Shown: one piece after another, positions 1 to 64,000 of the stretch
Layout: each line of letters opens with the position of its first letter
Numbering within the stretch: the first letter of the stretch is position 1
Assembly (NCBI RefSeq): GCF_020535545.1
Contig: NZ_CP084752.1
Location: forward strand, 971,001 to 1,035,000
Origin: Roseateles sp. XES5
GTDB taxonomy: Bacteria; Pseudomonadota; Alphaproteobacteria; Rhizobiales; Rhizobiaceae
Length of the DNA stretch: 64,000 nucleotides
Direction: 5' to 3'
Made by a program: the position numbers and the translations under genes
The notes under the pieces: generated by a model
What the model was told of the DNA's origin: nothing
Seen by the model: the letters and a program-made list of their open reading frames with translations, nothing else
Databases searched by the model: none

Positions 1-1253
1 GGGTTCGTGCCGTCGGCAAAGAGGGTCTTCGCCACCGTCTGCCCGATGACGGCGACGGGGGCATAGGTGTCCATGTCATCCTGGTTGATGAACTCGCCGG
101 CCGCGAGGGCCCATGACTTGGCGCGCGGGAAATCCGGCACCGTGCCGTTGGCCGTCGTCTGGTAATCGACGCTGCCGAAACGCAGCGTGACGGAGCTCGT
201 CATTTCCGGCACGGCGAAGGCGACATTCGGCACGTCGAGAATGGCGTCGGCGTCGGAGGGAATGAGCGTCACCGGCGCGCTGCCGCCGCCACGGAAATTC
301 GCCATGCTGGGGCGTACCAGCAGGAGGTCCGAGCCCATGGCGGAAATACGGTCGAGCACGGAGTTCTGCGCGCCCGTGCCGATCGCCAGCATGGCCACCA
401 CGGAGCCGACGCCGATGACGATGCCGAGCAGCGTCAACACGGTGCGGAAGAGATTGGCATAGAGCGCGCGGACAGCCATCTTCACCGCCTCGGAAACGTC
501 GGCAAGCGCGGCCGAGCCTTCCTTCACCGCCTTCTGCAGACCGGCAGCGGCCGGCGAGGCCGCGCGCGCCTTGCGGGACGTGTCGGAGACGATGCGCCCG
601 TCACGGATCTCGATCAACCGGTCGGCGGCCTCCGCCACCTCGCGGGAATGGGTGATGAGGATGACGGTATGGCCGTCCTCGTGCATGCGGCGCAGCAGCG
701 CCATCACGTCTTCGCCGCTCTGGCTGTCGAGCGCGCCGGTCGGCTCGTCGGCCAGGATGACGCGGCCGCCGTTCATCAGCGCGCGGGCGATGGAGACCCG
801 CTGCTGCTGGCCGCCGGAAAGCTGGTTCGGCCGGTGGTCCAGCCGGTCGCCGAGCCTCAGGGAGCCGAGCAGCGCTTCGGCCCGCGCCTGCCGGTCGCGC
901 GCCGGCATGCCGGCGTAGATCGCGGGCACCTCGACATTTTCGCGGGCGCTGGCGGTGGGAATGAGATTGTAGCTCTGGAAGACGAAGCCGAAGGTGCGCC
1001 GGCGCAGCGCCGCCAGTTCGTCGCTGTCGAAATCGGCGACCGGTTCGCCGTCGATGCGGTAGTCGCCCGAGGTCGGCTGGTCGAGGCAGCCGAGAATGTT
1101 CATCAGCGTCGACTTGCCGGAGCCGGACTGGCCGATGATCGCCACGAATTCGCCCGCCGCGATATCGAGCGAGATGCCGTGCAGGACCTCCACGGCGAAG
1201 TCGCCGTTGTAGAAGGTCTTGGTGACGTCACGGAGCGAGAGAAGCGCCGTCAT
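1..1253 (-). CDS. macB: MacB-type ABC transporter, ATPase plus permease (3' part missing)
   Basis: Inner-membrane half of a MacAB-TolC-like tripartite exporter (macrolides, peptides or lipids). The visible N-terminal 417 residues begin [19 protein letters not shown]. They hold a full nucleotide-binding domain with Walker [10 protein letters not shown], signature [10 protein letters not shown], Walker [13 protein letters not shown] and H-loop ITHS. A linker and the first membrane helix ([20 protein letters not shown]) follow, then the start of the periplasmic MacB_PCD domain. The remaining C-terminal membrane segments lie beyond base 1. The ATG at 1253 lies 9 bases after the macA stop, so the pair is one operon. 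Family members export macrolides, enterotoxin or lipopeptides; the substrate here cannot be told from sequence. Confidence 0.93.
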
Positions 1254-1262
1254 GGCCGTGCC

Positions 1263-2534
1263 TCAGAACATCGGCGGCATGCGCATGCCGCGTTGCGAGT
1301 TGCGGCCGCTGCCGCTGGACGCCTTGCCGCCGGCGCTGACGACCACGTTGTCGCCCTCGGCAAGACCGCTCCGGATCTCGACGCTGACGCGATTGCGGAT
1401 GCCGGTCTCGACGTCGCGCACCTCCTGTGCGCCCGAGGCCGTGACCACCGTCACCTGCGCCTTCGGCTTGCCGCCGTCCCGCGTCGTCGACACCGCCCCG
1501 GCCGGCGCGACCAGCACGTCGCGCGCCGCCGCCTGCACGAAGAAGACCTGCGCGCTCATCGACATCATCAGCGCCCCCTCCGGGTTCGGCACGTCGAACA
1601 GCGCATTGTAGAGCACGACATTGTTCTCCACCGTCGGCGAGGGCTCGATCTGGCGCAGCTTGCCGGTGAAACGCTTGCCGGGCTGGCCAAGCAGCGTGAA
1701 ATAGGCCTCCATGCCCGGCGTCAGGCGGCCGACATCGGCCTCGGACACCTCGGCGCGCACCGTCATGGTGGAGAGATCGGCGATGGTGACGATGGTGGGC
1801 GCGCTCTGAACGGCGTTCAGCGTCTGGCCTTCCTTCACCGGATTGGCAACGACGGTGCCGGCCATGGGCGCATAGATCTTCGTGTAACCGAGATCGACCT
1901 CGTCGCCGGCCAGCGTCGCCTGCTGCTTGCGGATCTGCGCCGTGGTGGCATCGACATCAGCCTTGGCGGCGGCAAGGTCGGCCACGGCCTGGTCGAGCGC
2001 CTGCCGGGCGGCGGCATTGCCGGCGACGAGGCTGCGCTGGCGGGCGATATTCGCCTGTTTCAAGGCAAGCTGCGCCGTCTTGGATTCCAGTTGCGCCTCG
2101 AGGTTGGCAAGCTCCGCGCGGTTGATCTCCATGCGGTTCTCGATGGTCGCCGGGTCGATCTCGGCCAGGATCTGGCCCTTCGTCACGATATCGCCGATGG
2201 CGACATGCATGGCCTTCAACTGGCCGGAGACCTGTGCGCCGGCATCGACCGATTTTATCGCTTCCAGCGTGCCGACCGCCGTCACCGCATTTTCGATATC
2301 GCCGCGCGTGACGGGTTGGGTGATGACCGCCGCCGCCGTTTCGGCCGGGGCATAGGCACGCCAGGCATAGGTGCTGGCGCCGGCCAGAACCGCGAGAACC
2401 GGCAGCCAGATCCAGCCGCGCGAACGGCGCTTGCGGCGAACGGGCGGGGCGGCGGCGGGCATGAGGGTCACGGTCGCGGGCGCAGCCTCCCCGGATGCGG
2501 CTTCGGTCTTCTTCGCGCGTGCATTGACGGTCAT
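1263..2534 (-). CDS. macA: MacA-type periplasmic adaptor (membrane fusion protein)
   Basis: Periplasmic adaptor that links the MacB ATPase to an outer-membrane channel. After a short charged N-terminus there is one membrane helix (WIWLPVLAVLAGASTYAW). The HlyD/RND adaptor fold follows: a lipoyl half near GTLEAIKSVDAGAQVSGQ, a long coiled-coil hairpin (ELANLEAQLESKTAQLALKQ and after), the second lipoyl half (YAPMAGTVVANPVKEGQTLN), a beta-barrel and the membrane-proximal domain. The C-terminus is Gly/Ser/Met-rich. I prefer the ATG at 2534 (423 aa) because GGGGA lies six bases upstream. An in-frame ATG at 2540 abuts that purine run, and a TTG at 2567 with AAGGA close by would add 11 residues. 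No outer-membrane TolC partner is in the window. Confidence 0.92.
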   Translation of the reverse strand: MTVNARAKKTEAASGEAAPATVTLMPAAAPPVRRKRRSRGWIWLPVLAVLAGASTYAWRAYAPAETAAAVITQPVTRGDIENAVTAVGTLEAIKSVDAGAQVSGQLKAMHVAIGDIVTKGQILAEIDPATIENRMEINRAELANLEAQLESKTAQLALKQANIARQRSLVAGNAAARQALDQAVADLAAAKADVDATTAQIRKQQATLAGDEVDLGYTKIYAPMAGTVVANPVKEGQTLNAVQSAPTIVTIADLSTMTVRAEVSEADVGRLTPGMEAYFTLLGQPGKRFTGKLRQIEPSPTVENNVVLYNALFDVPNPEGALMMSMSAQVFFVQAAARDVLVAPAGAVSTTRDGGKPKAQVTVVTASGAQEVRDVETGIRNRVSVEIRSGLAEGDNVVVSAGGKASSGSGRNSQRGMRMPPMF

Positions 2535-2624
2535 CGGCATTCCCCAGGTCGAGGCCCTGCCTCTCAACGTTCCTTCCCCGGAGATTTGGCACTGCAGTCC
2601 CCCGAGGAGAAGCCCTTGGGATGA

Positions 2625-3440
2625 TTATATTTTCGTAATGTTTGCACGTTTGCGCGCCGAAACGAGCCCTCGCAGGTCCGCGACCTCGTCCGTCGTCAGC
2701 GGCCTGACCGCCCCCTTTTCCAGCGTGCCGAGGGCAAGGTTGCCGATGGCGACACGCAGGAGACGCAGGCAGGCAATATCCAGCCCTTCCAGCATGCGGC
2801 GGATCTGGCGGTTCTTGCCCTCGTCCAGCACGACCTCGATCCAGGCGTTCTTTTCGCCCGAACGGATGGGCCGCACCGCCTTGGCGCGCAGCAAATCGTC
2901 GTCGTCGCGGATACCCTCCACCATGGCGTCCAGCATGGCCTGATCGGCGATGCGGTCCATCTGGACATGATAGGTCTTGGCGACATGGGTTTCCGGGTCG
3001 AGCAGCGCCTGGGCGAACTCGGTGTCGTTGGTGAAGAGCAGCAGGCCCTCGCTCGCCTTGTCCAGCCGGCCGACGGGCGAAAGATGGGCGTGATCGAGAT
3101 GCTTCAAACAGTCGAAGACCGTCGGCCGCCCCTCGGGATCGTGCCGGGTGGTGACGAGACCACGCGGCTTGTTGAGCATGAAATAGACACGCGCCTCCGC
3201 CGCGACGCGCTTGCCGTCCACCGCGATCACGGCGCTGTCGAGATCCACCCAGGTTTCGAGATCGGTGACGACGCGCCCGCCGAGCGTGACGCGGCCGGCG
3301 CGGACCAGGTCCTCGGCCTGCGTGCGTGAACAGAAGCCGAGCTTGGAGAGGGCGCGCGGCAGCGTGGTCCGCTTGCCGCCGGCCGGCGTCTGCGCCGGTC
3401 GGGACACCCTCGGTTTCTGCGGTCTGCGGCTCGCCTTCAT
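2625..3440 (-). CDS. rluB: rRNA large-subunit pseudouridine synthase, RluB/RsuA family
   Basis: Isomerises a uridine in rRNA to pseudouridine. The 271-residue protein has a basic N-terminus, then an S4 RNA-binding domain (about residues 27-75: LPRALSKLGFCSRTQAEDLV). The RsuA/RluB/E/F catalytic domain follows, with the family motif VGRLDKASEGLLLFTND, whose Asp is the nucleophile, and the late motif EGKNRQIRRML. The reading frame runs far upstream through prmB antisense, but the ATG at 3440 gives normal family length and sits 78 bases from the divergent prmB start. RluB modifies 23S U2605 in E. coli. RluE/RluF-type specificity cannot be excluded. Confidence 0.88.
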   Translation of the reverse strand: MKASRRPQKPRVSRPAQTPAGGKRTTLPRALSKLGFCSRTQAEDLVRAGRVTLGGRVVTDLETWVDLDSAVIAVDGKRVAAEARVYFMLNKPRGLVTTRHDPEGRPTVFDCLKHLDHAHLSPVGRLDKASEGLLLFTNDTEFAQALLDPETHVAKTYHVQMDRIADQAMLDAMVEGIRDDDDLLRAKAVRPIRSGEKNAWIEVVLDEGKNRQIRRMLEGLDIACLRLLRVAIGNLALGTLEKGAVRPLTTDEVADLRGLVSARKRANITKI

Positions 3441-3518
3441 CTCGCTGTCCTTGGTTGACCCACAGGCCATTGCCATTCTAAAGCCGGTGACGTCCAGCCA
3501 AAATCGAGGGAAGAGCCG

Positions 3519-4433
3519 TTGACCCAGGACATTACTAGCGAACTCGTCACGCTGCGCGACTACTGGCGCTATGCGATCTCCCGCTTCAACGCGGCCGATC
3601 TCAGCTATGGCCACGGCACGACGACCGCCGGCGACGACGCCGCCTTCCTGCTGCTCGATTCGCTCGATCTTCCCATCGATGCGCTCGACCCGTTCCTCGA
3701 CGCACGCCTGCTGCCAGCCGAGCGCAAGCTGCTGGCCGAACGCATCGAGGCGCGCGTCACGACCCGCAAGCCTTCGTCCTACCTCACCGGCCGCGCCTAT
3801 ATCCAGGGCGTGCGCTTCCATGTCGACGAGCGGGTGATCGTGCCACGCTCGCATATCGGCGAAATCCTGTTCAGCGAATATCTCGGCGAGAACGGCTCGG
3901 CCTTCCTTCCCGATCCGATGACCGTGGAAAGCGCCGTCGACATCTGCACCGGCTCGGGCTGCCTTGCGGTGCTGGCCGCCAAGTTCTTCCCCCATGCGGC
4001 GGTGGATGCGGTGGACCTTTCCGCCGACGCGCTCGCGGTCGCGGCGAAGAACGTCGCCGCGCACGAGGTGGAAAACCAGGTCAGCCTGCACGAGGGCGAT
4101 CTCTTCGCCCCCCTCGCCGGCCGGACATACGACCTCATCATCACCAATCCGCCCTATGTCGATCACGACGCGCTCGTCGCCTATCCGCCGGAGTTCCGCG
4201 CCGAGCCGGCCATGGCGCATGACGGCGGCGAAGACGGCCTCGATCTCGTGCGCCGCATCCTCGAAGAGGCGGCCGACTACCTCAATCCGCAGGGCGGCAT
4301 GATCTGTGAGATCGGCTCGGGCCGGGAAATCCTCGAGGAAGAGTACCCGCATCTCGATTTCGTCTGGCTGGAAACCGCCGAATCCCAGGATGCGGTGTTC
4401 TGGATTTCCGCCGAGGCGCTCGGCGTGGAATGA
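3519..4433 (+). CDS. prmB: Ribosomal protein uL3 glutamine N5-methyltransferase PrmB
   Basis: S-adenosylmethionine-dependent methylation of a glutamine in ribosomal protein uL3. The 304-residue protein has an N-terminal helical substrate-recognition domain. A Rossmann methyltransferase domain follows with motif I DICTGSGCLAVLAA (141-154) and the catalytic NPPYVD at 210-215, typical of glutamine methyltransferases. The N-terminal pattern (LRDYWRYAISRFNAADLSYGHG) is that of PrmB, not of the release-factor enzyme PrmC. The start is a TTG at 3519, with a GAGGGAAGAG ribosome site just upstream; no better ATG exists. It is divergent from rluB, so the two translation-related genes share a 78-base control region. 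Confidence 0.92.
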   Translation: MTQDITSELVTLRDYWRYAISRFNAADLSYGHGTTTAGDDAAFLLLDSLDLPIDALDPFLDARLLPAERKLLAERIEARVTTRKPSSYLTGRAYIQGVRFHVDERVIVPRSHIGEILFSEYLGENGSAFLPDPMTVESAVDICTGSGCLAVLAAKFFPHAAVDAVDLSADALAVAAKNVAAHEVENQVSLHEGDLFAPLAGRTYDLIITNPPYVDHDALVAYPPEFRAEPAMAHDGGEDGLDLVRRILEEAADYLNPQGGMICEIGSGREILEEEYPHLDFVWLETAESQDAVFWISAEALGVE

Positions 4434-4458
4434 GCGGCTTTTCGCCGCTTGCATATAG

Positions 4459-4471
4459 ATAGGAATCCTAT
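4459..4471. promoter_or_regulatory. Palindrome upstream of the MarR gene, probable operator
   Basis: ATAGG-AAT-CCTAT is a perfect inverted repeat inside an AT-rich patch, 12 bases before the MarR-family start codon. MarR proteins usually bind such short palindromes and repress their own promoter, so autoregulation is inferred. No binding data are available. Confidence 0.5.
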
Positions 4472-4483
4472 ATTCTTCGGCGT

Positions 4484-5128
4484 ATGACGACACCGAAGAA
4501 TCCCCACGCCATCGACACGCGCATCCGCGAAGGCCTTTCGCGGCTGGCGACCGTCTTGCGCGTCGACGACTGGAACCGGGCGAAGGCCGCCGGCCTCAAC
4601 CCGACGCAGCTTGCCATCCTCACCCTTCTCGACGGACGCGGCGCCCGCGGTCTCGGCGTGAAGGAGATCGCCGCCCATCTCGGCGTCTCGCAGCCGACCG
4701 CGACCGATTCCCTCAATGCCCTCGAACGCCGGGGCCTTCTCGCCAAACATCCCGGTGAAAGCGACCGGCGCGCCGTGAACATCGCACCGACCGCCGAGGG
4801 CACCGCCACGCTTCGGGCGACGGAGGCAGGCGACGGCCTCGTCGAACAGGCCATTGCGGGCCTCGACGACCGGGAGCAGGAAGACCTGCTGCTGACGCTC
4901 ATCAAGATGATCCGGCATCTCCAGGATACCGATGCTATCCCCGTGCAGCGCCTGTGCGTGACCTGTCGCCACTTCGCGCCCTTCGCCCATGCCGATGCGG
5001 CGCGCCCGCACCATTGCCATTACGTGGACGCGGCCTTCGGCCAGTCGGACCTGCGCCTCGACTGCCGCGAACACGAAGCCAATCCCGCGTCCCGGGCTGC
5101 CACCCGGGACGCCTCTTCACCGGGATAA
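4484..5128 (+). CDS. MarR-family regulator with Cys/His-rich C-terminal extension
   Basis: DNA-binding regulator of 214 residues. Residues about 15-147 form a normal MarR winged helix (VKEIAAHLGVSQPTATDSLNAL recognition region; wing around HPGESDRRAVNI). Unusually, about 65 residues follow. They carry C158-x2-C161, His163, His169, a HHCH cluster (176-179), Cys194 and His197 (CREHE). Four Cys with nearby His suggest a metal or redox-sensing module, which is inference. The ATG at 4484 follows a 13-base palindrome. The next gene, for a periplasmic protein, starts 35 bases downstream, followed by a thioredoxin-like and a MOSC protein, so it may regulate a thiol/oxidative-stress unit. Confidence 0.85.
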   Translation: MTTPKNPHAIDTRIREGLSRLATVLRVDDWNRAKAAGLNPTQLAILTLLDGRGARGLGVKEIAAHLGVSQPTATDSLNALERRGLLAKHPGESDRRAVNIAPTAEGTATLRATEAGDGLVEQAIAGLDDREQEDLLLTLIKMIRHLQDTDAIPVQRLCVTCRHFAPFAHADAARPHHCHYVDAAFGQSDLRLDCREHEANPASRAATRDASSPG

Positions 5129-5163
5129 TCCAACCCTCCAGGCAAACGAAAGGAAGACCCATC

Positions 5164-5880
5164 ATGTCCGCAAGACTTTTGACCGGCGCGCTCACCGCCG
5201 GAACGGCCGCGCTATGGCTGACGACGGCCGCGGCCCATTCCATCAAGGCCGAGCCCGCGGAAGCGGTGCAGGCCGCCTTCGACATCGTCGAAACGACGAT
5301 CGTGACCAGGGGCGATACCGCCATCTTCACCACCCGCGTGCGCGGCGAGGCGGGCAAGGACAAACCCGACGCGACGGGCAAGTTCGAAGGATCGAGCGTC
5401 TATGCCTATGTCTGGCCGACCAGCCTCGACAGCGGCGAGATCGGCTTCGACAAGGCGCAGGGCATCGTGGCGCTCGCCGTCACCTTCCACCCGGATTTCG
5501 ACGATGCCGCCCGCGGCGGCGAGAACCGCCATATCTGGCACCCGCACTGGGTGGTGCTGGCCGAGGACAAGGCCTGCGGCGGCGGGCTGAAGGTGGTCGA
5601 CATTCCCGAAGGCGCGAAGCCGAAGGTGCCCGAGACATGGCCGGGCGTGCCGCTGCTGATCGACAGCCCGGACTACCCCACGGCCTTCAAGGGCGACACG
5701 GTGGATGTGGAAATCCCGCTCGCGCTGATCGGCGGCATCAAGGGCGCGTCCTATGACGGCGTCACGGCGGGCCTGAAGGTCAACGGCAATCTGCATGCGC
5801 CGCTGCTCTGCGTGAGCAATGTCTTCAAGGTCGCCTCCGGCAATCTCAGCCTGCCGGGCAAGGTGATGCCGGGCGAATGA
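5164..5880 (+). CDS. Secreted periplasmic protein of unknown function
   Basis: A 238-residue protein with a clear Sec signal (hydrophobic segment LLTGALTAGTAALWLTTAAA, cleavage likely before HSIKAEP). I do not recognise the mature family. It has an Asp/His-rich centre (GGENRHIWHPHWVVL, about residues 118-132), only two Cys (one in EDKACGGG, one in LLCVSN), and beta-rich spacing with no membrane segments. The alternating pattern and the HxWHPHW stretch suggest a beta-sandwich that may bind metal or ligand; this is inference. The ATG at 5164 has AAGGAAG upstream. It follows the MarR gene closely and ends at a strong hairpin, so the two are probably cotranscribed. Confidence 0.75.
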   Translation: MSARLLTGALTAGTAALWLTTAAAHSIKAEPAEAVQAAFDIVETTIVTRGDTAIFTTRVRGEAGKDKPDATGKFEGSSVYAYVWPTSLDSGEIGFDKAQGIVALAVTFHPDFDDAARGGENRHIWHPHWVVLAEDKACGGGLKVVDIPEGAKPKVPETWPGVPLLIDSPDYPTAFKGDTVDVEIPLALIGGIKGASYDGVTAGLKVNGNLHAPLLCVSNVFKVASGNLSLPGKVMPGE

Positions 5881-5886
5881 GAAAGC

Positions 5887-5918
5887 GCCGGCCCGACGAC
5901 TGCCATCGTCGGGCCGGC
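5887..5918 (+). terminator. Strong hairpin after the periplasmic protein gene
   Basis: A perfect 13-bp stem (GCCGGCCCGACGA paired with TCGTCGGGCCGGC) encloses a six-base loop, six bases after the stop at 5880. No T-run follows (AATTCCTCC), so it may terminate weakly, protect the 3' end, or partly attenuate the downstream thioredoxin/MOSC pair. Confidence 0.6.
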
Positions 5919-5951
5919 AATTCCTCCCCTCCAGGCATGAAAGGAAAGAAC

Positions 5952-6014
5952 ATGGCAAGGAGTACTCCCATCGCCCCCTCCAACGCAACGGGAGGCGCGC
6001 ATGTCCGCGCCTGA
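5952..6014 (+). CDS. Possible 20-codon leader peptide overlapping the next gene
   Basis: An ATG preceded by AAGGAAAGAA opens a 20-codon frame (MARSTPIAPSNATGGAHVRA) that ends at a TGA 12 bases inside the next gene. Its translation would carry ribosomes across the start codon at 6001, so translational coupling is possible. Such a short frame can also arise by chance; the good ribosome site is the only positive evidence. Confidence 0.3.
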   Translation: MARSTPIAPSNATGGAHVRA

Positions 6015-6588
6015 GACACGCCTTGCACCTGAGATCGCGGCCTCCGCCTGGTTCAACACGCGCGCGCCGCTGACGCTCGCCGGCCTGCGCGGGCGGCCGG
6101 TCTTCCTGCATGCCTTCCAGCTGCTCTGCCCCGGCTGCGTGTCGGACGCGCTGCCGCAGGTCAAACGCATCGAGCGCGTCTTTGCCGATACGGACCTGCA
6201 GGTGATCGGCATCCACACCGTCTTCGAGCATCATGCCGCGATGACGCCGGTGACGCTGCAGGCCTTCCTGCACGAATACCGGGTGACTTCGCCCGTCGCC
6301 GTCGACCTTGCCGAGGACGGATCGGACATTCCCGTGACCATGCGCCGCTTCGGGTTGCGCGGCACACCCTCCTCCGTGCTGATCGGACGAAACGGTGCGA
6401 TCCTCAGCCACGCCTTCGGCATCGAGGACGACATCGCCGTCGGCGCGCGCATCGCCATGGCGCTCGCCGCGCCCCAAAGCGCGACCCAAGTGCCAACTGC
6501 CCAAATGCACGCTGCCCAGACGCCCGACGAAGCGGCAGGCTGCGTGGACGGGCGCTGCGAAGCGCCCTTACCGGAGACCAAGGCATGA
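6001..6588 (+). CDS. Thioredoxin-fold protein with CPGC motif (TlpA/AhpC-like)
   Basis: A 195-residue cytoplasmic protein with no signal peptide. Residues about 10-155 follow the TlpA/AhpC-TSA thioredoxin fold: strand GRPVFLHAFQ, then the CPGC motif (Cys43, Cys46), and the cis-Pro region GLRGTPSSVLIGRNG. A second Cys pair lies near the C-terminus (Cys181-x4-Cys186) in a flexible Gln/Ala-rich tail, which could serve as a shuttle or resolving pair; that is inference. It probably works as a thiol-disulfide oxidoreductase or peroxiredoxin-like enzyme. The ATG at 6001 has GGGAGG upstream. The stop overlaps the MOSC gene start by four bases (ATGA), so the two are translationally coupled. Confidence 0.8.
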   Translation: MSAPETRLAPEIAASAWFNTRAPLTLAGLRGRPVFLHAFQLLCPGCVSDALPQVKRIERVFADTDLQVIGIHTVFEHHAAMTPVTLQAFLHEYRVTSPVAVDLAEDGSDIPVTMRRFGLRGTPSSVLIGRNGAILSHAFGIEDDIAVGARIAMALAAPQSATQVPTAQMHAAQTPDEAAGCVDGRCEAPLPETKA

Positions 6589-7283
6589 CGGCGACGCCCC
6601 TCATCAGCCTACGCATCGGCGGGGTGGCGCCGCTGGGTGCCCGCGCGGCCCCGAGCGGCATCGCGAAATCCGCCGTCCACGCGCCGCTCGCCCTTTCACG
6701 GACCGGCCTTGCCGGCGACAGGCAGGGCGACCCGGTGCGGCATGGCGGGCCGGAAAAGGCCGTGCACCACTATCCCTTCGATCATTATGCCCCCTGGGCG
6801 AGCGACCTCGGACCGCACCCGCTGCTGGACGGTCCCGGCGCGTTCGGGGAGAACCTTTCGACATCGGGGCTTACCGAGGAGACCGTGGCGGTCGGCGACG
6901 TCTTTCGCCTCGGCACCGCCCTCGTCGAGGTCAGCCAGGGCCGCCAGCCGTGCTGGAAACTGAACGAGCGCTTCGCACGGGCGGACATGGCGCGCCTCGT
7001 GCAATCCACCGGGCGGACGGGCTGGTACTACCGCGTGCTCGAAGCCGGCATCGTCGCGCCGGATGACAGCCTCACCCTTCAGGAGCGCCGCGCGCCGGAC
7101 TGGACGCTCGCGCGCATCTGGCGCACCTTTTACATCGATCCGCTCAACCGCACCGAACTTGCCGGTATCGCCGCGCTCGACCGGCTGGCCGAGGGCTGGC
7201 GCAATCATGCCGCCAGACGGATCGAGATCAACCGGGTGGAGGACTGGACGCGGCGGCTTACGGGCAGCGAACCGCAGGCATAG
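6585..7283 (+). CDS. MOSC-domain sulfurtransferase-like protein (YiiM type)
   Basis: A 232-residue MOSC protein. It has the YiiM signature GLAGDRQGDPVRHGGPEKAV at residues 41-60, the motif GAFGENL (86-92) and the conserved MOSC cysteine in GRQPCWKLNERF (Cys123), followed by the 3-alpha domain at the C-terminus (about 180-225). MOSC proteins bind molybdenum cofactor or carry sulfur; E. coli YiiM protects against N-hydroxylated bases. Which reaction is carried out here is not shown by sequence. It overlaps the thioredoxin-like gene by four bases and is the last gene of the run, converging on rkpH. Confidence 0.88.
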   Translation: MTATPLISLRIGGVAPLGARAAPSGIAKSAVHAPLALSRTGLAGDRQGDPVRHGGPEKAVHHYPFDHYAPWASDLGPHPLLDGPGAFGENLSTSGLTEETVAVGDVFRLGTALVEVSQGRQPCWKLNERFARADMARLVQSTGRTGWYYRVLEAGIVAPDDSLTLQERRAPDWTLARIWRTFYIDPLNRTELAGIAALDRLAEGWRNHAARRIEINRVEDWTRRLTGSEPQA

Positions 7284-7360
7284 CGGCAAATTTCAGAGCA
7301 CTCTGCTTCTCGTCTCCACGCTATTGCCAGCGCATGGCACCGTGCATTCGCTGGGGTGTT

Positions 7361-8152
7361 CTAGCCTTTGAGCGGCCGGCCATTGCGCAGGTCGAGATAG
7401 GTGGCGGCGAAGGGACCGAAATAGCCGAGCAGGCGAAGCGTCAGGCCGAAATGGATTTCGCGGCGGCCGCGGTCCATGCCGGCGAGAATGGTCCGCGCGA
7501 CGATCTTCGCCTCCTGCGGCCGCACGCGCCCCATCATCGCCTGCGCCTCCGGCGGGCGCAGCGGTAGTTCGCGTTCGAATTGCGGGGTCAGCGTATCCGG
7601 CGGGAAGCAGATGGACACGGCGATGCCGGCCGGGGCCATTTCCGCCCGCAGCGACGCGGCAAGGCCGCGCAGGGCGAATTTCGAGGCGCAATAGGCGCTG
7701 TAGCCGGGAATGCCGATGAGCCCCGCGCCGGAGGAGACGATCAGCACCTGCCCCCTGCCTCTCTCGCGCATGGCCGGCAGCACGGCCCGCGCGCTGTTGG
7801 CAACGCCCGTCAGGTTGATGGCGATCTGGCGGTCGAAGGTCGCGGCATCCTGCTCCAGGAAGCGGGCCGGCTCGACGATGCCGGCGGAGGCGACAAGGCT
7901 GTCGACCGGGCCGAAATGCGCAGCCGCAGACGCGACGGCGCGGGTGATCCCCTCGCCATCGCCGACATCGGCCGTCGCGGTGAAGATGCGCTCGGCGCGC
8001 GCCGGGTCACTATTTGCAAGGTGAAGAGCCGCCTCGGCAAGCCGCGCCTCGTCCCGCGCGACGAGCGAGACCCGGTCACCGCGCGCGACGAGCAGATCGG
8101 CGACGGCAAGGCCTATGCCGCTCGACCCGCCGGTCACGAGCACGTGCCGCAC
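7361..8152 (-). CDS. rkpH: Short-chain dehydrogenase/reductase RkpH
   Basis: NAD(P)-dependent ketoreductase of 263 residues. The cofactor motif TGGSSGIG is at 7-14, NAG-like ASAG at 88-91, catalytic Ser140/141, and Tyr154-x3-Lys158 (YCASK). The overall pattern and the C-terminal hydrophobic region (LTLRLLGYFGPFAATYLDL) resemble 3-ketodihydrosphingosine reductases, which would fit reduction of the product of the neighbouring alpha-oxoamine synthase. The start is a GTG at 8152, two bases after the rkpG stop, and it is the last gene of the rkpA-rkpG-rkpH operon. In Sinorhizobium meliloti rkpH belongs to the capsule (K-antigen) rkp-1 region; the assignment is by family and context. Confidence 0.85.
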   Translation of the reverse strand: MRHVLVTGGSSGIGLAVADLLVARGDRVSLVARDEARLAEAALHLANSDPARAERIFTATADVGDGEGITRAVASAAAHFGPVDSLVASAGIVEPARFLEQDAATFDRQIAINLTGVANSARAVLPAMRERGRGQVLIVSSGAGLIGIPGYSAYCASKFALRGLAASLRAEMAPAGIAVSICFPPDTLTPQFERELPLRPPEAQAMMGRVRPQEAKIVARTILAGMDRGRREIHFGLTLRLLGYFGPFAATYLDLRNGRPLKG

Positions 8153-8154
8153 GT

Positions 8155-9540
8155 TTAGAGACCTGTCATCAGGCGGGCGATCTGGGCGCGGTCCAGCGAG
8201 CCGAGGCCGAAATTGGCGCGCACGAGTTCGCCGAGCAGTTCGGCGGTATGGCGCACCGTCTCGCGGATCTGCTCTTCCGTATGTTCGCTGGTGATGAAGA
8301 AGCGCAGGCGCGCCTGCCCTTCCGGGACGGCCGGATGGATGATCGGCAGCACGTTGACGCCGGCCGCGAGCAGATCGTTCGACAGGCGCACGGCGCGCAG
8401 CGAATCCCCGACGAGAACCGGCACGACGGAATGGCCCTCGCTGAGGCCGGTATCGAGGCCGGCTTCACGCGCGAGATCGAGGAAGAGATGGCCATTGCGT
8501 CGCAGCCGTGCGACGCGCTCCGGCTCGTCGGCCAGAAGCGCGAGGCTTGCGACGGCGCCCGCCGCCAGTGCCGGCGGCAGGCCGACGGAATAGATGAAAC
8601 CGCCGGCCGAGCCCTTCAGCACCATCGCCAGCGCCGCGCTGCCGGCGACATAACCGCCGCAGCTCGACGTCGTCTTCGACAGCGTGCCCATCCAGATGTC
8701 GACCTGCGTCGGATCGATGCCGAAATGCTCGTGCGTACCGCGGCCGGTCGGGCCGAGAACACCGAGCGCATGGGCCTCGTCCACCATCAGCCAGAAGCCG
8801 TAGCGGGTGCGCAGCTCCACGAGGCGCGGCAGGTCGGCGACGTCGCCATCCATCGAATAGATGCCCTCGACGATGACGAGGATACGCCGGAACTTGCCGG
8901 TGAAATCGTTCAGCAGCTCTTCGAGATGAGCCGTGTCGTTGTGGCGGAAGAAGCGCCGGGCCGCACCCGAGAGCTTGATGCCGGCCAGCGCGCTGTTGTG
9001 GATGAATTCGTCGTGGATGACGAGGTCTTCCGGACCGAGCAGCGTGCCGATGACCGTCACGTTCGTCAGGTAGCCGCTGACGAAGACGACCGCGTCCTCC
9101 ACGCCGTAACAGGCCGCAAGGCGCTCTTCCAGTTCGCGGTGGATCGGCCGCTCGCCGGCGACGAGACGGCTTGCCGAGGCGGAAATGCCGTAGCGGTCGA
9201 TCGCTTCGCGCACGCGCGCATGCACCGAAGGATGCTGGTTGGCGCCGGCATAGTCGTAGGAGGCGAAGTTGGCGAGACGGCGGCCGTCGATCTCCGTTTC
9301 CGCGCCGGCGCCGACATCGTGCATCCGGTAGAAGGGATTGTCGATTTGCGTCAGTTCGCCGGCCAGTTCCTGAAGGCGGATCTGGCGGTATTCGGGCAGG
9401 TCCTCGAAACGCGGCACGGGGCGTTCCACCGGAATGGCGGCGGCGGCCGGGCGTGCGTCCATCGTGGAAACGCCGCGCATCTTCTGCAGGAGCGCAGCCT
9501 TACGCTCCCGCGCCATGCGGCTTGCGGACGATTCGTCCAT
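8155..9540 (-). CDS. rkpG: Alpha-oxoamine synthase RkpG (PLP-dependent acyltransferase)
   Basis: PLP enzyme of the alpha-oxoamine synthase family (serine palmitoyltransferase, AONS, KBL), which joins an acyl thioester to an amino acid with loss of CO2. Of 461 residues the first 65 are an extension absent from minimal family members. The core shows His181 (the family cofactor-stacking His position), VDEAH (Asp254) and GTLSKTTSSCGG with Schiff-base Lys289. It lies 5 bases after the PKS gene and 2 before rkpH. The PKS has no thioesterase, so RkpG is the natural candidate for chain release onto an amino acid, as known for Fum8-type fungal systems; this is inference. S. meliloti rkpG is required for K-antigen production. 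Confidence 0.88.
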   Translation of the reverse strand: MDESSASRMARERKAALLQKMRGVSTMDARPAAAAIPVERPVPRFEDLPEYRQIRLQELAGELTQIDNPFYRMHDVGAGAETEIDGRRLANFASYDYAGANQHPSVHARVREAIDRYGISASASRLVAGERPIHRELEERLAACYGVEDAVVFVSGYLTNVTVIGTLLGPEDLVIHDEFIHNSALAGIKLSGAARRFFRHNDTAHLEELLNDFTGKFRRILVIVEGIYSMDGDVADLPRLVELRTRYGFWLMVDEAHALGVLGPTGRGTHEHFGIDPTQVDIWMGTLSKTTSSCGGYVAGSAALAMVLKGSAGGFIYSVGLPPALAAGAVASLALLADEPERVARLRRNGHLFLDLAREAGLDTGLSEGHSVVPVLVGDSLRAVRLSNDLLAAGVNVLPIIHPAVPEGQARLRFFITSEHTEEQIRETVRHTAELLGELVRANFGLGSLDRAQIARLMTGL

Positions 9541-9545
9541 GCGTG

Positions 9546-12500
9546 TTATCTTCCTCTCGAAACAGCCGGGGCCGACGACCCCGTATGCTGCTCGGCCAGC
9601 GCCTCGATATGATCCATCTCGTTGCCATCGTGCTCCGCCTCTTCGGCGCGCGCAACCTTTTCATAGAGGTTGCGGACGACGTTCTCGATGGTCGTCGTGT
9701 CGCCCACGCTGGTGATCGGGATGTCGAAGCCCGTCTTTTCCTTGAAGCCCAGTGCCAGCTCGACGGCCATGAGGCTGTCGAGACCGACATCCTTCAGCAC
9801 CTTGTCGCGGCCGAGCGAGCTTTCGGGCACACGCAGGATCGTCGCCATTTCCTGGGCAACGATCGCATAGAGGGCTTCCAGCGCTTCGGCCTCGCTCTTT
9901 TCCGCGACAAGCGCGGTGAGGTCCACCGTATCGCCGCCGCTGCCGCTGCCGGCGGGGCCGGCCTGCTTCAAGAGAACCTCGAAGAGCGGCGTGCCGACGA
10001 TCTTCAGGTTGCGCGCCGCCGCCCAGTCGATGGGCGAGCAGACGACGACGGCCGCTTCCAGCGTGCCCGGATCGCCGCGCATATGCGCCTCGACCATGGC
10101 AAGGGCGGTGGCCGCCTTCATCGCGGTGTTGCCGATACGGCGCGCCAGCAGATCGCCGACATCGTCGTTGCGGGCAAGGTAACCCCTGTCCGAGATGGCG
10201 CCGAAGGCGACGGCAAGACCGGGCAGGCCTTCCGCCCGGCGCGCCCGCGCCAGACCTTCGAGATAACCGTTGGCGGCGACATAGTTGCCCTGGCCGGGAT
10301 TGCCGATCAGCGTCGTCGCCGAGGAGAACATCAGGAAATAATCCAGCGCATCCTTGCGGGTCGCCTTGTCGAGGATCGCGGCGCCCCGCGCCTTGACGTC
10401 GATGACCCGGCGGAAGCGCTCTTCCGTGAGGTTCGGCAGCAGCGCGTCGTCGAGCACCATGGCGGCATGGACGAGGCCCTTGACCGGTGCTTCCTTGCGC
10501 AGGTCCGCAAGCAGCGCGTCCACGGCCTTGGCGTCCGTCACGTCGCAGGCATGCAGGCTCGCGGCGATGCCGCGTGTCTTCCAGGCAGCGATGGCCGCGT
10601 CGGTTTCCGCATCGGACGTGCCGCGGCGCGTCACCAGCGCGAGGCGGCGGGCGCCACGGGCGGCCAGCCAGTCGGCCGCCGAAAGGCCGAAGCCGCCGAT
10701 GCCGCCGACGACGACATGGATGCCATCCGCATCGAAGGCGATGGGCGCGCCGATGGCCGCGGCCACGGCATCCTCGCCCGCCTGCGGCGGCAGGAGCACG
10801 ATCTTACCGATATGGCCGGCATTCTGCATGAGGCGGAACGCATCGGCGATCTCGTCATGCTCGAAGGTGCGGTAGGGCAAGGCGCGAAGATCGCCCTTGG
10901 CGAACAGCGCGCCGAGATCGGCGAAGATCGCCTTGGTCAGCGCCGGCGCCTTCAGCGGCAGCTGGTCGGCGTCGATGCCGAAATAGCTGACATTGCGGCG
11001 GAACGGGCGCAGGCCGATCTTGCGGTCGGCATAGTAGTCGCGCTTGCCGAGTTCGAGGAAGCGGCCGAAGGGCTTGACCAGTTCGATGCTGCGCTCCATC
11101 GCGTCGGAGAACAGCGAATTGAGCACGAGGTCGACGCCCTCGCCGCCCGTTGCCGCCTTGACGTCGGCGACGAAGGAGAGCGAGCGGGAATCGAACACCA
11201 TGTCGACGCCGAGCGAGCGCAGGTAGCTGCGCTTCTCGTCGCTGCCCGCCGTGCCAATGATGGTGAGGCCGAGCACCTTGGCGATCTGGATCGCGGCAAG
11301 GCCGACGCCGCCGGCGGCGCCATGGATGAGCAGCGTTTCGCCGGCGCGCGCGCGGCCGAGTTCGACCAGCGCGTACCAGGCCGTCAGGAAGGTGACGGGA
11401 ACCGTGGCGGCGGCGACGAGGTCCAGTTCGTCGGGCAGCCTGGCGAGGCCGGCGCGCCTGATGACCGTGTGGGTGGAGAAGGCGGCCGGGCCGATGCCCA
11501 TGACGCGGTCTCCGACGGCAAGGTCGTCCACGCCATCACCGACCGCTGTGACACGGCCGGAGAATTCCATGCCGATCGTCGCGCCGGCAAAGCCGTCTTC
11601 CAGCGCTTCTTCCGGCAGGAGGCCCATGGCCCACATGACGTCGCGGAAATTGAGGCCCGCCGCAGCGACTTCGACGAGCACTTCGCCCGCCGCCGGCACC
11701 GGCCGCTCCATGCTTTCCCAATAGAGGCTGTCGACGCGCGAGGGCGTGCGCTGGCGCACGGTCGCGGCCGGGAAGTCGAGGCGCGACACGTCGCTTGCCG
11801 CAACCGGCCCGCCGACGGCCCGGAAGGCCTCGGCATGCCGTGCGCCACCGGCGATGCGCCATTCACGCTCGTCATGGCCGGCGCCGGCAAGATCGATTGC
11901 CTTGTGCCAATCCGCGGAGGCGGCATCCACGAGATGGATGTCGACCTCGCTGAATTCGTTGGCGAGCACACGGGCGAAGGTCCACAGGCCCGTTGCGAGC
12001 GGCGACGGCGCAAGATCGCCCTCACGGGCGCCGTCCGGCGCGCCGCCGGCAAGAAGCAGGAGCAGTTTCGGCCGGCGCTTGGCCGTGCTTGCCTGCAGGG
12101 TTTCGGCGACCTTCGCCAGCCCATGGGCGTCGCGCGCCAGCACCGCTTCGTCGTCCGCGCCGCCGGCAGGGGCGACATAGAGCAACAGGTCGGCGGCATT
12201 GCCCGGCTCGCCGATGGCCTGAATGGCGGCGGTGAGGTCTGCGGCCGGCTGATGGAGATCGATTGCCGCAAGGCCGGTGAGCGCGCCGGCGGCCGTGCCG
12301 AGCGGCAGGAAGGGCGTTGCCTCCTGCGGAAGGGCAGCACCACCTTCGGCGAGCGGCGAAACCTCGATCAGCAGCAGGGAGCCATAGGGGCGCTGGACGC
12401 TCTGAAGCGCATGGCGATCGGCCGCCAGCGATGCAAGACGCCGGCTCCAGTCGCTTTCGCTCGCCAGACGCCCGACCGGGAAGCCCTGCGACAGGCTGGC

Positions 12501-15500
12501 CGAGAACCAGCCGGCGGTGAGGCCGAAGAAGACATCGTACAGCAACGAGGCCGGCGTTTCGGCGGCCAGCAGCCGTGCGCCGCTGGCAAGCCCTGCGGCG
12601 AGTGCACCCGAAAGGGCCTCGTCCGCTTCCAGCATGGCGTGCAGGCGATCGCAGGTGCTGACGATCACGTCGGCGCCGCGCAGCGCTTCCGCCGTGCCCA
12701 GCACCGTGACGCGGCCGCTGGTGCCGAAGGTCACCTCGGCGGCGCGACGCAGATCGTCGGAGGGTTCCACGATAACCAGCTTGCCGCCGGCACGGGCGGC
12801 AAGATCGGCAAGGCGCCGGCTGAAGCCGGGTGCGGCCGCGCCGACCTGAACGATGACGGGCGCATTCTTTGCGCCGTCCACCACCGCCTTTTCGGCCGCG
12901 ACGAAGACAAGCGCATTGCGCTCGCGGGCCTGCGGCGAATGCAGGCGGATGGCCTGGCGCATGGTCTTGCCGCCCAGTTCCAGCGCCTCGGTTCCGCCGG
13001 TGTGCAGATATTCGAGATGGCGCAGGACGCCGGCACGGATTTCGGCAAGCAGGACGGCTTCCGCGCCGCGATCGGGTCGCTCGGCCGTGAACTCGGCGAG
13101 GGTTTCGCCGGTTTCCGGCAGGTCCGACACGGCCTCGACCGTCCAGACGCCATCGCTCTGCGCGGCAAGGCCCGCCTCGCCGAGCACGAAGAGCGCATTG
13201 GTCAGGAAGTCCTGGAAGGACCGGTCGCCCGGCAGGGATACCGGCGCGATCCGCCCGGACGCATCGACGAGCGGCAGGACGATATCGTGACAGGCGCGCA
13301 GCACGGCGGCCTGCAGGAGAAGCGAGGCATCGTCAGGCGTGGCCGCATCGGGCGCCGCCAGCGCGAAGGCCGGGGCAGAGAGAGCCGGCTGACCGACAAT
13401 GGCTGCCGCCACCGGCACCGCCTCGTAATGGAAGGTCAGCGAGGCGGGCGTGTGATGCTGCTGGAGCCAGGTGCGGCGGAAGCGGCAATCTTCGAGAAGC
13501 AGCACCGGACGGCCGTCCTCGGTCTCGAGCACGAAGCGCGCCTTGATGGAGTGGGCGCTGACGCGCTCGACCTCGATGCGGGCACGGCGCGGCTGGAGGC
13601 CGGCGGCAAGCTGCGTGACGGCGCCGAAATGGACCGGGATATAGGGCGCGCCTTCGGCATCGCCGGAGAAACGGTCGAACAGGCCGACGAGGCCATGGAA
13701 GGCCGCATCGAGCAGCATGGGATTGACGCCCCAGGCCAGCATGGAATGGGCGGGTTCGGCGCCCGGCGCGAGAGCGACGTCGATGCGGCGCTGCTGGTCG
13801 GTGCGCACCGTCTTTGCCAGACGGAAGGCCGGACCGTAGTCCAGCCCGAAGGAGGAGGCGATGGTGTAGATGCGCTCCGGCGAAACATTCTCCGCGCTCG
13901 CGTCAAGGGCTGCGAGGGCCGGCGCGCGCGTTGCGGGCATGACCTTCTGGCAGCGGCAGACGACATGCAGCGTCCAGTCGTCGGCGCTCAGCCGCTCGCG
14001 GGAGCGGATTTCGATCGTGCCGGTCTCGCGCGAGATCACCGTCGACAGTTCAACGATGGTGGAGCCAAGCTCGAGCGGGCGCAGCAGCTCGATATTCGTC
14101 AGCTGCACGGCATCGGTGCCAAGCGCCTGCTGGGCGACCTGAAGCGCGATCTCGATGAAGCCTGCGCCGGGCATGATCGCGCGGCCATCGACGACATGTT
14201 CGGCGAGATCCGGGAACAGGCGGCCGTCGATATGGTTCTTCCACGCCGTGCCGTTCGGATCCGCGCGCCAGCCGGCGAGCGAATAGGAACGGGTCATGTG
14301 ACGGCCGAACAGGTCATAGCCGTCGCTCGTCGGCGTGCCGATCATCGATTCCGGCTCGAAGGGCACGCCGGGCAGGTCGATTGCCGCGTTGCGCTGCGCG
14401 CGCGGCAGCGCCGCGCCATGCGCGAGCGCCCGAATGATACAGTTGGCGACCGGATCGGCCGTGCCTTCGCCCTCGGCCTTGTCGAGGGTCTGCATGAGCT
14501 GGGCGGCCGCGCCGCTCGTCTTGACCGCATCCTTCAGATAGTTGGTGAGGATGGGCTTCGGCGAAATCTCGACCAGCAGGTTGCAGCCCTGCGCCAGCGC
14601 GCGGGCCATGCCCTGCATGAAATAGACCGGCTCGCGCACATTGCGCCACCAGTAGGCGCCGTCCAGCGCGGTTCCATCCAGACGCTCGCCCGTGACCGTC
14701 GAGATGAAATCGTATTCCGTGGCGCGCGGCGCGATCTTCGGCAGCGTTTTCAGGAACTCGTCCTTCGCCTCGTCGACGAGCGGATGGTGGAAGGGATAGT
14801 CGATGTCCAGCAGCTGGACCGCCAGCTTCTGGCGGCGGCCGAGCGAACGCAGCGACGCGATCTCTTCCTTCGGGCCGGAAATGGTGACGGAATTGCCCGC
14901 ATTGACGGCCGCGACGGTGAGGCCGTCAAGATTGTTGCGGCGGATGAAGTCGCGCGCGGCCTCTTCGCCGCAAAGCGCGGCGGCCATGGTGCCCTTGCCC
15001 TGCGTGACATGCTGGCAGCGGGACCGCACGGCGACGACGGCGACGGCATCGACCAGCGACAGGGCGCCGGCGATATGGGCGGCGGCCACTTCACCGATGG
15101 AATGGCCAAGCACGGCGGCCGGGCGGATGCCGGCGCCGATGAGGCATTGGGCCAGCGCCACCTGGATCGAAAACAGCAGCGGCTGGGCGACACGCGTATC
15201 GGAGAGACGGTCGGCAAGGTCCTCGGCCGTCAGCAGCGTCGTCAGCTTCTCGCCGATCTGGTCCTCGAACAGCGCGCTGATCGCCGTGAAGTGACGGCGG
15301 AAATCGGCATTCGCGCGCAAGGCATCGACGCCCATGCCCGCCCACTGCGCACCGTTGCCGGCAAACAGGAAGGCGACGCGCGGTTCACCGACCGGTGTCT
15401 CGCCGACGGCGGCAACCGAAACGGCGCGGCCGGCAAGCTGGTCGTCGATGGCGGCGATGATATCGCGGGGCTTTTTGCCCTGCGCGACGAAACGATGGCG

Positions 15501-16949
15501 AAGCGGGGTGCGGCCGGCCGAAGCGGCAGCGATGAGCGCCGGAGCCGAGGGCTGGTCCGCCGTCGCGGCAAGCCGGTCGCGGTAGTCTTCCAGAAGACCG
15601 TTCAGGGCCGATTCCGTATGCGCCGACACCATGAAGTAGCCGCCTTCGGCCGCCGGGGCGGCAGCAGCAGGACGCGGCAGCGGGTCGGAAACGACGACAT
15701 GCGCATTCGTGCCGCCGAAGCCGAAGGAGTTGATGCCGGCAAGGCGGGGGCGCTGGCTGCGCAACAGTGGCAGCGGCGTCGCCGTCACGCTGACATTGAG
15801 GCCGGCGAAATCGATGGCGTCGTTCGGCGTATCGAAGAACAGCGAAGCCGGGAGATAGTCGTGCTCCAGCGCCATGACGGCCTTGAGCACGCCGAAGAGG
15901 CCCGAGGCCGGCTCCGTGTGGCCGATATTCGTCTTGATCGAACCGAGCGGGATGGGTGCATGGCGCTGTCCGCCGATGACCTGGCCGATGGCCCAGACTT
16001 CCGCGGGGTCGCCGACCTTCGTGCCAGTGCCATGCCCTTCGATGAAGGCGAGATGATTCGGGTCGATCGCCGGATCGGCATAGATTTCCTGCAGCAGGCG
16101 GGCCTGCGCTTCCTGCGAAGGCAGCGAGATGCCGTTCGTGCGGCCGGCCGAATTGACGCCGGTGGCAAGAATGCGACCCCGGCTGCGGTCGCCCGCGGCG
16201 GCAGCCTTGTCGCTGCGACGCAGGACAACGACGGCCGCGCCTTCGGCGCGCACATAGCCGGATGCATCATTGTCATAGGCACGGCAGCGGCCCTCGGGCG
16301 AGAGCATGCGCGCCTGCGCGAAGCCGACGAAGGGCAAAGGATGGTTGAGCAGGTTGACGCCGCCGACGATGGCCGTGTCGATCTCGCCGCGATTGAGCGC
16401 GCGAACGGCCTGGTCGAGCGCGACGAGGGAGGAGGAGCAGGCCGTATCGATCGTCAGGCTCGGTCCGCTGAGGCCGAAAATGTGCGAGAGGCGGTTGGCG
16501 ACGATGGAAAGCGTGTTGCCCGTCATGAAATACGGACCGCCCGCGGCCGGGTCCTCCGTGGAGAGGTTGGCGCTGTCGAGGCTCGATGCGCCGATATAGA
16601 CCCCGATGGCCTCTTCCTGCAACGACGAGAGGGTGATGTTGGAATCTTCCAGCGCGCGCCAGGTCACGGCCAGCAGGAGGCGCTGCTGCGGGTCCATCGC
16701 CATCGCTTCGCGCCGCGACAGGCCGAAAATGCGTGGGTCGAAGGTATCGATATCGTCGATGACGCCGGCGGCGAATGTATAGGTCTTGCCGGAGACGCTC
16801 GGGCTCGGGTGCCAGAAACGCGAGCGATCCCAGCGGTTGGCCGGAACCTCGGTTACGGCGCACTGGCCACGGCGCAACAAATCGAACAACTGCGACGCAG
16901 AACCAGCCCCCGGAGCTACAGCGGCGTATCCGATAATTTCAACCGTCAT
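9546..16949 (-). CDS. rkpA: Type I polyketide/fatty acid synthase RkpA (KS-AT-DH-ER-KR-ACP)
   Basis: Iterative type I synthase of about 2467 residues that makes a reduced acyl chain for capsule production. Domains in order: ketosynthase with active Cys in DTACSSSL (about 171) and later EGHGTGT and NIGHTEPASG; acyltransferase with GHSIGE (about 613); dehydratase with HVVDGRAIMP (about 917); enoylreductase with GAAGGVGLAAIQIA (about 1880); ketoreductase with VVGGIGGFGLSAADWLA (about 2083); acyl carrier with GLDSLMAVEL (Ser about 2390). There is no methyltransferase, terminal thioesterase or reductase. The full reductive set predicts a saturated chain. ATG at 16949 is preferred; an in-frame GTG at 16955 adds two codons. 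A chromosomal rkpA of similar length exists in S. meliloti. Confidence 0.93.
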   Translation of the reverse strand: MTVEIIGYAAVAPGAGSASQLFDLLRRGQCAVTEVPANRWDRSRFWHPSPSVSGKTYTFAAGVIDDIDTFDPRIFGLSRREAMAMDPQQRLLLAVTWRALEDSNITLSSLQEEAIGVYIGASSLDSANLSTEDPAAGGPYFMTGNTLSIVANRLSHIFGLSGPSLTIDTACSSSLVALDQAVRALNRGEIDTAIVGGVNLLNHPLPFVGFAQARMLSPEGRCRAYDNDASGYVRAEGAAVVVLRRSDKAAAAGDRSRGRILATGVNSAGRTNGISLPSQEAQARLLQEIYADPAIDPNHLAFIEGHGTGTKVGDPAEVWAIGQVIGGQRHAPIPLGSIKTNIGHTEPASGLFGVLKAVMALEHDYLPASLFFDTPNDAIDFAGLNVSVTATPLPLLRSQRPRLAGINSFGFGGTNAHVVVSDPLPRPAAAAPAAEGGYFMVSAHTESALNGLLEDYRDRLAATADQPSAPALIAAASAGRTPLRHRFVAQGKKPRDIIAAIDDQLAGRAVSVAAVGETPVGEPRVAFLFAGNGAQWAGMGVDALRANADFRRHFTAISALFEDQIGEKLTTLLTAEDLADRLSDTRVAQPLLFSIQVALAQCLIGAGIRPAAVLGHSIGEVAAAHIAGALSLVDAVAVVAVRSRCQHVTQGKGTMAAALCGEEAARDFIRRNNLDGLTVAAVNAGNSVTISGPKEEIASLRSLGRRQKLAVQLLDIDYPFHHPLVDEAKDEFLKTLPKIAPRATEYDFISTVTGERLDGTALDGAYWWRNVREPVYFMQGMARALAQGCNLLVEISPKPILTNYLKDAVKTSGAAAQLMQTLDKAEGEGTADPVANCIIRALAHGAALPRAQRNAAIDLPGVPFEPESMIGTPTSDGYDLFGRHMTRSYSLAGWRADPNGTAWKNHIDGRLFPDLAEHVVDGRAIMPGAGFIEIALQVAQQALGTDAVQLTNIELLRPLELGSTIVELSTVISRETGTIEIRSRERLSADDWTLHVVCRCQKVMPATRAPALAALDASAENVSPERIYTIASSFGLDYGPAFRLAKTVRTDQQRRIDVALAPGAEPAHSMLAWGVNPMLLDAAFHGLVGLFDRFSGDAEGAPYIPVHFGAVTQLAAGLQPRRARIEVERVSAHSIKARFVLETEDGRPVLLLEDCRFRRTWLQQHHTPASLTFHYEAVPVAAAIVGQPALSAPAFALAAPDAATPDDASLLLQAAVLRACHDIVLPLVDASGRIAPVSLPGDRSFQDFLTNALFVLGEAGLAAQSDGVWTVEAVSDLPETGETLAEFTAERPDRGAEAVLLAEIRAGVLRHLEYLHTGGTEALELGGKTMRQAIRLHSPQARERNALVFVAAEKAVVDGAKNAPVIVQVGAAAPGFSRRLADLAARAGGKLVIVEPSDDLRRAAEVTFGTSGRVTVLGTAEALRGADVIVSTCDRLHAMLEADEALSGALAAGLASGARLLAAETPASLLYDVFFGLTAGWFSASLSQGFPVGRLASESDWSRRLASLAADRHALQSVQRPYGSLLLIEVSPLAEGGAALPQEATPFLPLGTAAGALTGLAAIDLHQPAADLTAAIQAIGEPGNAADLLLYVAPAGGADDEAVLARDAHGLAKVAETLQASTAKRRPKLLLLLAGGAPDGAREGDLAPSPLATGLWTFARVLANEFSEVDIHLVDAASADWHKAIDLAGAGHDEREWRIAGGARHAEAFRAVGGPVAASDVSRLDFPAATVRQRTPSRVDSLYWESMERPVPAAGEVLVEVAAAGLNFRDVMWAMGLLPEEALEDGFAGATIGMEFSGRVTAVGDGVDDLAVGDRVMGIGPAAFSTHTVIRRAGLARLPDELDLVAAATVPVTFLTAWYALVELGRARAGETLLIHGAAGGVGLAAIQIAKVLGLTIIGTAGSDEKRSYLRSLGVDMVFDSRSLSFVADVKAATGGEGVDLVLNSLFSDAMERSIELVKPFGRFLELGKRDYYADRKIGLRPFRRNVSYFGIDADQLPLKAPALTKAIFADLGALFAKGDLRALPYRTFEHDEIADAFRLMQNAGHIGKIVLLPPQAGEDAVAAAIGAPIAFDADGIHVVVGGIGGFGLSAADWLAARGARRLALVTRRGTSDAETDAAIAAWKTRGIAASLHACDVTDAKAVDALLADLRKEAPVKGLVHAAMVLDDALLPNLTEERFRRVIDVKARGAAILDKATRKDALDYFLMFSSATTLIGNPGQGNYVAANGYLEGLARARRAEGLPGLAVAFGAISDRGYLARNDDVGDLLARRIGNTAMKAATALAMVEAHMRGDPGTLEAAVVVCSPIDWAAARNLKIVGTPLFEVLLKQAGPAGSGSGGDTVDLTALVAEKSEAEALEALYAIVAQEMATILRVPESSLGRDKVLKDVGLDSLMAVELALGFKEKTGFDIPITSVGDTTTIENVVRNLYEKVARAEEAEHDGNEMDHIEALAEQHTGSSAPAVSRGR

Positions 16950-17207
16950 GGTCACCCAACATTGTCTACTATTGCTTGGTCTGAAAGCTTGAGGGAACCC
17001 GTCCTTCCCAAAAGCCCATGCGGAAACACCCAGAGTTGTTCACCACCTAATATAATAGAGGCAATACAGGACGCCGGGCCGCCAATGCAAGACCGCAGTC
17101 TGACATAAACGAAGCAATATGATGTTCACACTCCGCAAATGCGAGTAAGAGAAATTGAGGTCAATAGTCCTTCACGATTACGGACTGTAGCCGTCTCTTA
17201 TTCGGTT
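16950..17207 (-). promoter_or_regulatory. Intergenic region upstream of rkpA
   Basis: This 258-base gap separates rkpJ from rkpA, both on the minus strand. It holds an AT-rich patch (TATTATATTA on the minus strand, about 17050) in otherwise GC-rich DNA, where an rkpA promoter would be expected. I could not pair it with a convincing -35 box at normal spacing. No reading frame here looks real. Confidence 0.35.
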
Positions 17208-18470
17208 TCAAGCGGCAACCACCGCACTTTCGCCGTTCACATCGAGCAGGCGGCACGCGATGGCTTCGGCCGCCGCCGAGGATCCGTCCTGCGAATAAAA
17301 GTTGCCGCGCACCTGATATTTCCCGGCGATCAACCGGAAAAAGGCTTCCGCAAGCGGCTTTTCCGCCGGAACCGGATCGGCCCAGAAGGCGTCGAGCGTG
17401 CCCGGATAACAAAGACCGGGCGCGTCGAAGACGGCGGAACCCAGCACCTTCACGGCCTTCTGCCGCTTGAAAGCGCCGATCACGGCCGTCGAATTGACGG
17501 TGACAAGGCCCCTCGCCCCGTCGATCAACCGGTCGAGATTGCCGCCATCGACGACGTGAACGCGCTCCGCGATCCCATCGCGCGCGGCTTGCCCGGCAAT
17601 ATAGGCGCGCCAATCGATCAGGCCGTTGTCGAGCGGATGCAGCTTGATCAGAAGCTGGCAGTCGGCCGGCGCGTTCGCGGCGAAGGACGTCACGACCGTG
17701 GAGATCGCTTCCTGCTGGTTCGCGAAGGGAGAATGCGCGCGCAACTGATAATCCGTTTGCAACTGCAGCGGGTATACGAAGAACGGTTTCCCACTGGCAA
17801 GCATTTGCGCGCATGTCGCCTCAGCGGCCTGTTCGGTACGCTTCTTGCGCATCAGCCGCCCGACCCACCCGGCATATTCGGCAAGCGGATGGAACAGCGC
17901 GTGCCGGCGGTAATGCGGGTATAGGAACCACAGGAAGACGTTCGGCAGGTTATAGAGAAGGTCGTAGCCGGCCTCGACCGAGAATTTCTGCCGATAGCGG
18001 ATCGCCCAGTCCGGTTCCGGCAATCCCGCCGCCTCGGCAAGGATCTGCTGCGCATCGCGGGGAAAATGCGAATTGGACGACATGCCGTCCCGCTCGAACG
18101 TCACCCAGTCGGGACGCAGATACCCCATCTCGATCACATAGACGTCGACGGACAGCGCCTTGGCGGCCTTGACCGCCGCCTTGTGGTAAGGCCGCTCCTC
18201 GCCGAGCAACAGGAGATCGGTGACGCCGTGACGGACCATGAAGTCGCGCACGAAATCCGGCCAGCGCTCCGGCCGCCCGCGATAATTGGTACCGCCCGGC
18301 CGGCGCCAGAAAATCCAGTCACCGATATTGAGATTGATGTGCAGGCAGGTGTGCCCGCGCGCCTCCAGCCCTGCCGCGCATTTGGAAAAGAGCGGCGAGG
18401 ACGGGCCTTGCAGAAAGAGGAAGGTGCGTTTTGCCTGGCCGCGCGCCGGGATTTCCGCTTCTGCCGTCAT
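17208..18470 (-). CDS. rkpJ: Capsule polysaccharide KpsS/LipB-family protein RkpJ
   Basis: A 420-residue cytoplasmic protein of the Capsule_synth/KpsS family, which adds or handles the lipid-linked Kdo linker of group-2-type capsules. Motifs visible: an early FLQGPSSPLFSKCAAGLEARGH, GEERPYHKAAV, FVYPLQLQTDYQLRAHSPF (the family PLQL...SPF block, about 235-255), LIKLHPLDNG, and VNSTAVIGAF. The frame extends upstream through rkpI, but the ATG at 18470 overlaps the rkpI stop (ATGA) and gives family length. The name rkpJ follows S. meliloti nomenclature and rests on family plus neighbours. It is separated from rkpA by 258 bases. Confidence 0.8.
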   Translation of the reverse strand: MTAEAEIPARGQAKRTFLFLQGPSSPLFSKCAAGLEARGHTCLHINLNIGDWIFWRRPGGTNYRGRPERWPDFVRDFMVRHGVTDLLLLGEERPYHKAAVKAAKALSVDVYVIEMGYLRPDWVTFERDGMSSNSHFPRDAQQILAEAAGLPEPDWAIRYRQKFSVEAGYDLLYNLPNVFLWFLYPHYRRHALFHPLAEYAGWVGRLMRKKRTEQAAEATCAQMLASGKPFFVYPLQLQTDYQLRAHSPFANQQEAISTVVTSFAANAPADCQLLIKLHPLDNGLIDWRAYIAGQAARDGIAERVHVVDGGNLDRLIDGARGLVTVNSTAVIGAFKRQKAVKVLGSAVFDAPGLCYPGTLDAFWADPVPAEKPLAEAFFRLIAGKYQVRGNFYSQDGSSAAAEAIACRLLDVNGESAVVAA

Positions 18471-20062
18471 GACGGGCGCCGCCGCTGCAGGTCGGCCTGG
18501 GTGAAGAGCGTGCCGAGAAGATTCCAGGGGGCTTCCTCGACCTGAACGGGTGGCGCCGTTCGCCCCTCCGCCGCGCGCGCCAGCGGAACCAGGGCATAGT
18601 CCGTCCGCGGGTCCGGGAAGGGGTCCGCCAGGGTCTTCAACAGCGGCGCATGGTCGCCGTAGAAGGCGAGCCAGACGGGCCGGTCGAGACGATCGAGATA
18701 GGCGATGAGCTGGCCGAGGGCCTCGTCGGTCTTGCGCAGCAGTTCGGTGTAGATGGCGACCGGATCGGTGAGGTCCCCGCACCGCCCCGGCAGCCAGGGT
18801 CCGTGATTGCCCATCGAGGCGACGAAGACGAAAGCCGACTGCTCCTTGCCGATATCCGCGATGATGTCGACGACCATGCTGGTCAGCCGCCGGTCGGAGA
18901 CATAGGGGCCGTCGGTCTGGGGGTCGTGCGCAAAACCATCCAGCATCGTCATGTTGTCGAAGCCGAGCAGCGGCATGGCCCTGTCGCGGAAGAAGAAGGT
19001 GCGCTCGTAGGGATGGACGAAATGCGTGAGCCAGCCGGCCCGCTTCAGACGCATGGGCCAGGCGATGTCGGAATAATGCGCGGCGCGCAGATAGGGATAG
19101 CTGGCATCGACATGGGCGTCTTCCGGCTGAAGGCCGCTCAGGACGGCAAATTCCGTGCGCAGCGTATAACCGCCCTCGAACACGCTCGTCATGCGCCCGG
19201 ATTGCACGGCGCGCGCCCTCATGGCGTCGAGATGGGGCAGATCGAGATCGGGCATGTCGAAATGGCGGAGGTCGTAGAAGGATTCCGACTGCCAGATGAT
19301 GACGAGGGGCGCACTCTCGCTTGCTGCCGCGTCATCCGCATGGACGATCTCCTGGAAGGCATGCTGCAGCGTCGCCATGAGTTCCGCGACGATCTGGTCG
19401 CGGCGCACGCCGATCCAGATCAGGAAGTGATAGACGACCGACGCGAAGGTCCCGAAACGTACGGTGTTGGCGAAGACGTCGAGCGTCTGCAGAACGCTTT
19501 CGCTTACGCGGCGCAGGCGCACGTTGATCGGCTTGACGAACAGCAGGAAATGCGGCCCGAACGCGATGCAAAGGCCGGCGATCACCCAGAGGAAGCGGTT
19601 GTCCGCCGGCAGGATGCTCGGCTCGAAGATGAAGAACAGCGTCGATGCGCCGAACACATAGCCACAGGCGATGATCCAGAACAGCACGTTCAGCTTCGTC
19701 GCGTAGAAGATCTCCTTGTGCTTGAAGACGTCCGCGACGAGCGCGATATCCGAAAAGACCAGCGGCTCGCGGATGAAGATGAACTTGGCGCGCGAGATAG
19801 CGGTGAAGATGACGAAGAAGCTCAGCGTGCCCTGCGCGGCATAGATCGGGCGCCAGGAAATCGCGAAAAAGCCGGCAAAGACCAGCCCGATGATCGGAAG
19901 GCGGGCCAGCGTTTCGAAGGCGATGCGAAAGGGCGTCCGGTCCATGCGGTGCCGCGCGGCCACCGCGCGCGGAAGCGCGAAACGGTCGGTCGCATAGACG
20001 ACGGTGGAGGCCCAGGCGAAACAGGCGGCCGTCAACAGCCAGGGGTTACCAAACCAGTTCAT
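18467..20062 (-). CDS. rkpI: Membrane sulfatase/LtaS-like phosphotransferase, RkpI-like
   Basis: Inner-membrane enzyme of 531 residues. Roughly five membrane helices occupy residues 5-190 (for example LLTAACFAWASTVVYA, IIGLVFAGFFAISW, LFWIIACGYVFGASTLFFIF). A periplasmic sulfatase/alkaline-phosphatase fold follows: metal-site WQSESFYD (about 256-263), nucleophile region EGGYTLRTEFAVLSGL, NHGPW and GDHAP near the end. Family members transfer phosphoglycerol or phosphoethanolamine, or act on sulfates; substrate unknown. The stop overlaps the rkpJ start by four bases. A gene of this place and type is called rkpI in S. meliloti; I am less sure of the symbol than of the family. Confidence 0.75.
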   Translation of the reverse strand: MNWFGNPWLLTAACFAWASTVVYATDRFALPRAVAARHRMDRTPFRIAFETLARLPIIGLVFAGFFAISWRPIYAAQGTLSFFVIFTAISRAKFIFIREPLVFSDIALVADVFKHKEIFYATKLNVLFWIIACGYVFGASTLFFIFEPSILPADNRFLWVIAGLCIAFGPHFLLFVKPINVRLRRVSESVLQTLDVFANTVRFGTFASVVYHFLIWIGVRRDQIVAELMATLQHAFQEIVHADDAAASESAPLVIIWQSESFYDLRHFDMPDLDLPHLDAMRARAVQSGRMTSVFEGGYTLRTEFAVLSGLQPEDAHVDASYPYLRAAHYSDIAWPMRLKRAGWLTHFVHPYERTFFFRDRAMPLLGFDNMTMLDGFAHDPQTDGPYVSDRRLTSMVVDIIADIGKEQSAFVFVASMGNHGPWLPGRCGDLTDPVAIYTELLRKTDEALGQLIAYLDRLDRPVWLAFYGDHAPLLKTLADPFPDPRTDYALVPLARAAEGRTAPPVQVEEAPWNLLGTLFTQADLQRRRPS

Positions 20063-20261
20063 GCTTGCTGCTCACGCGCTTTGCGATTGTCCCCGCAAGG
20101 CGCGGACGGGAACAGCCGGCGGAACCCTACCAATCGGTTCTGACAATTTATGCCCCGGCAGGCAAGCCCCGCCAGGGAGATTATATCGCTTCGCGATGGA
20201 TTGCTCCGGGCCTTGTCCGGAGGGGCGAGCAGGGAGATGACCCCGCTCGCGCGATTCGGCA

Positions 20262-21434
20262 TCAGTTGCTCAAGTCGTGCAGGCTCGAGGCGAAGGCCGC
20301 GCCCTGGATGACCGGCGACGCCGTCGTGCTGATGAGCGTCGAGAACTTGCGGACTTCGGCCAGCGAAGAGTTCGCGATGTAGATCAGGTCGCGGTTGGCA
20401 ACCCGGAAGCTCTTCAGGACGAAGAAGCCGGCGGGATCCTTCAGGTCGATCTGATAGATGACGTTGACCGTTCCGTCGGGATACATCGCCCGCGCATTGG
20501 GGGCGAGCCTGCGGACCGTGTCGGCCGGTTCGCGGCGATAGATGAAGATGCCGCGGGCATTGGCGCGATCGTCGTTGAGGCCGCCCACCTTGGCCAGCGC
20601 CTGGTTGAGGTAGAGCTGCGATTCGTCGAACTGCAGCGACGCATTGGCCATCGACGCGCCGAAGACCGTGAAGTTACGCGGCTGGCGGATCAGCGTCACG
20701 ACGTCGTTCGGCTGCACGTAGATGTTTTCGCGCGGGTCCGAGACGAGCTGCTCCATCGGGATGGTTTCGGACTTCGAGCCGCGGGTGATCTGCACCGCAA
20801 GCTGGTGCGATTCCATGCGCGGACCGCCGGCGGTCGCGATGATGTCCATCAGGCGATTGCCACCCGGCAGCAGCGGAATGAGACCGCTGCGGGCGACTTC
20901 GCCCGTCACCGTGACCGTGTTGGAATTGTTCGCGACGACGTTGACGAGGACCTGCGGCTCGACCGCCATGCCCTTCAGCGCCGCTTCGATATCGCCCTTG
21001 ACTTCCTGCGGCGTGCGCCCTGCGACGCGGATCGTGCCGGCATAGGGAACGACGATGGTGCCGTTTTCCGAAACGGGCTGCGGCGGAATCTGCGCGGCGC
21101 CCGGTCCCTTCTCGCCGCCCGAGAACAGGCCGTCCTTGGCCGCTTCCCAGATGACGACGGACACGACGTCGCCGACACCGATCTGCGAGGAACTCGTCTT
21201 TTTCGCGGAACCGAACGCGATGGAAAGCGGACGGGCCTGCTCCTGCGCCAGCATGTCGGCAACGGCCTGGGTTACATTGACCAGCACATAGGGCGTTTCC
21301 GACGCCTTGGAGCCGGACTGGATCGCGTCAGCGCTCGGCCCGGAGCTCGGCAGGACGGTGCAGGACGAAACCAGCAACAACGCGGCCATCGAGGCGGTGG
21401 CGAGGAAAAAACGGCTAAACGACTGCATCCACAT
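20262..21434 (-). CDS. rkpU: Outer-membrane polysaccharide export lipoprotein, RkpU/Wza-like
   Basis: A 390-residue lipoprotein of the Poly_export (Wza/KpsD/BexD) family that forms the outer-membrane channel for capsule. A signal peptide ends in the lipobox VSSC (Cys25). The PES domain covers about 80-185 (IGVGDVVSVVIWEAA...), followed by SLBB domains (NNSNTVTVTGEVARSGLIPLL; RNFTVFGASMANASLQ), and there is no obvious C-terminal amphipathic helix of Wza type. It is first in the rkpU-rkpI-rkpJ run, with a 199-base gap before rkpI. The symbol follows the S. meliloti rkp-1 region, where an export protein gene precedes rkpA; here rkpI and rkpJ stand between. Confidence 0.8.
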   Translation of the reverse strand: MWMQSFSRFFLATASMAALLLVSSCTVLPSSGPSADAIQSGSKASETPYVLVNVTQAVADMLAQEQARPLSIAFGSAKKTSSSQIGVGDVVSVVIWEAAKDGLFSGGEKGPGAAQIPPQPVSENGTIVVPYAGTIRVAGRTPQEVKGDIEAALKGMAVEPQVLVNVVANNSNTVTVTGEVARSGLIPLLPGGNRLMDIIATAGGPRMESHQLAVQITRGSKSETIPMEQLVSDPRENIYVQPNDVVTLIRQPRNFTVFGASMANASLQFDESQLYLNQALAKVGGLNDDRANARGIFIYRREPADTVRRLAPNARAMYPDGTVNVIYQIDLKDPAGFFVLKSFRVANRDLIYIANSSLAEVRKFSTLISTTASPVIQGAAFASSLHDLSN

Positions 21435-21675
21435 TCAACTTTCAATCATGCCGGCTGCGTCGGCCCGCGGATTTGCGTGGCATGAGTACAGCAGCCAAGG
21501 AGGTTGATCAATATTCAATCTCTGTCAGCCTCTCGGTGGTTCAGATCATTTTCAGACAATTGGATTAAAAATCGTTACCAAACGGAAAGGTCCTCTGCGA
21601 CGGGGCGCCCGCGTCCCTGGATCACCTGCTATTATAGAGTGAAGATTCCCGCGAGCGGCGGCGATTCTCGCCTTT

Positions 21676-22110
21676 TCAGCTCCGCTCGATATCCCGGCGC
21701 AGCACGATGGAGGTGGTGAGGTCCTCGACATTGTCCATGGTCGAGACTTCGTTGCGCAGTTCGTTGAGCGCATTGATCGAGCCCACCTCCACCTCCACCA
21801 CGAGATCCAGCTGGCCGCTGACCGAGGAGACCTTGCGCACGGCGGAGAAGCCAGCGAGGCGGTCGAGCACGCCGAGCGAGGGCGTGCGTTTCAGCGTGAC
21901 GAGCAGGAAAGCCTGGATCTGGCCGTCGTCGAGCTGGCCGATATCGGCCCGGTAGCCGCGGATGATGCCGGCCTTTTCCAGCCGGCCGACCCGTTCCGTG
22001 GTGGCGCTGCGCGACAGACCGATGCGGCCGGCGAGCGACTTCATGGGAATGCGGGCCTCCCGCGAGAGGATGCTGAGGATCGTGCGGTCGATGGCGTCCG
22101 TATCCTGCAT
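21676..22110 (-). CDS. Lrp/AsnC-family transcriptional regulator
   Basis: A 144-residue leucine-responsive-type regulator. The N-terminal HTH (DAIDRTILSILSREARIPMKSLAGRIGLSRSA...) leads into an AsnC ligand-binding RAM domain with beta strands QIQAFLLVTLKR and GQLDLVVEVEV. The ATG at 22110 is used because longer upstream sequence reads antisense into the next gene's control region. It is divergent from the kinase-aminotransferase fusion gene, with a palindrome between them, so it very likely controls that gene and perhaps the amino-acid binding protein after it. An amino acid or amine substrate of the fusion enzyme is a likely effector (inference). Confidence 0.88.
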   Translation of the reverse strand: MQDTDAIDRTILSILSREARIPMKSLAGRIGLSRSATTERVGRLEKAGIIRGYRADIGQLDDGQIQAFLLVTLKRTPSLGVLDRLAGFSAVRKVSSVSGQLDLVVEVEVGSINALNELRNEVSTMDNVEDLTTSIVLRRDIERS

Positions 22111-22170
22111 TGTTCCCCTCCAGAGGCGGCCGACAAGATGACGGTTATTATAAACAGAGTGCAGGCACAA

Positions 22171-22185
22171 CCGGCATAATGCCGG
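22171..22185. promoter_or_regulatory. Palindrome between lrp-type gene and fusion gene
   Basis: CCGGCAT-A-ATGCCGG is a perfect inverted repeat in the 125-base divergent region. A nearby TTATTATAAAC patch (about 22144) could supply a -10 element. Size and place suit an Lrp/AsnC operator; this is inference. Confidence 0.45.
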
Positions 22186-22235
22186 ATGCGCCGGCGTGGC
22201 GTCCATGCAACTCTTTCCATGAAAATGAGGACGCC

Positions 22236-25200
22236 ATGAACGACATGCTGAAGACGACACCGGATTTTTCCACAGAGACTGCTGCCGCGCTGCTTTCCGA
22301 GCACTATGGATTGGCGGGTGCGCTCTCGCCGCTCGCCAGCGAGCGGGATCAGAATTTCAAGGTAGAATCGCCGGCCGGCTCCTTCATCCTGAAGATCGTC
22401 AATGCTGCCGAACCGGAAGTGGAAAGCGACTTCCAGACGGCTCTGCTGGCGCATATCGGCACCCATGCGGGCGACCTGCCGGTGCCGCATATCCGCCCGA
22501 CGGTGAGGGGCGAAAGCCTTGCCCGCGTGACGAGCCCCGACGGCGTCGGCCACCGCATCCGGCTGGTGAGCTGGGTCGATGGTCAGCCGCTCGCCGAGAC
22601 GGAGCGTAGCGACGCCGCGCTCGAATCCCTTGGCCGTATGCTCGGCCGGTTCGACGGGGCGCTGAAAGGCTTCATGCATCCCGGCGCGCTGCGCGATCTC
22701 GACTGGGACATCCGCAAGGCCGGCCGTTCGGCCGAGCGGCTGCGCCATGTCGCGGCGGCCGAAGACCGCGCGCTGCTGGAGCGGTTCCTTGCGCGCTTCA
22801 CGGCGCTCGAACAGCGCCTTGCGACATTGCGGGCCGCCGTCATCCACAACGACGCCAACGACTGGAACGTGCTGGTCGATGCGGCCGACCATGACCGCAT
22901 CTCCGGCCTCATCGATTTCGGCGACGCGCTCTATTCGCCGCTGATTGCGGAAGTCGCCATCGCCGCCGCCTATGCCGGTCTCGACCATGCCGACCCCATT
23001 GGCGCGGCCGCCGCCATCGCCCGCGGCTTCCATGCGGAATATCCGCTGCTCGCGGAAGAAGTCGACGTCCTCTACGATCTCATCGCCATCCGGCTCGTCA
23101 CCTCCGTCACCATGTCGGCCTCGCGCCGCGCGCATACCGAGGACAATCCCTATCTCGCGATCAGCGAACGGCCGGCCTGGGCGCTGCTGCGCAAGCTCGA
23201 CAGGATGAACCCGCGTTTTGCGACGGCGATCCTCAGGAAAGCCTGCGGCTTCGAGGCCGTGCCCGGCGCGCACGCCATCACGGACTGGATCGCCGCGAAC
23301 CGCAGATCGCTCGCTCCGCTGCTCGAACGCCCGGCCGCGACCTATCCCGCCGCCCTCGTTCCCTATGGCGATCCTGCCCATCCGATGACGGTCAAATCCG
23401 CTGCGGAAGAACCGGACGAGGCGCAGGCGGTCTGGGAAGCCCATTGCCGCGAGAACGGCATCGAACTCGGCGTCGGTCCCTGGGGCGAAGAGCGTACCGT
23501 CTATACCGGCGAAATGTTCGTCTCGCGCTTCATCGAAAAGACCCGCCGCACCCGACATCTCGGCCTCGATATCTTCATGGCCGCGGGCACGAAGGTCTTC
23601 ACGCCGCTCGCCGCCACGGTCGTCAGCGTCGAGATCGAGCCGGATCCGCTCGGCTATGGCTGCCTGATCGCGCTGCGCCACGAACCCGAGGGCTGCCCGC
23701 CCTTCATCTCGCTTTGGGGCCATCTTGCCCATGAGGCTTTGGGGCGTCTTGCGGCCGGCGACCGGCTGGAGGCGGGCGCACTGGTCGGCGAGATGGGCGC
23801 CCCGGCGGAAAACGGCGGCTGGGCGCCGCATCTCCACCTGCAGCTTTCCACCGACACGAACCTTTCGGCGACCGAAATCCTCGGCGTCGGCGAGCCGCAC
23901 TATCTCGATGTCTGGGCCGAACTCTTCCCCGACGCGCGCACCTTCGGCGGCATCGCGCAGGAATTCTACGAACGGCAGGGCCGCTCGCATGAGGAGATCG
24001 TCGCCTTGCGGCGCGAACTGCTGCTGCCGAACCTCTCGATCTCCTATGACAAGCCGATCAAGTTCGTGCGCGGCGACGGCGTCTGGCTGATCGACGATGG
24101 CGGGCGGGCCTATCTCGACTGCTTCAACAATGTCTGCCACATCGGCCATGCCCATCCGGCCGTGATCGAGGCGATGGCGAGGCAGGCCGCGACGCTCAAC
24201 ACCAACACCCGCTACCTGCACGACAATATCGTCGCCTATGCCGAGCGCCTGACGGCGACGCTGCCGAAGGAACTGACAGTCGCCGGCTTCGTCAACAGCG
24301 GTTCGGAGGCCAACAGCCTGGCGCTGCGCATGATGCGCGCCCACACCGGGCGCGAGAACGCCCTCACGCTGGACTGGTCCTATCACGGCACGACGCAGGA
24401 ACTGATCGACATCAGCCCCTACAAGTTCCGCCGCAAGGGCGGCAAGGGGCCGAAGCCGCATGTCCACGTGGCGGCGGTGCCGGATAGCTATCATGCGCCG
24501 GCCGACTGGCCCGTCGAAGAGCACGGCCGGCGCTTTGCCGAAAGCGTCGCCGAACAGATCGCTGTCCTGCGGGCGAAGGGCGAAGCGCCCGGCTTCTTCA
24601 TCGCCGAATCCATCCCCAGCGTCGCCGGCCAGGTCTTCCTGCCGGAAGGCTATCTCAGGGAGGTCTATCGGCTGGTCCGCGAAGCGGGCGGTGTGTGCAT
24701 CGCGGACGAGGTGCAGGTCGGTTTCGGCCGCGTCGGCAGCCATTGGTGGGCGTTCGAGACGCAGGGCGTCGTCCCCGACATCGTGACCATGGGCAAGCCG
24801 ATCGGCGACGGCCACCCGATGGCGGCCGTGGTGACGACGCGCGAGATCACCGACAGCTTCGACAACGGCATGGAATATTTCAACACCTTCGGCGGCAACC
24901 CCGTTTCCTGCGCCGTCGGCCTTGCCGTGCTCGACGTCATCGAAAGCCAGGACCTGCGCGGCAATGCGCTGGCGATCGGCGCCTACCTGATGGACGCCTT
25001 CCGCGACATGCAGACGCGCCATGCGGTCATCGGCGACGTGCGCGGGCTCGGCCTGTTCCTCGGCATCGAACTGGTGACGGACCGCAAGAGCAAGGCGCCC
25101 GCGACCGAATTCGCCCGCGCCGTCTCCAATGGCGCCCGCCGCCGCGGCGTGCTGATGGGCACGGAAGGACCGCATGACAACGTGCTCAAGATGCGCCCAC

Positions 25201-25292
25201 CCATGATCTTCTCGAAGCGCGACGCCGACCACCTCATCGCCGTGCTCGAGGAAACCTTCGCCGACGTCGCGCGGACACGCGGCCAGGGCTGA
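22236..25292 (+). CDS. Three-domain fusion: APH-type kinase, M23 peptidase-like, class III aminotransferase
   Basis: A 1018-residue protein. Residues about 1-340 are an aminoglycoside-phosphotransferase/hydroxylysine-kinase fold (catalytic [10 protein letters not shown] near 204-214; metal-binding LIDFGD near 225). Residues about 390-560 resemble an M23 metallopeptidase (HLGLD near 440, GWAPHLHLQ near 533). Residues about 590-1018 are a class III aminotransferase ([36 protein letters not shown] with PLP Lys near 853). The nearest eukaryotic analogues are the kinase HYKK and the phospho-lyases AGXT2L1/2, so phosphorylation of an amino alcohol or hydroxy-amino acid followed by phospho-lyase action is a fair inference. 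Start at 22236 has ATGAGGA upstream. An Lrp-type regulator is divergent; a binding protein gene follows 100 bases on. Confidence 0.88.
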
Positions 25293-25392
25293 CGACCATC
25301 CGCTTTCAACCACTTTCAGCCGGGAGAACCGCTCTCCCGGCCGGGACGACGCATGCCCAAAACAACCCCAGAACAATCAAGGAGGAGAACCC

Positions 25393-26400
25393 ATGAAACT
25401 GAACCTTTTGGCCCTCGCCGCTGCACTTGCCGCCGGCACAGCTGCCCATGCCGGCACGCTCGATATCGTCAAGCAGCGCGGTGAACTGCGCTGCGGCGTC
25501 AGCCAGGGCGTGCTCGGCTTTTCCGCGCCGGACAAGAACGGCGCCTGGAGCGGCTTCGACGTGGACTTCTGCCGCGCGGTCGCGGCCGCGACGCTCGGCA
25601 ATCCGGACAAGGTGGCCTATGTGCCGCTCTCCACGAAGGACCGCTTCACCGCGCTGCAGTCGGGCGAAGTGGACCTGCTGTCGCGCCAGACGACGTGGAC
25701 GCTGTCGCGCGACACCGATCTCGGCATGAGCTTCGTCGGCACGATCTACTATGACGGCCAGGCCTTCATGATCAACAAGGAGCTCGGCGTCTCCAGCGTC
25801 AAGGACATCTCCGGCGCCTCGATCTGCACCGAAACCGGCACGACGACCGAGCAGAACATGGCCGACTACTTCAACGCCAACAAGATCGAGTATCAGGTCA
25901 TCGCCTTCGAGAAGCCGGACCAGACGGTGCAGGCCTTCAATACCGGCCGCTGCGACGTCTATTCCACCGACGCCTCGGCGCTCTATGCCCAGCGCCTGAC
26001 GCTCAACGATCCCGACCGCTTCGTCGTGCTGCCGGAGGTCATCTCCAAGGAGCCGCTCGGCCCGGCCGTACGCCAGGGCGACGACCAGTGGTTCAAGGTC
26101 GTGCGCTGGACGCTCTTCGCGCTGATCGAGGCGGAGGAGATGGGCATATCCAAGGACAACGCGGCTTCGCTCCTCGAAAGCGGCACCGTCGCCCAGAAAC
26201 GCTTCCTCGGCATCGAAAACGAAGCCGGCAAGGCAATGGGTCTCGACGCCAAGTGGGCCTATCAGGCGATCTCCGCCGTCGGCAATTACGGCGAGGTCTT
26301 CGAGCGCCACCTCGGCAAGGACAGCCCGCTCAAAATCGACCGCGGCCTCAATCGCCTGTGGAGCGATGGCGGCCTGATGTACGCGCCGCCCGCGCGCTAA
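25393..26400 (+). CDS. Periplasmic amino-acid binding protein (AapJ/family 3)
   Basis: A 335-residue solute-binding protein for an ABC importer. The signal peptide is MKLNLLALAAALAAGTAAHA, cleaved before GTLD. The family 3 pattern follows: VKQRGELRCGVSQGVLGFS, WSGFDVDFCRAVAAATLG, and STKDRFTALQSGEVDLLSRQTTWTLSRDT, close to the general L-amino-acid binding protein AapJ. Cys pairs near LRCGV/FCRAV and SICTE/GRCDV are typical of that group. No permease or ATPase genes adjoin it, so it either feeds a transporter encoded elsewhere or is an orphan. It has a GGAGGAGAAC ribosome site and follows the kinase-aminotransferase fusion by 100 bases, so the two may serve one catabolic route. Confidence 0.9.
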   Translation: MKLNLLALAAALAAGTAAHAGTLDIVKQRGELRCGVSQGVLGFSAPDKNGAWSGFDVDFCRAVAAATLGNPDKVAYVPLSTKDRFTALQSGEVDLLSRQTTWTLSRDTDLGMSFVGTIYYDGQAFMINKELGVSSVKDISGASICTETGTTTEQNMADYFNANKIEYQVIAFEKPDQTVQAFNTGRCDVYSTDASALYAQRLTLNDPDRFVVLPEVISKEPLGPAVRQGDDQWFKVVRWTLFALIEAEEMGISKDNAASLLESGTVAQKRFLGIENEAGKAMGLDAKWAYQAISAVGNYGEVFERHLGKDSPLKIDRGLNRLWSDGGLMYAPPAR

Positions 26401-26415
26401 GCGGCACCGGAAAGA

Positions 26416-26446
26416 GGGCATCGCCGCGAATGACGCGGCGATGCCC
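26416..26446 (+). terminator. Hairpin after the amino-acid binding protein gene
   Basis: A perfect 13-bp stem (GGGCATCGCCGCG with CGCGGCGATGCCC) and five-base loop AATGA lie 15 bases past the stop at 26400 and 19 bases before the convergent stop at 26466. There is no clear T-run. It is likely a bidirectional terminator or 3'-end stabiliser. Confidence 0.6.
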
Positions 26447-26465
26447 GAGACCGGGTGCTTGCGGC

Positions 26466-27191
26466 CTATTCGATCTCCAGATCGGCGCATAGCGGCAAAT
26501 GGTCCGAGGCTCTGCGGGCAAGCGGCGTGTCGTGCACGAAGGCTCGGCGGACGGAAATCCCCTCGCCGACGAAGATATGGTCGATACGCAGCAGCGGCAG
26601 GCGTGAGGGGAAGGTCGCCTGAGGACGGCGGCCGGTGGCGGTCTGGACATCCTTCAGGCGACGCACGAGCATTCGGTAGGACGCAGAACGCGAGACGGCA
26701 TTGAGGTCCCCCGCAAGGACGATGCGCGCATTGTCCGGCATCGGCGCGCCGAGCCAGCCGGGGCCGATCAGGGCTTCGGTCTGGCGCACGCGCTCGCCGC
26801 CGAGAAGACCGAGATGCGTGACGAAAACCTGCAGCGCCACATCGTCCACCGGCACCTCCACCCAGAGCGCACCGCGCGGCTCGCCGCGCGACGGCAGCGC
26901 ATCGGCCTTGACGAGGCGCGTCGGCAGGGCCGTCAGCAACGCGTCGCCGTAGCGCTCCTCTTCCAGATGCAGCGCAGGATGAAAATGCGAGACCATACGC
27001 AGATGATTGGCGATCGACTGCGCCTGATCGATGCCGCCGCTGCGCGCCCGGGCGACATCCACCTCCTGCAGGGCGACGATATCGGCCTCGCTTTCGGCGA
27101 TCACCTCTGCGATGCGGCCGGGGTCGAGCTTCCGGTCCGTGCCGAAACAGCTATGCACGTTGTAGGTCATGATCCTCAACCGCCTGCTCAT
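26466..27191 (-). CDS. Endonuclease/exonuclease/phosphatase-family hydrolase
   Basis: A 241-residue metal-dependent hydrolase of the EEP (DNase I/sphingomyelinase-like) fold. Family motifs: MTYNVHSCFG (Asn in strand 1), DIVALQEVD (metal Glu), VTHLGL, LAGDLNAV (Asp/Asn) and the terminal RRASDHLPLCADL (Asp-His pair). There is no signal peptide, so it is cytoplasmic or peripheral. It is divergent from a UPF0104-type membrane protein whose other neighbour is phospholipase D; the same three families often sit together in rhizobia, and a role in phospholipid turnover rather than DNA cleavage is inferred. The ORF reads from 27191 (MSRRLRIMTYN). Confidence 0.85.
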   Translation of the reverse strand: MSRRLRIMTYNVHSCFGTDRKLDPGRIAEVIAESEADIVALQEVDVARARSGGIDQAQSIANHLRMVSHFHPALHLEEERYGDALLTALPTRLVKADALPSRGEPRGALWVEVPVDDVALQVFVTHLGLLGGERVRQTEALIGPGWLGAPMPDNARIVLAGDLNAVSRSASYRMLVRRLKDVQTATGRRPQATFPSRLPLLRIDHIFVGEGISVRRAFVHDTPLARRASDHLPLCADLEIE

Positions 27192-27304
27192 TGCGTCTGC
27201 TCACGCCTTCCTTTCGTTCCTTCGGACGCGGTGGGAACACGAAAAGCCCTGTTTTCGTTCCGCCCCGGCAGATCTCGCCCGGCAGATTTCGAAAGGCACG
27301 ACGC

Positions 27305-28237
27305 ATGAAACGAACCCATATCCTCCACGCCCTTGTCGCCCTCGCGGTTCTGGTCGCGGGATGGCTGATCTACCGGACGCTGAACCAATATTCCTTCGAG
27401 GACATCTGCAATTCCGTCGCCGCCATTCCCAAGGCGAATTTCGCCCTCGCGCTCGCCTTCGCCACCTGTTCCTATCTCTGCCTGACGCTCTTCGACTTCC
27501 TGGCGCTCAGCTATGTCGGCAAGCCGCTTTCCTATCCGCGGGCGGCGCTCGCCTCGTTCACCAGCCTTGCCATCGGCCACAATGTCGGGGTCGCGGCGCT
27601 CAGCAGCGGGGCAGTGCGCTACCGGTTCTATGCGCGCTGGGGGCTGGGCGCGGAGGAGATCGCCAAGCTGATCGTCTTCTGCGGGGTGACGGTCGGCCTC
27701 GGGCTGATCACGCTTGCCGGCCTCTGCCTGCTTCTCCTGCCCGGCACCGCGGGCAAGGTCGCGGGGCTCGGCACGATGGCGTCCGTCGCGCTTGGCATCG
27801 CCTGCCTTGCGCTTTCGGCGCTCTATCTGCTGCTCTCGGCCTTCCTGCGCGGAGATGTGAAGGTGCGGAACTGGCGTTTCGCGCTACCGGCACCGCGGCT
27901 GGCCGCCGCGCAGATCGCCGTCGGGACGGTCAACTTCGCCTTTGTCGCGGCCTGCCTGCACCAGCTCCTCAGCGGCGAGGCGGGCTATATGGAGACCACG
28001 GCGGCCTATGTCGTCGGCAACCTGACGGCGCTTGTCAGCCATGTGCCCGGTGGGCTCGGCGTGCTGGAAGCGACGATCGGCTTCCTGCTCGGCGGCGCGG
28101 CCCCCATCGGCGCGCTGATCGCCTTCCGCGTCGTCTATTTCTTCATTCCGCTGCCGCTGGGGCTCGTCTTGCTGCTCGCCAGCGAAGCCTTGCTCGAGCC
28201 GAAGGACGCGGCGGACTTGCGCAAGAGCGCGCGCTGA
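27305..28237 (+). CDS. UPF0104 / lysylphosphatidylglycerol-synthase-type membrane protein
   Basis: A 310-residue polytopic inner-membrane protein with about eight hydrophobic segments (for example ILHALVALAVLVAGWLIY, FALALAFATCSYLCLTLFDF, LIVFCGVTVGLGLITLAGL, ALIAFRVVYFFIPLPLGLVL). It matches the flippase-like membrane half of MprF without the aminoacyl-transferase domain, including the conserved VSHVPGGLGVLEATI. It may move or bind a lipid; no substrate is shown. The ATG at 27305 with GAAAGG upstream is used instead of the longer frame from 27191. Its last 103 bases overlap the 3' end of the convergent phospholipase D gene. Confidence 0.85.
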   Translation: MKRTHILHALVALAVLVAGWLIYRTLNQYSFEDICNSVAAIPKANFALALAFATCSYLCLTLFDFLALSYVGKPLSYPRAALASFTSLAIGHNVGVAALSSGAVRYRFYARWGLGAEEIAKLIVFCGVTVGLGLITLAGLCLLLLPGTAGKVAGLGTMASVALGIACLALSALYLLLSAFLRGDVKVRNWRFALPAPRLAAAQIAVGTVNFAFVAACLHQLLSGEAGYMETTAAYVVGNLTALVSHVPGGLGVLEATIGFLLGGAAPIGALIAFRVVYFFIPLPLGLVLLLASEALLEPKDAADLRKSAR

Positions 28238-29709
28238 CGGCGCAGGAGCGATCGGCAGGCCTTCGCCCAGGCGGAAAGCGGCCACCAGGGCGCGACGGGA
28301 TCGACGATCCCCGTGCCCATGACCGGCGCCACCGCGCCCCGGCCGCGCGCATCCCGGAAAGGACGCAATCCGCGATCCCGGGTGTTGAAGGCGTCGATCG
28401 TCCTGCCCAAGGTTCCGTCTGCCTGCAAGGCGGCGCCCAAGATTTCCGGTTCCGTGTTCAGATGTTCGGCGAGCAGCCGGTTTCGCAGCGCCAGGATGCT
28501 GCTTCGCTCCGCGTCGGTGCGCGCCTCGACTGCGATGTCGAGCTCGGTATCCAGCCCTTCGCTGCGCTGGTTGAGATTGGAGGAGCCGATGCGCAGGAAA
28601 GCGTCGTCGACGATCACCAGCTTCGAATGGATGATGATCTCCTGCTCCGTGCCGTCGGGTTTGGGCACGACGGGATAGAAGGCGCGCATGCGGCCATGGC
28701 GGTCGCATTGATCGAGGCGGCGGATGAGCCGGTCGCGGTTGGCACCGAGCACGAGGCGCTCGATGGTGCCGTGCGAACTCAGCGTCGAGATGATGACGAC
28801 CTCCGGCCCCTCGGGCTCGGCGAGCTTTTCGCAGAGCACGTCGCAGACCCGCTTCGAGGCGAAATACTGGCTCTCGATATAGATGTGGCGACGGGCCGCC
28901 CGGAGGGCGGCAACGGTGAGGTCCATGGCCTCCGTCGCGGCGGGGCGGCCTCGGATCGCCGGCTCCGTGCGCGCGAAGGCGACCGCCACATTCGTCATGT
29001 CCGCCGCCCCGCCGTCGAGACGAACATCCGCCGAAACGCCCGACGCCGGCACCGTCTCGTCGGTGGCGAACTGCCAGCGGCGGCGGGCGATATCACCGGC
29101 GAGCCGTGCTGCGTCCCCCTCCAGCGCCACCTGCATATCGTGCACCGGCTCGTAGCGCTCGCCGGAGGGAAGCGTGCGGCGGGGATCGTCGACGGCATGA
29201 TCCGTCGTGTCCCAGCGCTTGGCGGTGAGGTCGATGCCGCCGACGAAGGCGACGCGGTCGTCCACCACGACAAACTTCTGGTGGTGCGAGCCGCGCAGGG
29301 GATGACGGTTGTCGAAGGCGAGCACAATGCGCGGGTGGGAGGACCAGCGACGCTTGCGAAACATCTTGAGCGACTTGCCGGAATAGATCGGCCCCATGCC
29401 CCAGACGAGGACGCGGATCGTCAGGTCCGGCCGTTCCTCGACGAGCCGCAGGAGAAAGGCGCCGAGTGTCGGTGATCCGGGCTGATCGGGCCGCATCGGG
29501 ATATCGGGGTTGAAGTCCCAGCCGACGATCCAGATCTCGCGGCGCGCCTGTTGCAGAACGCCCTCCAGCACCCGGAAATAGGCCTGGCCATCGACGAGAA
29601 CGCTCAGACGGTCGGCGGTGGCGGTTCGCCAGGCGTTTTGGCCGGGCCGTATGATCAGGGATTGCGTCCTGTCGTCTGCGATGGGCAACGGGAAGGTTTC
29701 GTCTTGCAC
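28135..29709 (-). CDS. Phospholipase D-family protein (two HKD motifs)
   Basis: A 524-residue member of the PLD superfamily, which hydrolyses or transfers phosphodiesters such as phosphatidylcholine or cardiolipin. Both HxKx4D motifs are intact: His143-x-Lys145-x4-Asp150 (HHQKFVVVDD, then GGIDL) and a second near residue 360 (IHSKLVIVDDAFLRIGSSN). There is no clear signal peptide; the C-terminal 60 residues are basic and low-complexity (SLLRRQRALLRKSAASFGSS...). That tail is encoded antisense to the end of the UPF0104 gene, so it may be a read-through extension beyond the original stop. It forms a likely functional set with the UPF0104 protein and the EEP hydrolase. Confidence 0.9.
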   Translation of the reverse strand: MQDETFPLPIADDRTQSLIIRPGQNAWRTATADRLSVLVDGQAYFRVLEGVLQQARREIWIVGWDFNPDIPMRPDQPGSPTLGAFLLRLVEERPDLTIRVLVWGMGPIYSGKSLKMFRKRRWSSHPRIVLAFDNRHPLRGSHHQKFVVVDDRVAFVGGIDLTAKRWDTTDHAVDDPRRTLPSGERYEPVHDMQVALEGDAARLAGDIARRRWQFATDETVPASGVSADVRLDGGAADMTNVAVAFARTEPAIRGRPAATEAMDLTVAALRAARRHIYIESQYFASKRVCDVLCEKLAEPEGPEVVIISTLSSHGTIERLVLGANRDRLIRRLDQCDRHGRMRAFYPVVPKPDGTEQEIIIHSKLVIVDDAFLRIGSSNLNQRSEGLDTELDIAVEARTDAERSSILALRNRLLAEHLNTEPEILGAALQADGTLGRTIDAFNTRDRGLRPFRDARGRGAVAPVMGTGIVDPVAPWWPLSAWAKACRSLLRRQRALLRKSAASFGSSKASLASSKTSPSGSGMKK

Positions 29710-29783
29710 GGTCTGCCGCCTTGTCTGGTCAGGTCTTTATCCTGCCCGGAAATTCGCGGGAGCCGTTTTGGTTCCGTCGCGGC

Positions 29784-30014
29784 CTAGGCGCCGTCCCGCG
29801 TGTAGAACATGCGGGCCGAGGCTTCGATGATCGAGCGATGCCGGACCGGGTCGAAGGTGACGGCGGGAAAGGTCTCGAAGAGATAGCGCGCGAAGCTTTC
29901 GCGCGCCTCGTCCGAAGGATCGAACCAGGATTGCGCGGTCAGTTCGTCGAAAACGTGCTTCAAGTCACCCAGTTCCTGGGGTTCGAACATTCCCTTGGAT
30001 GTATAGCTGCCCAT
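29784..30014 (-). CDS. Small conserved-type hypothetical protein (76 aa)
   Basis: A 76-residue soluble acidic protein (MGSYTSKGMFEPQELGDLKH...), predicted helical, with no Cys and no membrane segment. I do not recognise the family. The ATG at 30014 has a GGGAGGA ribosome site 8 bases upstream, which marks it as a real gene against the longer frame to 30176. The C-terminal pattern RHRSIIEASARMFYTRDGA may mark a conserved helix. It lies between phospholipase D and the BON protein on the same strand, 74 and 94 bases away, and may belong to the stress-related group here. Confidence 0.65.
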   Translation of the reverse strand: MGSYTSKGMFEPQELGDLKHVFDELTAQSWFDPSDEARESFARYLFETFPAVTFDPVRHRSIIEASARMFYTRDGA

Positions 30015-30080
30015 GCCCGCGTCCTCCCGCGCCAAAGGAGAATCTAGGCCCCTATGCCGGCGTTTCAAAGCGGGAAAACG

Positions 30081-30094
30081 GTACGGAATCGTAC
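30081..30094 (-). terminator. Short palindrome after the BON protein gene
   Basis: GTACG-GAAT-CGTAC lies 14 bases past the BON stop. On the minus strand it is followed by CGTTTTCCC, so it could be a weak terminator. It could equally be an operator for the 76-aa gene downstream. Confidence 0.3.
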
Positions 30095-30108
30095 GAACAT
30101 ACGGCGCC

Positions 30109-30600
30109 TTACTCGTCCGCATCGCGGGGGATATGGCTGTCGACGCCCCGTGCCTGCAAGCCCTCGGCACGGACATCGCCCACGCCCTTCACCCGGCGCA
30201 GCAAGCCGATGAGATGACGGCGATCATCCTCGCTGTCGACGGCACCGTCAAGCTGCACGACACCGTCCCGCACCGTCAGGTCCAGCAAGGCGAGATCGAC
30301 CCGCACGTCGTCTTCGAGCCATTGCACGATGCGCGCCTCCAGATCGTCGTCGGCGATCGTCTCGTTCTCATCCGCAAACGGCAAGGGCGCACCGTCGACG
30401 TCACAATCCGCGGGATCGGCGGCGATCTCGATGCCCTCGTTGTCCATCCGGTCGAGACCGGCGCCGGGCGCGCCATAGGGACGATTCTGCCCTGCCAGCC
30501 GTGCCCCGTCGTCGCCCGCATAGGGCCAGCCGTCGCGGATGTCCCGCTGTTCGTAATCGCGAAAATCCTCTTCGCGGGAAGCGTTCTTGCGCTCGGTCAT
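30109..30600 (-). CDS. BON-domain stress protein
   Basis: A 163-residue acidic cytoplasmic protein. Residues 1-75 are a charged, low-complexity N-terminus (ERKNASREEDFRDYEQRD...). Residues about 85-155 form a BON domain (LEARIVQWLEDDVRVDLALLDLTVRDGVVQLDGAVDS...RRVKGVGDVRAEGL) that usually binds phospholipid or other polymers and is found in OsmY-like osmotic-stress proteins. There is no signal peptide, unlike OsmY. The ATG at 30600 follows GGGAGACGGCA. A GGAAC-N19-TT motif 50-75 bases upstream fits the alphaproteobacterial general stress sigma factor, so stress induction is likely. Confidence 0.8.
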   Translation of the reverse strand: MTERKNASREEDFRDYEQRDIRDGWPYAGDDGARLAGQNRPYGAPGAGLDRMDNEGIEIAADPADCDVDGAPLPFADENETIADDDLEARIVQWLEDDVRVDLALLDLTVRDGVVQLDGAVDSEDDRRHLIGLLRRVKGVGDVRAEGLQARGVDSHIPRDADE

Positions 30601-30650
30601 TGCCGTCTCCCTTGCTTCGATGGTCTGGTGTTTCCATGGTCTGGCAGGCG

Positions 30651-30676
30651 AACCGATCCGAGACGGTATTTGTTCC
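30651..30676 (-). promoter_or_regulatory. Candidate EcfG/RpoE2 promoter for the BON gene
   Basis: On the minus strand GGAAC (30676-30672) is followed after 17 bases by GGTT (30654-30651), that is GGAAC-N19-TT. This matches the S. meliloti RpoE2 consensus GGAAC-N18/19-TT, although the -10 reads GGTT rather than the preferred CGTT. The distance to the start codon is about 50 bases. Confidence 0.5.
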
Positions 30677-30738
30677 CTTTCAGCGGAACCATTCGCGCCG
30701 GCCGGTTCGCTCTCTTCCACCAATACAGGGAGAAAGAG

Positions 30739-31023
30739 ATACCGATCACCTGCCATGTCGTGCCGCATGAAGACGGATGGGCCTACTAGCTGGACGACGT
30801 CTTTTCCGAGGCCTTTCCGAACCACGCCGCGGCGCTGGCGGCTGCGCGGCTTGCCGCCGAACAGCACGAACAGTCCGATGAGGACCGCTTCATTTCCTAT
30901 CAATCGGAAGACGGGCGCTGGCATCAGGAGGTGACGGCGGGGCGCGACCGGCCGGAGACAGAGGTCGAGGACAGCGCAGAAACGACGCTCGACGCGACGC
31001 GCTCGCGCAGCCTCAGGCCTTGA
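30739..31023 (+). pseudogene. Small DUF2188-like gene broken by an internal TAG and lost start codon
   Basis: One frame from 30739 to the TGA at 31021 encodes a 94-codon protein-like sequence: ITCHVVPHEDGWAY, stop, LDDVFSEAFPNHAAALAAA and on to SRSLRP. It resembles the small DUF2188-type proteins of rhizobia. The TAG at 30787-30789 sits where Lys (AAG) is expected. A good GGGAGAAAG ribosome site precedes ATA where ATG is expected. Both lesions are single-base changes, so the gene looks recently inactivated; sequencing error at either place is the alternative. Family assignment is from memory of the HVV..GWAYK..DVFSE pattern. Confidence 0.6.
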
Positions 31024-31279
31024 GGAACGGCTTCATCTTGCAAAGCTCGGCGACGAAGCGCTGCCTTTCCTGTTCGGCGTCCGGCCGGCCGCGGCTGCGC
31101 AGGAGGGCGGACGGTTTCACGGTGATGAGCACCGGCACGCCGATCGGCGTCTCGACGATGCGGCCCCGGTCGGCGGTGACCGCATGGCGCTTTCCCAGCA
31201 CCGCGAAGGTGGCGGTGGCGCCGAGGGTGACGAGCAGTCTGGGTTTCACCCCGTCGATTTCGCCGCCGATCTGCGCAAG
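31013..31279 (-). pseudogene. C-terminal remnant of a uracil-DNA glycosylase-family gene
   Basis: The frame reads LAQIGGEIDGVKPRLLVTLG, ATATFAVLGKRHAVTADRG and PIGVPVLITVKPSALLRSRG to a TGA at 31013. This matches the C-terminal third of family 4/5 or UdgX-type uracil-DNA glycosylases, in which KPRLLVTLGATA and HPSALLR are landmarks. The His of HPS is Lys here, and the N-terminal two thirds with the FeS cysteines and catalytic loop are absent; upstream sequence is unrelated. It overlaps the end of the DUF2188-like pseudogene tail to tail by 11 bases. A short independent gene starting at a GTG (31249) is a less likely reading. Confidence 0.6.
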
Positions 31280-31378
31280 GGGTGAATGGACGAGGCACGC
31301 CGGTTCGAGATCGAAGACGTCGGGGAGCGGATGGTCGCCCGCCTTCCCTTCAGCGACGTGCTCGACTAGAGTTTGTCA

Positions 31379-31467
31379 GGGAAAAGTGGGAACCGGTTTT
31401 CCCGAAAAGACGAACGAAAACAAAAGAATCTAGAGCATGTCTGGTTCAATCTGAACCTGACATGCTC
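31379..31467. repeat. Rhizobial intergenic repeat of the AGAGC type, copy 1
   Basis: Two palindromic parts: GGGAACCGGTTTTCCC (31388-31403) and a long hairpin 31433-31467, GAGCATGTC-T-GGTTCA paired with TGAACC-T-GACATGCTC around a three-base loop. The hairpin overlaps the last codons and stop of the minus-strand Crp-type gene and can serve as its terminator. Similar sequence is common between genes in Rhizobiaceae. Confidence 0.65.
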
Positions 31468-32186
31468 TCGTCGGCAAGCGGCCCGATGAGCCGTTCATAT
31501 TCCTTCTCGCACTCGCCATAGGCGTCCCGCGCAAAGGCTTCGAGACCTGCCCGGTCGCGCACGATGATGACGCCGCGCTCGGAATAGATCAGCTTCTTGC
31601 CCTCCAGCACGTGGAGCGCCGTCGTGACGCTCGGGCGTCGGACGGCCAGCATGATCGACAGGAATTCGTGCGTCAGGCTGATATCCGCTCCATCAGCCCG
31701 GTCGTGGCACATCAGGATCCAGCGGGCGAGCCGCTCGTCGATATGATGCACGGCATTGGAGAGCGCGGTATAGGCATGCTGGACGGCGAGCGCCTGGGTA
31801 TAGCGGGAAAACAGCCCCTGCGCCTCGCGATCGTCCTCCAGCGCCGCTTTCAGCGCGGGGATGGCGATGCGACAGGCCTCGCCCTGCATCTGCATGAAGA
31901 CCGAGAAGGGATCGACATCCGTGTCGAGGATCGCCGCGGTGGGGCACATGCCGTCCCGGCCGATGATGCCGATCTCGGTGTGCTGGCCCTCCGGCGAGCG
32001 CACGACGACGGAGGCGATGCCGCTCTCGAAGAAATAGGCATGGTCCATCGGCTGGTGGGGCGAGGAAAGCTGGTAGGACCGGGGCAGCGCGATCCGCTCC
32101 AGTTGCGGCGCGAGCCGGGCAAGGCTTCTCTCCGGCAAACGCCGAAGCAGGTTGTTCCGAAACCTGCCCTGCGAAACGTCTGCCAT
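31446..32186 (-). CDS. Crp/Fnr-family transcriptional regulator (paralogue 1)
   Basis: A 246-residue regulator: cyclic-nucleotide-binding-like beta barrel (about 20-130; ESGIASVVVRSPEGQHTEIGIIGRDGM), long dimer helix (NAVHHIDERLARWILMCHD) and a Crp-type HTH (LTHEFLSIMLAVRRPSVTTALHVLEGKKLI). There are no Cys cluster of Fnr type and no full cAMP-contact motif, so the effector is unknown; the group is common near stress genes in rhizobia. The C-terminal tail is acidic and its stop lies inside a long hairpin. The next gene upstream is a paralogue on the same strand sharing the dimer-helix and HTH sequence closely, so the two are a tandem duplication, each with its own 160-base leader. Confidence 0.88.
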   Translation of the reverse strand: MADVSQGRFRNNLLRRLPERSLARLAPQLERIALPRSYQLSSPHQPMDHAYFFESGIASVVVRSPEGQHTEIGIIGRDGMCPTAAILDTDVDPFSVFMQMQGEACRIAIPALKAALEDDREAQGLFSRYTQALAVQHAYTALSNAVHHIDERLARWILMCHDRADGADISLTHEFLSIMLAVRRPSVTTALHVLEGKKLIYSERGVIIVRDRAGLEAFARDAYGECEKEYERLIGPLADESMSGSD

Positions 32187-32347
32187 TCAACAATCCCAAG
32201 CGGTTCAACGACCGCAAATCCGCCAGAGGCTTCGGTCTTTCCTACAATCAATGGCCGTCCATCTATGATCATAAAATCAGGGAGACAACCCGGCACCGGG
32301 CGTCCGTACGGTAACGGACAGAGGGGATCGGAAGAGCATTGGCGGCC

Positions 32348-33046
32348 TCAGGCCGCGGCGGGGAAAAGCCGGGCATATTCCCGCTCGCTGCCGCCATAGG
32401 CGTCGGCAGCGAAGGCTTCGAGCGCGGCCCGGTCGCGCACGATGATGGTTCCCCGGTGGGAATAGATGAAACCATGCCCTTCGAGCACATGAAGGGCGTT
32501 GGTCACGCTCGCGCGGCGCACGGCCAGCATGATCGCCAGAAACTCGTGCGTGAGATCCAACCGGTCGTTCTCCAGCCGGTCGTGGCACATCAGGATCCAG
32601 CGGGCGAGCCGCTCTTCGACGATATGCACGGCGTTGGAAAGCGCGCTGAAAGCAACCTGACAGGAAAAGACCTGCACCCAGTGCAGCATGATGCTGCGAA
32701 GCGCCGGACGCTGCTTGAGGCCTTCCAGCAGCACGCCGCGCGGGATGCGCCAGCCCCGCCCGCTGACCTGGATGACCGTGCGATAGGGATTGCGATCCGC
32801 CCCGAGAATGGCCGAGGACGGCGACATGCCCTCGCGCCCGATGACGCCGATTTCCGCCTGGTTGCCCTTCGGCGAGACGACGACGGTGGAAATGATGCCG
32901 GCGGTGGGAAAATAGCAGTGGTCGACCGGCATGCCGGGCATGGACAGTTCCAGTCCCTGCGGCAGCTCCATCTCAACCATGCGCGGCAACAGGACCTCCC
33001 GGTCCTCCTGAGCCAGCGCCGCCAAAAGCCGGTTTTGTCTGACCAT
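32348..33046 (-). CDS. Crp/Fnr-family transcriptional regulator (paralogue 2)
   Basis: A 232-residue regulator with the same layout as its neighbour: effector-like barrel (FPTAGIISTVVVSPKGNQAEIGVIGREGM), dimer helix (NAVHIVEERLARWILMCHD) and HTH (LTHEFLAIMLAVRRASVTNALHVLEGHGFI). There is no Fnr-type FeS cysteine set. The ATG at 33046 has GAGGAG 8 bases upstream and is preferred over the frame start at 33103. The stop TGA lies in the loop of a perfect GCGGCC/GGCCGC hairpin (32342-32356), a compact possible terminator. It is divergent from the PAS hybrid kinase gene, with 163 bases between. Confidence 0.88.
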   Translation of the reverse strand: MVRQNRLLAALAQEDREVLLPRMVEMELPQGLELSMPGMPVDHCYFPTAGIISTVVVSPKGNQAEIGVIGREGMSPSSAILGADRNPYRTVIQVSGRGWRIPRGVLLEGLKQRPALRSIMLHWVQVFSCQVAFSALSNAVHIVEERLARWILMCHDRLENDRLDLTHEFLAIMLAVRRASVTNALHVLEGHGFIYSHRGTIIVRDRAALEAFAADAYGGSEREYARLFPAAA

Positions 33047-33157
33047 CGCTCGGCTCCTCGCCGCGCTCTTCGAAAGCCATCCATATAGGGCGCAGCGGCG
33101 CAATGGCGATGCGGCGCACCGCTTGGACGCGTCTTCAAAAAAAATGCATCCTGCAAT

Positions 33158-33182
33158 GGAACCCTTTGCGGGTTTACGCGTT
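33158..33182 (+). promoter_or_regulatory. Candidate EcfG/RpoE2 promoter for the hybrid sensor kinase
   Basis: GGAAC (33158-33162), 16 bases, then CGTT (33179-33182): an exact match to the alphaproteobacterial general stress promoter GGAAC-N16/17-CGTT. The start would fall about 20 bases before the ATG at 33210, giving a very short leader. Confidence 0.65.
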
Positions 33183-33209
33183 TCCGGCGGTTAGCATTGG
33201 GGGATGGGC

Positions 33210-35165
33210 ATGACAGAACATGAGGCATCGGCGCTTGGCGGCGAGGATCGCTACAAGCTGCTGGTGGACGCGATCACCGACTATGCGATCTACATGCTGG
33301 ACCGCGAGGGGCATATCGTCAGCTGGAATGCCGGGGCGAGCCGCTTCAAGGGCTACCAGGCGGACGAAGTCCTCGGCTCGCATTTTTCCCGCTTCTATCG
33401 GCCCGAAGACCGGGATCGCGGCCTTCCACAACGCGCCCTGAACCACGCGGCGGAGGAAGGCCGGTTCGAGGGCGAAGGCTGGCGGGTGCGCAAGGACGGC
33501 GCACAATTCTGGGCGCATGTCGTCATCGATCCCATTCGCGATCCCCACGGCCGCCTCATCGGCTTTGCCAAGATCACCCGGGACCTCACCGAACGCAAAC
33601 ACGCGGAAGAACAGCTTCGCAAGGCCGAGCAGCAGTTCCGCCTTCTCGTGCAGGGCGTCACGGACTACGCCATCTACATGATGGACGCGGACGGCAACGT
33701 TTCGAGCTGGAACGCCGGCGCCGAGCGCATCAAGGGCTACAAGCCGAACGAGATCATCGGCCAGCATTTCTCCCGCTTCTTTCCCGAGCAGGACCGGCTC
33801 GCCGGCACGCCCGCACGCGCCCTCGAAATCGCCCGCCAGGAAGGGCGCTACGAATCGGAAGGTTGGCGGCTGCGCAAGGACGGCACGCGCTTCTGGGCCA
33901 ATGCCATCATCGACGCCATCCGCGGCGAGGACGGCGCCCTGATCGGCTTTGCCAAGATCACCCGCGACATCACGGAAAAACGCGACGCGCAGGCAGCGCT
34001 GGAGCTGGCCCGGGAAGAACTGTTCCAGGCGCAGAAGATGGAAGCGCTCGGGCAACTGACCGGCGGCGTCGCCCATGACTTCAACAATCTGCTGATGGCG
34101 GTGCAGGCAAGCCTCGATCTTCTGAAGCGACGCGTCTCCCTTACCCCGGAGGCCCAGTCCCTGCTCGACAACGCCCTGCAGGCGACCCAGCGCGGCGCCT
34201 CCCTCACCCAGCGCCTGCTGGCATTCTCCCGCCGGCAGGACCTCGATTTCGAACCCGTCGACCTCTCGACCCTCATCCACGGCATGACGGACATGCTGCA
34301 GCGGTCCATCGGCCCGACCGTCACCGTCGAAACCCGGTTCCCACTCGACCTGCCGCCCGTCAGGACGGACCCGAACCAGATGGTCAATGCTCTTCTCAAC
34401 CTTGCGATCAATGCGCGGGATGCCATGCCGGAAGGCGGCCGTCTCGTGATCGGCGCGCGGCTGGAGACCGACGCCGTCAAGAGACATCCCGACTTGCAGA
34501 ACAAGGCCTATCTCTGCCTTTCCCTCGAGGACGAGGGCCACGGCATGGATCCCGACACGCTGAAAAACGCCCCGTCGCCCTTCTTCACCACCAAGGGCAT
34601 CGGCAAGGGCACGGGGCTCGGTCTTTCCATGGTGCAGGGTCTGATGGCGCAATCGAACGGCAAGCTGGTGCTGCGCTCCACGCCCGGTGCCGGCACGACG
34701 GCCGAGCTCTGGCTGCCGGTCGTCGATGCCGACAGGCCGGCCAGACCGGAACAGGCGCCCCTGCAAACGCCCGGGAAGGTGGATACGCTCTCCGTCGTCG
34801 CGGTCGACGACGACGCGCTCGTTCTGATGAACACCGTCATGATGCTGGAGGACATGGGCCATACCGTCTTCGAGGCGGGATCTGGAACGAAGGCGCTGGC
34901 CTTTCTGGAAGCCCATGACGTCGATCTCATCGTGACCGATCAGGCCATGCCCCAGATGACCGGCTCGCAACTCGCCGATATCGTCCGCGAACGCTGGCCC
35001 CATATCCCGATCATTCTCGCCACCGGCTATTCGGAGCTGCCGCCGGAGGCCCGCGCCGATCTCCTGCGCCTGTCGAAACCCTTCGGCGAGCGCCAGCTGG
35101 AAGATACCATTCGACGGGCGATGGCCGGCCATGGCCGGCATCTTCGCGCATCGCACGAAAACTGA
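33210..35165 (+). CDS. PAS-PAS hybrid histidine kinase with C-terminal receiver
   Basis: A 651-residue cytoplasmic sensor without membrane segments. Two similar PAS domains (about 8-125 and 135-250; each with DYAIYM, SWNAGA.R.KGY and ARFWAN/AQFWAH-type ends) look like an internal duplication. HisKA follows with phospho-His near 288 (GGVAHDFNNLLMAVQ), HATPase_c (N box NLAINARDAMPEGG; FFTTKGIGKGTGLGLSMVQG), and a receiver with VVAVDDDAL and phospho-Asp near 576 (IVTDQAMPQMTG). The ATG at 33210 is chosen because the GGGGGA site is at proper spacing; 33204 would abut it. An EcfG-type promoter precedes it. With the next gene, an HWE/HisKA_2-type kinase, it may feed the general stress response (inference). 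Confidence 0.9.
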   Translation: MTEHEASALGGEDRYKLLVDAITDYAIYMLDREGHIVSWNAGASRFKGYQADEVLGSHFSRFYRPEDRDRGLPQRALNHAAEEGRFEGEGWRVRKDGAQFWAHVVIDPIRDPHGRLIGFAKITRDLTERKHAEEQLRKAEQQFRLLVQGVTDYAIYMMDADGNVSSWNAGAERIKGYKPNEIIGQHFSRFFPEQDRLAGTPARALEIARQEGRYESEGWRLRKDGTRFWANAIIDAIRGEDGALIGFAKITRDITEKRDAQAALELAREELFQAQKMEALGQLTGGVAHDFNNLLMAVQASLDLLKRRVSLTPEAQSLLDNALQATQRGASLTQRLLAFSRRQDLDFEPVDLSTLIHGMTDMLQRSIGPTVTVETRFPLDLPPVRTDPNQMVNALLNLAINARDAMPEGGRLVIGARLETDAVKRHPDLQNKAYLCLSLEDEGHGMDPDTLKNAPSPFFTTKGIGKGTGLGLSMVQGLMAQSNGKLVLRSTPGAGTTAELWLPVVDADRPARPEQAPLQTPGKVDTLSVVAVDDDALVLMNTVMMLEDMGHTVFEAGSGTKALAFLEAHDVDLIVTDQAMPQMTGSQLADIVRERWPHIPIILATGYSELPPEARADLLRLSKPFGERQLEDTIRRAMAGHGRHLRASHEN

Positions 35166-35245
35166 TCGAGGTCGCGGCGTACAATGAATGGCTGGACATG
35201 CACCGGCCGGCTGATAAGAGTTGGCAACGCATTGGGGGATGGGTT

Positions 35246-36784
35246 GTGCTGCGAGGGCTGAACCTCAACTTCACGCTGGCGAAAGCGGCCGCGATGATCA
35301 TCGTTGCGATGTTCGTCTCGCTGCTCCTGCTGCTTGGCCTGTGGCTTTTCACGAGCTACCAGGATGCGCTCCGCCGCACCGAGGAGCGGGCGATCGCCGC
35401 GTCCAAGATCGTCGCGACCAATGTTTCCCTGCTCGATTCGCTCGCCCGCCAGGCGCTGCAACGCATCGACGTGACGCTCGGCGCCGATATCGCCCCGCCC
35501 GCCTCGGCCAGCGTGCGCAACATCAACGAGGCGGTCGCCGACCTGCCCGGCCAGGTGAAGGCCTATGTGGTCGACGAAAAGGGCCTGACGCTCTACTCCA
35601 CCGACCCGATGGTCAAACCGATCAGCATCGTCGACCGGCCCTATTTCTCCGAGCTTGCAAAGGGCGCCAAACAACATATTTCCAGCCTGCTGATCAGCCG
35701 GCTCAACGGCCACCAGATCTTCGCCTTCAGCCGCCGGCTGGAGCGGGACGGCAAATTCGCCGGTGCCGCCGTGGTCTCCTTCGACGTGAACGTGCTGGCC
35801 GATGTCTGGGAGGCGGTGGATCTCGGGCCGAACTCCACCGTCAGCTTCATCCGCGCCGACGGACAGCTCGTCGCGCGCTATCCGCTTGCGGACGGGCCGG
35901 TGGACATGAGCAAATACGTGCTCTTCACCGACTATCTGCCCAAGGCCGCCGCCGGCACCTACGAGGCCATTTCCCCCATCGACGGCGCGCACCGCATCGT
36001 CGCCTATCGCACCGTCGACGGCACCGGCCTCGTCGCCCTGGCTTCGGCCGACTATGCCTTCGGCATCCAGCGCTTCTGGCGCGACGTCACGGTTGCGGTC
36101 TCCGTCCTCGTCCTTGCCGGCATCGGCCTTCTTGCCGCCGGCCAATGGATCCGGCACCTCCTCCACCGCGACGCGGCGCAATCCCAGTTGCTGAGAAACG
36201 CGCTCGCGGACAACCAGCTTCTCCTTCGCGAGGTCCACCACCGCGTCAAGAACAACCTGCAGGCCGTGCAAAGCATCATCCAGTTGCAGCGCCTGCCGGC
36301 AGAAATCCAGCAGTCGCTGGCCGACCGCATCTCCTCCATGGTCGCCGTGCATGAGCAGATCTACCGGCACGACGAGTTTTCCCGGCTATGCGCCCGCGAC
36401 CTCATCAAATCGGTGGTGGAGAAGATGGTGACGGCCTACGGCGCGCCTGTTGCCGTGGACTACGACATCGACGAACTCGCCGTCTCCACGGACAATGCGA
36501 CGCCGCTCGCCCTGCTGACGAGCGAAGTGCTGACGAATATCCTGAAATATGCCTTTCCCGACGGGCGGGAAGGCCGGGTTTCCATTGCGCTCAAGGCCGT
36601 CAGCGGGCGCCGCGCACGCCTTACCATCAAGGACAACGGTATCGGTTTCGATCCGCAGACCGCGCGGCAGGGCATGGGCAGCCGGTTGATCCGGGGCGTG
36701 GTCGGCCAGTTGAACGGCACCCACGCCTTCGACGGCAGCGATGGCACGACCTTCACCGCGGAACTCGATGTCATCGAGGCATAG
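35246..36784 (+). CDS. Membrane sensor histidine kinase, Cache plus HisKA_2
   Basis: A 512-residue inner-membrane kinase. The first membrane helix (AAAMIIVAMFVSLLLLLGLWLF) is followed by a periplasmic Cache-like sensor of about 230 residues (YVVDEKGLTLYSTDPMVKP, DRPYFSELAKG), then a second helix (VAVSVLVLAGIGLLAAGQWI). The cytoplasmic part is HisKA_2 with phospho-His near 330 (REVHHRVKNNLQAVQSIIQL), then HATPase (TSEVLTNILKYAFPDG; KDNGIGFD). This kinase class often phosphorylates PhyR-type or single-domain regulators in the alphaproteobacterial stress response. I choose the GTG at 35246, two bases after a GCATTGGGGGATGGG leader identical to that of the preceding kinase; an ATG at 35198 has no ribosome site. 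Confidence 0.87.
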   Translation: MLRGLNLNFTLAKAAAMIIVAMFVSLLLLLGLWLFTSYQDALRRTEERAIAASKIVATNVSLLDSLARQALQRIDVTLGADIAPPASASVRNINEAVADLPGQVKAYVVDEKGLTLYSTDPMVKPISIVDRPYFSELAKGAKQHISSLLISRLNGHQIFAFSRRLERDGKFAGAAVVSFDVNVLADVWEAVDLGPNSTVSFIRADGQLVARYPLADGPVDMSKYVLFTDYLPKAAAGTYEAISPIDGAHRIVAYRTVDGTGLVALASADYAFGIQRFWRDVTVAVSVLVLAGIGLLAAGQWIRHLLHRDAAQSQLLRNALADNQLLLREVHHRVKNNLQAVQSIIQLQRLPAEIQQSLADRISSMVAVHEQIYRHDEFSRLCARDLIKSVVEKMVTAYGAPVAVDYDIDELAVSTDNATPLALLTSEVLTNILKYAFPDGREGRVSIALKAVSGRRARLTIKDNGIGFDPQTARQGMGSRLIRGVVGQLNGTHAFDGSDGTTFTAELDVIEA

Positions 36785-36787
36785 GCC

Positions 36788-37339
36788 TCAGATCGGCTTG
36801 CTCAGATAGGAAGACCCCTTGATCGCGAAACGCCAGGGGTGATCGACAGCCTTGCTGATGCCGATGCGCACGCCGCTGACCGCGACGGGCGCTTCCGGCG
36901 GAGGCTCCAGCGAAAACGGCGCCCTGGAAAGAAGAGCGCCGTTCATGCCGCCCGTAACGGCAAGCGCCTTGCAGAGATTGCCTGGCCCGGCGCACAATTT
37001 GCGCATCACCGTGACGCCCCGCCGCTCCATCATCGTTTCGAGACCCTGCGTCGGTTCAAGCGCACGAAGAAGCACGGCGCTGCCGGGCGCGCAGACAAAA
37101 TTGAGGCACCAGTGCAGACCATAGGAGCGGTAGACATAGGCCGTGCCCGGCGCGCCGAACATGGCGGCATTGGCGGCGGTCTCACCGCGAAAGCTGTGGG
37201 ATGCCGCATCGTCGGGGCGATAGGCCTCGGTTTCGACGATGCGCCCTCCGACCCCGTCGACGAGCAGGCGCACGCCCAGAAGATCGACGGCGACCGCCAC
37301 GGCATCGCGCGCGAAGAAGCTTTCATCCATGTCGGGCAT
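36788..37339 (-). CDS. DNA-3-methyladenine glycosylase (AAG/MPG family)
   Basis: Base-excision repair enzyme of 183 residues that removes alkylated purines such as 3-methyladenine. Family landmarks: LARDLLG-like AVDLLGVRLLV, RIVETEAYRPDDAASHSFRG (catalytic Glu in ETEAY), NAAMFGAPGTAYVYRSYGLH and RKLCAGPGNLCKALAV. It is somewhat shorter than the usual 190-200 residues. The start could be 37339 (MPDMDES) or 37330. It converges with the sensor kinase gene, three bases between stops, and is unlinked to an alkylation-response operon. Confidence 0.9.
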   Translation of the reverse strand: MPDMDESFFARDAVAVAVDLLGVRLLVDGVGGRIVETEAYRPDDAASHSFRGETAANAAMFGAPGTAYVYRSYGLHWCLNFVCAPGSAVLLRALEPTQGLETMMERRGVTVMRKLCAGPGNLCKALAVTGGMNGALLSRAPFSLEPPPEAPVAVSGVRIGISKAVDHPWRFAIKGSSYLSKPI

Positions 37340-37362
37340 CCATGCCGGGCATTCCTGTCAAA

Positions 37363-37390
37363 CGATCCGGGCAGCGTTTTGCCCGGATCG
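37363..37390 (-). terminator. Hairpin after the DUF892 gene
   Basis: CGATCCGGGCA and TGCCCGGATCG form an 11-bp stem with a six-base loop, 57 bases past the DUF892 stop on the minus strand and 24 bases before the glycosylase start. It probably ends the stress-gene transcript. Confidence 0.55.
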
Positions 37391-37446
37391 TCAAATACCC
37401 TGCCCTCCCCCGTCAGGCGAGCCGGGAGATCATGCCGTCGACAAGA

Positions 37447-37953
37447 TCAGGCGGCCTTGCGCGCTTTTGCCCGCGCATTTGCGGAAGCATCGGCGAGCTT
37501 GGTCAGGGCGCCGTCCGTCTTGGTCTCTTCCTGCAGGGTCTGGTCGAGCAGCGTGACGGCCTCGGTCAGGCCAAGCTCGCTGGCCCAGCGCTTCAGCGTG
37601 CCGTAGCGGGTGATCTCGTAATGCTCGACGGCCTGCGCCGAGGAAATCAGGCCGGCATCCAGCGCCGGCGTATCCTTGAATTCCTCGATGATTTCCTCGC
37701 CCTCGGCGATGATGCCTTCGATCGCCTCGCAGGTCTTGCCGCGGGGGGCCTTGCCGATGAGTTCGAACACCTGCGTGAGGCGCTCGACATGACCTTCGGT
37801 CTCCTCGCGGTGTTTCTCGAAGGCTGCCTTCAGGTCCTCCGCCCGCGCCGCCCGCTTCATCTTCGGAAGCGCCTTGAGGATCTTGCGCTCGGCAAAATAG
37901 ATGTCTTTCAGCGTGTCGTGAAAAAGATCGTCCAGCGTCTTTTCTCTGGCCAT
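37447..37953 (-). CDS. Ferritin-like DUF892/YciF stress protein
   Basis: A 168-residue all-helical protein of the DUF892 (YciF/YciE) family, a ferritin-like four-helix bundle. Landmarks: TLDDLFHDTLKDIYFAERKILKALPKM (first helix), KHREETEGHVERLTQVFELIG (metal ligands Glu/His) and AVEHYEITRYGTLKRWASELG. Family members are induced by stress and probably bind metal or protect against oxidants; the reaction is unknown. The C-terminus is Lys/Ala-rich. A GGAAC-N18-TT motif upstream (38001-38025) and AAGGAG before the ATG at 37953 support expression by the general stress sigma factor. Confidence 0.9.
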   Translation of the reverse strand: MAREKTLDDLFHDTLKDIYFAERKILKALPKMKRAARAEDLKAAFEKHREETEGHVERLTQVFELIGKAPRGKTCEAIEGIIAEGEEIIEEFKDTPALDAGLISSAQAVEHYEITRYGTLKRWASELGLTEAVTLLDQTLQEETKTDGALTKLADASANARAKARKAA

Positions 37954-38000
37954 TGATGGTCTCCTTTCGGGAAAGCGCGCGCATGGCGCGACCTCCCCAA

Positions 38001-38025
38001 AAGAAGGAAGCGGAGCCTTTGTTCC
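38001..38025 (-). promoter_or_regulatory. Candidate EcfG/RpoE2 promoter for the DUF892 gene
   Basis: On the minus strand GGAAC (38025-38021), 18 bases, then TT (38002-38001), 48 bases before the start codon. It fits GGAAC-N18/19-TT but the -10 lacks CG (TCTT), so it is the weakest of the three candidates here. Confidence 0.4.
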
Positions 38026-38037
38026 GCCAGCCCGCCG

Positions 38038-39657
38038 TCAGCGCGCCAGATGCTCGAAAAGCCGCGCCACGGCCTCCGCGCCGGGGTCGACATGGCCTTC
38101 GAGCTGCTTGGCGTTGATATAGGCGGCGCGGCCGGCTTTCGCGCGTGTGAGGGTCGCCGTGACGTTCGCGCCCTCGCGCGCGGCGGCGGCCGCGGCGGCG
38201 ATGCCCTGACCAAGTGCATCGAGCGCGGGCGCAAGCGCATCGACCATCGTGCGGTCGCCGATCCGGGCGCCGCCGATTTCCTGCATGCGGGCAAGGCCGG
38301 CACGCAGCGCCTCGCGCATCGGCAGGCCGCTCGAAGCGCCGTCGCCGGCGGCGGCGAAGAAGATGGCGAGCAGCACGCCGGAGGAGCCGCCCATCGTCTG
38401 GCTGAGCTCCTGGCCGATGGCGCGCAGCAGCTGCGTATGGTCCGACAGCGGCAGGCGGTCGATGGCATTGATCAGCGCGCGGGCCGCACCCGCCAGCGTC
38501 GAGCCGGTATCGCCGTCGCCGGACTTGGCGTCGAGCGCATTGAGATCCTGTTCGGCGGCGACCAGCACGTTGCAGCAATCGATGAGGAAGGCGCGCGTCG
38601 CGGAATGGCTGGACGGCATCGGCATGATCGGCGTCAGGCCGTCCGGCAGGGCGGCAACGGCAATCGGCTGCACCTGCGAAACGCCCGGCCAGGCGGGGAT
38701 CGGCACGGGGGCCTTGAGGAGTTCCAGTTCCGCGGCATCGGCCGGGAAGACGGAGATGGAAAAACCCTGCATGTCGAGCGAGGTCATCAGCGCGGCCGGG
38801 CCGATGGCATGGGTGATCTTCGCGCCGATGCCCGAGCCGAGAAGATCATGCGCCAGAACCGACATTTCGAGCACCGAGGTGCCGCCGAGATTGTTGATCA
38901 GCGCCACATGCGGCCCCTCGCCCATGACGGCGGCAAGCCGCTCGACCATGGTGGCGACCGAGGCACGCGCGCCGGCAAAATCGATCTGCTCGACACCCGC
39001 CTCGCCATGGATGCCGAGGCCGAGTTCGGCCTTGCCTTCGGGAATGCGGTCCTCTTTCGGCGAGCCCGGCACGCGGCAGGTATCGAGCGACATGCCGATG
39101 GAACGCGTTCCCGCGATGACGCGCCTTGCCGCTTCCGTCACGGTGTCGAGATCGGCGCCCTGTTCGGCGAGCGCCCCGGCGATCTTGTGCACGAAAAGCG
39201 TGCCCGCGACGCCGCGGGCCTGCGGCAGGTCGGGAAGCGCGATGTCGTCGCCGACGATGACCATCGAGACATTGAGGCCATAGGCGCGGGCGCGCTCGGC
39301 GGCGAGGCCGAAATTCAGCCGGTCGCCGGTATAGTTCTTGACGACGAGCAGGCACCCGGCCGGTCCCGTCACGGCGAGGATGCCGGCAAGCACGGCGTCG
39401 ACACTCGGCGAGGCGAAGACGTCGCCGCAGACGGCCGCCGTCAGCATGCCCTTGCCGACGAAGCCGACATGGGCGGGCTCGTGGCCCGAGCCGCCGCCCG
39501 AGACGATCGCCACCCTGGACTTGTCCCAGTCGCTGCGCTTGACGACGCGGATATGCGGATAGCCGTCGAGGCGGGTGAGCGCGCCGCCCGACAGAGCCAG
39601 CACGCCGTCGATCGCCTCGGTGACGACGTCTTCGCGCTTGTTGATGAATTGCGCCAT
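38038..39657 (-). CDS. Dihydroxyacetone-type kinase, DhaK-DhaL fusion
   Basis: ATP-dependent kinase of 539 residues for dihydroxyacetone or a related ketose. The DAK1 domain (1-330) has GGGSGHEPAHVGFVG (residues 53-67) and His217 in LGIHGEAGVEQ, the His that forms the hemiaminal with substrate. The DAK2/DhaL domain (about 350-539) has the Mg-ATP motif KSGDGDTGSTLAGAA. This single-chain form uses ATP, not the PTS. It is last in the ABC transporter operon, 10 bases after the ATPase gene, so it probably phosphorylates the imported sugar or polyol product. Homologues also act on L-erythrulose and other four-carbon ketoses, so the substrate is open. Confidence 0.9.
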   Translation of the reverse strand: MAQFINKREDVVTEAIDGVLALSGGALTRLDGYPHIRVVKRSDWDKSRVAIVSGGGSGHEPAHVGFVGKGMLTAAVCGDVFASPSVDAVLAGILAVTGPAGCLLVVKNYTGDRLNFGLAAERARAYGLNVSMVIVGDDIALPDLPQARGVAGTLFVHKIAGALAEQGADLDTVTEAARRVIAGTRSIGMSLDTCRVPGSPKEDRIPEGKAELGLGIHGEAGVEQIDFAGARASVATMVERLAAVMGEGPHVALINNLGGTSVLEMSVLAHDLLGSGIGAKITHAIGPAALMTSLDMQGFSISVFPADAAELELLKAPVPIPAWPGVSQVQPIAVAALPDGLTPIMPMPSSHSATRAFLIDCCNVLVAAEQDLNALDAKSGDGDTGSTLAGAARALINAIDRLPLSDHTQLLRAIGQELSQTMGGSSGVLLAIFFAAAGDGASSGLPMREALRAGLARMQEIGGARIGDRTMVDALAPALDALGQGIAAAAAAAREGANVTATLTRAKAGRAAYINAKQLEGHVDPGAEAVARLFEHLAR

Positions 39658-39667
39658 GGAAATCTCC

Positions 39668-40663
39668 TTAAGCTAAACGCATGCCCGCCGCGTCGAAATA
39701 GAGCGGCTGCGACGGTTGGATCCGGATGGTCTCGCCGCCCGTGAGCGGCGTGTGGGCGTCGGTGACGGTGATGAGGTCGTGCCGCTTGAAGGTGAGATGC
39801 AGGCGCGTCTGGTCGCCGAGATGCTCGACGCGCTTGACCAGCGCCTCCTCCCCCTCGCCCTGCACGATGTGCTCCGGGCGAAGGCCGATGCTCTTGGCAC
39901 CGGCCGGCGCGCCCGCGAAGAGATCGGCCGGCAGCACGTTGATGCGCGGCTGGCCGAGGCGCGTCGCGGCATAGACGCTGACGGGCGTTTCATAGACCGC
40001 GCGCGGAGAACCGAACTGCACCAGCCGTCCCTCGTTCAACACGCCGACATGGGTCGCCATGGTCATCGCCTCGATCTGGTCATGGGTGACATAGATGAGC
40101 GTCGCGCCGGATTTCGCCTGGATGCGCTTCAGTTCGATGCGCAGGTCCGCCCGGAGCTTCGCATCGAGCGAGCTCAGCGGCTCGTCCATCAGGAAGACAT
40201 CCGGGTTGCGCACAAGCGCACGGCCGATGGAGACGCGCTGCATTTCGCCGCCGGAAAGCGCGGTCGCCTTGTTGTCCAGCTTGTGGGCGATCTGCAAGAC
40301 CTCGGCAACCTCCTTCACCTTCCTGTCGATCGCCGCTTGCGGCGTCTTCAGGAGCGGCGACCTTAGGGGAAATTCCAGGTTCTGGCGAACCGTGAGGTGT
40401 GGATAGAGCGAATATTGCTGGAAGACCATCGCGACATTGCGCTCGGCCGGCGACAGCCCCTTCATGGCGCGGCCGCCGATGAAGACCGCACCGCTGTCGG
40501 GGGCATCGAGGCCGGAGACCATGCGCAGGGTCGTCGTCTTGCCTGCGCCCGTCGGGCCGAGCAGCACGACGAAGGAGCCGTCCGGCACTTCAAGCGAGAC
40601 ATTGTCGAGCGCAACGGTGTCCCCGAAGCGCTTCGTCACTTTCTCCAGAATGACCTCAGCCAT
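39668..40663 (-). CDS. Carbohydrate ABC transporter ATPase 2 (UgpC/MalK type)
   Basis: A 331-residue ATPase with Walker A LLGPTGAGKTTTLRMVSG, signature LSGGEMQRVSIGRAL, Walker B VFLMDEPLSSLD, H-loop VTHD, and a C-terminal TOBE-like regulatory domain (GLRPEHIVQGEGEE). It is one of two different ATPases in the same operon; its start overlaps the end of the first ATPase gene by 8 bases. Two distinct ATPases per transporter recall the rhizobial glycerol importer GlpSTPQV. The start at 40663 (MAEVILEKVTKRFGD) has GGGTC/AGTGCTGGG upstream, a weak site that relies on coupling. Confidence 0.9.
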   Translation of the reverse strand: MAEVILEKVTKRFGDTVALDNVSLEVPDGSFVVLLGPTGAGKTTTLRMVSGLDAPDSGAVFIGGRAMKGLSPAERNVAMVFQQYSLYPHLTVRQNLEFPLRSPLLKTPQAAIDRKVKEVAEVLQIAHKLDNKATALSGGEMQRVSIGRALVRNPDVFLMDEPLSSLDAKLRADLRIELKRIQAKSGATLIYVTHDQIEAMTMATHVGVLNEGRLVQFGSPRAVYETPVSVYAATRLGQPRINVLPADLFAGAPAGAKSIGLRPEHIVQGEGEEALVKRVEHLGDQTRLHLTFKRHDLITVTDAHTPLTGGETIRIQPSQPLYFDAAGMRLA

Positions 40664-41753
40664 GACCCAGCACTCCCGCATTGGCCTCGGAGACGAGCGC
40701 CTTGCCGTTTTCCGCATCGAAAAGCGAAAGGGTGCGCGCATCGAAATCGAGCCCGACCAGCTCCTCCTCGCGCACCTTGTGACTTGAGGATATGCGCGCC
40801 TTCAGGTCGCCGTGCCCGGTCGACAGCGTCACGATCTGCGTCGTGCCGAGATATTCGACGGCGCTGACCCGCCCGCGATAGGCGGCATCGTCGCGGAACC
40901 GCACATGTTCCGGCCGCACGCCGAGCGTCAGCCGGCCGGCGCGCCCTTCGCGCGCAGCCGGCACCTTCATCCGCACGCCGCCAAGATCGACGCTGTCGCC
41001 GCCGATGCCGATCATGCCCTCGAAATCGAGGAAGTTCATGGAGGGCGAGCCGATGAACTGGGCGACGAATTTCGTCGCCGGCCAATCGTAGATCTGCTGC
41101 GGGCGACCGAACTGCTCGACGACGCCATGGTTCATGACGACGATCTTGTCGCCCATCTGCATGGCCTCGAGCTGGTCGTGCGTGACATAGACGGTGGTGG
41201 CGCCCATGCGGTCGTGCAGCGCGCGCAGTTCCTCCGCCATGTGCTCGCGGAACTCCGCATCGAGCGCGCCGAGCGGCTCGTCCATGAAGAAGGCCTTGGG
41301 TCGGCGCACGATGGCCCGGCCGAGCGCCACGCGCTGGCGGTCGCCGCCCGAAAGGCCGCCGACCGGCTTGTCGAGGATATGCTCGATCTTCAGGATACGG
41401 GCGACCTCGGCGACGCGGGTCGCCACCTCCTCGCGCTTCATGCCCTGGCTGACCAGCGGATAGGAGATGTTCCTGCGCACGTTCATATGCGGATAGAGCG
41501 CGAACATCTGGAAGACGAAGGCGATGTCGCGCTGGCTGGCCGGCTTCATGCCGACCTCCTCGCCATCGATGAAGATCTCGCCCGAGGTCGGCAGCTCGAG
41601 GCCGGCCATCATGCGCAGCGTCGTCGTCTTGCCGCAGCCGGAGGGGCCGAGCAGCATGAAGAACTCGCCATCCTCTATGGTGAAGCTGGAGGAGCGGACG
41701 GCGGTGAAGGCGCCGAACTCCTTGCGCACGTTTTCAATTCTGATCTGAGCCAT
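40656..41753 (-). CDS. Carbohydrate ABC transporter ATPase 1 (UgpC/MalK type)
   Basis: A 365-residue ATPase: Walker A LLGPSGCGKTTTLRMMAG, signature LSGGDRQRVALGRAIV, Walker B AFFMDEPLGALD, H-loop VTHDQLEAMQMG, then an OB/TOBE regulatory domain (TLGVRPEHVRFRDDAAYRG). It pairs, probably as a heterodimer, with the next gene's ATPase. It starts four bases after the small membrane protein gene and overlaps the following ATPase by 8 bases, so the complex is made from one tightly coupled transcript. Confidence 0.92.
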   Translation of the reverse strand: MAQIRIENVRKEFGAFTAVRSSSFTIEDGEFFMLLGPSGCGKTTTLRMMAGLELPTSGEIFIDGEEVGMKPASQRDIAFVFQMFALYPHMNVRRNISYPLVSQGMKREEVATRVAEVARILKIEHILDKPVGGLSGGDRQRVALGRAIVRRPKAFFMDEPLGALDAEFREHMAEELRALHDRMGATTVYVTHDQLEAMQMGDKIVVMNHGVVEQFGRPQQIYDWPATKFVAQFIGSPSMNFLDFEGMIGIGGDSVDLGGVRMKVPAAREGRAGRLTLGVRPEHVRFRDDAAYRGRVSAVEYLGTTQIVTLSTGHGDLKARISSSHKVREEELVGLDFDARTLSLFDAENGKALVSEANAGVLGHG

Positions 41754-41757
41754 CGGC

Positions 41758-41946
41758 CTACTCCGGAAAATGGCTGACGACGATGAACATCACCGTGCCC
41801 AGCAGGGTTATGACGAAGGACCAGGAATAGAGGACGAGGGCGAAGGGCTGCATGAGCATGACGACGCCGGCGGCGATCAGTACCGAGGCCAGCATTTCCC
41901 AGGCGCCGCGCCTGAAATGCATGAGACCGTTGAAAAATCTTGTCAT
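41758..41946 (-). CDS. Small two-helix membrane protein of the ABC operon
   Basis: A 62-residue protein (MTRFFNGLMHFRRGAWEML...) with two hydrophobic segments (LASVLIAAGVVMLMQPFALV and SFVITLLGTVMFIVVSHF). Its ATG overlaps the stop of the MalG-type permease (ATGA), so it is translated with the transporter. Small membrane proteins sit in comparable places in rhizobial polyol and glycerol importers (DUF2160-like), but I cannot assign this one to a family. An accessory or assembly role is inferred. Confidence 0.75.
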   Translation of the reverse strand: MTRFFNGLMHFRRGAWEMLASVLIAAGVVMLMQPFALVLYSWSFVITLLGTVMFIVVSHFPE

Positions 41947-42884
41947 TTGCGGACGGCTCCGAAGGTGATGCCGCGCAGGAGATGCTTGCGCAGAAGGATG
42001 GTGAACACCATGACCGGGACGAGGAAGAGGGTCGCGCCCGCCGCGACAGCCGGCCAGTCCTGGCCGCTGACGCCGATGATGGTGGGAATGAAGGGCGGTG
42101 CCGTCTGGGCATTGCCTGACGTCAGCAGCACGGCGAAGGCATATTCGTTCCAGGCGAAGATCAGGCAGAAGATCGCGGTGGAGGCTATGCCCGTCGCGGC
42201 CTGCGGCAGCACGACCTTGTAGAAGGCCTGGAAGCGCGTGTAGCCGTCGATGAGCGCCGCCTCCTCGTATTCGACCGGAATCTCGTCGATGAACCCCTTC
42301 AGCAACCAGACGGAGAGCGACAGGTTCACCGCCGTGTAGAGCAGGATCATGCCGGCATGGGTATCGCTGAGCCCGAGCGAGCGGAACATCAGGAAGATCG
42401 GGATGGCGACGGCGATCGGCGGCATCATGCGCGTCGACAGGATGAAGAAGAGGAGGTCGTCCTTCAACGGCACCTTGAAGCGCGAGAAGGCATAGGCCGC
42501 GGCCGTGCCGAGCACGATGCACAGCACCGTGGAGCCGAAGCCGATGATCACCGAATTGGTGAAGCGCTCGGCAAAACGCGAAGGACCGGAAATGACGAGC
42601 CCGTCCTTGCGCACGAGCTTGTCGTACCAGGTGGTGGGCTCGCCCAGCGCCTGAAGCTGCTCGGCGGAAAGGCGCGTGCGCGTGGTGAAGACGTTGACAT
42701 AGCCTTCCACCGTCGGCGTGAAGAAGGTCTTCGGCGGATAGGCGATGGCGTCGGACGGGCTCTTGAAGCTCGTCGCGATGATCCAGACGAGCGGCAGGAT
42801 GGTGATCAGCGCGTAGAGCACGACCAGGGAGCCCGCGACCCATTTCTGCCGCAACGACGGCTCGGTGACGGAATAGCTGCTCAT
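41943..42884 (-). CDS. Carbohydrate ABC transporter permease (MalG type)
   Basis: A 313-residue permease with six membrane helices (LVVLYALITILPLVWIIATS, SVIIGFGSTVLCIVLGTAAA, FFILSTRMMPPIAVAIPIFL, GMILLYTAVNLSLSVWLL and others). The EAA loop EYEEAALIDGYTRFQAFYKV contacts the ATPase. An extended periplasmic loop (about 45-95) is longer than in typical MalG proteins. The start at 42884 overlaps the stop of the partner permease by four bases. The C-terminus ends LLRGITFGAVRK, normal for the family. Confidence 0.92.
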   Translation of the reverse strand: MSSYSVTEPSLRQKWVAGSLVVLYALITILPLVWIIATSFKSPSDAIAYPPKTFFTPTVEGYVNVFTTRTRLSAEQLQALGEPTTWYDKLVRKDGLVISGPSRFAERFTNSVIIGFGSTVLCIVLGTAAAYAFSRFKVPLKDDLLFFILSTRMMPPIAVAIPIFLMFRSLGLSDTHAGMILLYTAVNLSLSVWLLKGFIDEIPVEYEEAALIDGYTRFQAFYKVVLPQAATGIASTAIFCLIFAWNEYAFAVLLTSGNAQTAPPFIPTIIGVSGQDWPAVAAGATLFLVPVMVFTILLRKHLLRGITFGAVRK

Positions 42885-43828
42885 CGTTGTTTCACCTTGT
42901 TCAGGGCTTTGACATAGATCGAGGCGAGGCCGAAGACCGTGACGAAGAGGATGACCGCATAGGCGGAGGCATAGCCCGTGCGCCACTTCTCGAAGGCCTC
43001 GCGCTTGAGGTTGATCGAGGTGAGCTCGGTGATCGAGCCCGGCCCGCCGCCGGTCAGTTGCACGACGAGGTCGAACATCTTGAAGTTCTCGATGCCGCGG
43101 AAAAGCACGGCGAGCATCAGGAAGGGCAGGACGAGCGGGATGGTGATCGTCCAGAACTGCCGCCATTTGCTGGCGCGGTCGCACTCGGCCGCCTCGTAGA
43201 TGCTGGGCGGAATGGAGCGCAGGCCCGCAAGGCAGATCAGCATGACGAAGGGCGTCCACATCCAGGTATCGACGATGATGATGGCCCAGGGGGCGAGCGA
43301 GACGTCGCCGATCATCGAGAAGCTGGAAGGGTCGGCGCCGGTCAGGAAACCGACCGCGTAATTGAAGAGGCCGATCTGCGGCTGGTAGAGGAAGGTCCAG
43401 AAATTGCCCACCACCGCCGGGCTCAGCATCATCGGCAGGACGATGATCGTGGTCCACAGATCGTTGCCGCGGAATTTCTTGTTGATGAGATAGGCGAGCG
43501 TGAAGCCGATGAGGACCTGAAGCACGATGGTCCAGATCAGGAAATGGGCCGTCGCCTGCATGGTCAGCCAGATATCCCGGTCCGACAGGACATTCAGGTA
43601 ATTCTTGAGGCCGACGAAGGTGACTTCGGCATTGGGCCTGTTGACCCGGAAATTGGTGAAGCTCAGCCGGATCGTCCAGATGAGCGGGAAGATGTTGACC
43701 GCCAGAAGCAGCACGATCGACGGGGCGACGAAGAGCCAGGCGAGCGCACGATCGGACAGGCCATGCATGCGTCTTGCGATGGCGTGCGGCGTCGCCTCGG
43801 CGACCCGCTCCACGGATGATTTCAGCAT
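42881..43828 (-). CDS. Carbohydrate ABC transporter permease (MalF/UgpA type)
   Basis: A 315-residue permease with six membrane helices (ALAWLFVAPSIVLLLAVNIF, TAHFLIWTIVLQVLIGFTLA, WTTIIVLPMMLSPAVVGNFW, WAIIIVDTWMWTPFVMLICL and others) and the EAA loop SIYEAAECDRASKWRQFWTI. The ATG at 43828 has AAGGGGAACACC upstream. It is the second gene of the operon, separated from the binding protein gene by 197 bases that contain a repeat element, so levels of the binding protein and membrane parts may differ. Confidence 0.92.
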   Translation of the reverse strand: MLKSSVERVAEATPHAIARRMHGLSDRALAWLFVAPSIVLLLAVNIFPLIWTIRLSFTNFRVNRPNAEVTFVGLKNYLNVLSDRDIWLTMQATAHFLIWTIVLQVLIGFTLAYLINKKFRGNDLWTTIIVLPMMLSPAVVGNFWTFLYQPQIGLFNYAVGFLTGADPSSFSMIGDVSLAPWAIIIVDTWMWTPFVMLICLAGLRSIPPSIYEAAECDRASKWRQFWTITIPLVLPFLMLAVLFRGIENFKMFDLVVQLTGGGPGSITELTSINLKREAFEKWRTGYASAYAVILFVTVFGLASIYVKALNKVKQR

Positions 43829-43843
43829 TGGTGTTCCCCTTGC

Positions 43844-43938
43844 GCATTTCCGGGAAAACAGACAGCGATTTTCCGGAAATGCATCGAAACAAAGAGTTAG
43901 AGCGGGTCGCGATTCAACGAGACGTGAAAACGCTCTAG
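43844..43938. repeat. Rhizobial intergenic repeat of the AGAGC type, copy 2
   Basis: A composite element between the binding protein and permease genes. One hairpin is GCATTTCCGGGAAAA (43844-43858) against TTTTCCGGAAATGC (43869-43882), with one bulged G. A second unit is bounded by AGAGCG (43899-43904) and CGCTCT (43931-43936). Its place inside an operon suggests a role in differential mRNA stability. Confidence 0.65.
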
Positions 43939-44025
43939 ACAGCGTGGGCGGCGGCAGAGCCGGGGCATATCCCCGGCTCCGGCCGCGCCGTGGCCCGCTG
44001 GGAGGCGCGGGCACGGCCGATGGCG

Positions 44026-45360
44026 TCAGTACTTGCCTTCGTCGTCGAAGACCTGCGTCCAGTCCTTGACGAGACCGTCGAGCGCATCCTGCGCCGAACC
44101 CTGGCCGGCGACGACATAGTCATGGAAGCGTTTCTGCGCCGCCTGCAGCAACGAGGCGTAGCTCGGCTCGGCCCAGAAATCCTGCACGATGGCCATGGAA
44201 TCGAGGAAGGTCTGCGCATAGGGCTGGCTGGTCGCAAAGCCCGGATCCTCGACGACCTTCAGCAGCGCCGAGTAGCCGCCCATCTGCCACCATTTCTGCT
44301 GGATTTCCGGCTGGGCGAACCACTTGATGTAGGCGAGCGCATCCTCCTGCTTCTCCGAGGAGGAGACGACCGAAATGCCCTGGCCGCCGAGCTGCGCATA
44401 GGCCGCGCCATCGGGACCTGCCGGGTTGGCGAAGTAACCGGATTTCTCGCCGCCGACATTGGCGTCGGCATTGATGCCCGGCCAGGTGAAGGCGAAGTTC
44501 ATGTGCAGCGCGACCTGGCCCGACTTGTAGGCGTCGATGTCCTCGGACATGTAGGCGTCCGAATGACCGGGCGGCGTGCAGCAATCGTAGAGTTCCTTGT
44601 AGAACTCCAGGCCCTTCACCGCGTCCGCCGAATTGACATAGCCTTCCAGTTCGTAGGGCTTGTCCGGATTTTCGTATTTGAAGCCGAAGCTGTAGAGCAC
44701 GTCCATGACACCCATGGTGATGCCCTCGGAGCCGCGCTCCGTGTAGATCGCCGCGCCATAGACCGTCTTGCCGTCGATCTCGCGCTTCTGGAAGAACTGC
44801 GCGATGTCCTTCAGTTCGCCGAAGGTCTTCGGCACGGCAAGGTCACGGCCGTACTTCTCCTTGAATTCCGCCTGCAGCTCCGGGCGGGCGAACCAGTCCT
44901 TGCGGTAGCTCCAGCCGACGACGTCGCCGAAGGCGGGCAGCGCCCAGTAGTTCGGCGAGTTCTTCGGCCATTCGGCATAGCCGACGACGGTCGCCGGAAT
45001 GAAGTCGCTCATCTTGATCCCTTCCTTGTCGAAGAAATCGTTGAGCTTGACGTACTGGCCGTTCTCGGCCGCGCCGCCGATCCACTGGCTGTCGCCGATC
45101 ATCAGGTCGCAGAGCTTGCCGCCGGAGTTGAGCTCATTGAGCATGCGGTCGGCGAAATTCGGCCACGGCACGAATTCGAACTTCATCTTGATGCCGCTCT
45201 TGGCCTCGAAATCCTTGCTGAGCTCGACGAGCGCATTGGCCGGATCCCAGGCGGCCCAGCACAGCGTCAAGTCCTTGGCGCTGGCCTGCCCCGGATTGGC
45301 GACGCCGGCGGCCAGAAGCGCACCGAATGCGGCGAGTGATCTGATATGGCTAGATGTCAT
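44026..45360 (-). CDS. Extracellular solute-binding protein (family 1, carbohydrate/polyol)
   Basis: A 444-residue periplasmic binding protein. The signal peptide ends near GVANPGQASA, before KDLTLCWAAWDPANALVELS. Family 1 features include ELSKDFEAKSGIKMKFEFVPWPNFADRML, the hinge around WALPAFGDVVGWSYRKDWF, and LDSMAIVQDFWAEPSYASLL near the end. Cys pairs (LTLCW, KLCDL, YDCCTPP) are notable for this family. It is the first gene of the operon, with a strong GGAGGAGG ribosome site. It is divergent from a LacI-type regulator and twin operators. Substrate unknown; the kinase at the operon's end suggests a small ketose or polyol. Confidence 0.9.
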   Translation of the reverse strand: MTSSHIRSLAAFGALLAAGVANPGQASAKDLTLCWAAWDPANALVELSKDFEAKSGIKMKFEFVPWPNFADRMLNELNSGGKLCDLMIGDSQWIGGAAENGQYVKLNDFFDKEGIKMSDFIPATVVGYAEWPKNSPNYWALPAFGDVVGWSYRKDWFARPELQAEFKEKYGRDLAVPKTFGELKDIAQFFQKREIDGKTVYGAAIYTERGSEGITMGVMDVLYSFGFKYENPDKPYELEGYVNSADAVKGLEFYKELYDCCTPPGHSDAYMSEDIDAYKSGQVALHMNFAFTWPGINADANVGGEKSGYFANPAGPDGAAYAQLGGQGISVVSSSEKQEDALAYIKWFAQPEIQQKWWQMGGYSALLKVVEDPGFATSQPYAQTFLDSMAIVQDFWAEPSYASLLQAAQKRFHDYVVAGQGSAQDALDGLVKDWTQVFDDEGKY

Positions 45361-45515
45361 GGCGGGGACCTCCTCCCTCGCCTTCCGTCCCATCGGAAGG
45401 CTGATAACGCCCTTTGCGGGCACCTGACGCGGAAAAACTTCCCGGCGGGCCTCTTCTCCTCCGCGCCGCCTCATGTGGTCAGCCGTTCCTCCCGGATGCC
45501 ACGATGAAAGTCATA

Positions 45516-45533
45516 TTGAGGTGCGCACCTCAA
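45516..45533. promoter_or_regulatory. LacI-type operator 1
   Basis: TTGAGGTGCGCACCTCAA is a perfect 18-base palindrome with the central CG typical of LacI-family operators. It lies 156 bases before the ABC operon start and 111 before the regulator start. Confidence 0.8.
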
Positions 45534-45545
45534 TGCAAGTGAATT

Positions 45546-45563
45546 TTGAGGTGCGCACGTCAA
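45546..45563. promoter_or_regulatory. LacI-type operator 2
   Basis: TTGAGGTGCGCACGTCAA differs from operator 1 at one position. The two centres are exactly 30 bases apart, about three helical turns, so two dimers would bind the same face of the DNA. Confidence 0.8.
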
Positions 45564-45643
45564 TTCTTGCTTTTCACCTGCTTTTGTTGGAGAAATCGCA
45601 GAGCGATCCGGCGCAATGCCCGACGTCGGGAAAGAGAGCGAGA

Positions 45644-46675
45644 ATGCGGCCCACCGCAAAAGACCTGGCAGAAGCCGCGGGCGTCAGCCTCGCGACCGTC
45701 GATCGCGTCCTCAACGAGCGGCCGAATGTCAGCCCGAAGGCGGCGAAGAAGGTGGCGGAAGCGATCGAGCGCATCGGCTTCGTGCGCAATCCCGCCGCCG
45801 TGGCGTTGGCGCGCAACAAGACCTATCGCTTCCGCTTCGTCCTGCCGACCTCCGGCGACCAGTATCTTACCGAACTCATCGCCCGCGTCGGCGAGGCGAA
45901 GGAGGCGCTGAGGGCCGATTCCATCGAGGTCGAGGCCGTCCGGATCCCGATGGCCGACCCGCATCACATCGCCAAGTATCTGTCGGCCATCGACAGCGAC
46001 GCGCTGGACGGCGTCGCGGTCATGGCGCCGGAATCGCCGCAGGTGCGCGACGCGCTCGTGCGCCTCGTCGAGCGCGACGTGAAGGTCGTGCAGTTCCTGT
46101 CAGGCCAGGAGCGGGTGGAAAGCGCCGATTATGTCGGCGTCGACAATTTCGCGGCCGGCGCGACGGCCGGCAAGATCGCCGGGCGCTTCATCGGGACGCG
46201 GCCGGGCAAGATCATGGTCGTCGCCGAAACCATGATGGCGCTCGACAGCATCCAGCGCCGCCTCGGGTTCGACAGCATCATCAATGCCCAGTTCCCGCAT
46301 CTCGAAAGCCTGCCCTCGCTGGAAACCTATGCCGACGAGAAGCGCGCCGATCTCATCATCCGCCGCACGCTGCAGCACAACCCGGATACCATCGGTGTCT
46401 ACGTTCTGAGCGCGGAGGCGCGCGTGCCGCTGACCGCCGTCTGGAACGCGCAGGAAACCCGCCCCCTCACCGTCATCGCGCACGAACGCACCCCCTTCAG
46501 CGAGCAGGCACTGATCGACGAGCGCATCGACGCCGTCATCGCCCAGGATCCCGGCCACGCCGTGCGCAGCGCGCTGCGCATCATGCGCGCCCGCTCCGAC
46601 CACCGCGAACCCCTCGCCTCCCAGGAACGCATCCGCATCGAGGTCCTGCTCAAGGAAAATCTCCAGGTGGAATGA
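45644..46675 (+). CDS. LacI-family transcriptional regulator of the ABC/kinase operon
   Basis: A 343-residue repressor. The N-terminal LacI HTH (AKDLAEAAGVSLATVDRVLNER) with hinge helix is followed by a periplasmic-binding-like effector domain (RFRFVLPTSGDQYLTELIAR, GVAVMAPESPQVRDALVRL, GVDNFAAGATAGKIAGRFIG) similar to sugar-binding regulators of the ribose/xylose type. The ATG at 45644 has GAAAGAGAGCGAGA upstream; the frame continues back to 45473 only through the operators. Divergent placement and two matching palindromes make control of the ABC-kinase operon, and of itself, very likely. The inducer is probably the transported sugar or its phosphate. Confidence 0.92.
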   Translation: MRPTAKDLAEAAGVSLATVDRVLNERPNVSPKAAKKVAEAIERIGFVRNPAAVALARNKTYRFRFVLPTSGDQYLTELIARVGEAKEALRADSIEVEAVRIPMADPHHIAKYLSAIDSDALDGVAVMAPESPQVRDALVRLVERDVKVVQFLSGQERVESADYVGVDNFAAGATAGKIAGRFIGTRPGKIMVVAETMMALDSIQRRLGFDSIINAQFPHLESLPSLETYADEKRADLIIRRTLQHNPDTIGVYVLSAEARVPLTAVWNAQETRPLTVIAHERTPFSEQALIDERIDAVIAQDPGHAVRSALRIMRARSDHREPLASQERIRIEVLLKENLQVE

Positions 46676-47042
46676 GGTTGCGGTCTTCGGCATTTGGGAG
46701 GCGACGGCTTTCAACGTAAGCGGCGCCGTCACGCATTCCCAAGGCAAAACGCCTTGTCGCGAACCCGATCCGTTCCTATCGAGGGATTGTCAGTGCAACG
46801 TTCCAGCCGAACCCCTACGCCCATCTTTTGACTGGCATAAACACGATGCTGTGCTACGCTGCGGATGCATTGCCAAGAGGAAACTGTTTTGCGATCCAAC
46901 CTGATCTAGTCAGCTCCATACCTACGCTATCTCGATGCCGGCACAATACAGCGCGAGGCATTGAACAATAACAGTATTTGTCAGCGAAGCGTGCGGTGCG
47001 GGCCTTGTGTCTGCCGCGCGAAAGCTTTCACGTAGGTATGAC
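46676..47042. other. Intergenic region between the lacI-type and mucR-type genes
   Basis: This 367-base stretch holds no convincing gene. A small hairpin CAAGGC-AAAAC-GCCTTG (46740-46756) may end the LacI transcript, though no T-run follows. From about 46825 the DNA is richer in AT, with TTGACT (46830) and several A/T runs, as expected upstream of MucR-type genes, which repress themselves through degenerate AT-rich sites. No clear -10 pairs with that -35. Confidence 0.5.
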
Positions 47043-47501
47043 ATGGATCATAAGACCTCGACTCCCCCCATGGACGCGACAATTGCGTCCTTAACAGCCA
47101 TCGTGGTCGCATATCTGGAGCGCAACGAGATTTCCCCGAGCGACCTCCCGCAGCTCGTCGCGCGACTTCAGTGCGTCCTTCACAATGGGCACGACATTCA
47201 GAAGGCCAGCCTGGTGGAAGGAACCGCCATGCAATCAGTCGCAATTGCGAATACCGAAAGCTCCATACAGGAGGACTATCTGGTTTGCCTGGAGGACGGT
47301 AAGCGGTTCAAATCCCTGAAACGTCATTTGCAAACGAAATACAACATGACCCCCGACGACTACAGGCGGAAATGGAACCTCGCGCCCGACTATCCGATGG
47401 TTGCGCCAGCCTATGCCCAGGCGCGTTCTGAAATCGCCAGAAGCGTCGGTCTCGGCGTCACCATCTCCAGGCACGGCGGCAAGTACCGGGCGAAAACCTA
47501 G
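47043..47501 (+). CDS. MucR/Ros-family zinc-finger-like transcriptional regulator
   Basis: A 152-residue H-NS-like regulator of the MucR/Ros family, which controls exopolysaccharide, motility and symbiosis or virulence genes in rhizobia. The N-terminal helical oligomerisation part (about 10-55) leads to the DNA-binding domain QEDYLVCLEDGKRFKSLKRH, then LQTKYNMTPDDYRRKWNLA. At the four Ros zinc positions it has Cys82, Asp85, His95 and Tyr100, so two ligands are missing; zinc-free relatives are known in Mesorhizobium. The ATG at 47043 follows GTAGGTATGAC. It lies just upstream of, and converges with, the azole-peptide cluster, and may or may not control it. Confidence 0.88.
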   Translation: MDHKTSTPPMDATIASLTAIVVAYLERNEISPSDLPQLVARLQCVLHNGHDIQKASLVEGTAMQSVAIANTESSIQEDYLVCLEDGKRFKSLKRHLQTKYNMTPDDYRRKWNLAPDYPMVAPAYAQARSEIARSVGLGVTISRHGGKYRAKT

Positions 47502-47556
47502 AGCATTTCCAGCCGAAGCGGGATCGCTTCGGCGTCGGATAATGCGGGAAAAACAA
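47499..47556. repeat. Rhizobial intergenic repeat of the AGAGC type, copy 3
   Basis: It begins in the mucR-type stop codon. Nested stems: GCATT (47503-47507) with AATGC (47541-47545), and CCGAAGCG (47513-47520) with CGCTTCGG (47525-47532) around a four-base loop. It separates the regulator from the azole-peptide cluster and could terminate both convergent transcripts. Confidence 0.65.
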
Positions 47557-47601
47557 AGAGCCAGGAAGCACAGGGAGGCGGCCCCATGGTCGCCTCCTTC
47601 T

Positions 47602-48783
47602 TCATGAGAACGGCAAGGGTTCAAGCCGCCGGGCGGCCGCTCCGCAGAAAATATCGATCCAGCGGTTCTCGTTGTTGTTGGATTCCCCAGGGCTCATGTG
47701 AATGAAGAAGTCGGGGGAAACAATTCGGCAGAACCACATCTTCGCGCCGGAAACGGTGACGGATTTTTCATAGACATAAATGTTGCGGGAAACGGAAAGG
47801 AGGCTGTCTTGCAGCGTCTCGATGGCCGCCTCGTCCGCGTCATCAAGCCCGATGCGAAGCGGGTCGACATGCACGTCCAGCTCGAAGTCCGGCCGGTTGG
47901 CGGCGCGAAAATCTTCCTTCAGCTTGTCGCTCCCGTAGTCCCTCATCTGGAAGAATTCCATCTGAGGCAGCAGGAGAGAGGTTTGCCAGACCTCCGTCAG
48001 CGCCTTGAGTTGGGCGGTGTCCTTGCTGACGTCCGCGGCGCACCCGCATGAAAAGTTCACCAGATCACCCGCCCGACGCGATCTGTATTCGGCAAAAAAC
48101 ACTGAAGCGCCTTTCAGGAACGAGATGTCATAGAGGGTGAGCGTGCCATTGCGCATCATCTGCCGGCAGACGACGCTGGCCTTTCCGTGACGGATAAGAC
48201 TCTCATTCAAAGGGGCAATGTCATTGCACCGGCGGGACACCCACATCGCCGTCGTGCATTGCCGCTCGACAAACTCGAGCAGTGCCGACCTGTAGGCGGT
48301 AACCCGATCCGGATGTATGGCGCTGCCCGATGTGTCGCGAACGGGCAGAATGTCCGCGTCCCGGCGACCATCGAAACTGTGCAGGGAAAGAAACACTGCC
48401 GGGTAGAGGCAGGGAGCGCCGGAGCCGAGCCGACGCACGTCAACGAGACGGAAGCTGTGACCTTCCATGTCCGCCCTCGATATGCCGCCCTGGCAGGTCT
48501 GGCATAGCGCAGCGCGCAAAGCCTCCTGCTCGGTGCACGAGAGGTTCATCTCATCGAACCGGCCGGCATGCGTGGGCCGGATGGTTCGAAAGGCCGTATA
48601 GCGCTCCAGATATTCGCCGATCGCCTTGACGTGGACATCGTCGTCGAAGCCGAAACCATGTCCGCTGATGGCATGGGGATCGGCCGCAGAGAAAACGGCG
48701 GGCTCGTATATCGAAACGGGATAGGCGGCCGATACGCGAAATCTTGGCGTCCTGGCCTCGTAGCCGCGATAGTTATTGGACAT
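47602..48783 (-). CDS. YcaO cyclodehydratase of a linear azole peptide cluster (McbD-like)
   Basis: ATP-dependent cyclodehydratase of 393 residues that converts Cys/Ser/Thr of a precursor peptide to azolines. YcaO ATP/Mg motifs: KAIGEYLERY (Glu57, Glu60, Arg61), RSALLEFVERQ and KALTEVWQTSLL. The tail LEPLPFS retains a PxP, a shortened form of the proline-rich C-terminus used by azoline-forming YcaO enzymes. It needs the McbB-like partner for substrate binding. The start at 48783 overlaps the dehydrogenase gene by 11 bases; it is last in the minus-strand operon precursor-B-C-D, the same gene order as mcbABCD of microcin B17. Confidence 0.9.
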   Translation of the reverse strand: MSNNYRGYEARTPRFRVSAAYPVSIYEPAVFSAADPHAISGHGFGFDDDVHVKAIGEYLERYTAFRTIRPTHAGRFDEMNLSCTEQEALRAALCQTCQGGISRADMEGHSFRLVDVRRLGSGAPCLYPAVFLSLHSFDGRRDADILPVRDTSGSAIHPDRVTAYRSALLEFVERQCTTAMWVSRRCNDIAPLNESLIRHGKASVVCRQMMRNGTLTLYDISFLKGASVFFAEYRSRRAGDLVNFSCGCAADVSKDTAQLKALTEVWQTSLLLPQMEFFQMRDYGSDKLKEDFRAANRPDFELDVHVDPLRIGLDDADEAAIETLQDSLLSVSRNIYVYEKSVTVSGAKMWFCRIVSPDFFIHMSPGESNNNENRWIDIFCGAAARRLEPLPFS

Positions 48784-49570
48784 CTTCCCCTCCCGGCAAG
48801 CCGAAGGCTTGCACCACGACCGGGAGCAGCAAGCGGCTGTCCAGCCCGCAATCCTTGGTGAACGCATATTCGGAAAAGCCCGCAAGGACCCGGGAAGCCA
48901 ATCCATGCTGCTGCGCGACGGCCGCCACCTGATGATACATCGAACCGATCTCCAGCAGGGCCAGCCGGTAGCCGCGCGAGCGATACTTGAACGTCGCCCT
49001 CTTCAGGTTGACAAAATAGCCGAGGTAGAAGGCGGCCCCCTTGAACGGGGTGACACCGTCGAAGCGGGCGCGATCGAAGCGTGAGGGTAGAATTTCAAAC
49101 CGGTTGCTGCCGGGCAGGTAGTGCGCGACCGAGAAGGGAGGAACACCGCTCACCATCTCTCCGGTAACGGCGACGGTCTCGGCGCTATAGAGCGCACCGC
49201 CGGAGGCATAGGGTCTGCGCCCCTTCTGGTCCGCCCCGATCGCCTTGCCCACAATCTCGGCAACGGTCGCAAATTCAACGATGCCGGGTCGTCCCTCCTT
49301 GGCGGACGGCCAGCGGGAAACGGCCGTCTGCGTGCTCGTCGGGCGCCCGGCCATGATGTCGCTGATATGGGAGAACCGCGACTCCCTGGTCTCTGTCCGC
49401 AGAAGATCGGCTGGCGAAAGATAGGGCGTGCTGACGCGTTGATCCAGGGATGAACCAGCGCAGCTGAAGCAGTGATGATGGAACGTGCGGACGACATGCT
49501 CCACGTCACGATCGACGAACTGGCTCGCATAGCCGATTTGATTGAGGGCTGAAATATCGATGTTTGTCAT
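48773..49570 (-). CDS. SagB/McbC-type FMN azoline dehydrogenase
   Basis: A flavin-dependent oxidase of 265 residues that turns azolines into aromatic thiazoles and oxazoles. It has the nitroreductase fold of SagB/McbC enzymes: the N-terminal substrate-side region ending FSHISDIMAGRPTSTQ, the family motif RRPYASGGALYSAETVAV (usual form RPYPSAGALYPLE), and LALLEIGSMYHQVAAVAQQHGL. A C-terminal Cys/Gly-containing tail (FTKDCGLDSRLLLP) completes it. Start at 49570, 14 bases after the McbB-like gene; overlaps the YcaO gene by 11 bases. Its presence predicts that the mature peptide contains aromatic azoles, not only azolines. Confidence 0.88.
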   Translation of the reverse strand: MTNIDISALNQIGYASQFVDRDVEHVVRTFHHHCFSCAGSSLDQRVSTPYLSPADLLRTETRESRFSHISDIMAGRPTSTQTAVSRWPSAKEGRPGIVEFATVAEIVGKAIGADQKGRRPYASGGALYSAETVAVTGEMVSGVPPFSVAHYLPGSNRFEILPSRFDRARFDGVTPFKGAAFYLGYFVNLKRATFKYRSRGYRLALLEIGSMYHQVAAVAQQHGLASRVLAGFSEYAFTKDCGLDSRLLLPVVVQAFGLPGGEDVQ

Positions 49571-49584
49571 CGCGATAGCGCTCC

Positions 49585-50433
49585 TCAGATGGACCGCGGA
49601 GCGGCGCTGAATGTGGAATGCGCGCCTCGGTGACGCTCGATGCGACCAGTATCCAGATTCATCTCGATGACCGTGCTGAGGTCGTCGGGGAACAGGGGCG
49701 CAACGCCCTGGGTCAGGAGGGGCCGCAGCCGCATGTAGAGCAGGTGCAGCGCTGCGGCCGCCTCGATCTCGGACGCAGCGAATGTCGGAACCGCGATCGT
49801 TTCGACGGCATAGGGATCCGAAAGGAAGAAATCCGCCCAGCTCGTCGGCTTGAAGCCGGGATTTCTGTCGAGGCCGGCAAGATTGTGAAGGCCGCTGAAA
49901 TGATCGGGCAGCCCCATCGACGGGGAATAAAACCCGTCGATGACAAAATGCCGGAACACGAAATAGGCATGGAGCACGATGCAATTCGGATTGCGCGCGC
50001 AAGCGGCATAGATCTGGCGGACGGCTGCGGGTGAATAGGCGGCCTGAATCGCAACAAGGAATGTCGGATTGCCGATCTCCGCTATGTCCGCGACCGGGTG
50101 GCAGGCAATCGCATCGTTGTTTCTGACGCAGCCGGCCAGGGCGTTTCCAAGATCGTCCGATAGGCAGAAGATGACGACACCGTCGTCGGACTTCATTTCG
50201 CGAAGAACATTGATCCGGCTGAGGAATCGGCCCGCCGCATCGATCGGCAAGGCGTGACGCTGAAGGACCTCCGCGACCTCTGCCCGGCCAGCATGGGGCC
50301 GCATGGACGAGAATTCCCGCAATGCGGATGCAAGATTGGCATCGGTGATCGAGGTTGCCCCCGTCGGGGTGAACAGCCTGCACGCACCGTCGGCGTCGGC
50401 GGCATCAAGGATGAACGGCGATATTGAATACAT
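49585..50433 (-). CDS. McbB-like precursor-binding partner of the cyclodehydratase
   Basis: A 282-residue protein aligned by eye with E. coli McbB, the E1-like/RRE subunit that binds the leader peptide. The winged-helix RRE-like part is near 36-80 (LREFSSMRPHAGRAEVAEVL). The best match is NPNCIVLHAYFVFRHFVIDG, then FYSPSMGLPDHF, against NPGVAFIQSYYLKESFRIDG, then VYSPDLGTPCHF, followed by SWADFF against SWANLL. McbB's zinc-binding cysteines in that region are replaced (PDHFSG for PCHFCH), and the C-terminal pair is also missing. The start at 50433 is 110 bases after the precursor stop, with a hairpin between. Confidence 0.85.
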   Translation of the reverse strand: MYSISPFILDAADADGACRLFTPTGATSITDANLASALREFSSMRPHAGRAEVAEVLQRHALPIDAAGRFLSRINVLREMKSDDGVVIFCLSDDLGNALAGCVRNNDAIACHPVADIAEIGNPTFLVAIQAAYSPAAVRQIYAACARNPNCIVLHAYFVFRHFVIDGFYSPSMGLPDHFSGLHNLAGLDRNPGFKPTSWADFFLSDPYAVETIAVPTFAASEIEAAAALHLLYMRLRPLLTQGVAPLFPDDLSTVIEMNLDTGRIERHRGAHSTFSAAPRSI

Positions 50434-50501
50434 GACTTCCGATCCAGAGTGAGAGGGCTTCCGGCACAGGCTGCATGCTCTACTGCGTCGAACGCTCGAC
50501 T

Positions 50502-50529
50502 GCCCCGGCACTCCGAAGAGCGCCGGGGC
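50502..50529 (-). terminator. Hairpin between precursor and biosynthetic genes
   Basis: GCCCCGGC and GCCGGGGC pair (8 bp, extended by CTC/GAG across one mismatch; loop CGAA) 15 bases after the precursor stop on the minus strand. No T-run follows, so partial termination or an mRNA-processing barrier is likely, giving more precursor than enzyme, as is common in such peptide operons. Confidence 0.55.
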
Positions 50530-50543
50530 GGCCTGGCTCAACC

Positions 50544-50714
50544 TCAGGCCGTCACGCCGCAACGCGACGAGCTGGACGACTTGCCCGAAGCGCCGCAACG
50601 GCTGGAGCTGTCGCAACGTCCGCACGCGGCGGCGGAGGAAACGCCCGGCACGGTTTCCTCGTCGAGAAACTCGATCTGAGTACCAAACTGCGGCGGGTTC
50701 AGATTCTGAATCAT
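50544..50714 (-). CDS. Precursor of a linear azol(in)e-containing peptide
   Basis: A 56-codon gene with an excellent AAAGGAGAG ribosome site. The leader, about 30 residues, reads MIQNLNPPQFGTQIEFLDEE and then TVPGVSSAAA; FGTQIEFLD is reminiscent of FGVVLSVDA in the microcin B17 leader. The core is CGRCDSSSRCGASG (31-44) followed by KSSSSSRCGVTA (45-56): four Cys (31, 34, 40, 52), nine Ser, one Thr, five Gly and three Arg, with SSSRCG occurring twice. Cys and Ser next to Gly or Ser are the usual heterocycle sites. The leader/core boundary after Ala30 is inferred. Genes B, C and D follow on the same strand and the exporter is divergent. The frame continues to 50789 upstream, but without a start signal. 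Confidence 0.9.
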   Translation of the reverse strand: MIQNLNPPQFGTQIEFLDEETVPGVSSAAACGRCDSSSRCGASGKSSSSSRCGVTA

Positions 50715-50761
50715 AAGACTCTCCTTTGTTGAAGTGCACCGCGCTTCACGGCGGCAATGTA

Positions 50762-50789
50762 TTGATAAAATCAAATCAACATTTGTCAA
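50762..50789 (-). promoter_or_regulatory. Probable sigma-70 promoter of the precursor operon
   Basis: On the minus strand TTGACA (50789-50784), a 16-base spacer, then TATCAA (50767-50762). The -35 is a perfect consensus and the start site would lie about 40 bases before the precursor ATG. Confidence 0.65.
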
Positions 50790-50857
50790 CGGATCAATTA
50801 GATTTTATAGTTACATTACATCAAGGTATTCTTGGTTACATTTTGAATTATCTTGAT
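50762..50857. promoter_or_regulatory. Cluster of six ATCAA/TTGAT half-sites, probable operator array
   Basis: TTGAT at 50762 and 50853 and ATCAA at 50770, 50775, 50793 and 50820 occur within 96 bases of the AT-rich divergent region. Two form TTGAT-AAA-ATCAA over the precursor -10 box. Another pair forms CATCAAG...CTTGATG (50819-50858) before the exporter gene. A regulator acting on both directions is inferred. Confidence 0.5.
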
Positions 50858-50889
50858 GCATGCAGGTATAAATAAGGAATTGACTTGTT

Positions 50890-52698
50890 ATGTCTGAATT
50901 CTCGAAAATATTCCATGTCGTCTTCATGGTAATGACGCAAAGCAGGCAGCAGCGAGCGCTGCTTGCGCTGGTCATCGCGACCATTGCGGCGACAGCCGTT
51001 GGTTCAGCGATTTTCCCGGTCTTCTTTTCTCTGGGTATTGACGCCCTGACCAGCGGGCGGGGCGAGCTGGGAACAGCCGTTACCTACATCCTCGCATTCG
51101 GCATAGGGTTTACGGTCGTCGGCATTCTCGAGCAGATACAGTGGCTTACATTTGGGCCGATGAACCTCAGGCTTCAACGGCACCTGACCACGCACGTCTT
51201 CAAACATGCCATATCCCTGCCCTATTACCGACTGAAGACCTACACGACCTATGAGATCGGCCGCACGGTCGAGAAGGGGCTGGATGCCGTTCGGGACATC
51301 ACCTCGAACCTGACCTTCTTTCTCATCCCGACGATCATAGAACTGGTCATCGCCGCGTCCGTCATCGCCTTCATGATCGACATCTGGATCGCCGGGCTCC
51401 TCGTTGGCGCTTTGCTGCTCTACGGTTTCATCGCGAACGTGTCCGCCGAGCGCATCCGCACCTCCACCGAAGACGCAATGCAGAGCGGCATCGACGCCTG
51501 GAATTTCGGGCTTGACGGTGTGGCGAACGCCGAACTGGTCCAGCAGTCGAATCTCGGCCATGACTTCACTCGGGAACTGAACGAAAAGCTGAAGGTCAAC
51601 GATCGCGCGTGGGCGGTCACATTCCGGCAGAGAGCATATTACGGCGCACTGCAGGCTCTCATCTTCGGTCTGGTGGTCTTGGGCGTGCTGTGGAAAGGCA
51701 GCATGAGTGCCGGCAGCGGCGCGATGAGTATCGGCGAACTCGTCCTGCTGAATACCTATATCATCCGTCTGCTGCAGCCCGTTGAAACATTCGCGCGCGT
51801 CTATCGGGACGTGCATGCGGCTCTCGGAGAGGCGCACCTGCTCGCCGATCTCCTCGCAATCGAAGCGCCGGCCCTTGCGCAGGCAGCGCCATCCCCCGGC
51901 AGCAGCCCGCCCACCCTCGAACTCCGCGACGTCTCGATCGATATTGCCGGTCATACGATCCTGTCCGGCATCAGCTTCACCGTTCGTCCGAAGGAGCCCC
52001 TGTTCGTCGTCGGTCCCTCGGGTGTCGGGAAATCATCGCTTCTCAAATTGCTGTCTTGCCTGACAACGGCGAGCAGCGGCCAATACCTGATTGATGATGC
52101 GCCGATTTCACACAGCAACGCGGCTTCGATGCGGGGCGATATTGCAGTGGTGCAGCAGGATTGCCTGCTGTTCGACTGGACGATCCGGGAAAACATCGCC
52201 TTTGGATATCCCGGGGGAGAAGAGGAAATCGACCGCGTGGTCGCCTCCCTCGGACTTGGCGAGGTGATCAGCCGGCATGAAGCACAGGGCGAGCCGACGG
52301 TGGGAGAGCGCGGCAACAGATTGTCTGGCGGTGAAAAACAACGCGTCTCTCTGGCACGTGCGCTCCTGCGCAAACCGCGCCTGCTTCTGCTGGACGAAGC
52401 GACGGCGGCGCTTGACGAGACCAATCGCAAGCGTGTGATGACGGAGATCGAAGCGTTGCAGGATACCAGTTCCAGCGTGTTCATAACGCATGATGTCTCC
52501 CTTCTGGGGCCGAGATCCCGCGTTCTCTATCTGCACGATTCGAGCACGGCCTATTGCGGCATTCACGGCGACATGCTCGCGAGCAATGCAGTCTATGGCG
52601 CGTTCATCGCGGGAAGCGCCCTGGACGATCCGCTTGAGAGGACATGCGACCCGGATTCACGGCAAAAAACGCCTCTGGCCCAGGGGGAGGCAGGCTGA
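50890..52698 (+). CDS. ABC exporter of the azole peptide cluster
   Basis: A 602-residue fused exporter. Six membrane helices lie within residues 20-305 (ALLALVIATIAATAVGSAIF, VTYILAFGIGFTVVGILEQI, FFLIPTIIELVIAASVIAFM and others). The ATPase domain covers about 335-560: Walker A VVGPSGVGKSSLLKLL, signature LSGGEKQRVSLARAL, Walker B LLLLDEATAALDE, H-loop FITHD. There is no peptidase domain, so it does not remove the leader itself. It is likely to export the mature peptide and to provide self-protection, since no McbG-like immunity gene is present. It is divergent from the precursor operon across 175 bases. ATG at 50890 with AAGGA somewhat far upstream. Confidence 0.9.
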   Translation: MSEFSKIFHVVFMVMTQSRQQRALLALVIATIAATAVGSAIFPVFFSLGIDALTSGRGELGTAVTYILAFGIGFTVVGILEQIQWLTFGPMNLRLQRHLTTHVFKHAISLPYYRLKTYTTYEIGRTVEKGLDAVRDITSNLTFFLIPTIIELVIAASVIAFMIDIWIAGLLVGALLLYGFIANVSAERIRTSTEDAMQSGIDAWNFGLDGVANAELVQQSNLGHDFTRELNEKLKVNDRAWAVTFRQRAYYGALQALIFGLVVLGVLWKGSMSAGSGAMSIGELVLLNTYIIRLLQPVETFARVYRDVHAALGEAHLLADLLAIEAPALAQAAPSPGSSPPTLELRDVSIDIAGHTILSGISFTVRPKEPLFVVGPSGVGKSSLLKLLSCLTTASSGQYLIDDAPISHSNAASMRGDIAVVQQDCLLFDWTIRENIAFGYPGGEEEIDRVVASLGLGEVISRHEAQGEPTVGERGNRLSGGEKQRVSLARALLRKPRLLLLDEATAALDETNRKRVMTEIEALQDTSSSVFITHDVSLLGPRSRVLYLHDSSTAYCGIHGDMLASNAVYGAFIAGSALDDPLERTCDPDSRQKTPLAQGEAG

Positions 52699-52842
52699 GC
52701 TCCCTGGCGCCGATCATTCGTTTGAGGGAGGCGGTGGGTGGTCCTGCCCGCCGCCTGAGCCCCTCGCCTTGCGTTGATTGCGCCCCAGGACCACAGCGAC
52801 CTGTAACGCGTCAACACATTGGTTTTCGCCGTACCAAATTTC

Positions 52843-52870
52843 TTGACTAATTAAGTCATCTTTTTATAAT
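52843..52870 (+). promoter_or_regulatory. Strong promoter of the AraC gene overlapped by an iron box
   Basis: TTGACT (52843-52848), 16 bases, TATAAT (52865-52870). Overlapping the -35 is TGACT-AATTA-AGTCA (52844-52858), a perfect palindrome that also fits the RirA iron-responsive operator TGA-N9-TCA. Repression under iron sufficiency is inferred. The leader before the ATG at 52883 would be only about six bases. Confidence 0.7.
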
Positions 52871-52882
52871 CGAACCGTCAGC

Positions 52883-53857
52883 ATGAGCTGTCCCGCGGCT
52901 GTCAACCCGCGGGTCTTCTCAAGCGTCCACCAGCTTTCCCCGTTCGCCAAGCCCCACATGAACCAGACCGTTTCGCCGCCCTCCATTCAAAGTGATGTCC
53001 ATGGTTTCATCGTCAAGGGTGGACCTGTGTGGCGCGCCTGGGACGGGGTTGTGGCCGATGTGTGGGATGTCGAATGCCAACCTTCGGCCGGCGGGATCTA
53101 TGTTGCGCCCTATCCACGCCTGTTCGTGCTGCTCGCCATCAACGAGGGTGGCCGGCTGGAGTTGACGGCGCCCAGCATCAACGCCGTCGGTCGCCATGAG
53201 CGGCCCTTCTCCATGTCCTACATTCCGGCGCAAATGCCGCTTGAAAGCCACGCAGTCGGCGTAACCGGCCTGCGCCACCTCGATCTCCACTTGCCGGGCA
53301 CGGCACTGATGCGCAAGTTCGGCGGCATGATCGCGCAGGAGAAGCTTGCCGAGGCGCGCCTGAATTTTCATGACGCGCGGCTCGCGGCGCTCGCCGGCAT
53401 GCTGGCCGACGAGTGCGAGAGCCGGCAGCCGCTGAACGATCGTTACGGCGCCGGCCTGATCGACGCGCTCATCGCCATCCTGTTTTCGGTCGGCAGCCGC
53501 ACCCCCAAGGCGAGGCCGACGCTCTCGCGCACCCAGCTCGACTTGAGCCTGGACTATATCGAGCGGCGCTGCTTCGAGCCGATCAGGCTGCACAGCCTCG
53601 CCAGCCTGCTAGGCCTCTCCGAAAGCTATTTCAGCCATGCGTTCAAGGCCTCGACCGGCGTGCCGCCACTGCGCTGGCAGATGGAAACGCGCGTCGGCAA
53701 GATCAAGGATTTGCTGCTGCGAGACGATCTGACCCTGACCGACATTTCGGCACTGAGCGGCTTTGCCGACCAGGCACACCTGACGCGCTCCTTCAAGAAG
53801 GTGGTCGGCGTCACGCCCTCGCAGTGGCGGCGCAGCACGCCGCGCACGCACAGGTGA
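52883..53857 (+). CDS. AraC-family regulator of siderophore uptake
   Basis: A 324-residue activator. The N-terminal ligand domain (about 30-200) precedes a C-terminal double HTH (RLHSLASLLGLSESYFSHAFKASTGVPPLRW and LTDISALSGFADQAHLTRSFKKVVGVTPSQWRR). It stands 161 bases before the hydroxamate receptor gene on the same strand. AraC proteins near ferric-siderophore receptors usually sense the ferric siderophore and activate uptake genes; that role is inferred. The start at 52883 gives an almost leaderless mRNA from the consensus promoter; an internal ATG at 52958 (MNQTVSPPSIQ) is an alternative with no clear ribosome site. Confidence 0.87.
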   Translation: MSCPAAVNPRVFSSVHQLSPFAKPHMNQTVSPPSIQSDVHGFIVKGGPVWRAWDGVVADVWDVECQPSAGGIYVAPYPRLFVLLAINEGGRLELTAPSINAVGRHERPFSMSYIPAQMPLESHAVGVTGLRHLDLHLPGTALMRKFGGMIAQEKLAEARLNFHDARLAALAGMLADECESRQPLNDRYGAGLIDALIAILFSVGSRTPKARPTLSRTQLDLSLDYIERRCFEPIRLHSLASLLGLSESYFSHAFKASTGVPPLRWQMETRVGKIKDLLLRDDLTLTDISALSGFADQAHLTRSFKKVVGVTPSQWRRSTPRTHR

Positions 53858-53955
53858 CGAAAAGGTGTGACAAATCCGCATCAGAGCCTATCCGCCACGC
53901 CGGGAAGCCAAGATGAGACAATTGTCGGCAGGATCGTGCAAGGCGACATTCTGAA

Positions 53956-53974
53956 CTTGATATAGGAGGTCAAG
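53956..53974 (+). promoter_or_regulatory. RirA-type iron box before the siderophore receptor
   Basis: CTTGA-TATAGGAGG-TCAAG is a perfect inverted repeat containing TGA-N9-TCA, the iron-responsive operator recognised by RirA in rhizobia. It lies 44 bases upstream of the receptor start. Confidence 0.65.
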
Positions 53975-54018
53975 AATTAACGGCGGCGCAAGGTCCGCTG
54001 CGGAACGGGAAGCGACCA

Positions 54019-56199
54019 ATGCTGCGTTTGAAAGCACACCATCTACTGCTGGCCGGCACGGTGTCCGGCCTTGCCCTGGCGACGATCCAGCCGGCCTTCG
54101 CCCAAGAGGGTGCCGAAACCGAGCTGACGGCGATTGTCGTCGAGGGCGGTCAGGCGGGCGGCGGCGAGGACGATAGCGGCGTCGGCAAGGTCAAGGGCGT
54201 CGTCGCCAAGACGTCGCGCACCGGCTCCAAGACCGCGACCGAGGTGAAGGACATCCCACAATCCGTGTCGGTCGTCGGCCGGGAACAGATGGACATGCAG
54301 AGCCCGCAGAAGATCGATGAGGCGCTGCGCTACGTGCCGGGCGTCAATCCCTCGACCTACGGGACCGACGCCGATACCGACTGGATCTTCGTGCGCGGCT
54401 TCCAGGCCGACCAGACCGGCATCTTCCTCGATGGCCTGCCCTTCTACCAGACGGGGTTCGGCACCTTTCTGATGGACCCGTTCTTCCTCGAGCGCATCGA
54501 GGTGGTGAAAGGTCCGTCATCGGCGCTTTACGGTGGCGGCAATCCGGGCGGCTTCATCAATTATGTCAGCAAGCGCCCAGGCGAGCGCCACCGCCTTGTC
54601 GAAACGGGCGTCAACAGCTTCGGCAACGGCTATCTCGCCGCCGATATCGGCGACACACTGAGCGATGTGCTGTCCTATCGCGTGAACGGCAAGCTGTCGG
54701 GCGGCGGCTGGGAGACGGACCACGCGAAGGACCTTCGCGGCGCCATTGCGCCGAGCTTCAAGTGGCAGCCGGACGAGGCGACCAGCCTCACGGTGCTCGC
54801 CTCGCTGTCGCGCACGGATCTGGTCCATACCAGCAGCGGCTTCCTGCCCTATCATGGCACGGTGGTTCCCAACGCCGCCGGCTATACGATCCCGCGGGAT
54901 TTCTTCTACGGCGACAAGGATGTCGAGCAATACGACCGCACGCAGGCGATGATCGGCTACGAGTTCTCGCACACATTCGACAATGACTGGACCGTGCGCC
55001 AGAACCTTCGCTACGGCACGGTTTCCCTGCAGGAGGATGGCCTTTACGGCAACGGCGTCTTCACCGGCACGACGCTGGGCCGCTACCGCTGGGCGCACGA
55101 TACGAAGGTGAACACCTTCACCGTCGACAACCAGCTTGAAGGCAAGGTCGATACCGGCGCCTTCGAGCACACCGTGCTGCTCGGCGCGGACTATCGCTGG
55201 TATCGTCACGGGGCGTCGACCTTCTTCGATGCGTCGGCGGATGCGGCGTTCTTCCCCGGCACCACGCCGTCCATCGATATTCTCAATCCGGTCTATGGCG
55301 GCGCTTACGGGCCTCCCGCGCTCGGACCGGAGAGCAAGACCACCCTCAACCAGCTCGGTCTCTACGCCCAGGATCAGATCCGCTTCGGCGACGGCTGGCT
55401 GGCGACGCTGAACGGCCGCTACGATTTCGTTTCCACGACGCTCGACACGGCGGGCCTCGAGCGCGACGACAGCAAATTCACCGGCAGGGCGGCGCTGGCC
55501 TACGAGTTCGCCAACGGCCTGACGCCCTATGCGAGCTATTCGACGTCCTTCAGCCCGGCGCTCACCGACAATGGCCAGGGGGCGCTGTTGATGCCCGAAT
55601 CCGCCAAACAGTGGGAAGCCGGCGTCAAATATGCGCCGACGGCCTTCGACGGCCTCTTCACGCTGGCCTATTTCGACATGACCCGCCAGGATGTTCCCAC
55701 GCAGGTTTCGACGGCGCCGGCGCTGACCGAAACCATCGGCGAAGTGCGCGTGCAGGGTATCGAACTGTCCGCCCAGGCCAATCTCGTCAACGGCCTGAAA
55801 GTCATCGGCGCCGTGACCTATCTCGACGCGGAGGTCACCAGCGCCTACGGCCCGAGCTACGATTTCGCACAGGCCGGCACCACGCCGATCCAGATTCCCG
55901 ACCTGACCGCCTCGCTATGGCTCGACTATGCCTTCCAGAGCGACCAACTCGAGGGCCTGAGCGTTGGCACCGGCGTACGCTATATTGGCGAAAGCTGGGC
56001 CGATCGCGCCAACACGCTCAAGGTCGACGATGCCACGATTTTCGACGCCGCCGTCCGCTACCAGCGTGACAATTGGAGCGTGGCGCTCAATGTGGCCAAC
56101 CTGTTCGACAAGGCCTATGTGTCGAGCTGCCAGGGCCTCTCGTCCTGCGGCTACGGCGCGGGCCGCACCGTGACACTCAAGGCGAATGTGACCTGGTGA
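54019..56199 (+). CDS. TonB-dependent ferric-hydroxamate (ferrichrome-type) receptor
   Basis: A 726-residue outer-membrane receptor of the FhuA/FoxA group. The signal peptide ends near IQPAFA-QEG. A TonB-box-like LTAIVVEG follows at about 37-44, then the plug domain (EVKDIPQSVSVVGREQMDMQ; IFVRGFQADQTGIFLDGLPF; VKGPSSALYGGGNPGGFINY). A 22-strand barrel ends LNVANLFDKAYVSSCQG, then the C-terminal GRTVTLKANVTW, with the Cys pair before the last strand that is typical of hydroxamate receptors. Ribosome site GGGAAGCGACCA. The ABC importer genes follow with four-base or shorter overlaps. No siderophore synthesis genes are in the window, so it probably takes up siderophores made elsewhere. Confidence 0.92.
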   Translation: MLRLKAHHLLLAGTVSGLALATIQPAFAQEGAETELTAIVVEGGQAGGGEDDSGVGKVKGVVAKTSRTGSKTATEVKDIPQSVSVVGREQMDMQSPQKIDEALRYVPGVNPSTYGTDADTDWIFVRGFQADQTGIFLDGLPFYQTGFGTFLMDPFFLERIEVVKGPSSALYGGGNPGGFINYVSKRPGERHRLVETGVNSFGNGYLAADIGDTLSDVLSYRVNGKLSGGGWETDHAKDLRGAIAPSFKWQPDEATSLTVLASLSRTDLVHTSSGFLPYHGTVVPNAAGYTIPRDFFYGDKDVEQYDRTQAMIGYEFSHTFDNDWTVRQNLRYGTVSLQEDGLYGNGVFTGTTLGRYRWAHDTKVNTFTVDNQLEGKVDTGAFEHTVLLGADYRWYRHGASTFFDASADAAFFPGTTPSIDILNPVYGGAYGPPALGPESKTTLNQLGLYAQDQIRFGDGWLATLNGRYDFVSTTLDTAGLERDDSKFTGRAALAYEFANGLTPYASYSTSFSPALTDNGQGALLMPESAKQWEAGVKYAPTAFDGLFTLAYFDMTRQDVPTQVSTAPALTETIGEVRVQGIELSAQANLVNGLKVIGAVTYLDAEVTSAYGPSYDFAQAGTTPIQIPDLTASLWLDYAFQSDQLEGLSVGTGVRYIGESWADRANTLKVDDATIFDAAVRYQRDNWSVALNVANLFDKAYVSSCQGLSSCGYGAGRTVTLKANVTW

Positions 56200-57044
56200 G
56201 CGGAACGACGGATCAAGCATCATCGCAGCACGGAGGCGGCAAAACCGCCTCCGCCTCCGCATCCGGCATTGCGGCGACCCCGCTCTATCGGCTGAGCGGG
56301 CTCACCTTTCGCGCCGGCGATCGCGTCATCGTCCACCCGGTCGACCTTGTCGTCCCGCCGCGGCAGGTGCTGGCGCTGGTCGGGCCGAATGGATCGGGCA
56401 AGAGCACACTCCTGAAGATGATGGCGCGGCAGCTGCGCCCTTCCGGCGGCGCGGCCCAACTGCTGGGAGCCCCCATCGCGGGAATGAGCGATCGCGAATT
56501 TGCACGACAGGTCGCCTACATGCCGCAGTTCACGCCGCCGGCCGAGGGCATGACGGTGCGCGAACTGGTCGGGCTCGGGCGCTTCCCCTGGCACGGCGCG
56601 CTCGGCCGCTTCGGCGCCGAGGATGCGGCCAGGGTCGAGGCCGCGCTCGAACAGACCGACCTTGCCGGCATGTCCGGCCGCATGGTCGACAGCCTCTCCG
56701 GCGGTGAACGCCAGCGCGCCTGGCTTGCCATGATGGTGGCGCAGGACGCCCGCTGCCTGCTGCTCGATGAGCCGACCTCGGCGCTCGACATCGCCCACCA
56801 GGTCGAGATGCTGACGCTGGTGCGAAAGCTCAGCCGCGAGGGCGGCGTCGGCGTGGTGATCGTCATCCACGACATCAACATGGCGGCGCGCTTTTGCGAT
56901 CGCATCGTGGCGCTGCGTCAGGGCGACGTGGTGGCCGAGGACGCACCGGCCGGCATCCTCGATGTCGCCGTGCTGAAACGCATCTACGGGCTGGAGATGG
57001 GCATCCTTCCGACCGCCGGCCTGCCGGTCAGCTACGTGCCGTGA
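56196..57044 (+). CDS. fhuC: Iron-siderophore ABC transporter ATPase (FhuC-like)
   Basis: A 282-residue ATPase of the FecE/FhuC family: Walker A LVGPNGSGKSTLLKMM, Q-loop VAYMPQF, signature LSGGERQRAWLAMMV, Walker B CLLLDEPTSALD, H-loop VIHDINMA. About 30 low-complexity residues precede the domain (Ser/Ala/Gly-rich). The start is a GTG at 56196 overlapping the receptor stop (GTGA). The end overlaps or abuts the binding protein start in the same way, so the genes are translated as a chain. The symbol is given by family and by the double-length FhuB downstream. Confidence 0.9.
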   Translation: MSGTTDQASSQHGGGKTASASASGIAATPLYRLSGLTFRAGDRVIVHPVDLVVPPRQVLALVGPNGSGKSTLLKMMARQLRPSGGAAQLLGAPIAGMSDREFARQVAYMPQFTPPAEGMTVRELVGLGRFPWHGALGRFGAEDAARVEAALEQTDLAGMSGRMVDSLSGGERQRAWLAMMVAQDARCLLLDEPTSALDIAHQVEMLTLVRKLSREGGVGVVIVIHDINMAARFCDRIVALRQGDVVAEDAPAGILDVAVLKRIYGLEMGILPTAGLPVSYVP

Positions 57045-57925
57045 TGATGCGCATGTTCACCCGCCGCAACCTGCTGGTCGCCTCGGCCTTCGCCGCGCTG
57101 GCCCCTTCCGTGGCGCGGGCGGCGGAACGGACGGTCGCGGCCATCGACTGGGGCCATCTGGAAACCTGCCTTGCGCTCGGCATCGTGCCGGTCGCCGCAA
57201 CGGAACTCAGGCAGTTCCGTGAAATCGCGGTGGAGCCAAGTCCGCCGCGGGAGGTTGCCGATCTCGGCCTGCGCGGCGCGCCCAATATCGAATTGCTGCG
57301 GATGATTGCGCCGGACCTGGTTCTGATCTCGGACTTCTACGAATACCAGCGCCCGCTGCTGGAGCGCATTTCGCCCGTCGTCAACCTGCCAGTCTACCAG
57401 ATCGGCAAGCCGCCCTATGCGCTGGCGGAGCAGTCGATGGCCGCCATCGCCGCGTTGTTCGGCCGCGAGGCGCAAGCGCAGGCCTATATGGCCGCCGCGC
57501 GCGCCGAGATCGCCGCTATCGGGCAGCGCCTCGGACAATTGGCGCGGCATCCCGTCTTTGTGATCAGCCTCGGCGATTCCCGGCATTTCCGTGCCTTCGG
57601 CGCCGATTCGATGTTCGGCGATGTCGTTACCCGACTGGGATTGGAAAACGCCTGGACCGACCCGACCAGTTACAGCGCCGCCGCGCCGGTCGGGCTGGAG
57701 GCGCTGGCCCGCATCCCCGAGGCGTCCATAGCCGTCATCGGGCCGACGCCGCCGGAGACACGGCGAACGCTGGCGGAGAACGCCCTGTGGAACGCCTTGC
57801 CGGCGGTGGCCGAGGGCCGGGCCAGGGACCTCGCGCCGATCAACCATTTCGGGGCATTGCCATCGGCCCTGCGCTTTGCCCGCGCGCTGGACCGTGTCTT
57901 CGGGAGCCGCGCCAATGCCGGCTAG
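57044..57925 (+). CDS. fhuD: Iron-siderophore binding protein (FhuD-like)
   Basis: A 293-residue periplasmic binding protein. The N-terminus MMRMFTRRNLLVASAFAALA has a twin-arginine-like RR in front of a hydrophobic stretch and a cleavage site near VARA-AE, as in Tat-exported FhuD. The family fold has a single long backbone helix between lobes (LAEQSMAAIAALFGREAQAQ, continuing AYMAAARAEI), NIELLRMIAPDLVLISDF, and LAPINHFGALPSALRFARAL near the end. The start may be ATG 57044 or GTG 57041; both overlap the fhuC stop. It overlaps fhuB by 11 bases. Confidence 0.88.
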   Translation: MMRMFTRRNLLVASAFAALAPSVARAAERTVAAIDWGHLETCLALGIVPVAATELRQFREIAVEPSPPREVADLGLRGAPNIELLRMIAPDLVLISDFYEYQRPLLERISPVVNLPVYQIGKPPYALAEQSMAAIAALFGREAQAQAYMAAARAEIAAIGQRLGQLARHPVFVISLGDSRHFRAFGADSMFGDVVTRLGLENAWTDPTSYSAAAPVGLEALARIPEASIAVIGPTPPETRRTLAENALWNALPAVAEGRARDLAPINHFGALPSALRFARALDRVFGSRANAG

Positions 57926-59891
57926 CGCACGCCTTTCCCCGGTCCTCTTCTGGAGCCTGGCGGCCGCCGCCGCCGCGGCCCTGTTCTGCCGCGAACTGAT
58001 CGCCGGCTGGCCGCAGGGGAACGGGGTCGAACGGCATTTGCAGGAGATCATCCTGATCTACGGCACGGCCCCGCGCGCCGCGACGGCCTTGCTCGCCGGC
58101 GCGACGCTTGGCCTGTCGGGCCTTCTGCTGCAGCGCGTGCTGCGCAACCCGCTGGCAGAACCGTCGACGCTCGGCGTCTCGGCGGGCGCGCAGCTCGCCA
58201 TGGCCACTGCAACGATCCATGCGCCGGCCCTGATGGCATTCTCGGTGGGACTGGTCGCGTTCGCCGGCGGGTTGATGGCCGTGGCGCTGGTTCTGGCGCT
58301 GACCTGGCGGCGCGGGCTCGAACCCGTCTCCGTGGTGCTGGCCGGCATGATGACGGCGCTGACCGCCAATGCGGCAAGCGCGGCGCTGATCCTCGCCAAT
58401 GGCGAATATCTGTTCTCGCTGTTCATCTGGGGCGGCGGCTCGCTGACGCAGCAAAGCTGGGGGCCGGCATTGGTCCTGGGCTTCGCCTTGCTGGCGGGCC
58501 TTGCCGCCTCGGCGCTGCTGTTGCGGCCGCTGGCACTGCTCGGCCTTGATGATGCGGCGGCGCGGAGCCTTGGCGTCGCCGTCAACGCCAGCCGCTTCCT
58601 GGTGATCGGGGTGGCCGTGTGGATGGCGACGACGGTGGCTGCGCAGGTCGGCGTCATCGGGTTCATCGGACTGGCCGCGCCGGCGCTGGCGACGCTGTCG
58701 GGCGCGCGCAGCCTGAAGCAGCGTCTGGTGCTGGCCCCGCTCATCGGCGCCATCCTGCTCTGGCTCACCGACGGCCTCGTGCAGGCACTGGCGGGATTGG
58801 GCGGCGAGCGTGTGCCGACCGGGGCGGCGACCGCGCTCATCGGTGGGCCACTGCTCATCTGGCTGCTGCCCCGTCTGAAACTGTTCGAGTGGCCGGGCCT
58901 TGCAGGCGGAGCGGCACAGGTTCGACGCGCCGCGCGCCCGATCCTGCTGCTCGCCGGACTGGCCGCGCTCGCCTGCCTCGTCTTCGCCATGGCGGCTGCG
59001 CTTGGGCGTGGGCCGGATGGATGGACGCTGGCTACGGGGCAGCGTCTGATCGATCTTGCCGACCTCCGCATCCCCCGTCTTGTCGCGGCGGCAAGCGCCG
59101 GCGCGATGCTGGGCATCGCCGGCGTCGTCATACAGCGCATTACGAGCAATCCGCTTGCCGGCCCGGAAATTCTCGGCGTCGGCATGGGCGCCGGCGCAGG
59201 GCTTGCCGCCGTGCTGCTCATCAGCGCCACGGCGGGCCTCGGCTGGCAGATGGGCGGTTCGGCGCTCGGCGCCCTGGTCGTGCTGCTCTCCATCTTAGCA
59301 CTCGGCGCGCGGGGCAGCCTCGGGCCGGAGCGGTTGCTGTTCGCCGGCATCGCGGCCAATGCGCTTTGCAGCGCCGTGCTGACGGCGATCATCGCACTCG
59401 GCAACCAGCAGTCCTACATGCTGCTGCAATGGCTGAGCGGTTCGACCGGCCAGGTCGGTGTTTCGGAGGCGCTGACAGGAATAGCCGGCCTCTGCATCCT
59501 CGCACCGCCGCTGTTCCTTGCCGCGCGCTGGCTCGACCTCTTCCCGCTCGGCCCCGCCGCCGCGCAAGCGCTCGGGCTGGCGGTCGGCCGGGCCCGTTTC
59601 ATCCTGATCGCCTGCGCCGCGCTGCTGACGGCACTGGCCGCCCTCTTCGTCGGCCCCCTCAGTTTCATCGGCCTGATCGCACCACATCTGGCGCGCCTCA
59701 TCGGCCTCGGCAGGGCTAGGCAACAGCTATGCGGCGCCCTGCTGATCGGTGCCGCCCTAATGGCGCTCTCCGACTGGCTGGCACGCATGGCGGCGTTTCC
59801 GTATCAATTGCCGATCGGGTTGTTCGCCGCGCTGCTGGGCGGACCCTATCTGATCACTCTTCTGGCCCGAGGAACCGAGCGCCGCGGCTGA
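57915..59891 (+). CDS. fhuB: Double-length iron-siderophore permease (FhuB-like)
   Basis: A 658-residue permease formed by two fused FecCD-type halves (about 1-325 and 335-658), each with about ten hydrophobic segments and the motif RVLRNPLAEPSTLGVSAGAQ or its counterpart RITSNPLAGPEILGVGMGAG; the family's cytoplasmic coupling signature also ends each half (VGVIGFIGLAAPALA; VGPLSFIGLIAPHLAR). This fused form is diagnostic of ferric-hydroxamate (FhuB) systems, so ferrichrome-like substrates are likely. The ATG at 57915 lies inside the end of fhuD. The last gene of the run; a truncated gabD remnant follows within about 40 bases. Confidence 0.92.
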   Translation: MPASARLSPVLFWSLAAAAAAALFCRELIAGWPQGNGVERHLQEIILIYGTAPRAATALLAGATLGLSGLLLQRVLRNPLAEPSTLGVSAGAQLAMATATIHAPALMAFSVGLVAFAGGLMAVALVLALTWRRGLEPVSVVLAGMMTALTANAASAALILANGEYLFSLFIWGGGSLTQQSWGPALVLGFALLAGLAASALLLRPLALLGLDDAAARSLGVAVNASRFLVIGVAVWMATTVAAQVGVIGFIGLAAPALATLSGARSLKQRLVLAPLIGAILLWLTDGLVQALAGLGGERVPTGAATALIGGPLLIWLLPRLKLFEWPGLAGGAAQVRRAARPILLLAGLAALACLVFAMAAALGRGPDGWTLATGQRLIDLADLRIPRLVAAASAGAMLGIAGVVIQRITSNPLAGPEILGVGMGAGAGLAAVLLISATAGLGWQMGGSALGALVVLLSILALGARGSLGPERLLFAGIAANALCSAVLTAIIALGNQQSYMLLQWLSGSTGQVGVSEALTGIAGLCILAPPLFLAARWLDLFPLGPAAAQALGLAVGRARFILIACAALLTALAALFVGPLSFIGLIAPHLARLIGLGRARQQLCGALLIGAALMALSDWLARMAAFPYQLPIGLFAALLGGPYLITLLARGTERRG

Positions 59892-59930
59892 CGCGCCAAG
59901 TGTCTTCAAGGCGATCAGGGAAGGCGCCCT

Positions 59931-60209
59931 GCCCTCGCCCAGCGCTTTGATGATTCTGATGCGGTTGTTCGAGAGGCGAACGACACGATCTACGGATTGG
60001 CTGCGTATTTCTACGCGTCGAACCTGAGCCGTGTGTGGCGTGTTGCGGAGGCTCTGGAATACGGGATGGTGGGGATCAACACGGGTCGGATGTCTTCGGA
60101 GGCAGCGCCGTTTGGGGGTGTGAAGCAATCGGGGATGGGCCGTGAGGGCTCGCGTCACGGCTTGGAGGACTATCTTGAGATGAAGTACCTTTGCATGGGC
60201 GGGATCTGA
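59931..60209 (+). pseudogene. gabD: 3' remnant of a succinate-semialdehyde dehydrogenase gene (gabD)
   Basis: From about 59931 a frame without start reads RFDDSDAVVREANDTIYGLA, AYFYASNLSRVWRVAEALEY, GMVGINTGRMSSEAAPFGGV and ends HGLEDYLEMKYLCMGGI with a TGA at 60207. This is the C-terminal fifth of GabD-type aldehyde dehydrogenases; the NAD-binding part and the catalytic Cys are absent. It sits between fhuB and tRNA-fMet. Good conservation suggests recent truncation, or that this end was copied together with the rrn operon flank from another site. Confidence 0.85.
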
Positions 60210-60228
60210 GTTTTCAGTCTGGAACGCA

Positions 60229-60263
60229 AAAAGCCCCCGCGCATTTCTGCGACGGGGGCTTTT
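60229..60263. terminator. Bidirectional intrinsic terminator
   Basis: AAAAGCCCCCG (60229-60239) pairs with CGGGGGCTTTT (60253-60263) around a 13-base loop. A-run and T-run on the two sides make it a terminator for the gabD-remnant side (plus) and for the rrn/tRNA-fMet transcript (minus). Confidence 0.85.
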
Positions 60264-60271
60264 GTATGATT

Positions 60272-60348
<77 letters not shown>

Positions 60349-60357
60349 TCACCGGGT

Positions 60358-60443
60358 TTTTGCCTAGGCAAAATACCCACGGTTTTTGCCCTTGGGCAAA
60401 AATCCGTTATTCCGGTCCGGTATTTTGCCGGAGGCAAAATACC
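60358..60443. repeat. Three related hairpins between 5S and tRNA-fMet
   Basis: TTTTGCCTAGGCAAAA (60358-60373), TTTTTGCCC-TT-GGGCAAAAA (60383-60402) and GGTATTTTGCC-GGA-GGCAAAATACC (60419-60443) share the core TTTTGCC/GGCAAAA. All are perfect stems. They may be successive transcription or processing signals, or a small repeat family. Confidence 0.7.
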
Positions 60444-60486
60444 GTTGTTTTCGAGAGCCTCGTTTGGGAGGTCCTTAAAGCATAAA

Positions 60487-60505
60487 GGCCGCTTAGCAAG
60501 CGGCC
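60487..60505 (-). terminator. Hairpin downstream of 5S rRNA
   Basis: GGCCGCTT-AGC-AAGCGGCC, a perfect 8-bp stem with a three-base loop, 73 bases past the 5S end. On the minus strand TTTATG follows. It could be a partial rrn terminator or an RNase stop before tRNA-fMet. Confidence 0.55.
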
Positions 60506-60577
60506 CTTTGATCGGCTTGGGCCGAAGATGTGTCGAGAAGATTTGCGTCTTTGTTTAAGACTTGATTGCCTTTAGCA

Positions 60578-60695
60578 GACCTGGCAGCGACCTACTCTCC
60601 CGCGTCTTAAGACGAAGTACCATTGGCGCTGGGGCGTTTCACGGCCGTGTTCGGAATGGGAACGGGTGCAGCCACCCCGCCATAACCACCAGGTC
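60578..60695 (-). rRNA. rrf: 5S ribosomal RNA
   Basis: The minus strand starts GACCTGGTGGTTATGGCGGG and ends GTAGGTCGCTGCCAGGTC; the ends pair to form helix I. It contains the conserved CCCATTCCGAACACGG loop. Ends are set by this pairing and are accurate to a few bases. Confidence 0.95.
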
Positions 60696-60811
60696 GGCTA
60701 AGGGCAATCAATTGAGAAGCTGGTAGAGGAAGGAAGCCTTCCTCGTTTGTCTTTTTTTGTGAACACGTCTGGATCATGGCCCGCTTGGGGCCGATGAGCA
60801 TGAACAATGAG
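60696..60811 (-). other. 23S-5S spacer
   Basis: 116 bases with no gene. Near the 23S end it holds TGAGCATGAACAATGAGAAC, the 3' arm of the pre-23S processing stem whose 5' arm is at 63627-63653. Confidence 0.8.
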
Positions 60812-63633
<2,822 letters not shown>

Positions 63634-64000
63634 GTTCTCATTGTCTATGCTCATCACTAGCTCCATCCCATAGGAATGCAGCGGGTGGGGCTACCTTTTA
63701 CAACCCAACCCACTCATGATGCCATCGACGTGTTCGACAGACCGCTTTATCGGAGCCACGCCGAGCGGCTCGCTTGCAGTCTGTCTTTAAGACCAGCTTC
63801 TCGAGATCAAATCCGGTACCGTGCGGTTAGACAACGGTAATCCGATCACTCATCAGAGGCGACACAAGGCCGCCAACAATGAACGATCTAGAGCGACAAG
63901 CTTCCTTCCTACCTCCAATCCCTCACCAATCTCCGGCCGGCTAGGCCATCAAAAGGTTCACTGGGAAAGGGCTCGGACGTCTCGGGCAGAACCCAAAACA
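63634..64000 (-). other. Part of the 16S-23S internal spacer
   Basis: 367 bases upstream of 23S on the rrn strand. It holds the 5' arm of the pre-23S stem at its edge and otherwise no tRNA, gene or clear hairpin that I can recognise. tRNA-Ala, tRNA-Ile and 16S are expected beyond base 64000. Confidence 0.8.

Follow-up and report, generated by a model that had tools for sequence, protein, structure and literature searches.

The locus studied here raises the question of which compound is encoded by an azole-peptide gene cluster of Roseateles sp. XES5. Reading of the window (the whole stretch of 64,000 nucleotides that was analysed) revealed at 47602–52698 an intact cluster of five genes, all with open reading frames. 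It is very probably a phazolicin-type cluster, the product of which would be an exported inhibitor of the ribosome exit tunnel aimed at related Rhizobiales. The exact peptide looks new; its kind and likely target are already known, and phazolicin-like clusters of several genera are reported in section 7 of PMC10128002.

Gene content and layout

Four genes form an operon on the reverse strand: a phzA-like precursor gene (50544–50714, 56 aa), preceded by the ribosome-binding site AAGGAG as read from the sequence, and the genes of a McbB-family cyclodehydratase partner (49585–50433, 282 aa; phzC in Rhizobium Pop5), a SagB/McbC-type azoline dehydrogenase (48773–49570, 265 aa; phzB in Pop5) and a YcaO cyclodehydratase (47602–48783, 393 aa; phzD). 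The gene of a fused membrane/ATPase ABC exporter (phzE; 50890–52698, forward strand, 602 aa; PF00664 and PF00005) is divergent from this operon, which is the layout of the phazolicin family. The partner matches NCBIfam TIGR04424 (5.5e-40). The YcaO protein exceeds the cut-off of PF02624 (3.4e-21), falls below that of the SagD model TIGR03604 and ends in EPLPFS, with a PxP motif. Against the phazolicin-type assignment, the dehydrogenase stays under the curated cut-offs of its families, both for PF00881 (8e-5; 23.3 bits vs 23.5) and for SagB TIGR03605 (1.7e-15; 57 bits vs 78.4).

A sixth gene, encoding a MucR/ROS-family regulator (47043–47501, forward strand; PF05443, 2.5e-38), is convergent with the YcaO gene. 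The original prediction described five genes in the order precursor–McbB–dehydrogenase–YcaO plus a divergent fused ABC exporter; all five are present and open, and its count left out the MucR gene, which is kept in part of the family. Judging from the sequence comparison, the gene set is more than chance would give, since the same order recurs in relatives.

Similar enzyme types are found in the microcin B17 system, with its gene order mcbABCD, and the original prediction was titled microcin-B17-like. That the cluster makes a gyrase poison of this kind, as the enzyme types and the mcbABCD-like order would allow, is nevertheless highly improbable: the core is of the phazolicin type and not Gly-rich as in McbA, and there is a single fused exporter. 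Nor was a pentapeptide-repeat protein such as McbG, the immunity protein of microcin B17 (PMC7136475), found among the six cluster proteins scanned; the sole pentapeptide match (0.0008, below cut-off) falls inside the dehydrogenase. With the wrong core type and no McbG in the cluster, microcin B17 was rejected as the nearest relative.

Klebsazolicin (klpACBDE) was also considered. It shares the enzyme types and belongs to the same class of compounds, as an inhibitor of the exit tunnel (PMC6783444, PMC7136475). However, its motif for the N-terminal amidine ring, X-X-(S/T)-P (PMC6783444), is missing at the start of the window core (AAC), and it was rejected as nearest relative on that ground. 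The nearest YcaO on Klebsiella plasmids, which need not be klebsazolicin's own enzyme, is 27.5% identical.

Relatives of the cluster

Relatives were collected by scanning genome contigs with two short seed patterns, the family and order genome searches being samples. The list is not exhaustive: the scan missed Phyllobacterium myrsinacearum DSM 5893, which is named as a phazolicin relative in PMC6783444. Two pairs of loci on contigs of equal length (L008/L011 and L009/L013) were treated as duplicates and counted once, and L006 and L007 share one precursor. This gene set recurs, with its order unchanged, in Rhizobium Pop5, two Mesorhizobium plasmids, R. herbae and three Phyllobacterium.

The Pop5 cluster (phzEACBD; NZ_CP099400, PDB 6U48) has the same gene set and order, the divergent exporter and the convergent MucR gene. 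Its proteins are 53–62% identical to those of the window (partner 55%, dehydrogenase 53%, YcaO 60% to PhzD, exporter 62% to PhzE), and it lies on a 402-kb plasmid, whereas the cluster described here lies on a 4.0-Mb contig. Higher values are seen for the Mesorhizobium plasmids (CP050294, NZ_CP050298): the precursor is 81% identical and the other proteins 70–76% (partner 76%, dehydrogenase 71%, YcaO 70% in M. loti 582, exporter 75%), and the MucR gene is present. The nearest precursor found is that of Rhizobium sp. PDO1-076 (84% identical over 55 residues), the phazolicin-like cluster of which is named in PMC6783444. Its partner, dehydrogenase and exporter are 70–74% identical (partner 74%, exporter 73%), in a comparison that runs from the exporter side to the end of the contig within the YcaO gene. 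Two candidates were not counted in the family: a precursor match in genome G202 (23.4 bits, under cut-off) with one TGA inside and no cluster-protein relatives in the surrounding 15 kb, and a Terasakiispira locus with weak partner, dehydrogenase, YcaO (22% identity) and exporter matches and an unmatched precursor.

The precursor and its predicted core

The precursor matches the NCBIfam phazolicin model NF038168 over its full length (1e-30, 105.6 bits, cut-off 33; precursor residues 2–55 to model 1–54), and phazolicin in PDB 6u48 with E = 0.0038. Together, this match and the gene set support the originally proposed class, a linear azol(in)e-containing peptide cluster. Matches to Pfam Zn_ribbon_16 (0.059) and NCBIfam PG0870 (0.074) were below cut-off and were taken as chance. 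By analogy with phazolicin, the leader is predicted to span approximately residues 1–28, with the core starting at residue 29 (AAC). The four Cys and the run of five Ser noted originally are seen in the 56-aa precursor.

Based on the alignment with Pop5 PhzA, core residues 5–19 are identical to the 27-residue core of phazolicin, and 19 of 27 positions agree by hand count. The eight changes are at 2, 4, 20 and 22–26, including Arg23 and Cys24; the C-terminal third therefore departs from phazolicin, and the window core is one C-terminal residue longer. The earlier statement that the core matches no known product was wrong: the precursor, for which a search against RiPP databases and the phazolicin cluster had been recommended, matches NF038168 and PhzA. 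Phazolicin had been named in the original prediction as a comparison compound. A literature search for the core letters, which covered running text, found no match.

Cys or Ser occupies all eight azole positions of phazolicin (3, 6, 9, 12, 15, 18, 21 and 24) in the window core, and likewise in seven other distinct precursors examined. The period-3 run of Cys, Ser and Thr is nine long (Thr27 counted) and was equalled in 222 of 200,000 shuffles of the window core, a test which Ser/Cys-rich cores pass more easily than others. Cys is found at azole positions 3, 6, 12 and 24, a set that is new here; four thiazoles and four oxazoles are predicted, vs three and five in phazolicin. With eight azoles, the calculated MH+ of the 28-residue core is 2477.909 (2406.872 if it is shorter by one Ala, 2548.946 if longer by one); for phazolicin this calculation yields 2362.865, vs 2362.868 as reported. 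Position 24 is Ser in Pop5, and position 12 is Ser in both PDO1-076 and the Mesorhizobium plasmids; PDO1-076 also has Gly at position 20, which is Ser here. Both share SRCG near the core end with the window.

All residues with reported ribosome contact or stacking (PMC6783444, section 10) are kept: Arg5, Asp7, Ser8, Arg11 and the azoles 3, 6, 12, 15, 18 and 21. These bear on whether the peptide has a shifted spectrum, i.e. whether the changed positions alter the fit to the uL4/uL22 loop or the importer, which would refine the phazolicin-type explanation and not oppose it. The divergent C-terminal third and the SRCG end shared with PDO1-076 and Mesorhizobium precursors speak for such a shift, as does the phazolicin resistance of three Mesorhizobium strains in a published panel (PMC6783444). 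We regard it as unlikely, given that the contact and stacking residues are unchanged and that the most divergent core end has no known contact, since the published phazolicin map covers residues 2–23 only (PMC6783444).

Target, self-protection and regulation

In the phazolicin-type reading, how the peptide is modified, freed of its leader, exported and taken up, what it targets and which bacteria it hits would follow by analogy with phazolicin. The leader would be bound by the McbB-type partner, and the YcaO protein and dehydrogenase would convert every third core residue (3–24) to an azole. An unlinked host protease would cut off the leader, and the ABC exporter would secrete the peptide and thereby protect the producer. 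After uptake into related Rhizobiales via BacA- and Yej-type importers, the peptide would fold to a compact globule and plug the exit tunnel at 23S A751/U2609/C2611 beside uL4. An exported narrow-spectrum antibiotic against rhizobia, as proposed originally, is probably right, with Rhizobiales as the likely target.

The host uL4 has Lys65 and Gly68, as in S. meliloti (hand count in the translation), and the host 23S retains A751, U2609 and C2611; from sequence, the host ribosome should be sensitive. As an SbmA/BacA-family importer is also encoded in the host genome, the producer would have to protect itself, for which the PhzE-like pump is the candidate. The producer of phazolicin owes its self-resistance to PhzE (PMC6783444), and with an exporter 62% identical to PhzE immunity is probably present, which makes the earlier claim of a missing immunity gene doubtful. 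The assignment of this function by homology at 62% identity counts against the phazolicin-type reading. We agree that the cluster has no leader peptidase gene. Two TldD/PmbA-family proteins are encoded elsewhere in the host genome; their presence says little, since such proteins are widespread, occurring in 10 of 14 control genomes.

The MucR gene is found at the same place in Pop5 and other relatives (loci L005, L006, L007 and L011) and was not found at loci L012–L014; its presence in five of eight clusters is new here. One further MucR is encoded in the host genome. A literature search for phazolicin with MucR gave a single paper, a Myxococcus predation transcriptome. The divergent region between precursor and exporter (50715–50889) is AT-rich (66% vs 35% in the window). 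The spacer between the precursor and partner genes (50434–50543, reverse strand) contains a 12-pair hairpin with a UUCG loop; the whole spacer folds with z -2.11, and 3 of 200 shuffles fold equally well. A hairpin at the corresponding place in the seven other spacers folded (8/8 in total) is likewise new. Rfam at gathering cut-offs gave no match over 44.0–56.5 kb.

A more far-reaching and quite speculative proposal is that of a re-tuned phazolicin (four thiazoles, Arg-Cys end) reaching bacteria that phazolicin does not, with its own MucR silencer on the AT-rich exporter/precursor promoter region and a hairpin setting precursor excess. With this cluster, a small family of antibiotics for which the structure of a ribosome complex has been solved gains a natural analogue. 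A comparison of natural cores, which have Ser or Cys at 12 and 24 and differ at the C-terminal end, would separate binding azoles from spectrum azoles, and the MucR gene common to part of the family is a first handle on the regulation of such clusters.

The MucR-type regulator and the AT-rich promoter region could also point to a cluster that is intact but silent, or in decay, and gives no product under normal conditions. Signs of decay are seen in relatives: the YcaO gene is split in the M. huakuii 583 plasmid copy (NZ_CP050298), and the final part of the MucR sequence in the M. loti 582 copy is unlike the others, in a way that resembles a frameshift. Silence here is nonetheless improbable, as all six frames are open and conserved in comparison with relatives, and Pop5, with the same layout, produces phazolicin in culture (PMC6783444).

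The cluster and its precursor

All five genes of the cluster are intact, as judged by reading frames and family searches, and lie where the original prediction placed them. On the reverse strand, in order of transcription, are the precursor (50544-50714, 56 aa), the McbB-type partner (49585-50433; TIGR04424 McbB, 5.5e-40), the dehydrogenase (48773-49570; SagB TIGR03605, 1.7e-15, under the cut-off of that model) and YcaO (47602-48783; PF02624, 3.4e-21); the last two genes share an 11-base overlap. The fused ABC exporter (50890-52698; PF00664/PF00005) is on the forward strand.

Residues 2-55 of the precursor score 105.6 bits (cut-off 33) against NCBIfam NF038168, ‘phazolicin family TOMM bacteriocin’, and phazolicin (PDB 6u48, E = 0.0038) was the only chain returned when solved structures were searched to E = 10. 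The phazolicin cluster itself was located in Rhizobium sp. Pop5, on its plasmid NZ_CP099400; with eight azoles, the published core of 27 residues in this precursor has a computed mass of 2362.865, and the mass in PMC6783444 is 2362.868. By hand count, the core in the window equals that of phazolicin at 19 of 27 positions, unbroken from residue 5 to 19. The family model, the structure and the Pop5 precursor thus contradict the earlier claim of a product without any known match, while the proposed compound class and likely activity are supported. Judged by sequence, the cluster is real, complete and already recognisable as phazolicin family, with a new core variant.

In phazolicin an azole is found at every third residue (PMC6783444). 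The window core reads AAC GRC DSS SRC GAS GKS SSS SRC GVTA, with C, C, S, C, S, S, S and C at positions 3, 6, 9, 12, 15, 18, 21 and 24; these identities predict four thiazoles and four oxazoles, whereas phazolicin has three and five, respectively. Across the eight distinct precursors compared, the window's among them, all eight azole positions are invariably Cys or Ser. The window core has a period-3 run of nine Cys, Ser or Thr residues (with Thr27), and 222 of 200,000 shuffles of this core reached that length. The phazolicin residues described as touching 23S rRNA or stacking (Arg5, Asp7, Ser8, Arg11 and azoles 3, 6, 12, 15, 18 and 21; PMC6783444) are all conserved. Concerning the Phyllobacterium precursors (loci L012, 4980-5192; L013, 4990-5202; L014, 4992-5204), the period-3 Ser register starts four steps further upstream and spans positions -9 to 24, and would give room for as many as twelve azoles against the eight of phazolicin.

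Related clusters and their distribution

All five genes are found in Pop5, on the plasmids of M. huakuii 583 and M. loti 582, in R. herbae HU44 and at L012, L013 and L014; in Rhizobium sp. PDO1-076, listed by name as a phazolicin relative (PMC6783444), four genes are present and the contig breaks off after the first part of the fifth. PDO1-076 is the closest relative (precursor 84%, proteins 70-74% identical), followed by Mesorhizobium (81%, 70-76%), Pop5 and R. herbae (69% over 48 residues, 53-64%) and Phyllobacterium (46-48%, 41-52%). In the M. huakuii 583 cluster, the YcaO gene is split into two frames (6004-7174 of that locus); its counterpart is open in M. loti 582, whose precursor is identical.

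Phazolicin-like clusters have been reported from several genera (PMC10128002). Within the genus, the precursor occurs in one genome of 21, that of the window itself; among 394 genomes sampled from the family it occurs in three, again counting the window's. In the order sample, two of 397 genomes gave a match: the window's own and one that was rejected (genome G202, 23.4 bits, under the cut-off).

Predicted host sensitivity, probable immunity and candidates for leader removal

The uL4 loop of the host contains Lys65 and Gly68 (hand count in the translation), as does that of phazolicin-sensitive S. meliloti (PMC6783444); the 23S rRNA within the window retains A751, U2609 and C2611, and the host encodes an SbmA/BacA-family importer. 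Given these traits, the host should be sensitive to its own peptide. Since PhzE, the Pop5 exporter, gave S. meliloti a more than 100-fold higher MIC (PMC6783444), the exporter is the likely immunity factor, and the earlier statement that the cluster lacks an immunity gene is probably wrong. The Pop5 cluster likewise has no annotated leader peptidase; two TldD/PmbA-family proteins encoded elsewhere in the host genome are candidates only.

Conserved neighbours and genomic setting

A MucR/ROS regulator gene (47043-47501, forward strand) is convergent to the YcaO gene. The same arrangement is found in five of the eight clusters with sequence on that side (the window, Pop5, both Mesorhizobium plasmids and R. 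herbae); no such gene was found at L012, L013 or L014. The position beside the clusters is thus conserved. MucR identities within pairs parallel the clusters (window-Mesorhizobium 60%, Pop5-R. herbae 71%). However, the window MucR is 44% identical to that of Pop5, 48% to that of R. herbae and 45% to the one further MucR of the host, to which the Pop5 and R. herbae proteins show 50 and 51%, slightly above their values to the window's. As cross-pair identities are no better than those to the host's other MucR, they fall short of proving inheritance as part of the cluster; what is established is the conserved place. The divergent promoter region is 66% AT, against 35% window-wide, and 49-69% in seven other loci (minimum in PDO1-076, spacer taken as only 67 bases); such a region would suit MucR. 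Searching full texts for ‘phazolicin’ together with ‘MucR’ gave one unrelated match only.

A hairpin between the precursor and partner genes is present in all eight spacers folded (window 50434-50543, reverse strand; Pop5, M. loti, R. herbae, L012, L013, L014 and PDO1-076). The hairpin sequences differ, and whole-spacer z-scores range from -1.3 to -4.2, the weakest folds being those of L012 (24 of 200 shuffles as good) and L013 (8 of 200). The hairpin may limit read-through, leaving the precursor in excess of the enzymes. In L013 and L014 a U-run follows it, attenuator-like. Neither the MucR neighbour nor the hairpin was met in the portions of the phazolicin literature consulted.

The host is probably a Shinella, as two 20-kb stretches, one from each of two other contigs, best match Shinella plasmids at the DNA level. 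The left neighbours of the cluster, which include a LacI-type regulator (PF00356) and adjacent genes read as a sugar ABC transporter, have a long match in eight congeners. In the four compared (86-89% identity), homology ends sharply at 46669-46676, after the LacI-type regulator and directly before the cluster, with no resumption in the ~16 kb compared beyond. The cluster proteins are also nearer to Mesorhizobium plasmid homologues than to those of Pop5. Combined with the synteny break, this is suggestive of horizontal acquisition, with no mobile element identified.

Adjoining the cluster, 52883-59891 (forward strand) is read as a siderophore uptake operon: an AraC regulator, an FhuA-like TonB receptor and an FhuC-like ATPase (the latter two below equivalog cut-offs), followed by genes interpreted as encoding a binding protein and a FhuB-like double permease. 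In one congener (G397) ~200 kb separate a relative of the receptor from the LacI gene. The right side of the region carries tRNA-Met(CAT), 5S and 23S rRNA, at 60272-63633 on the reverse strand.
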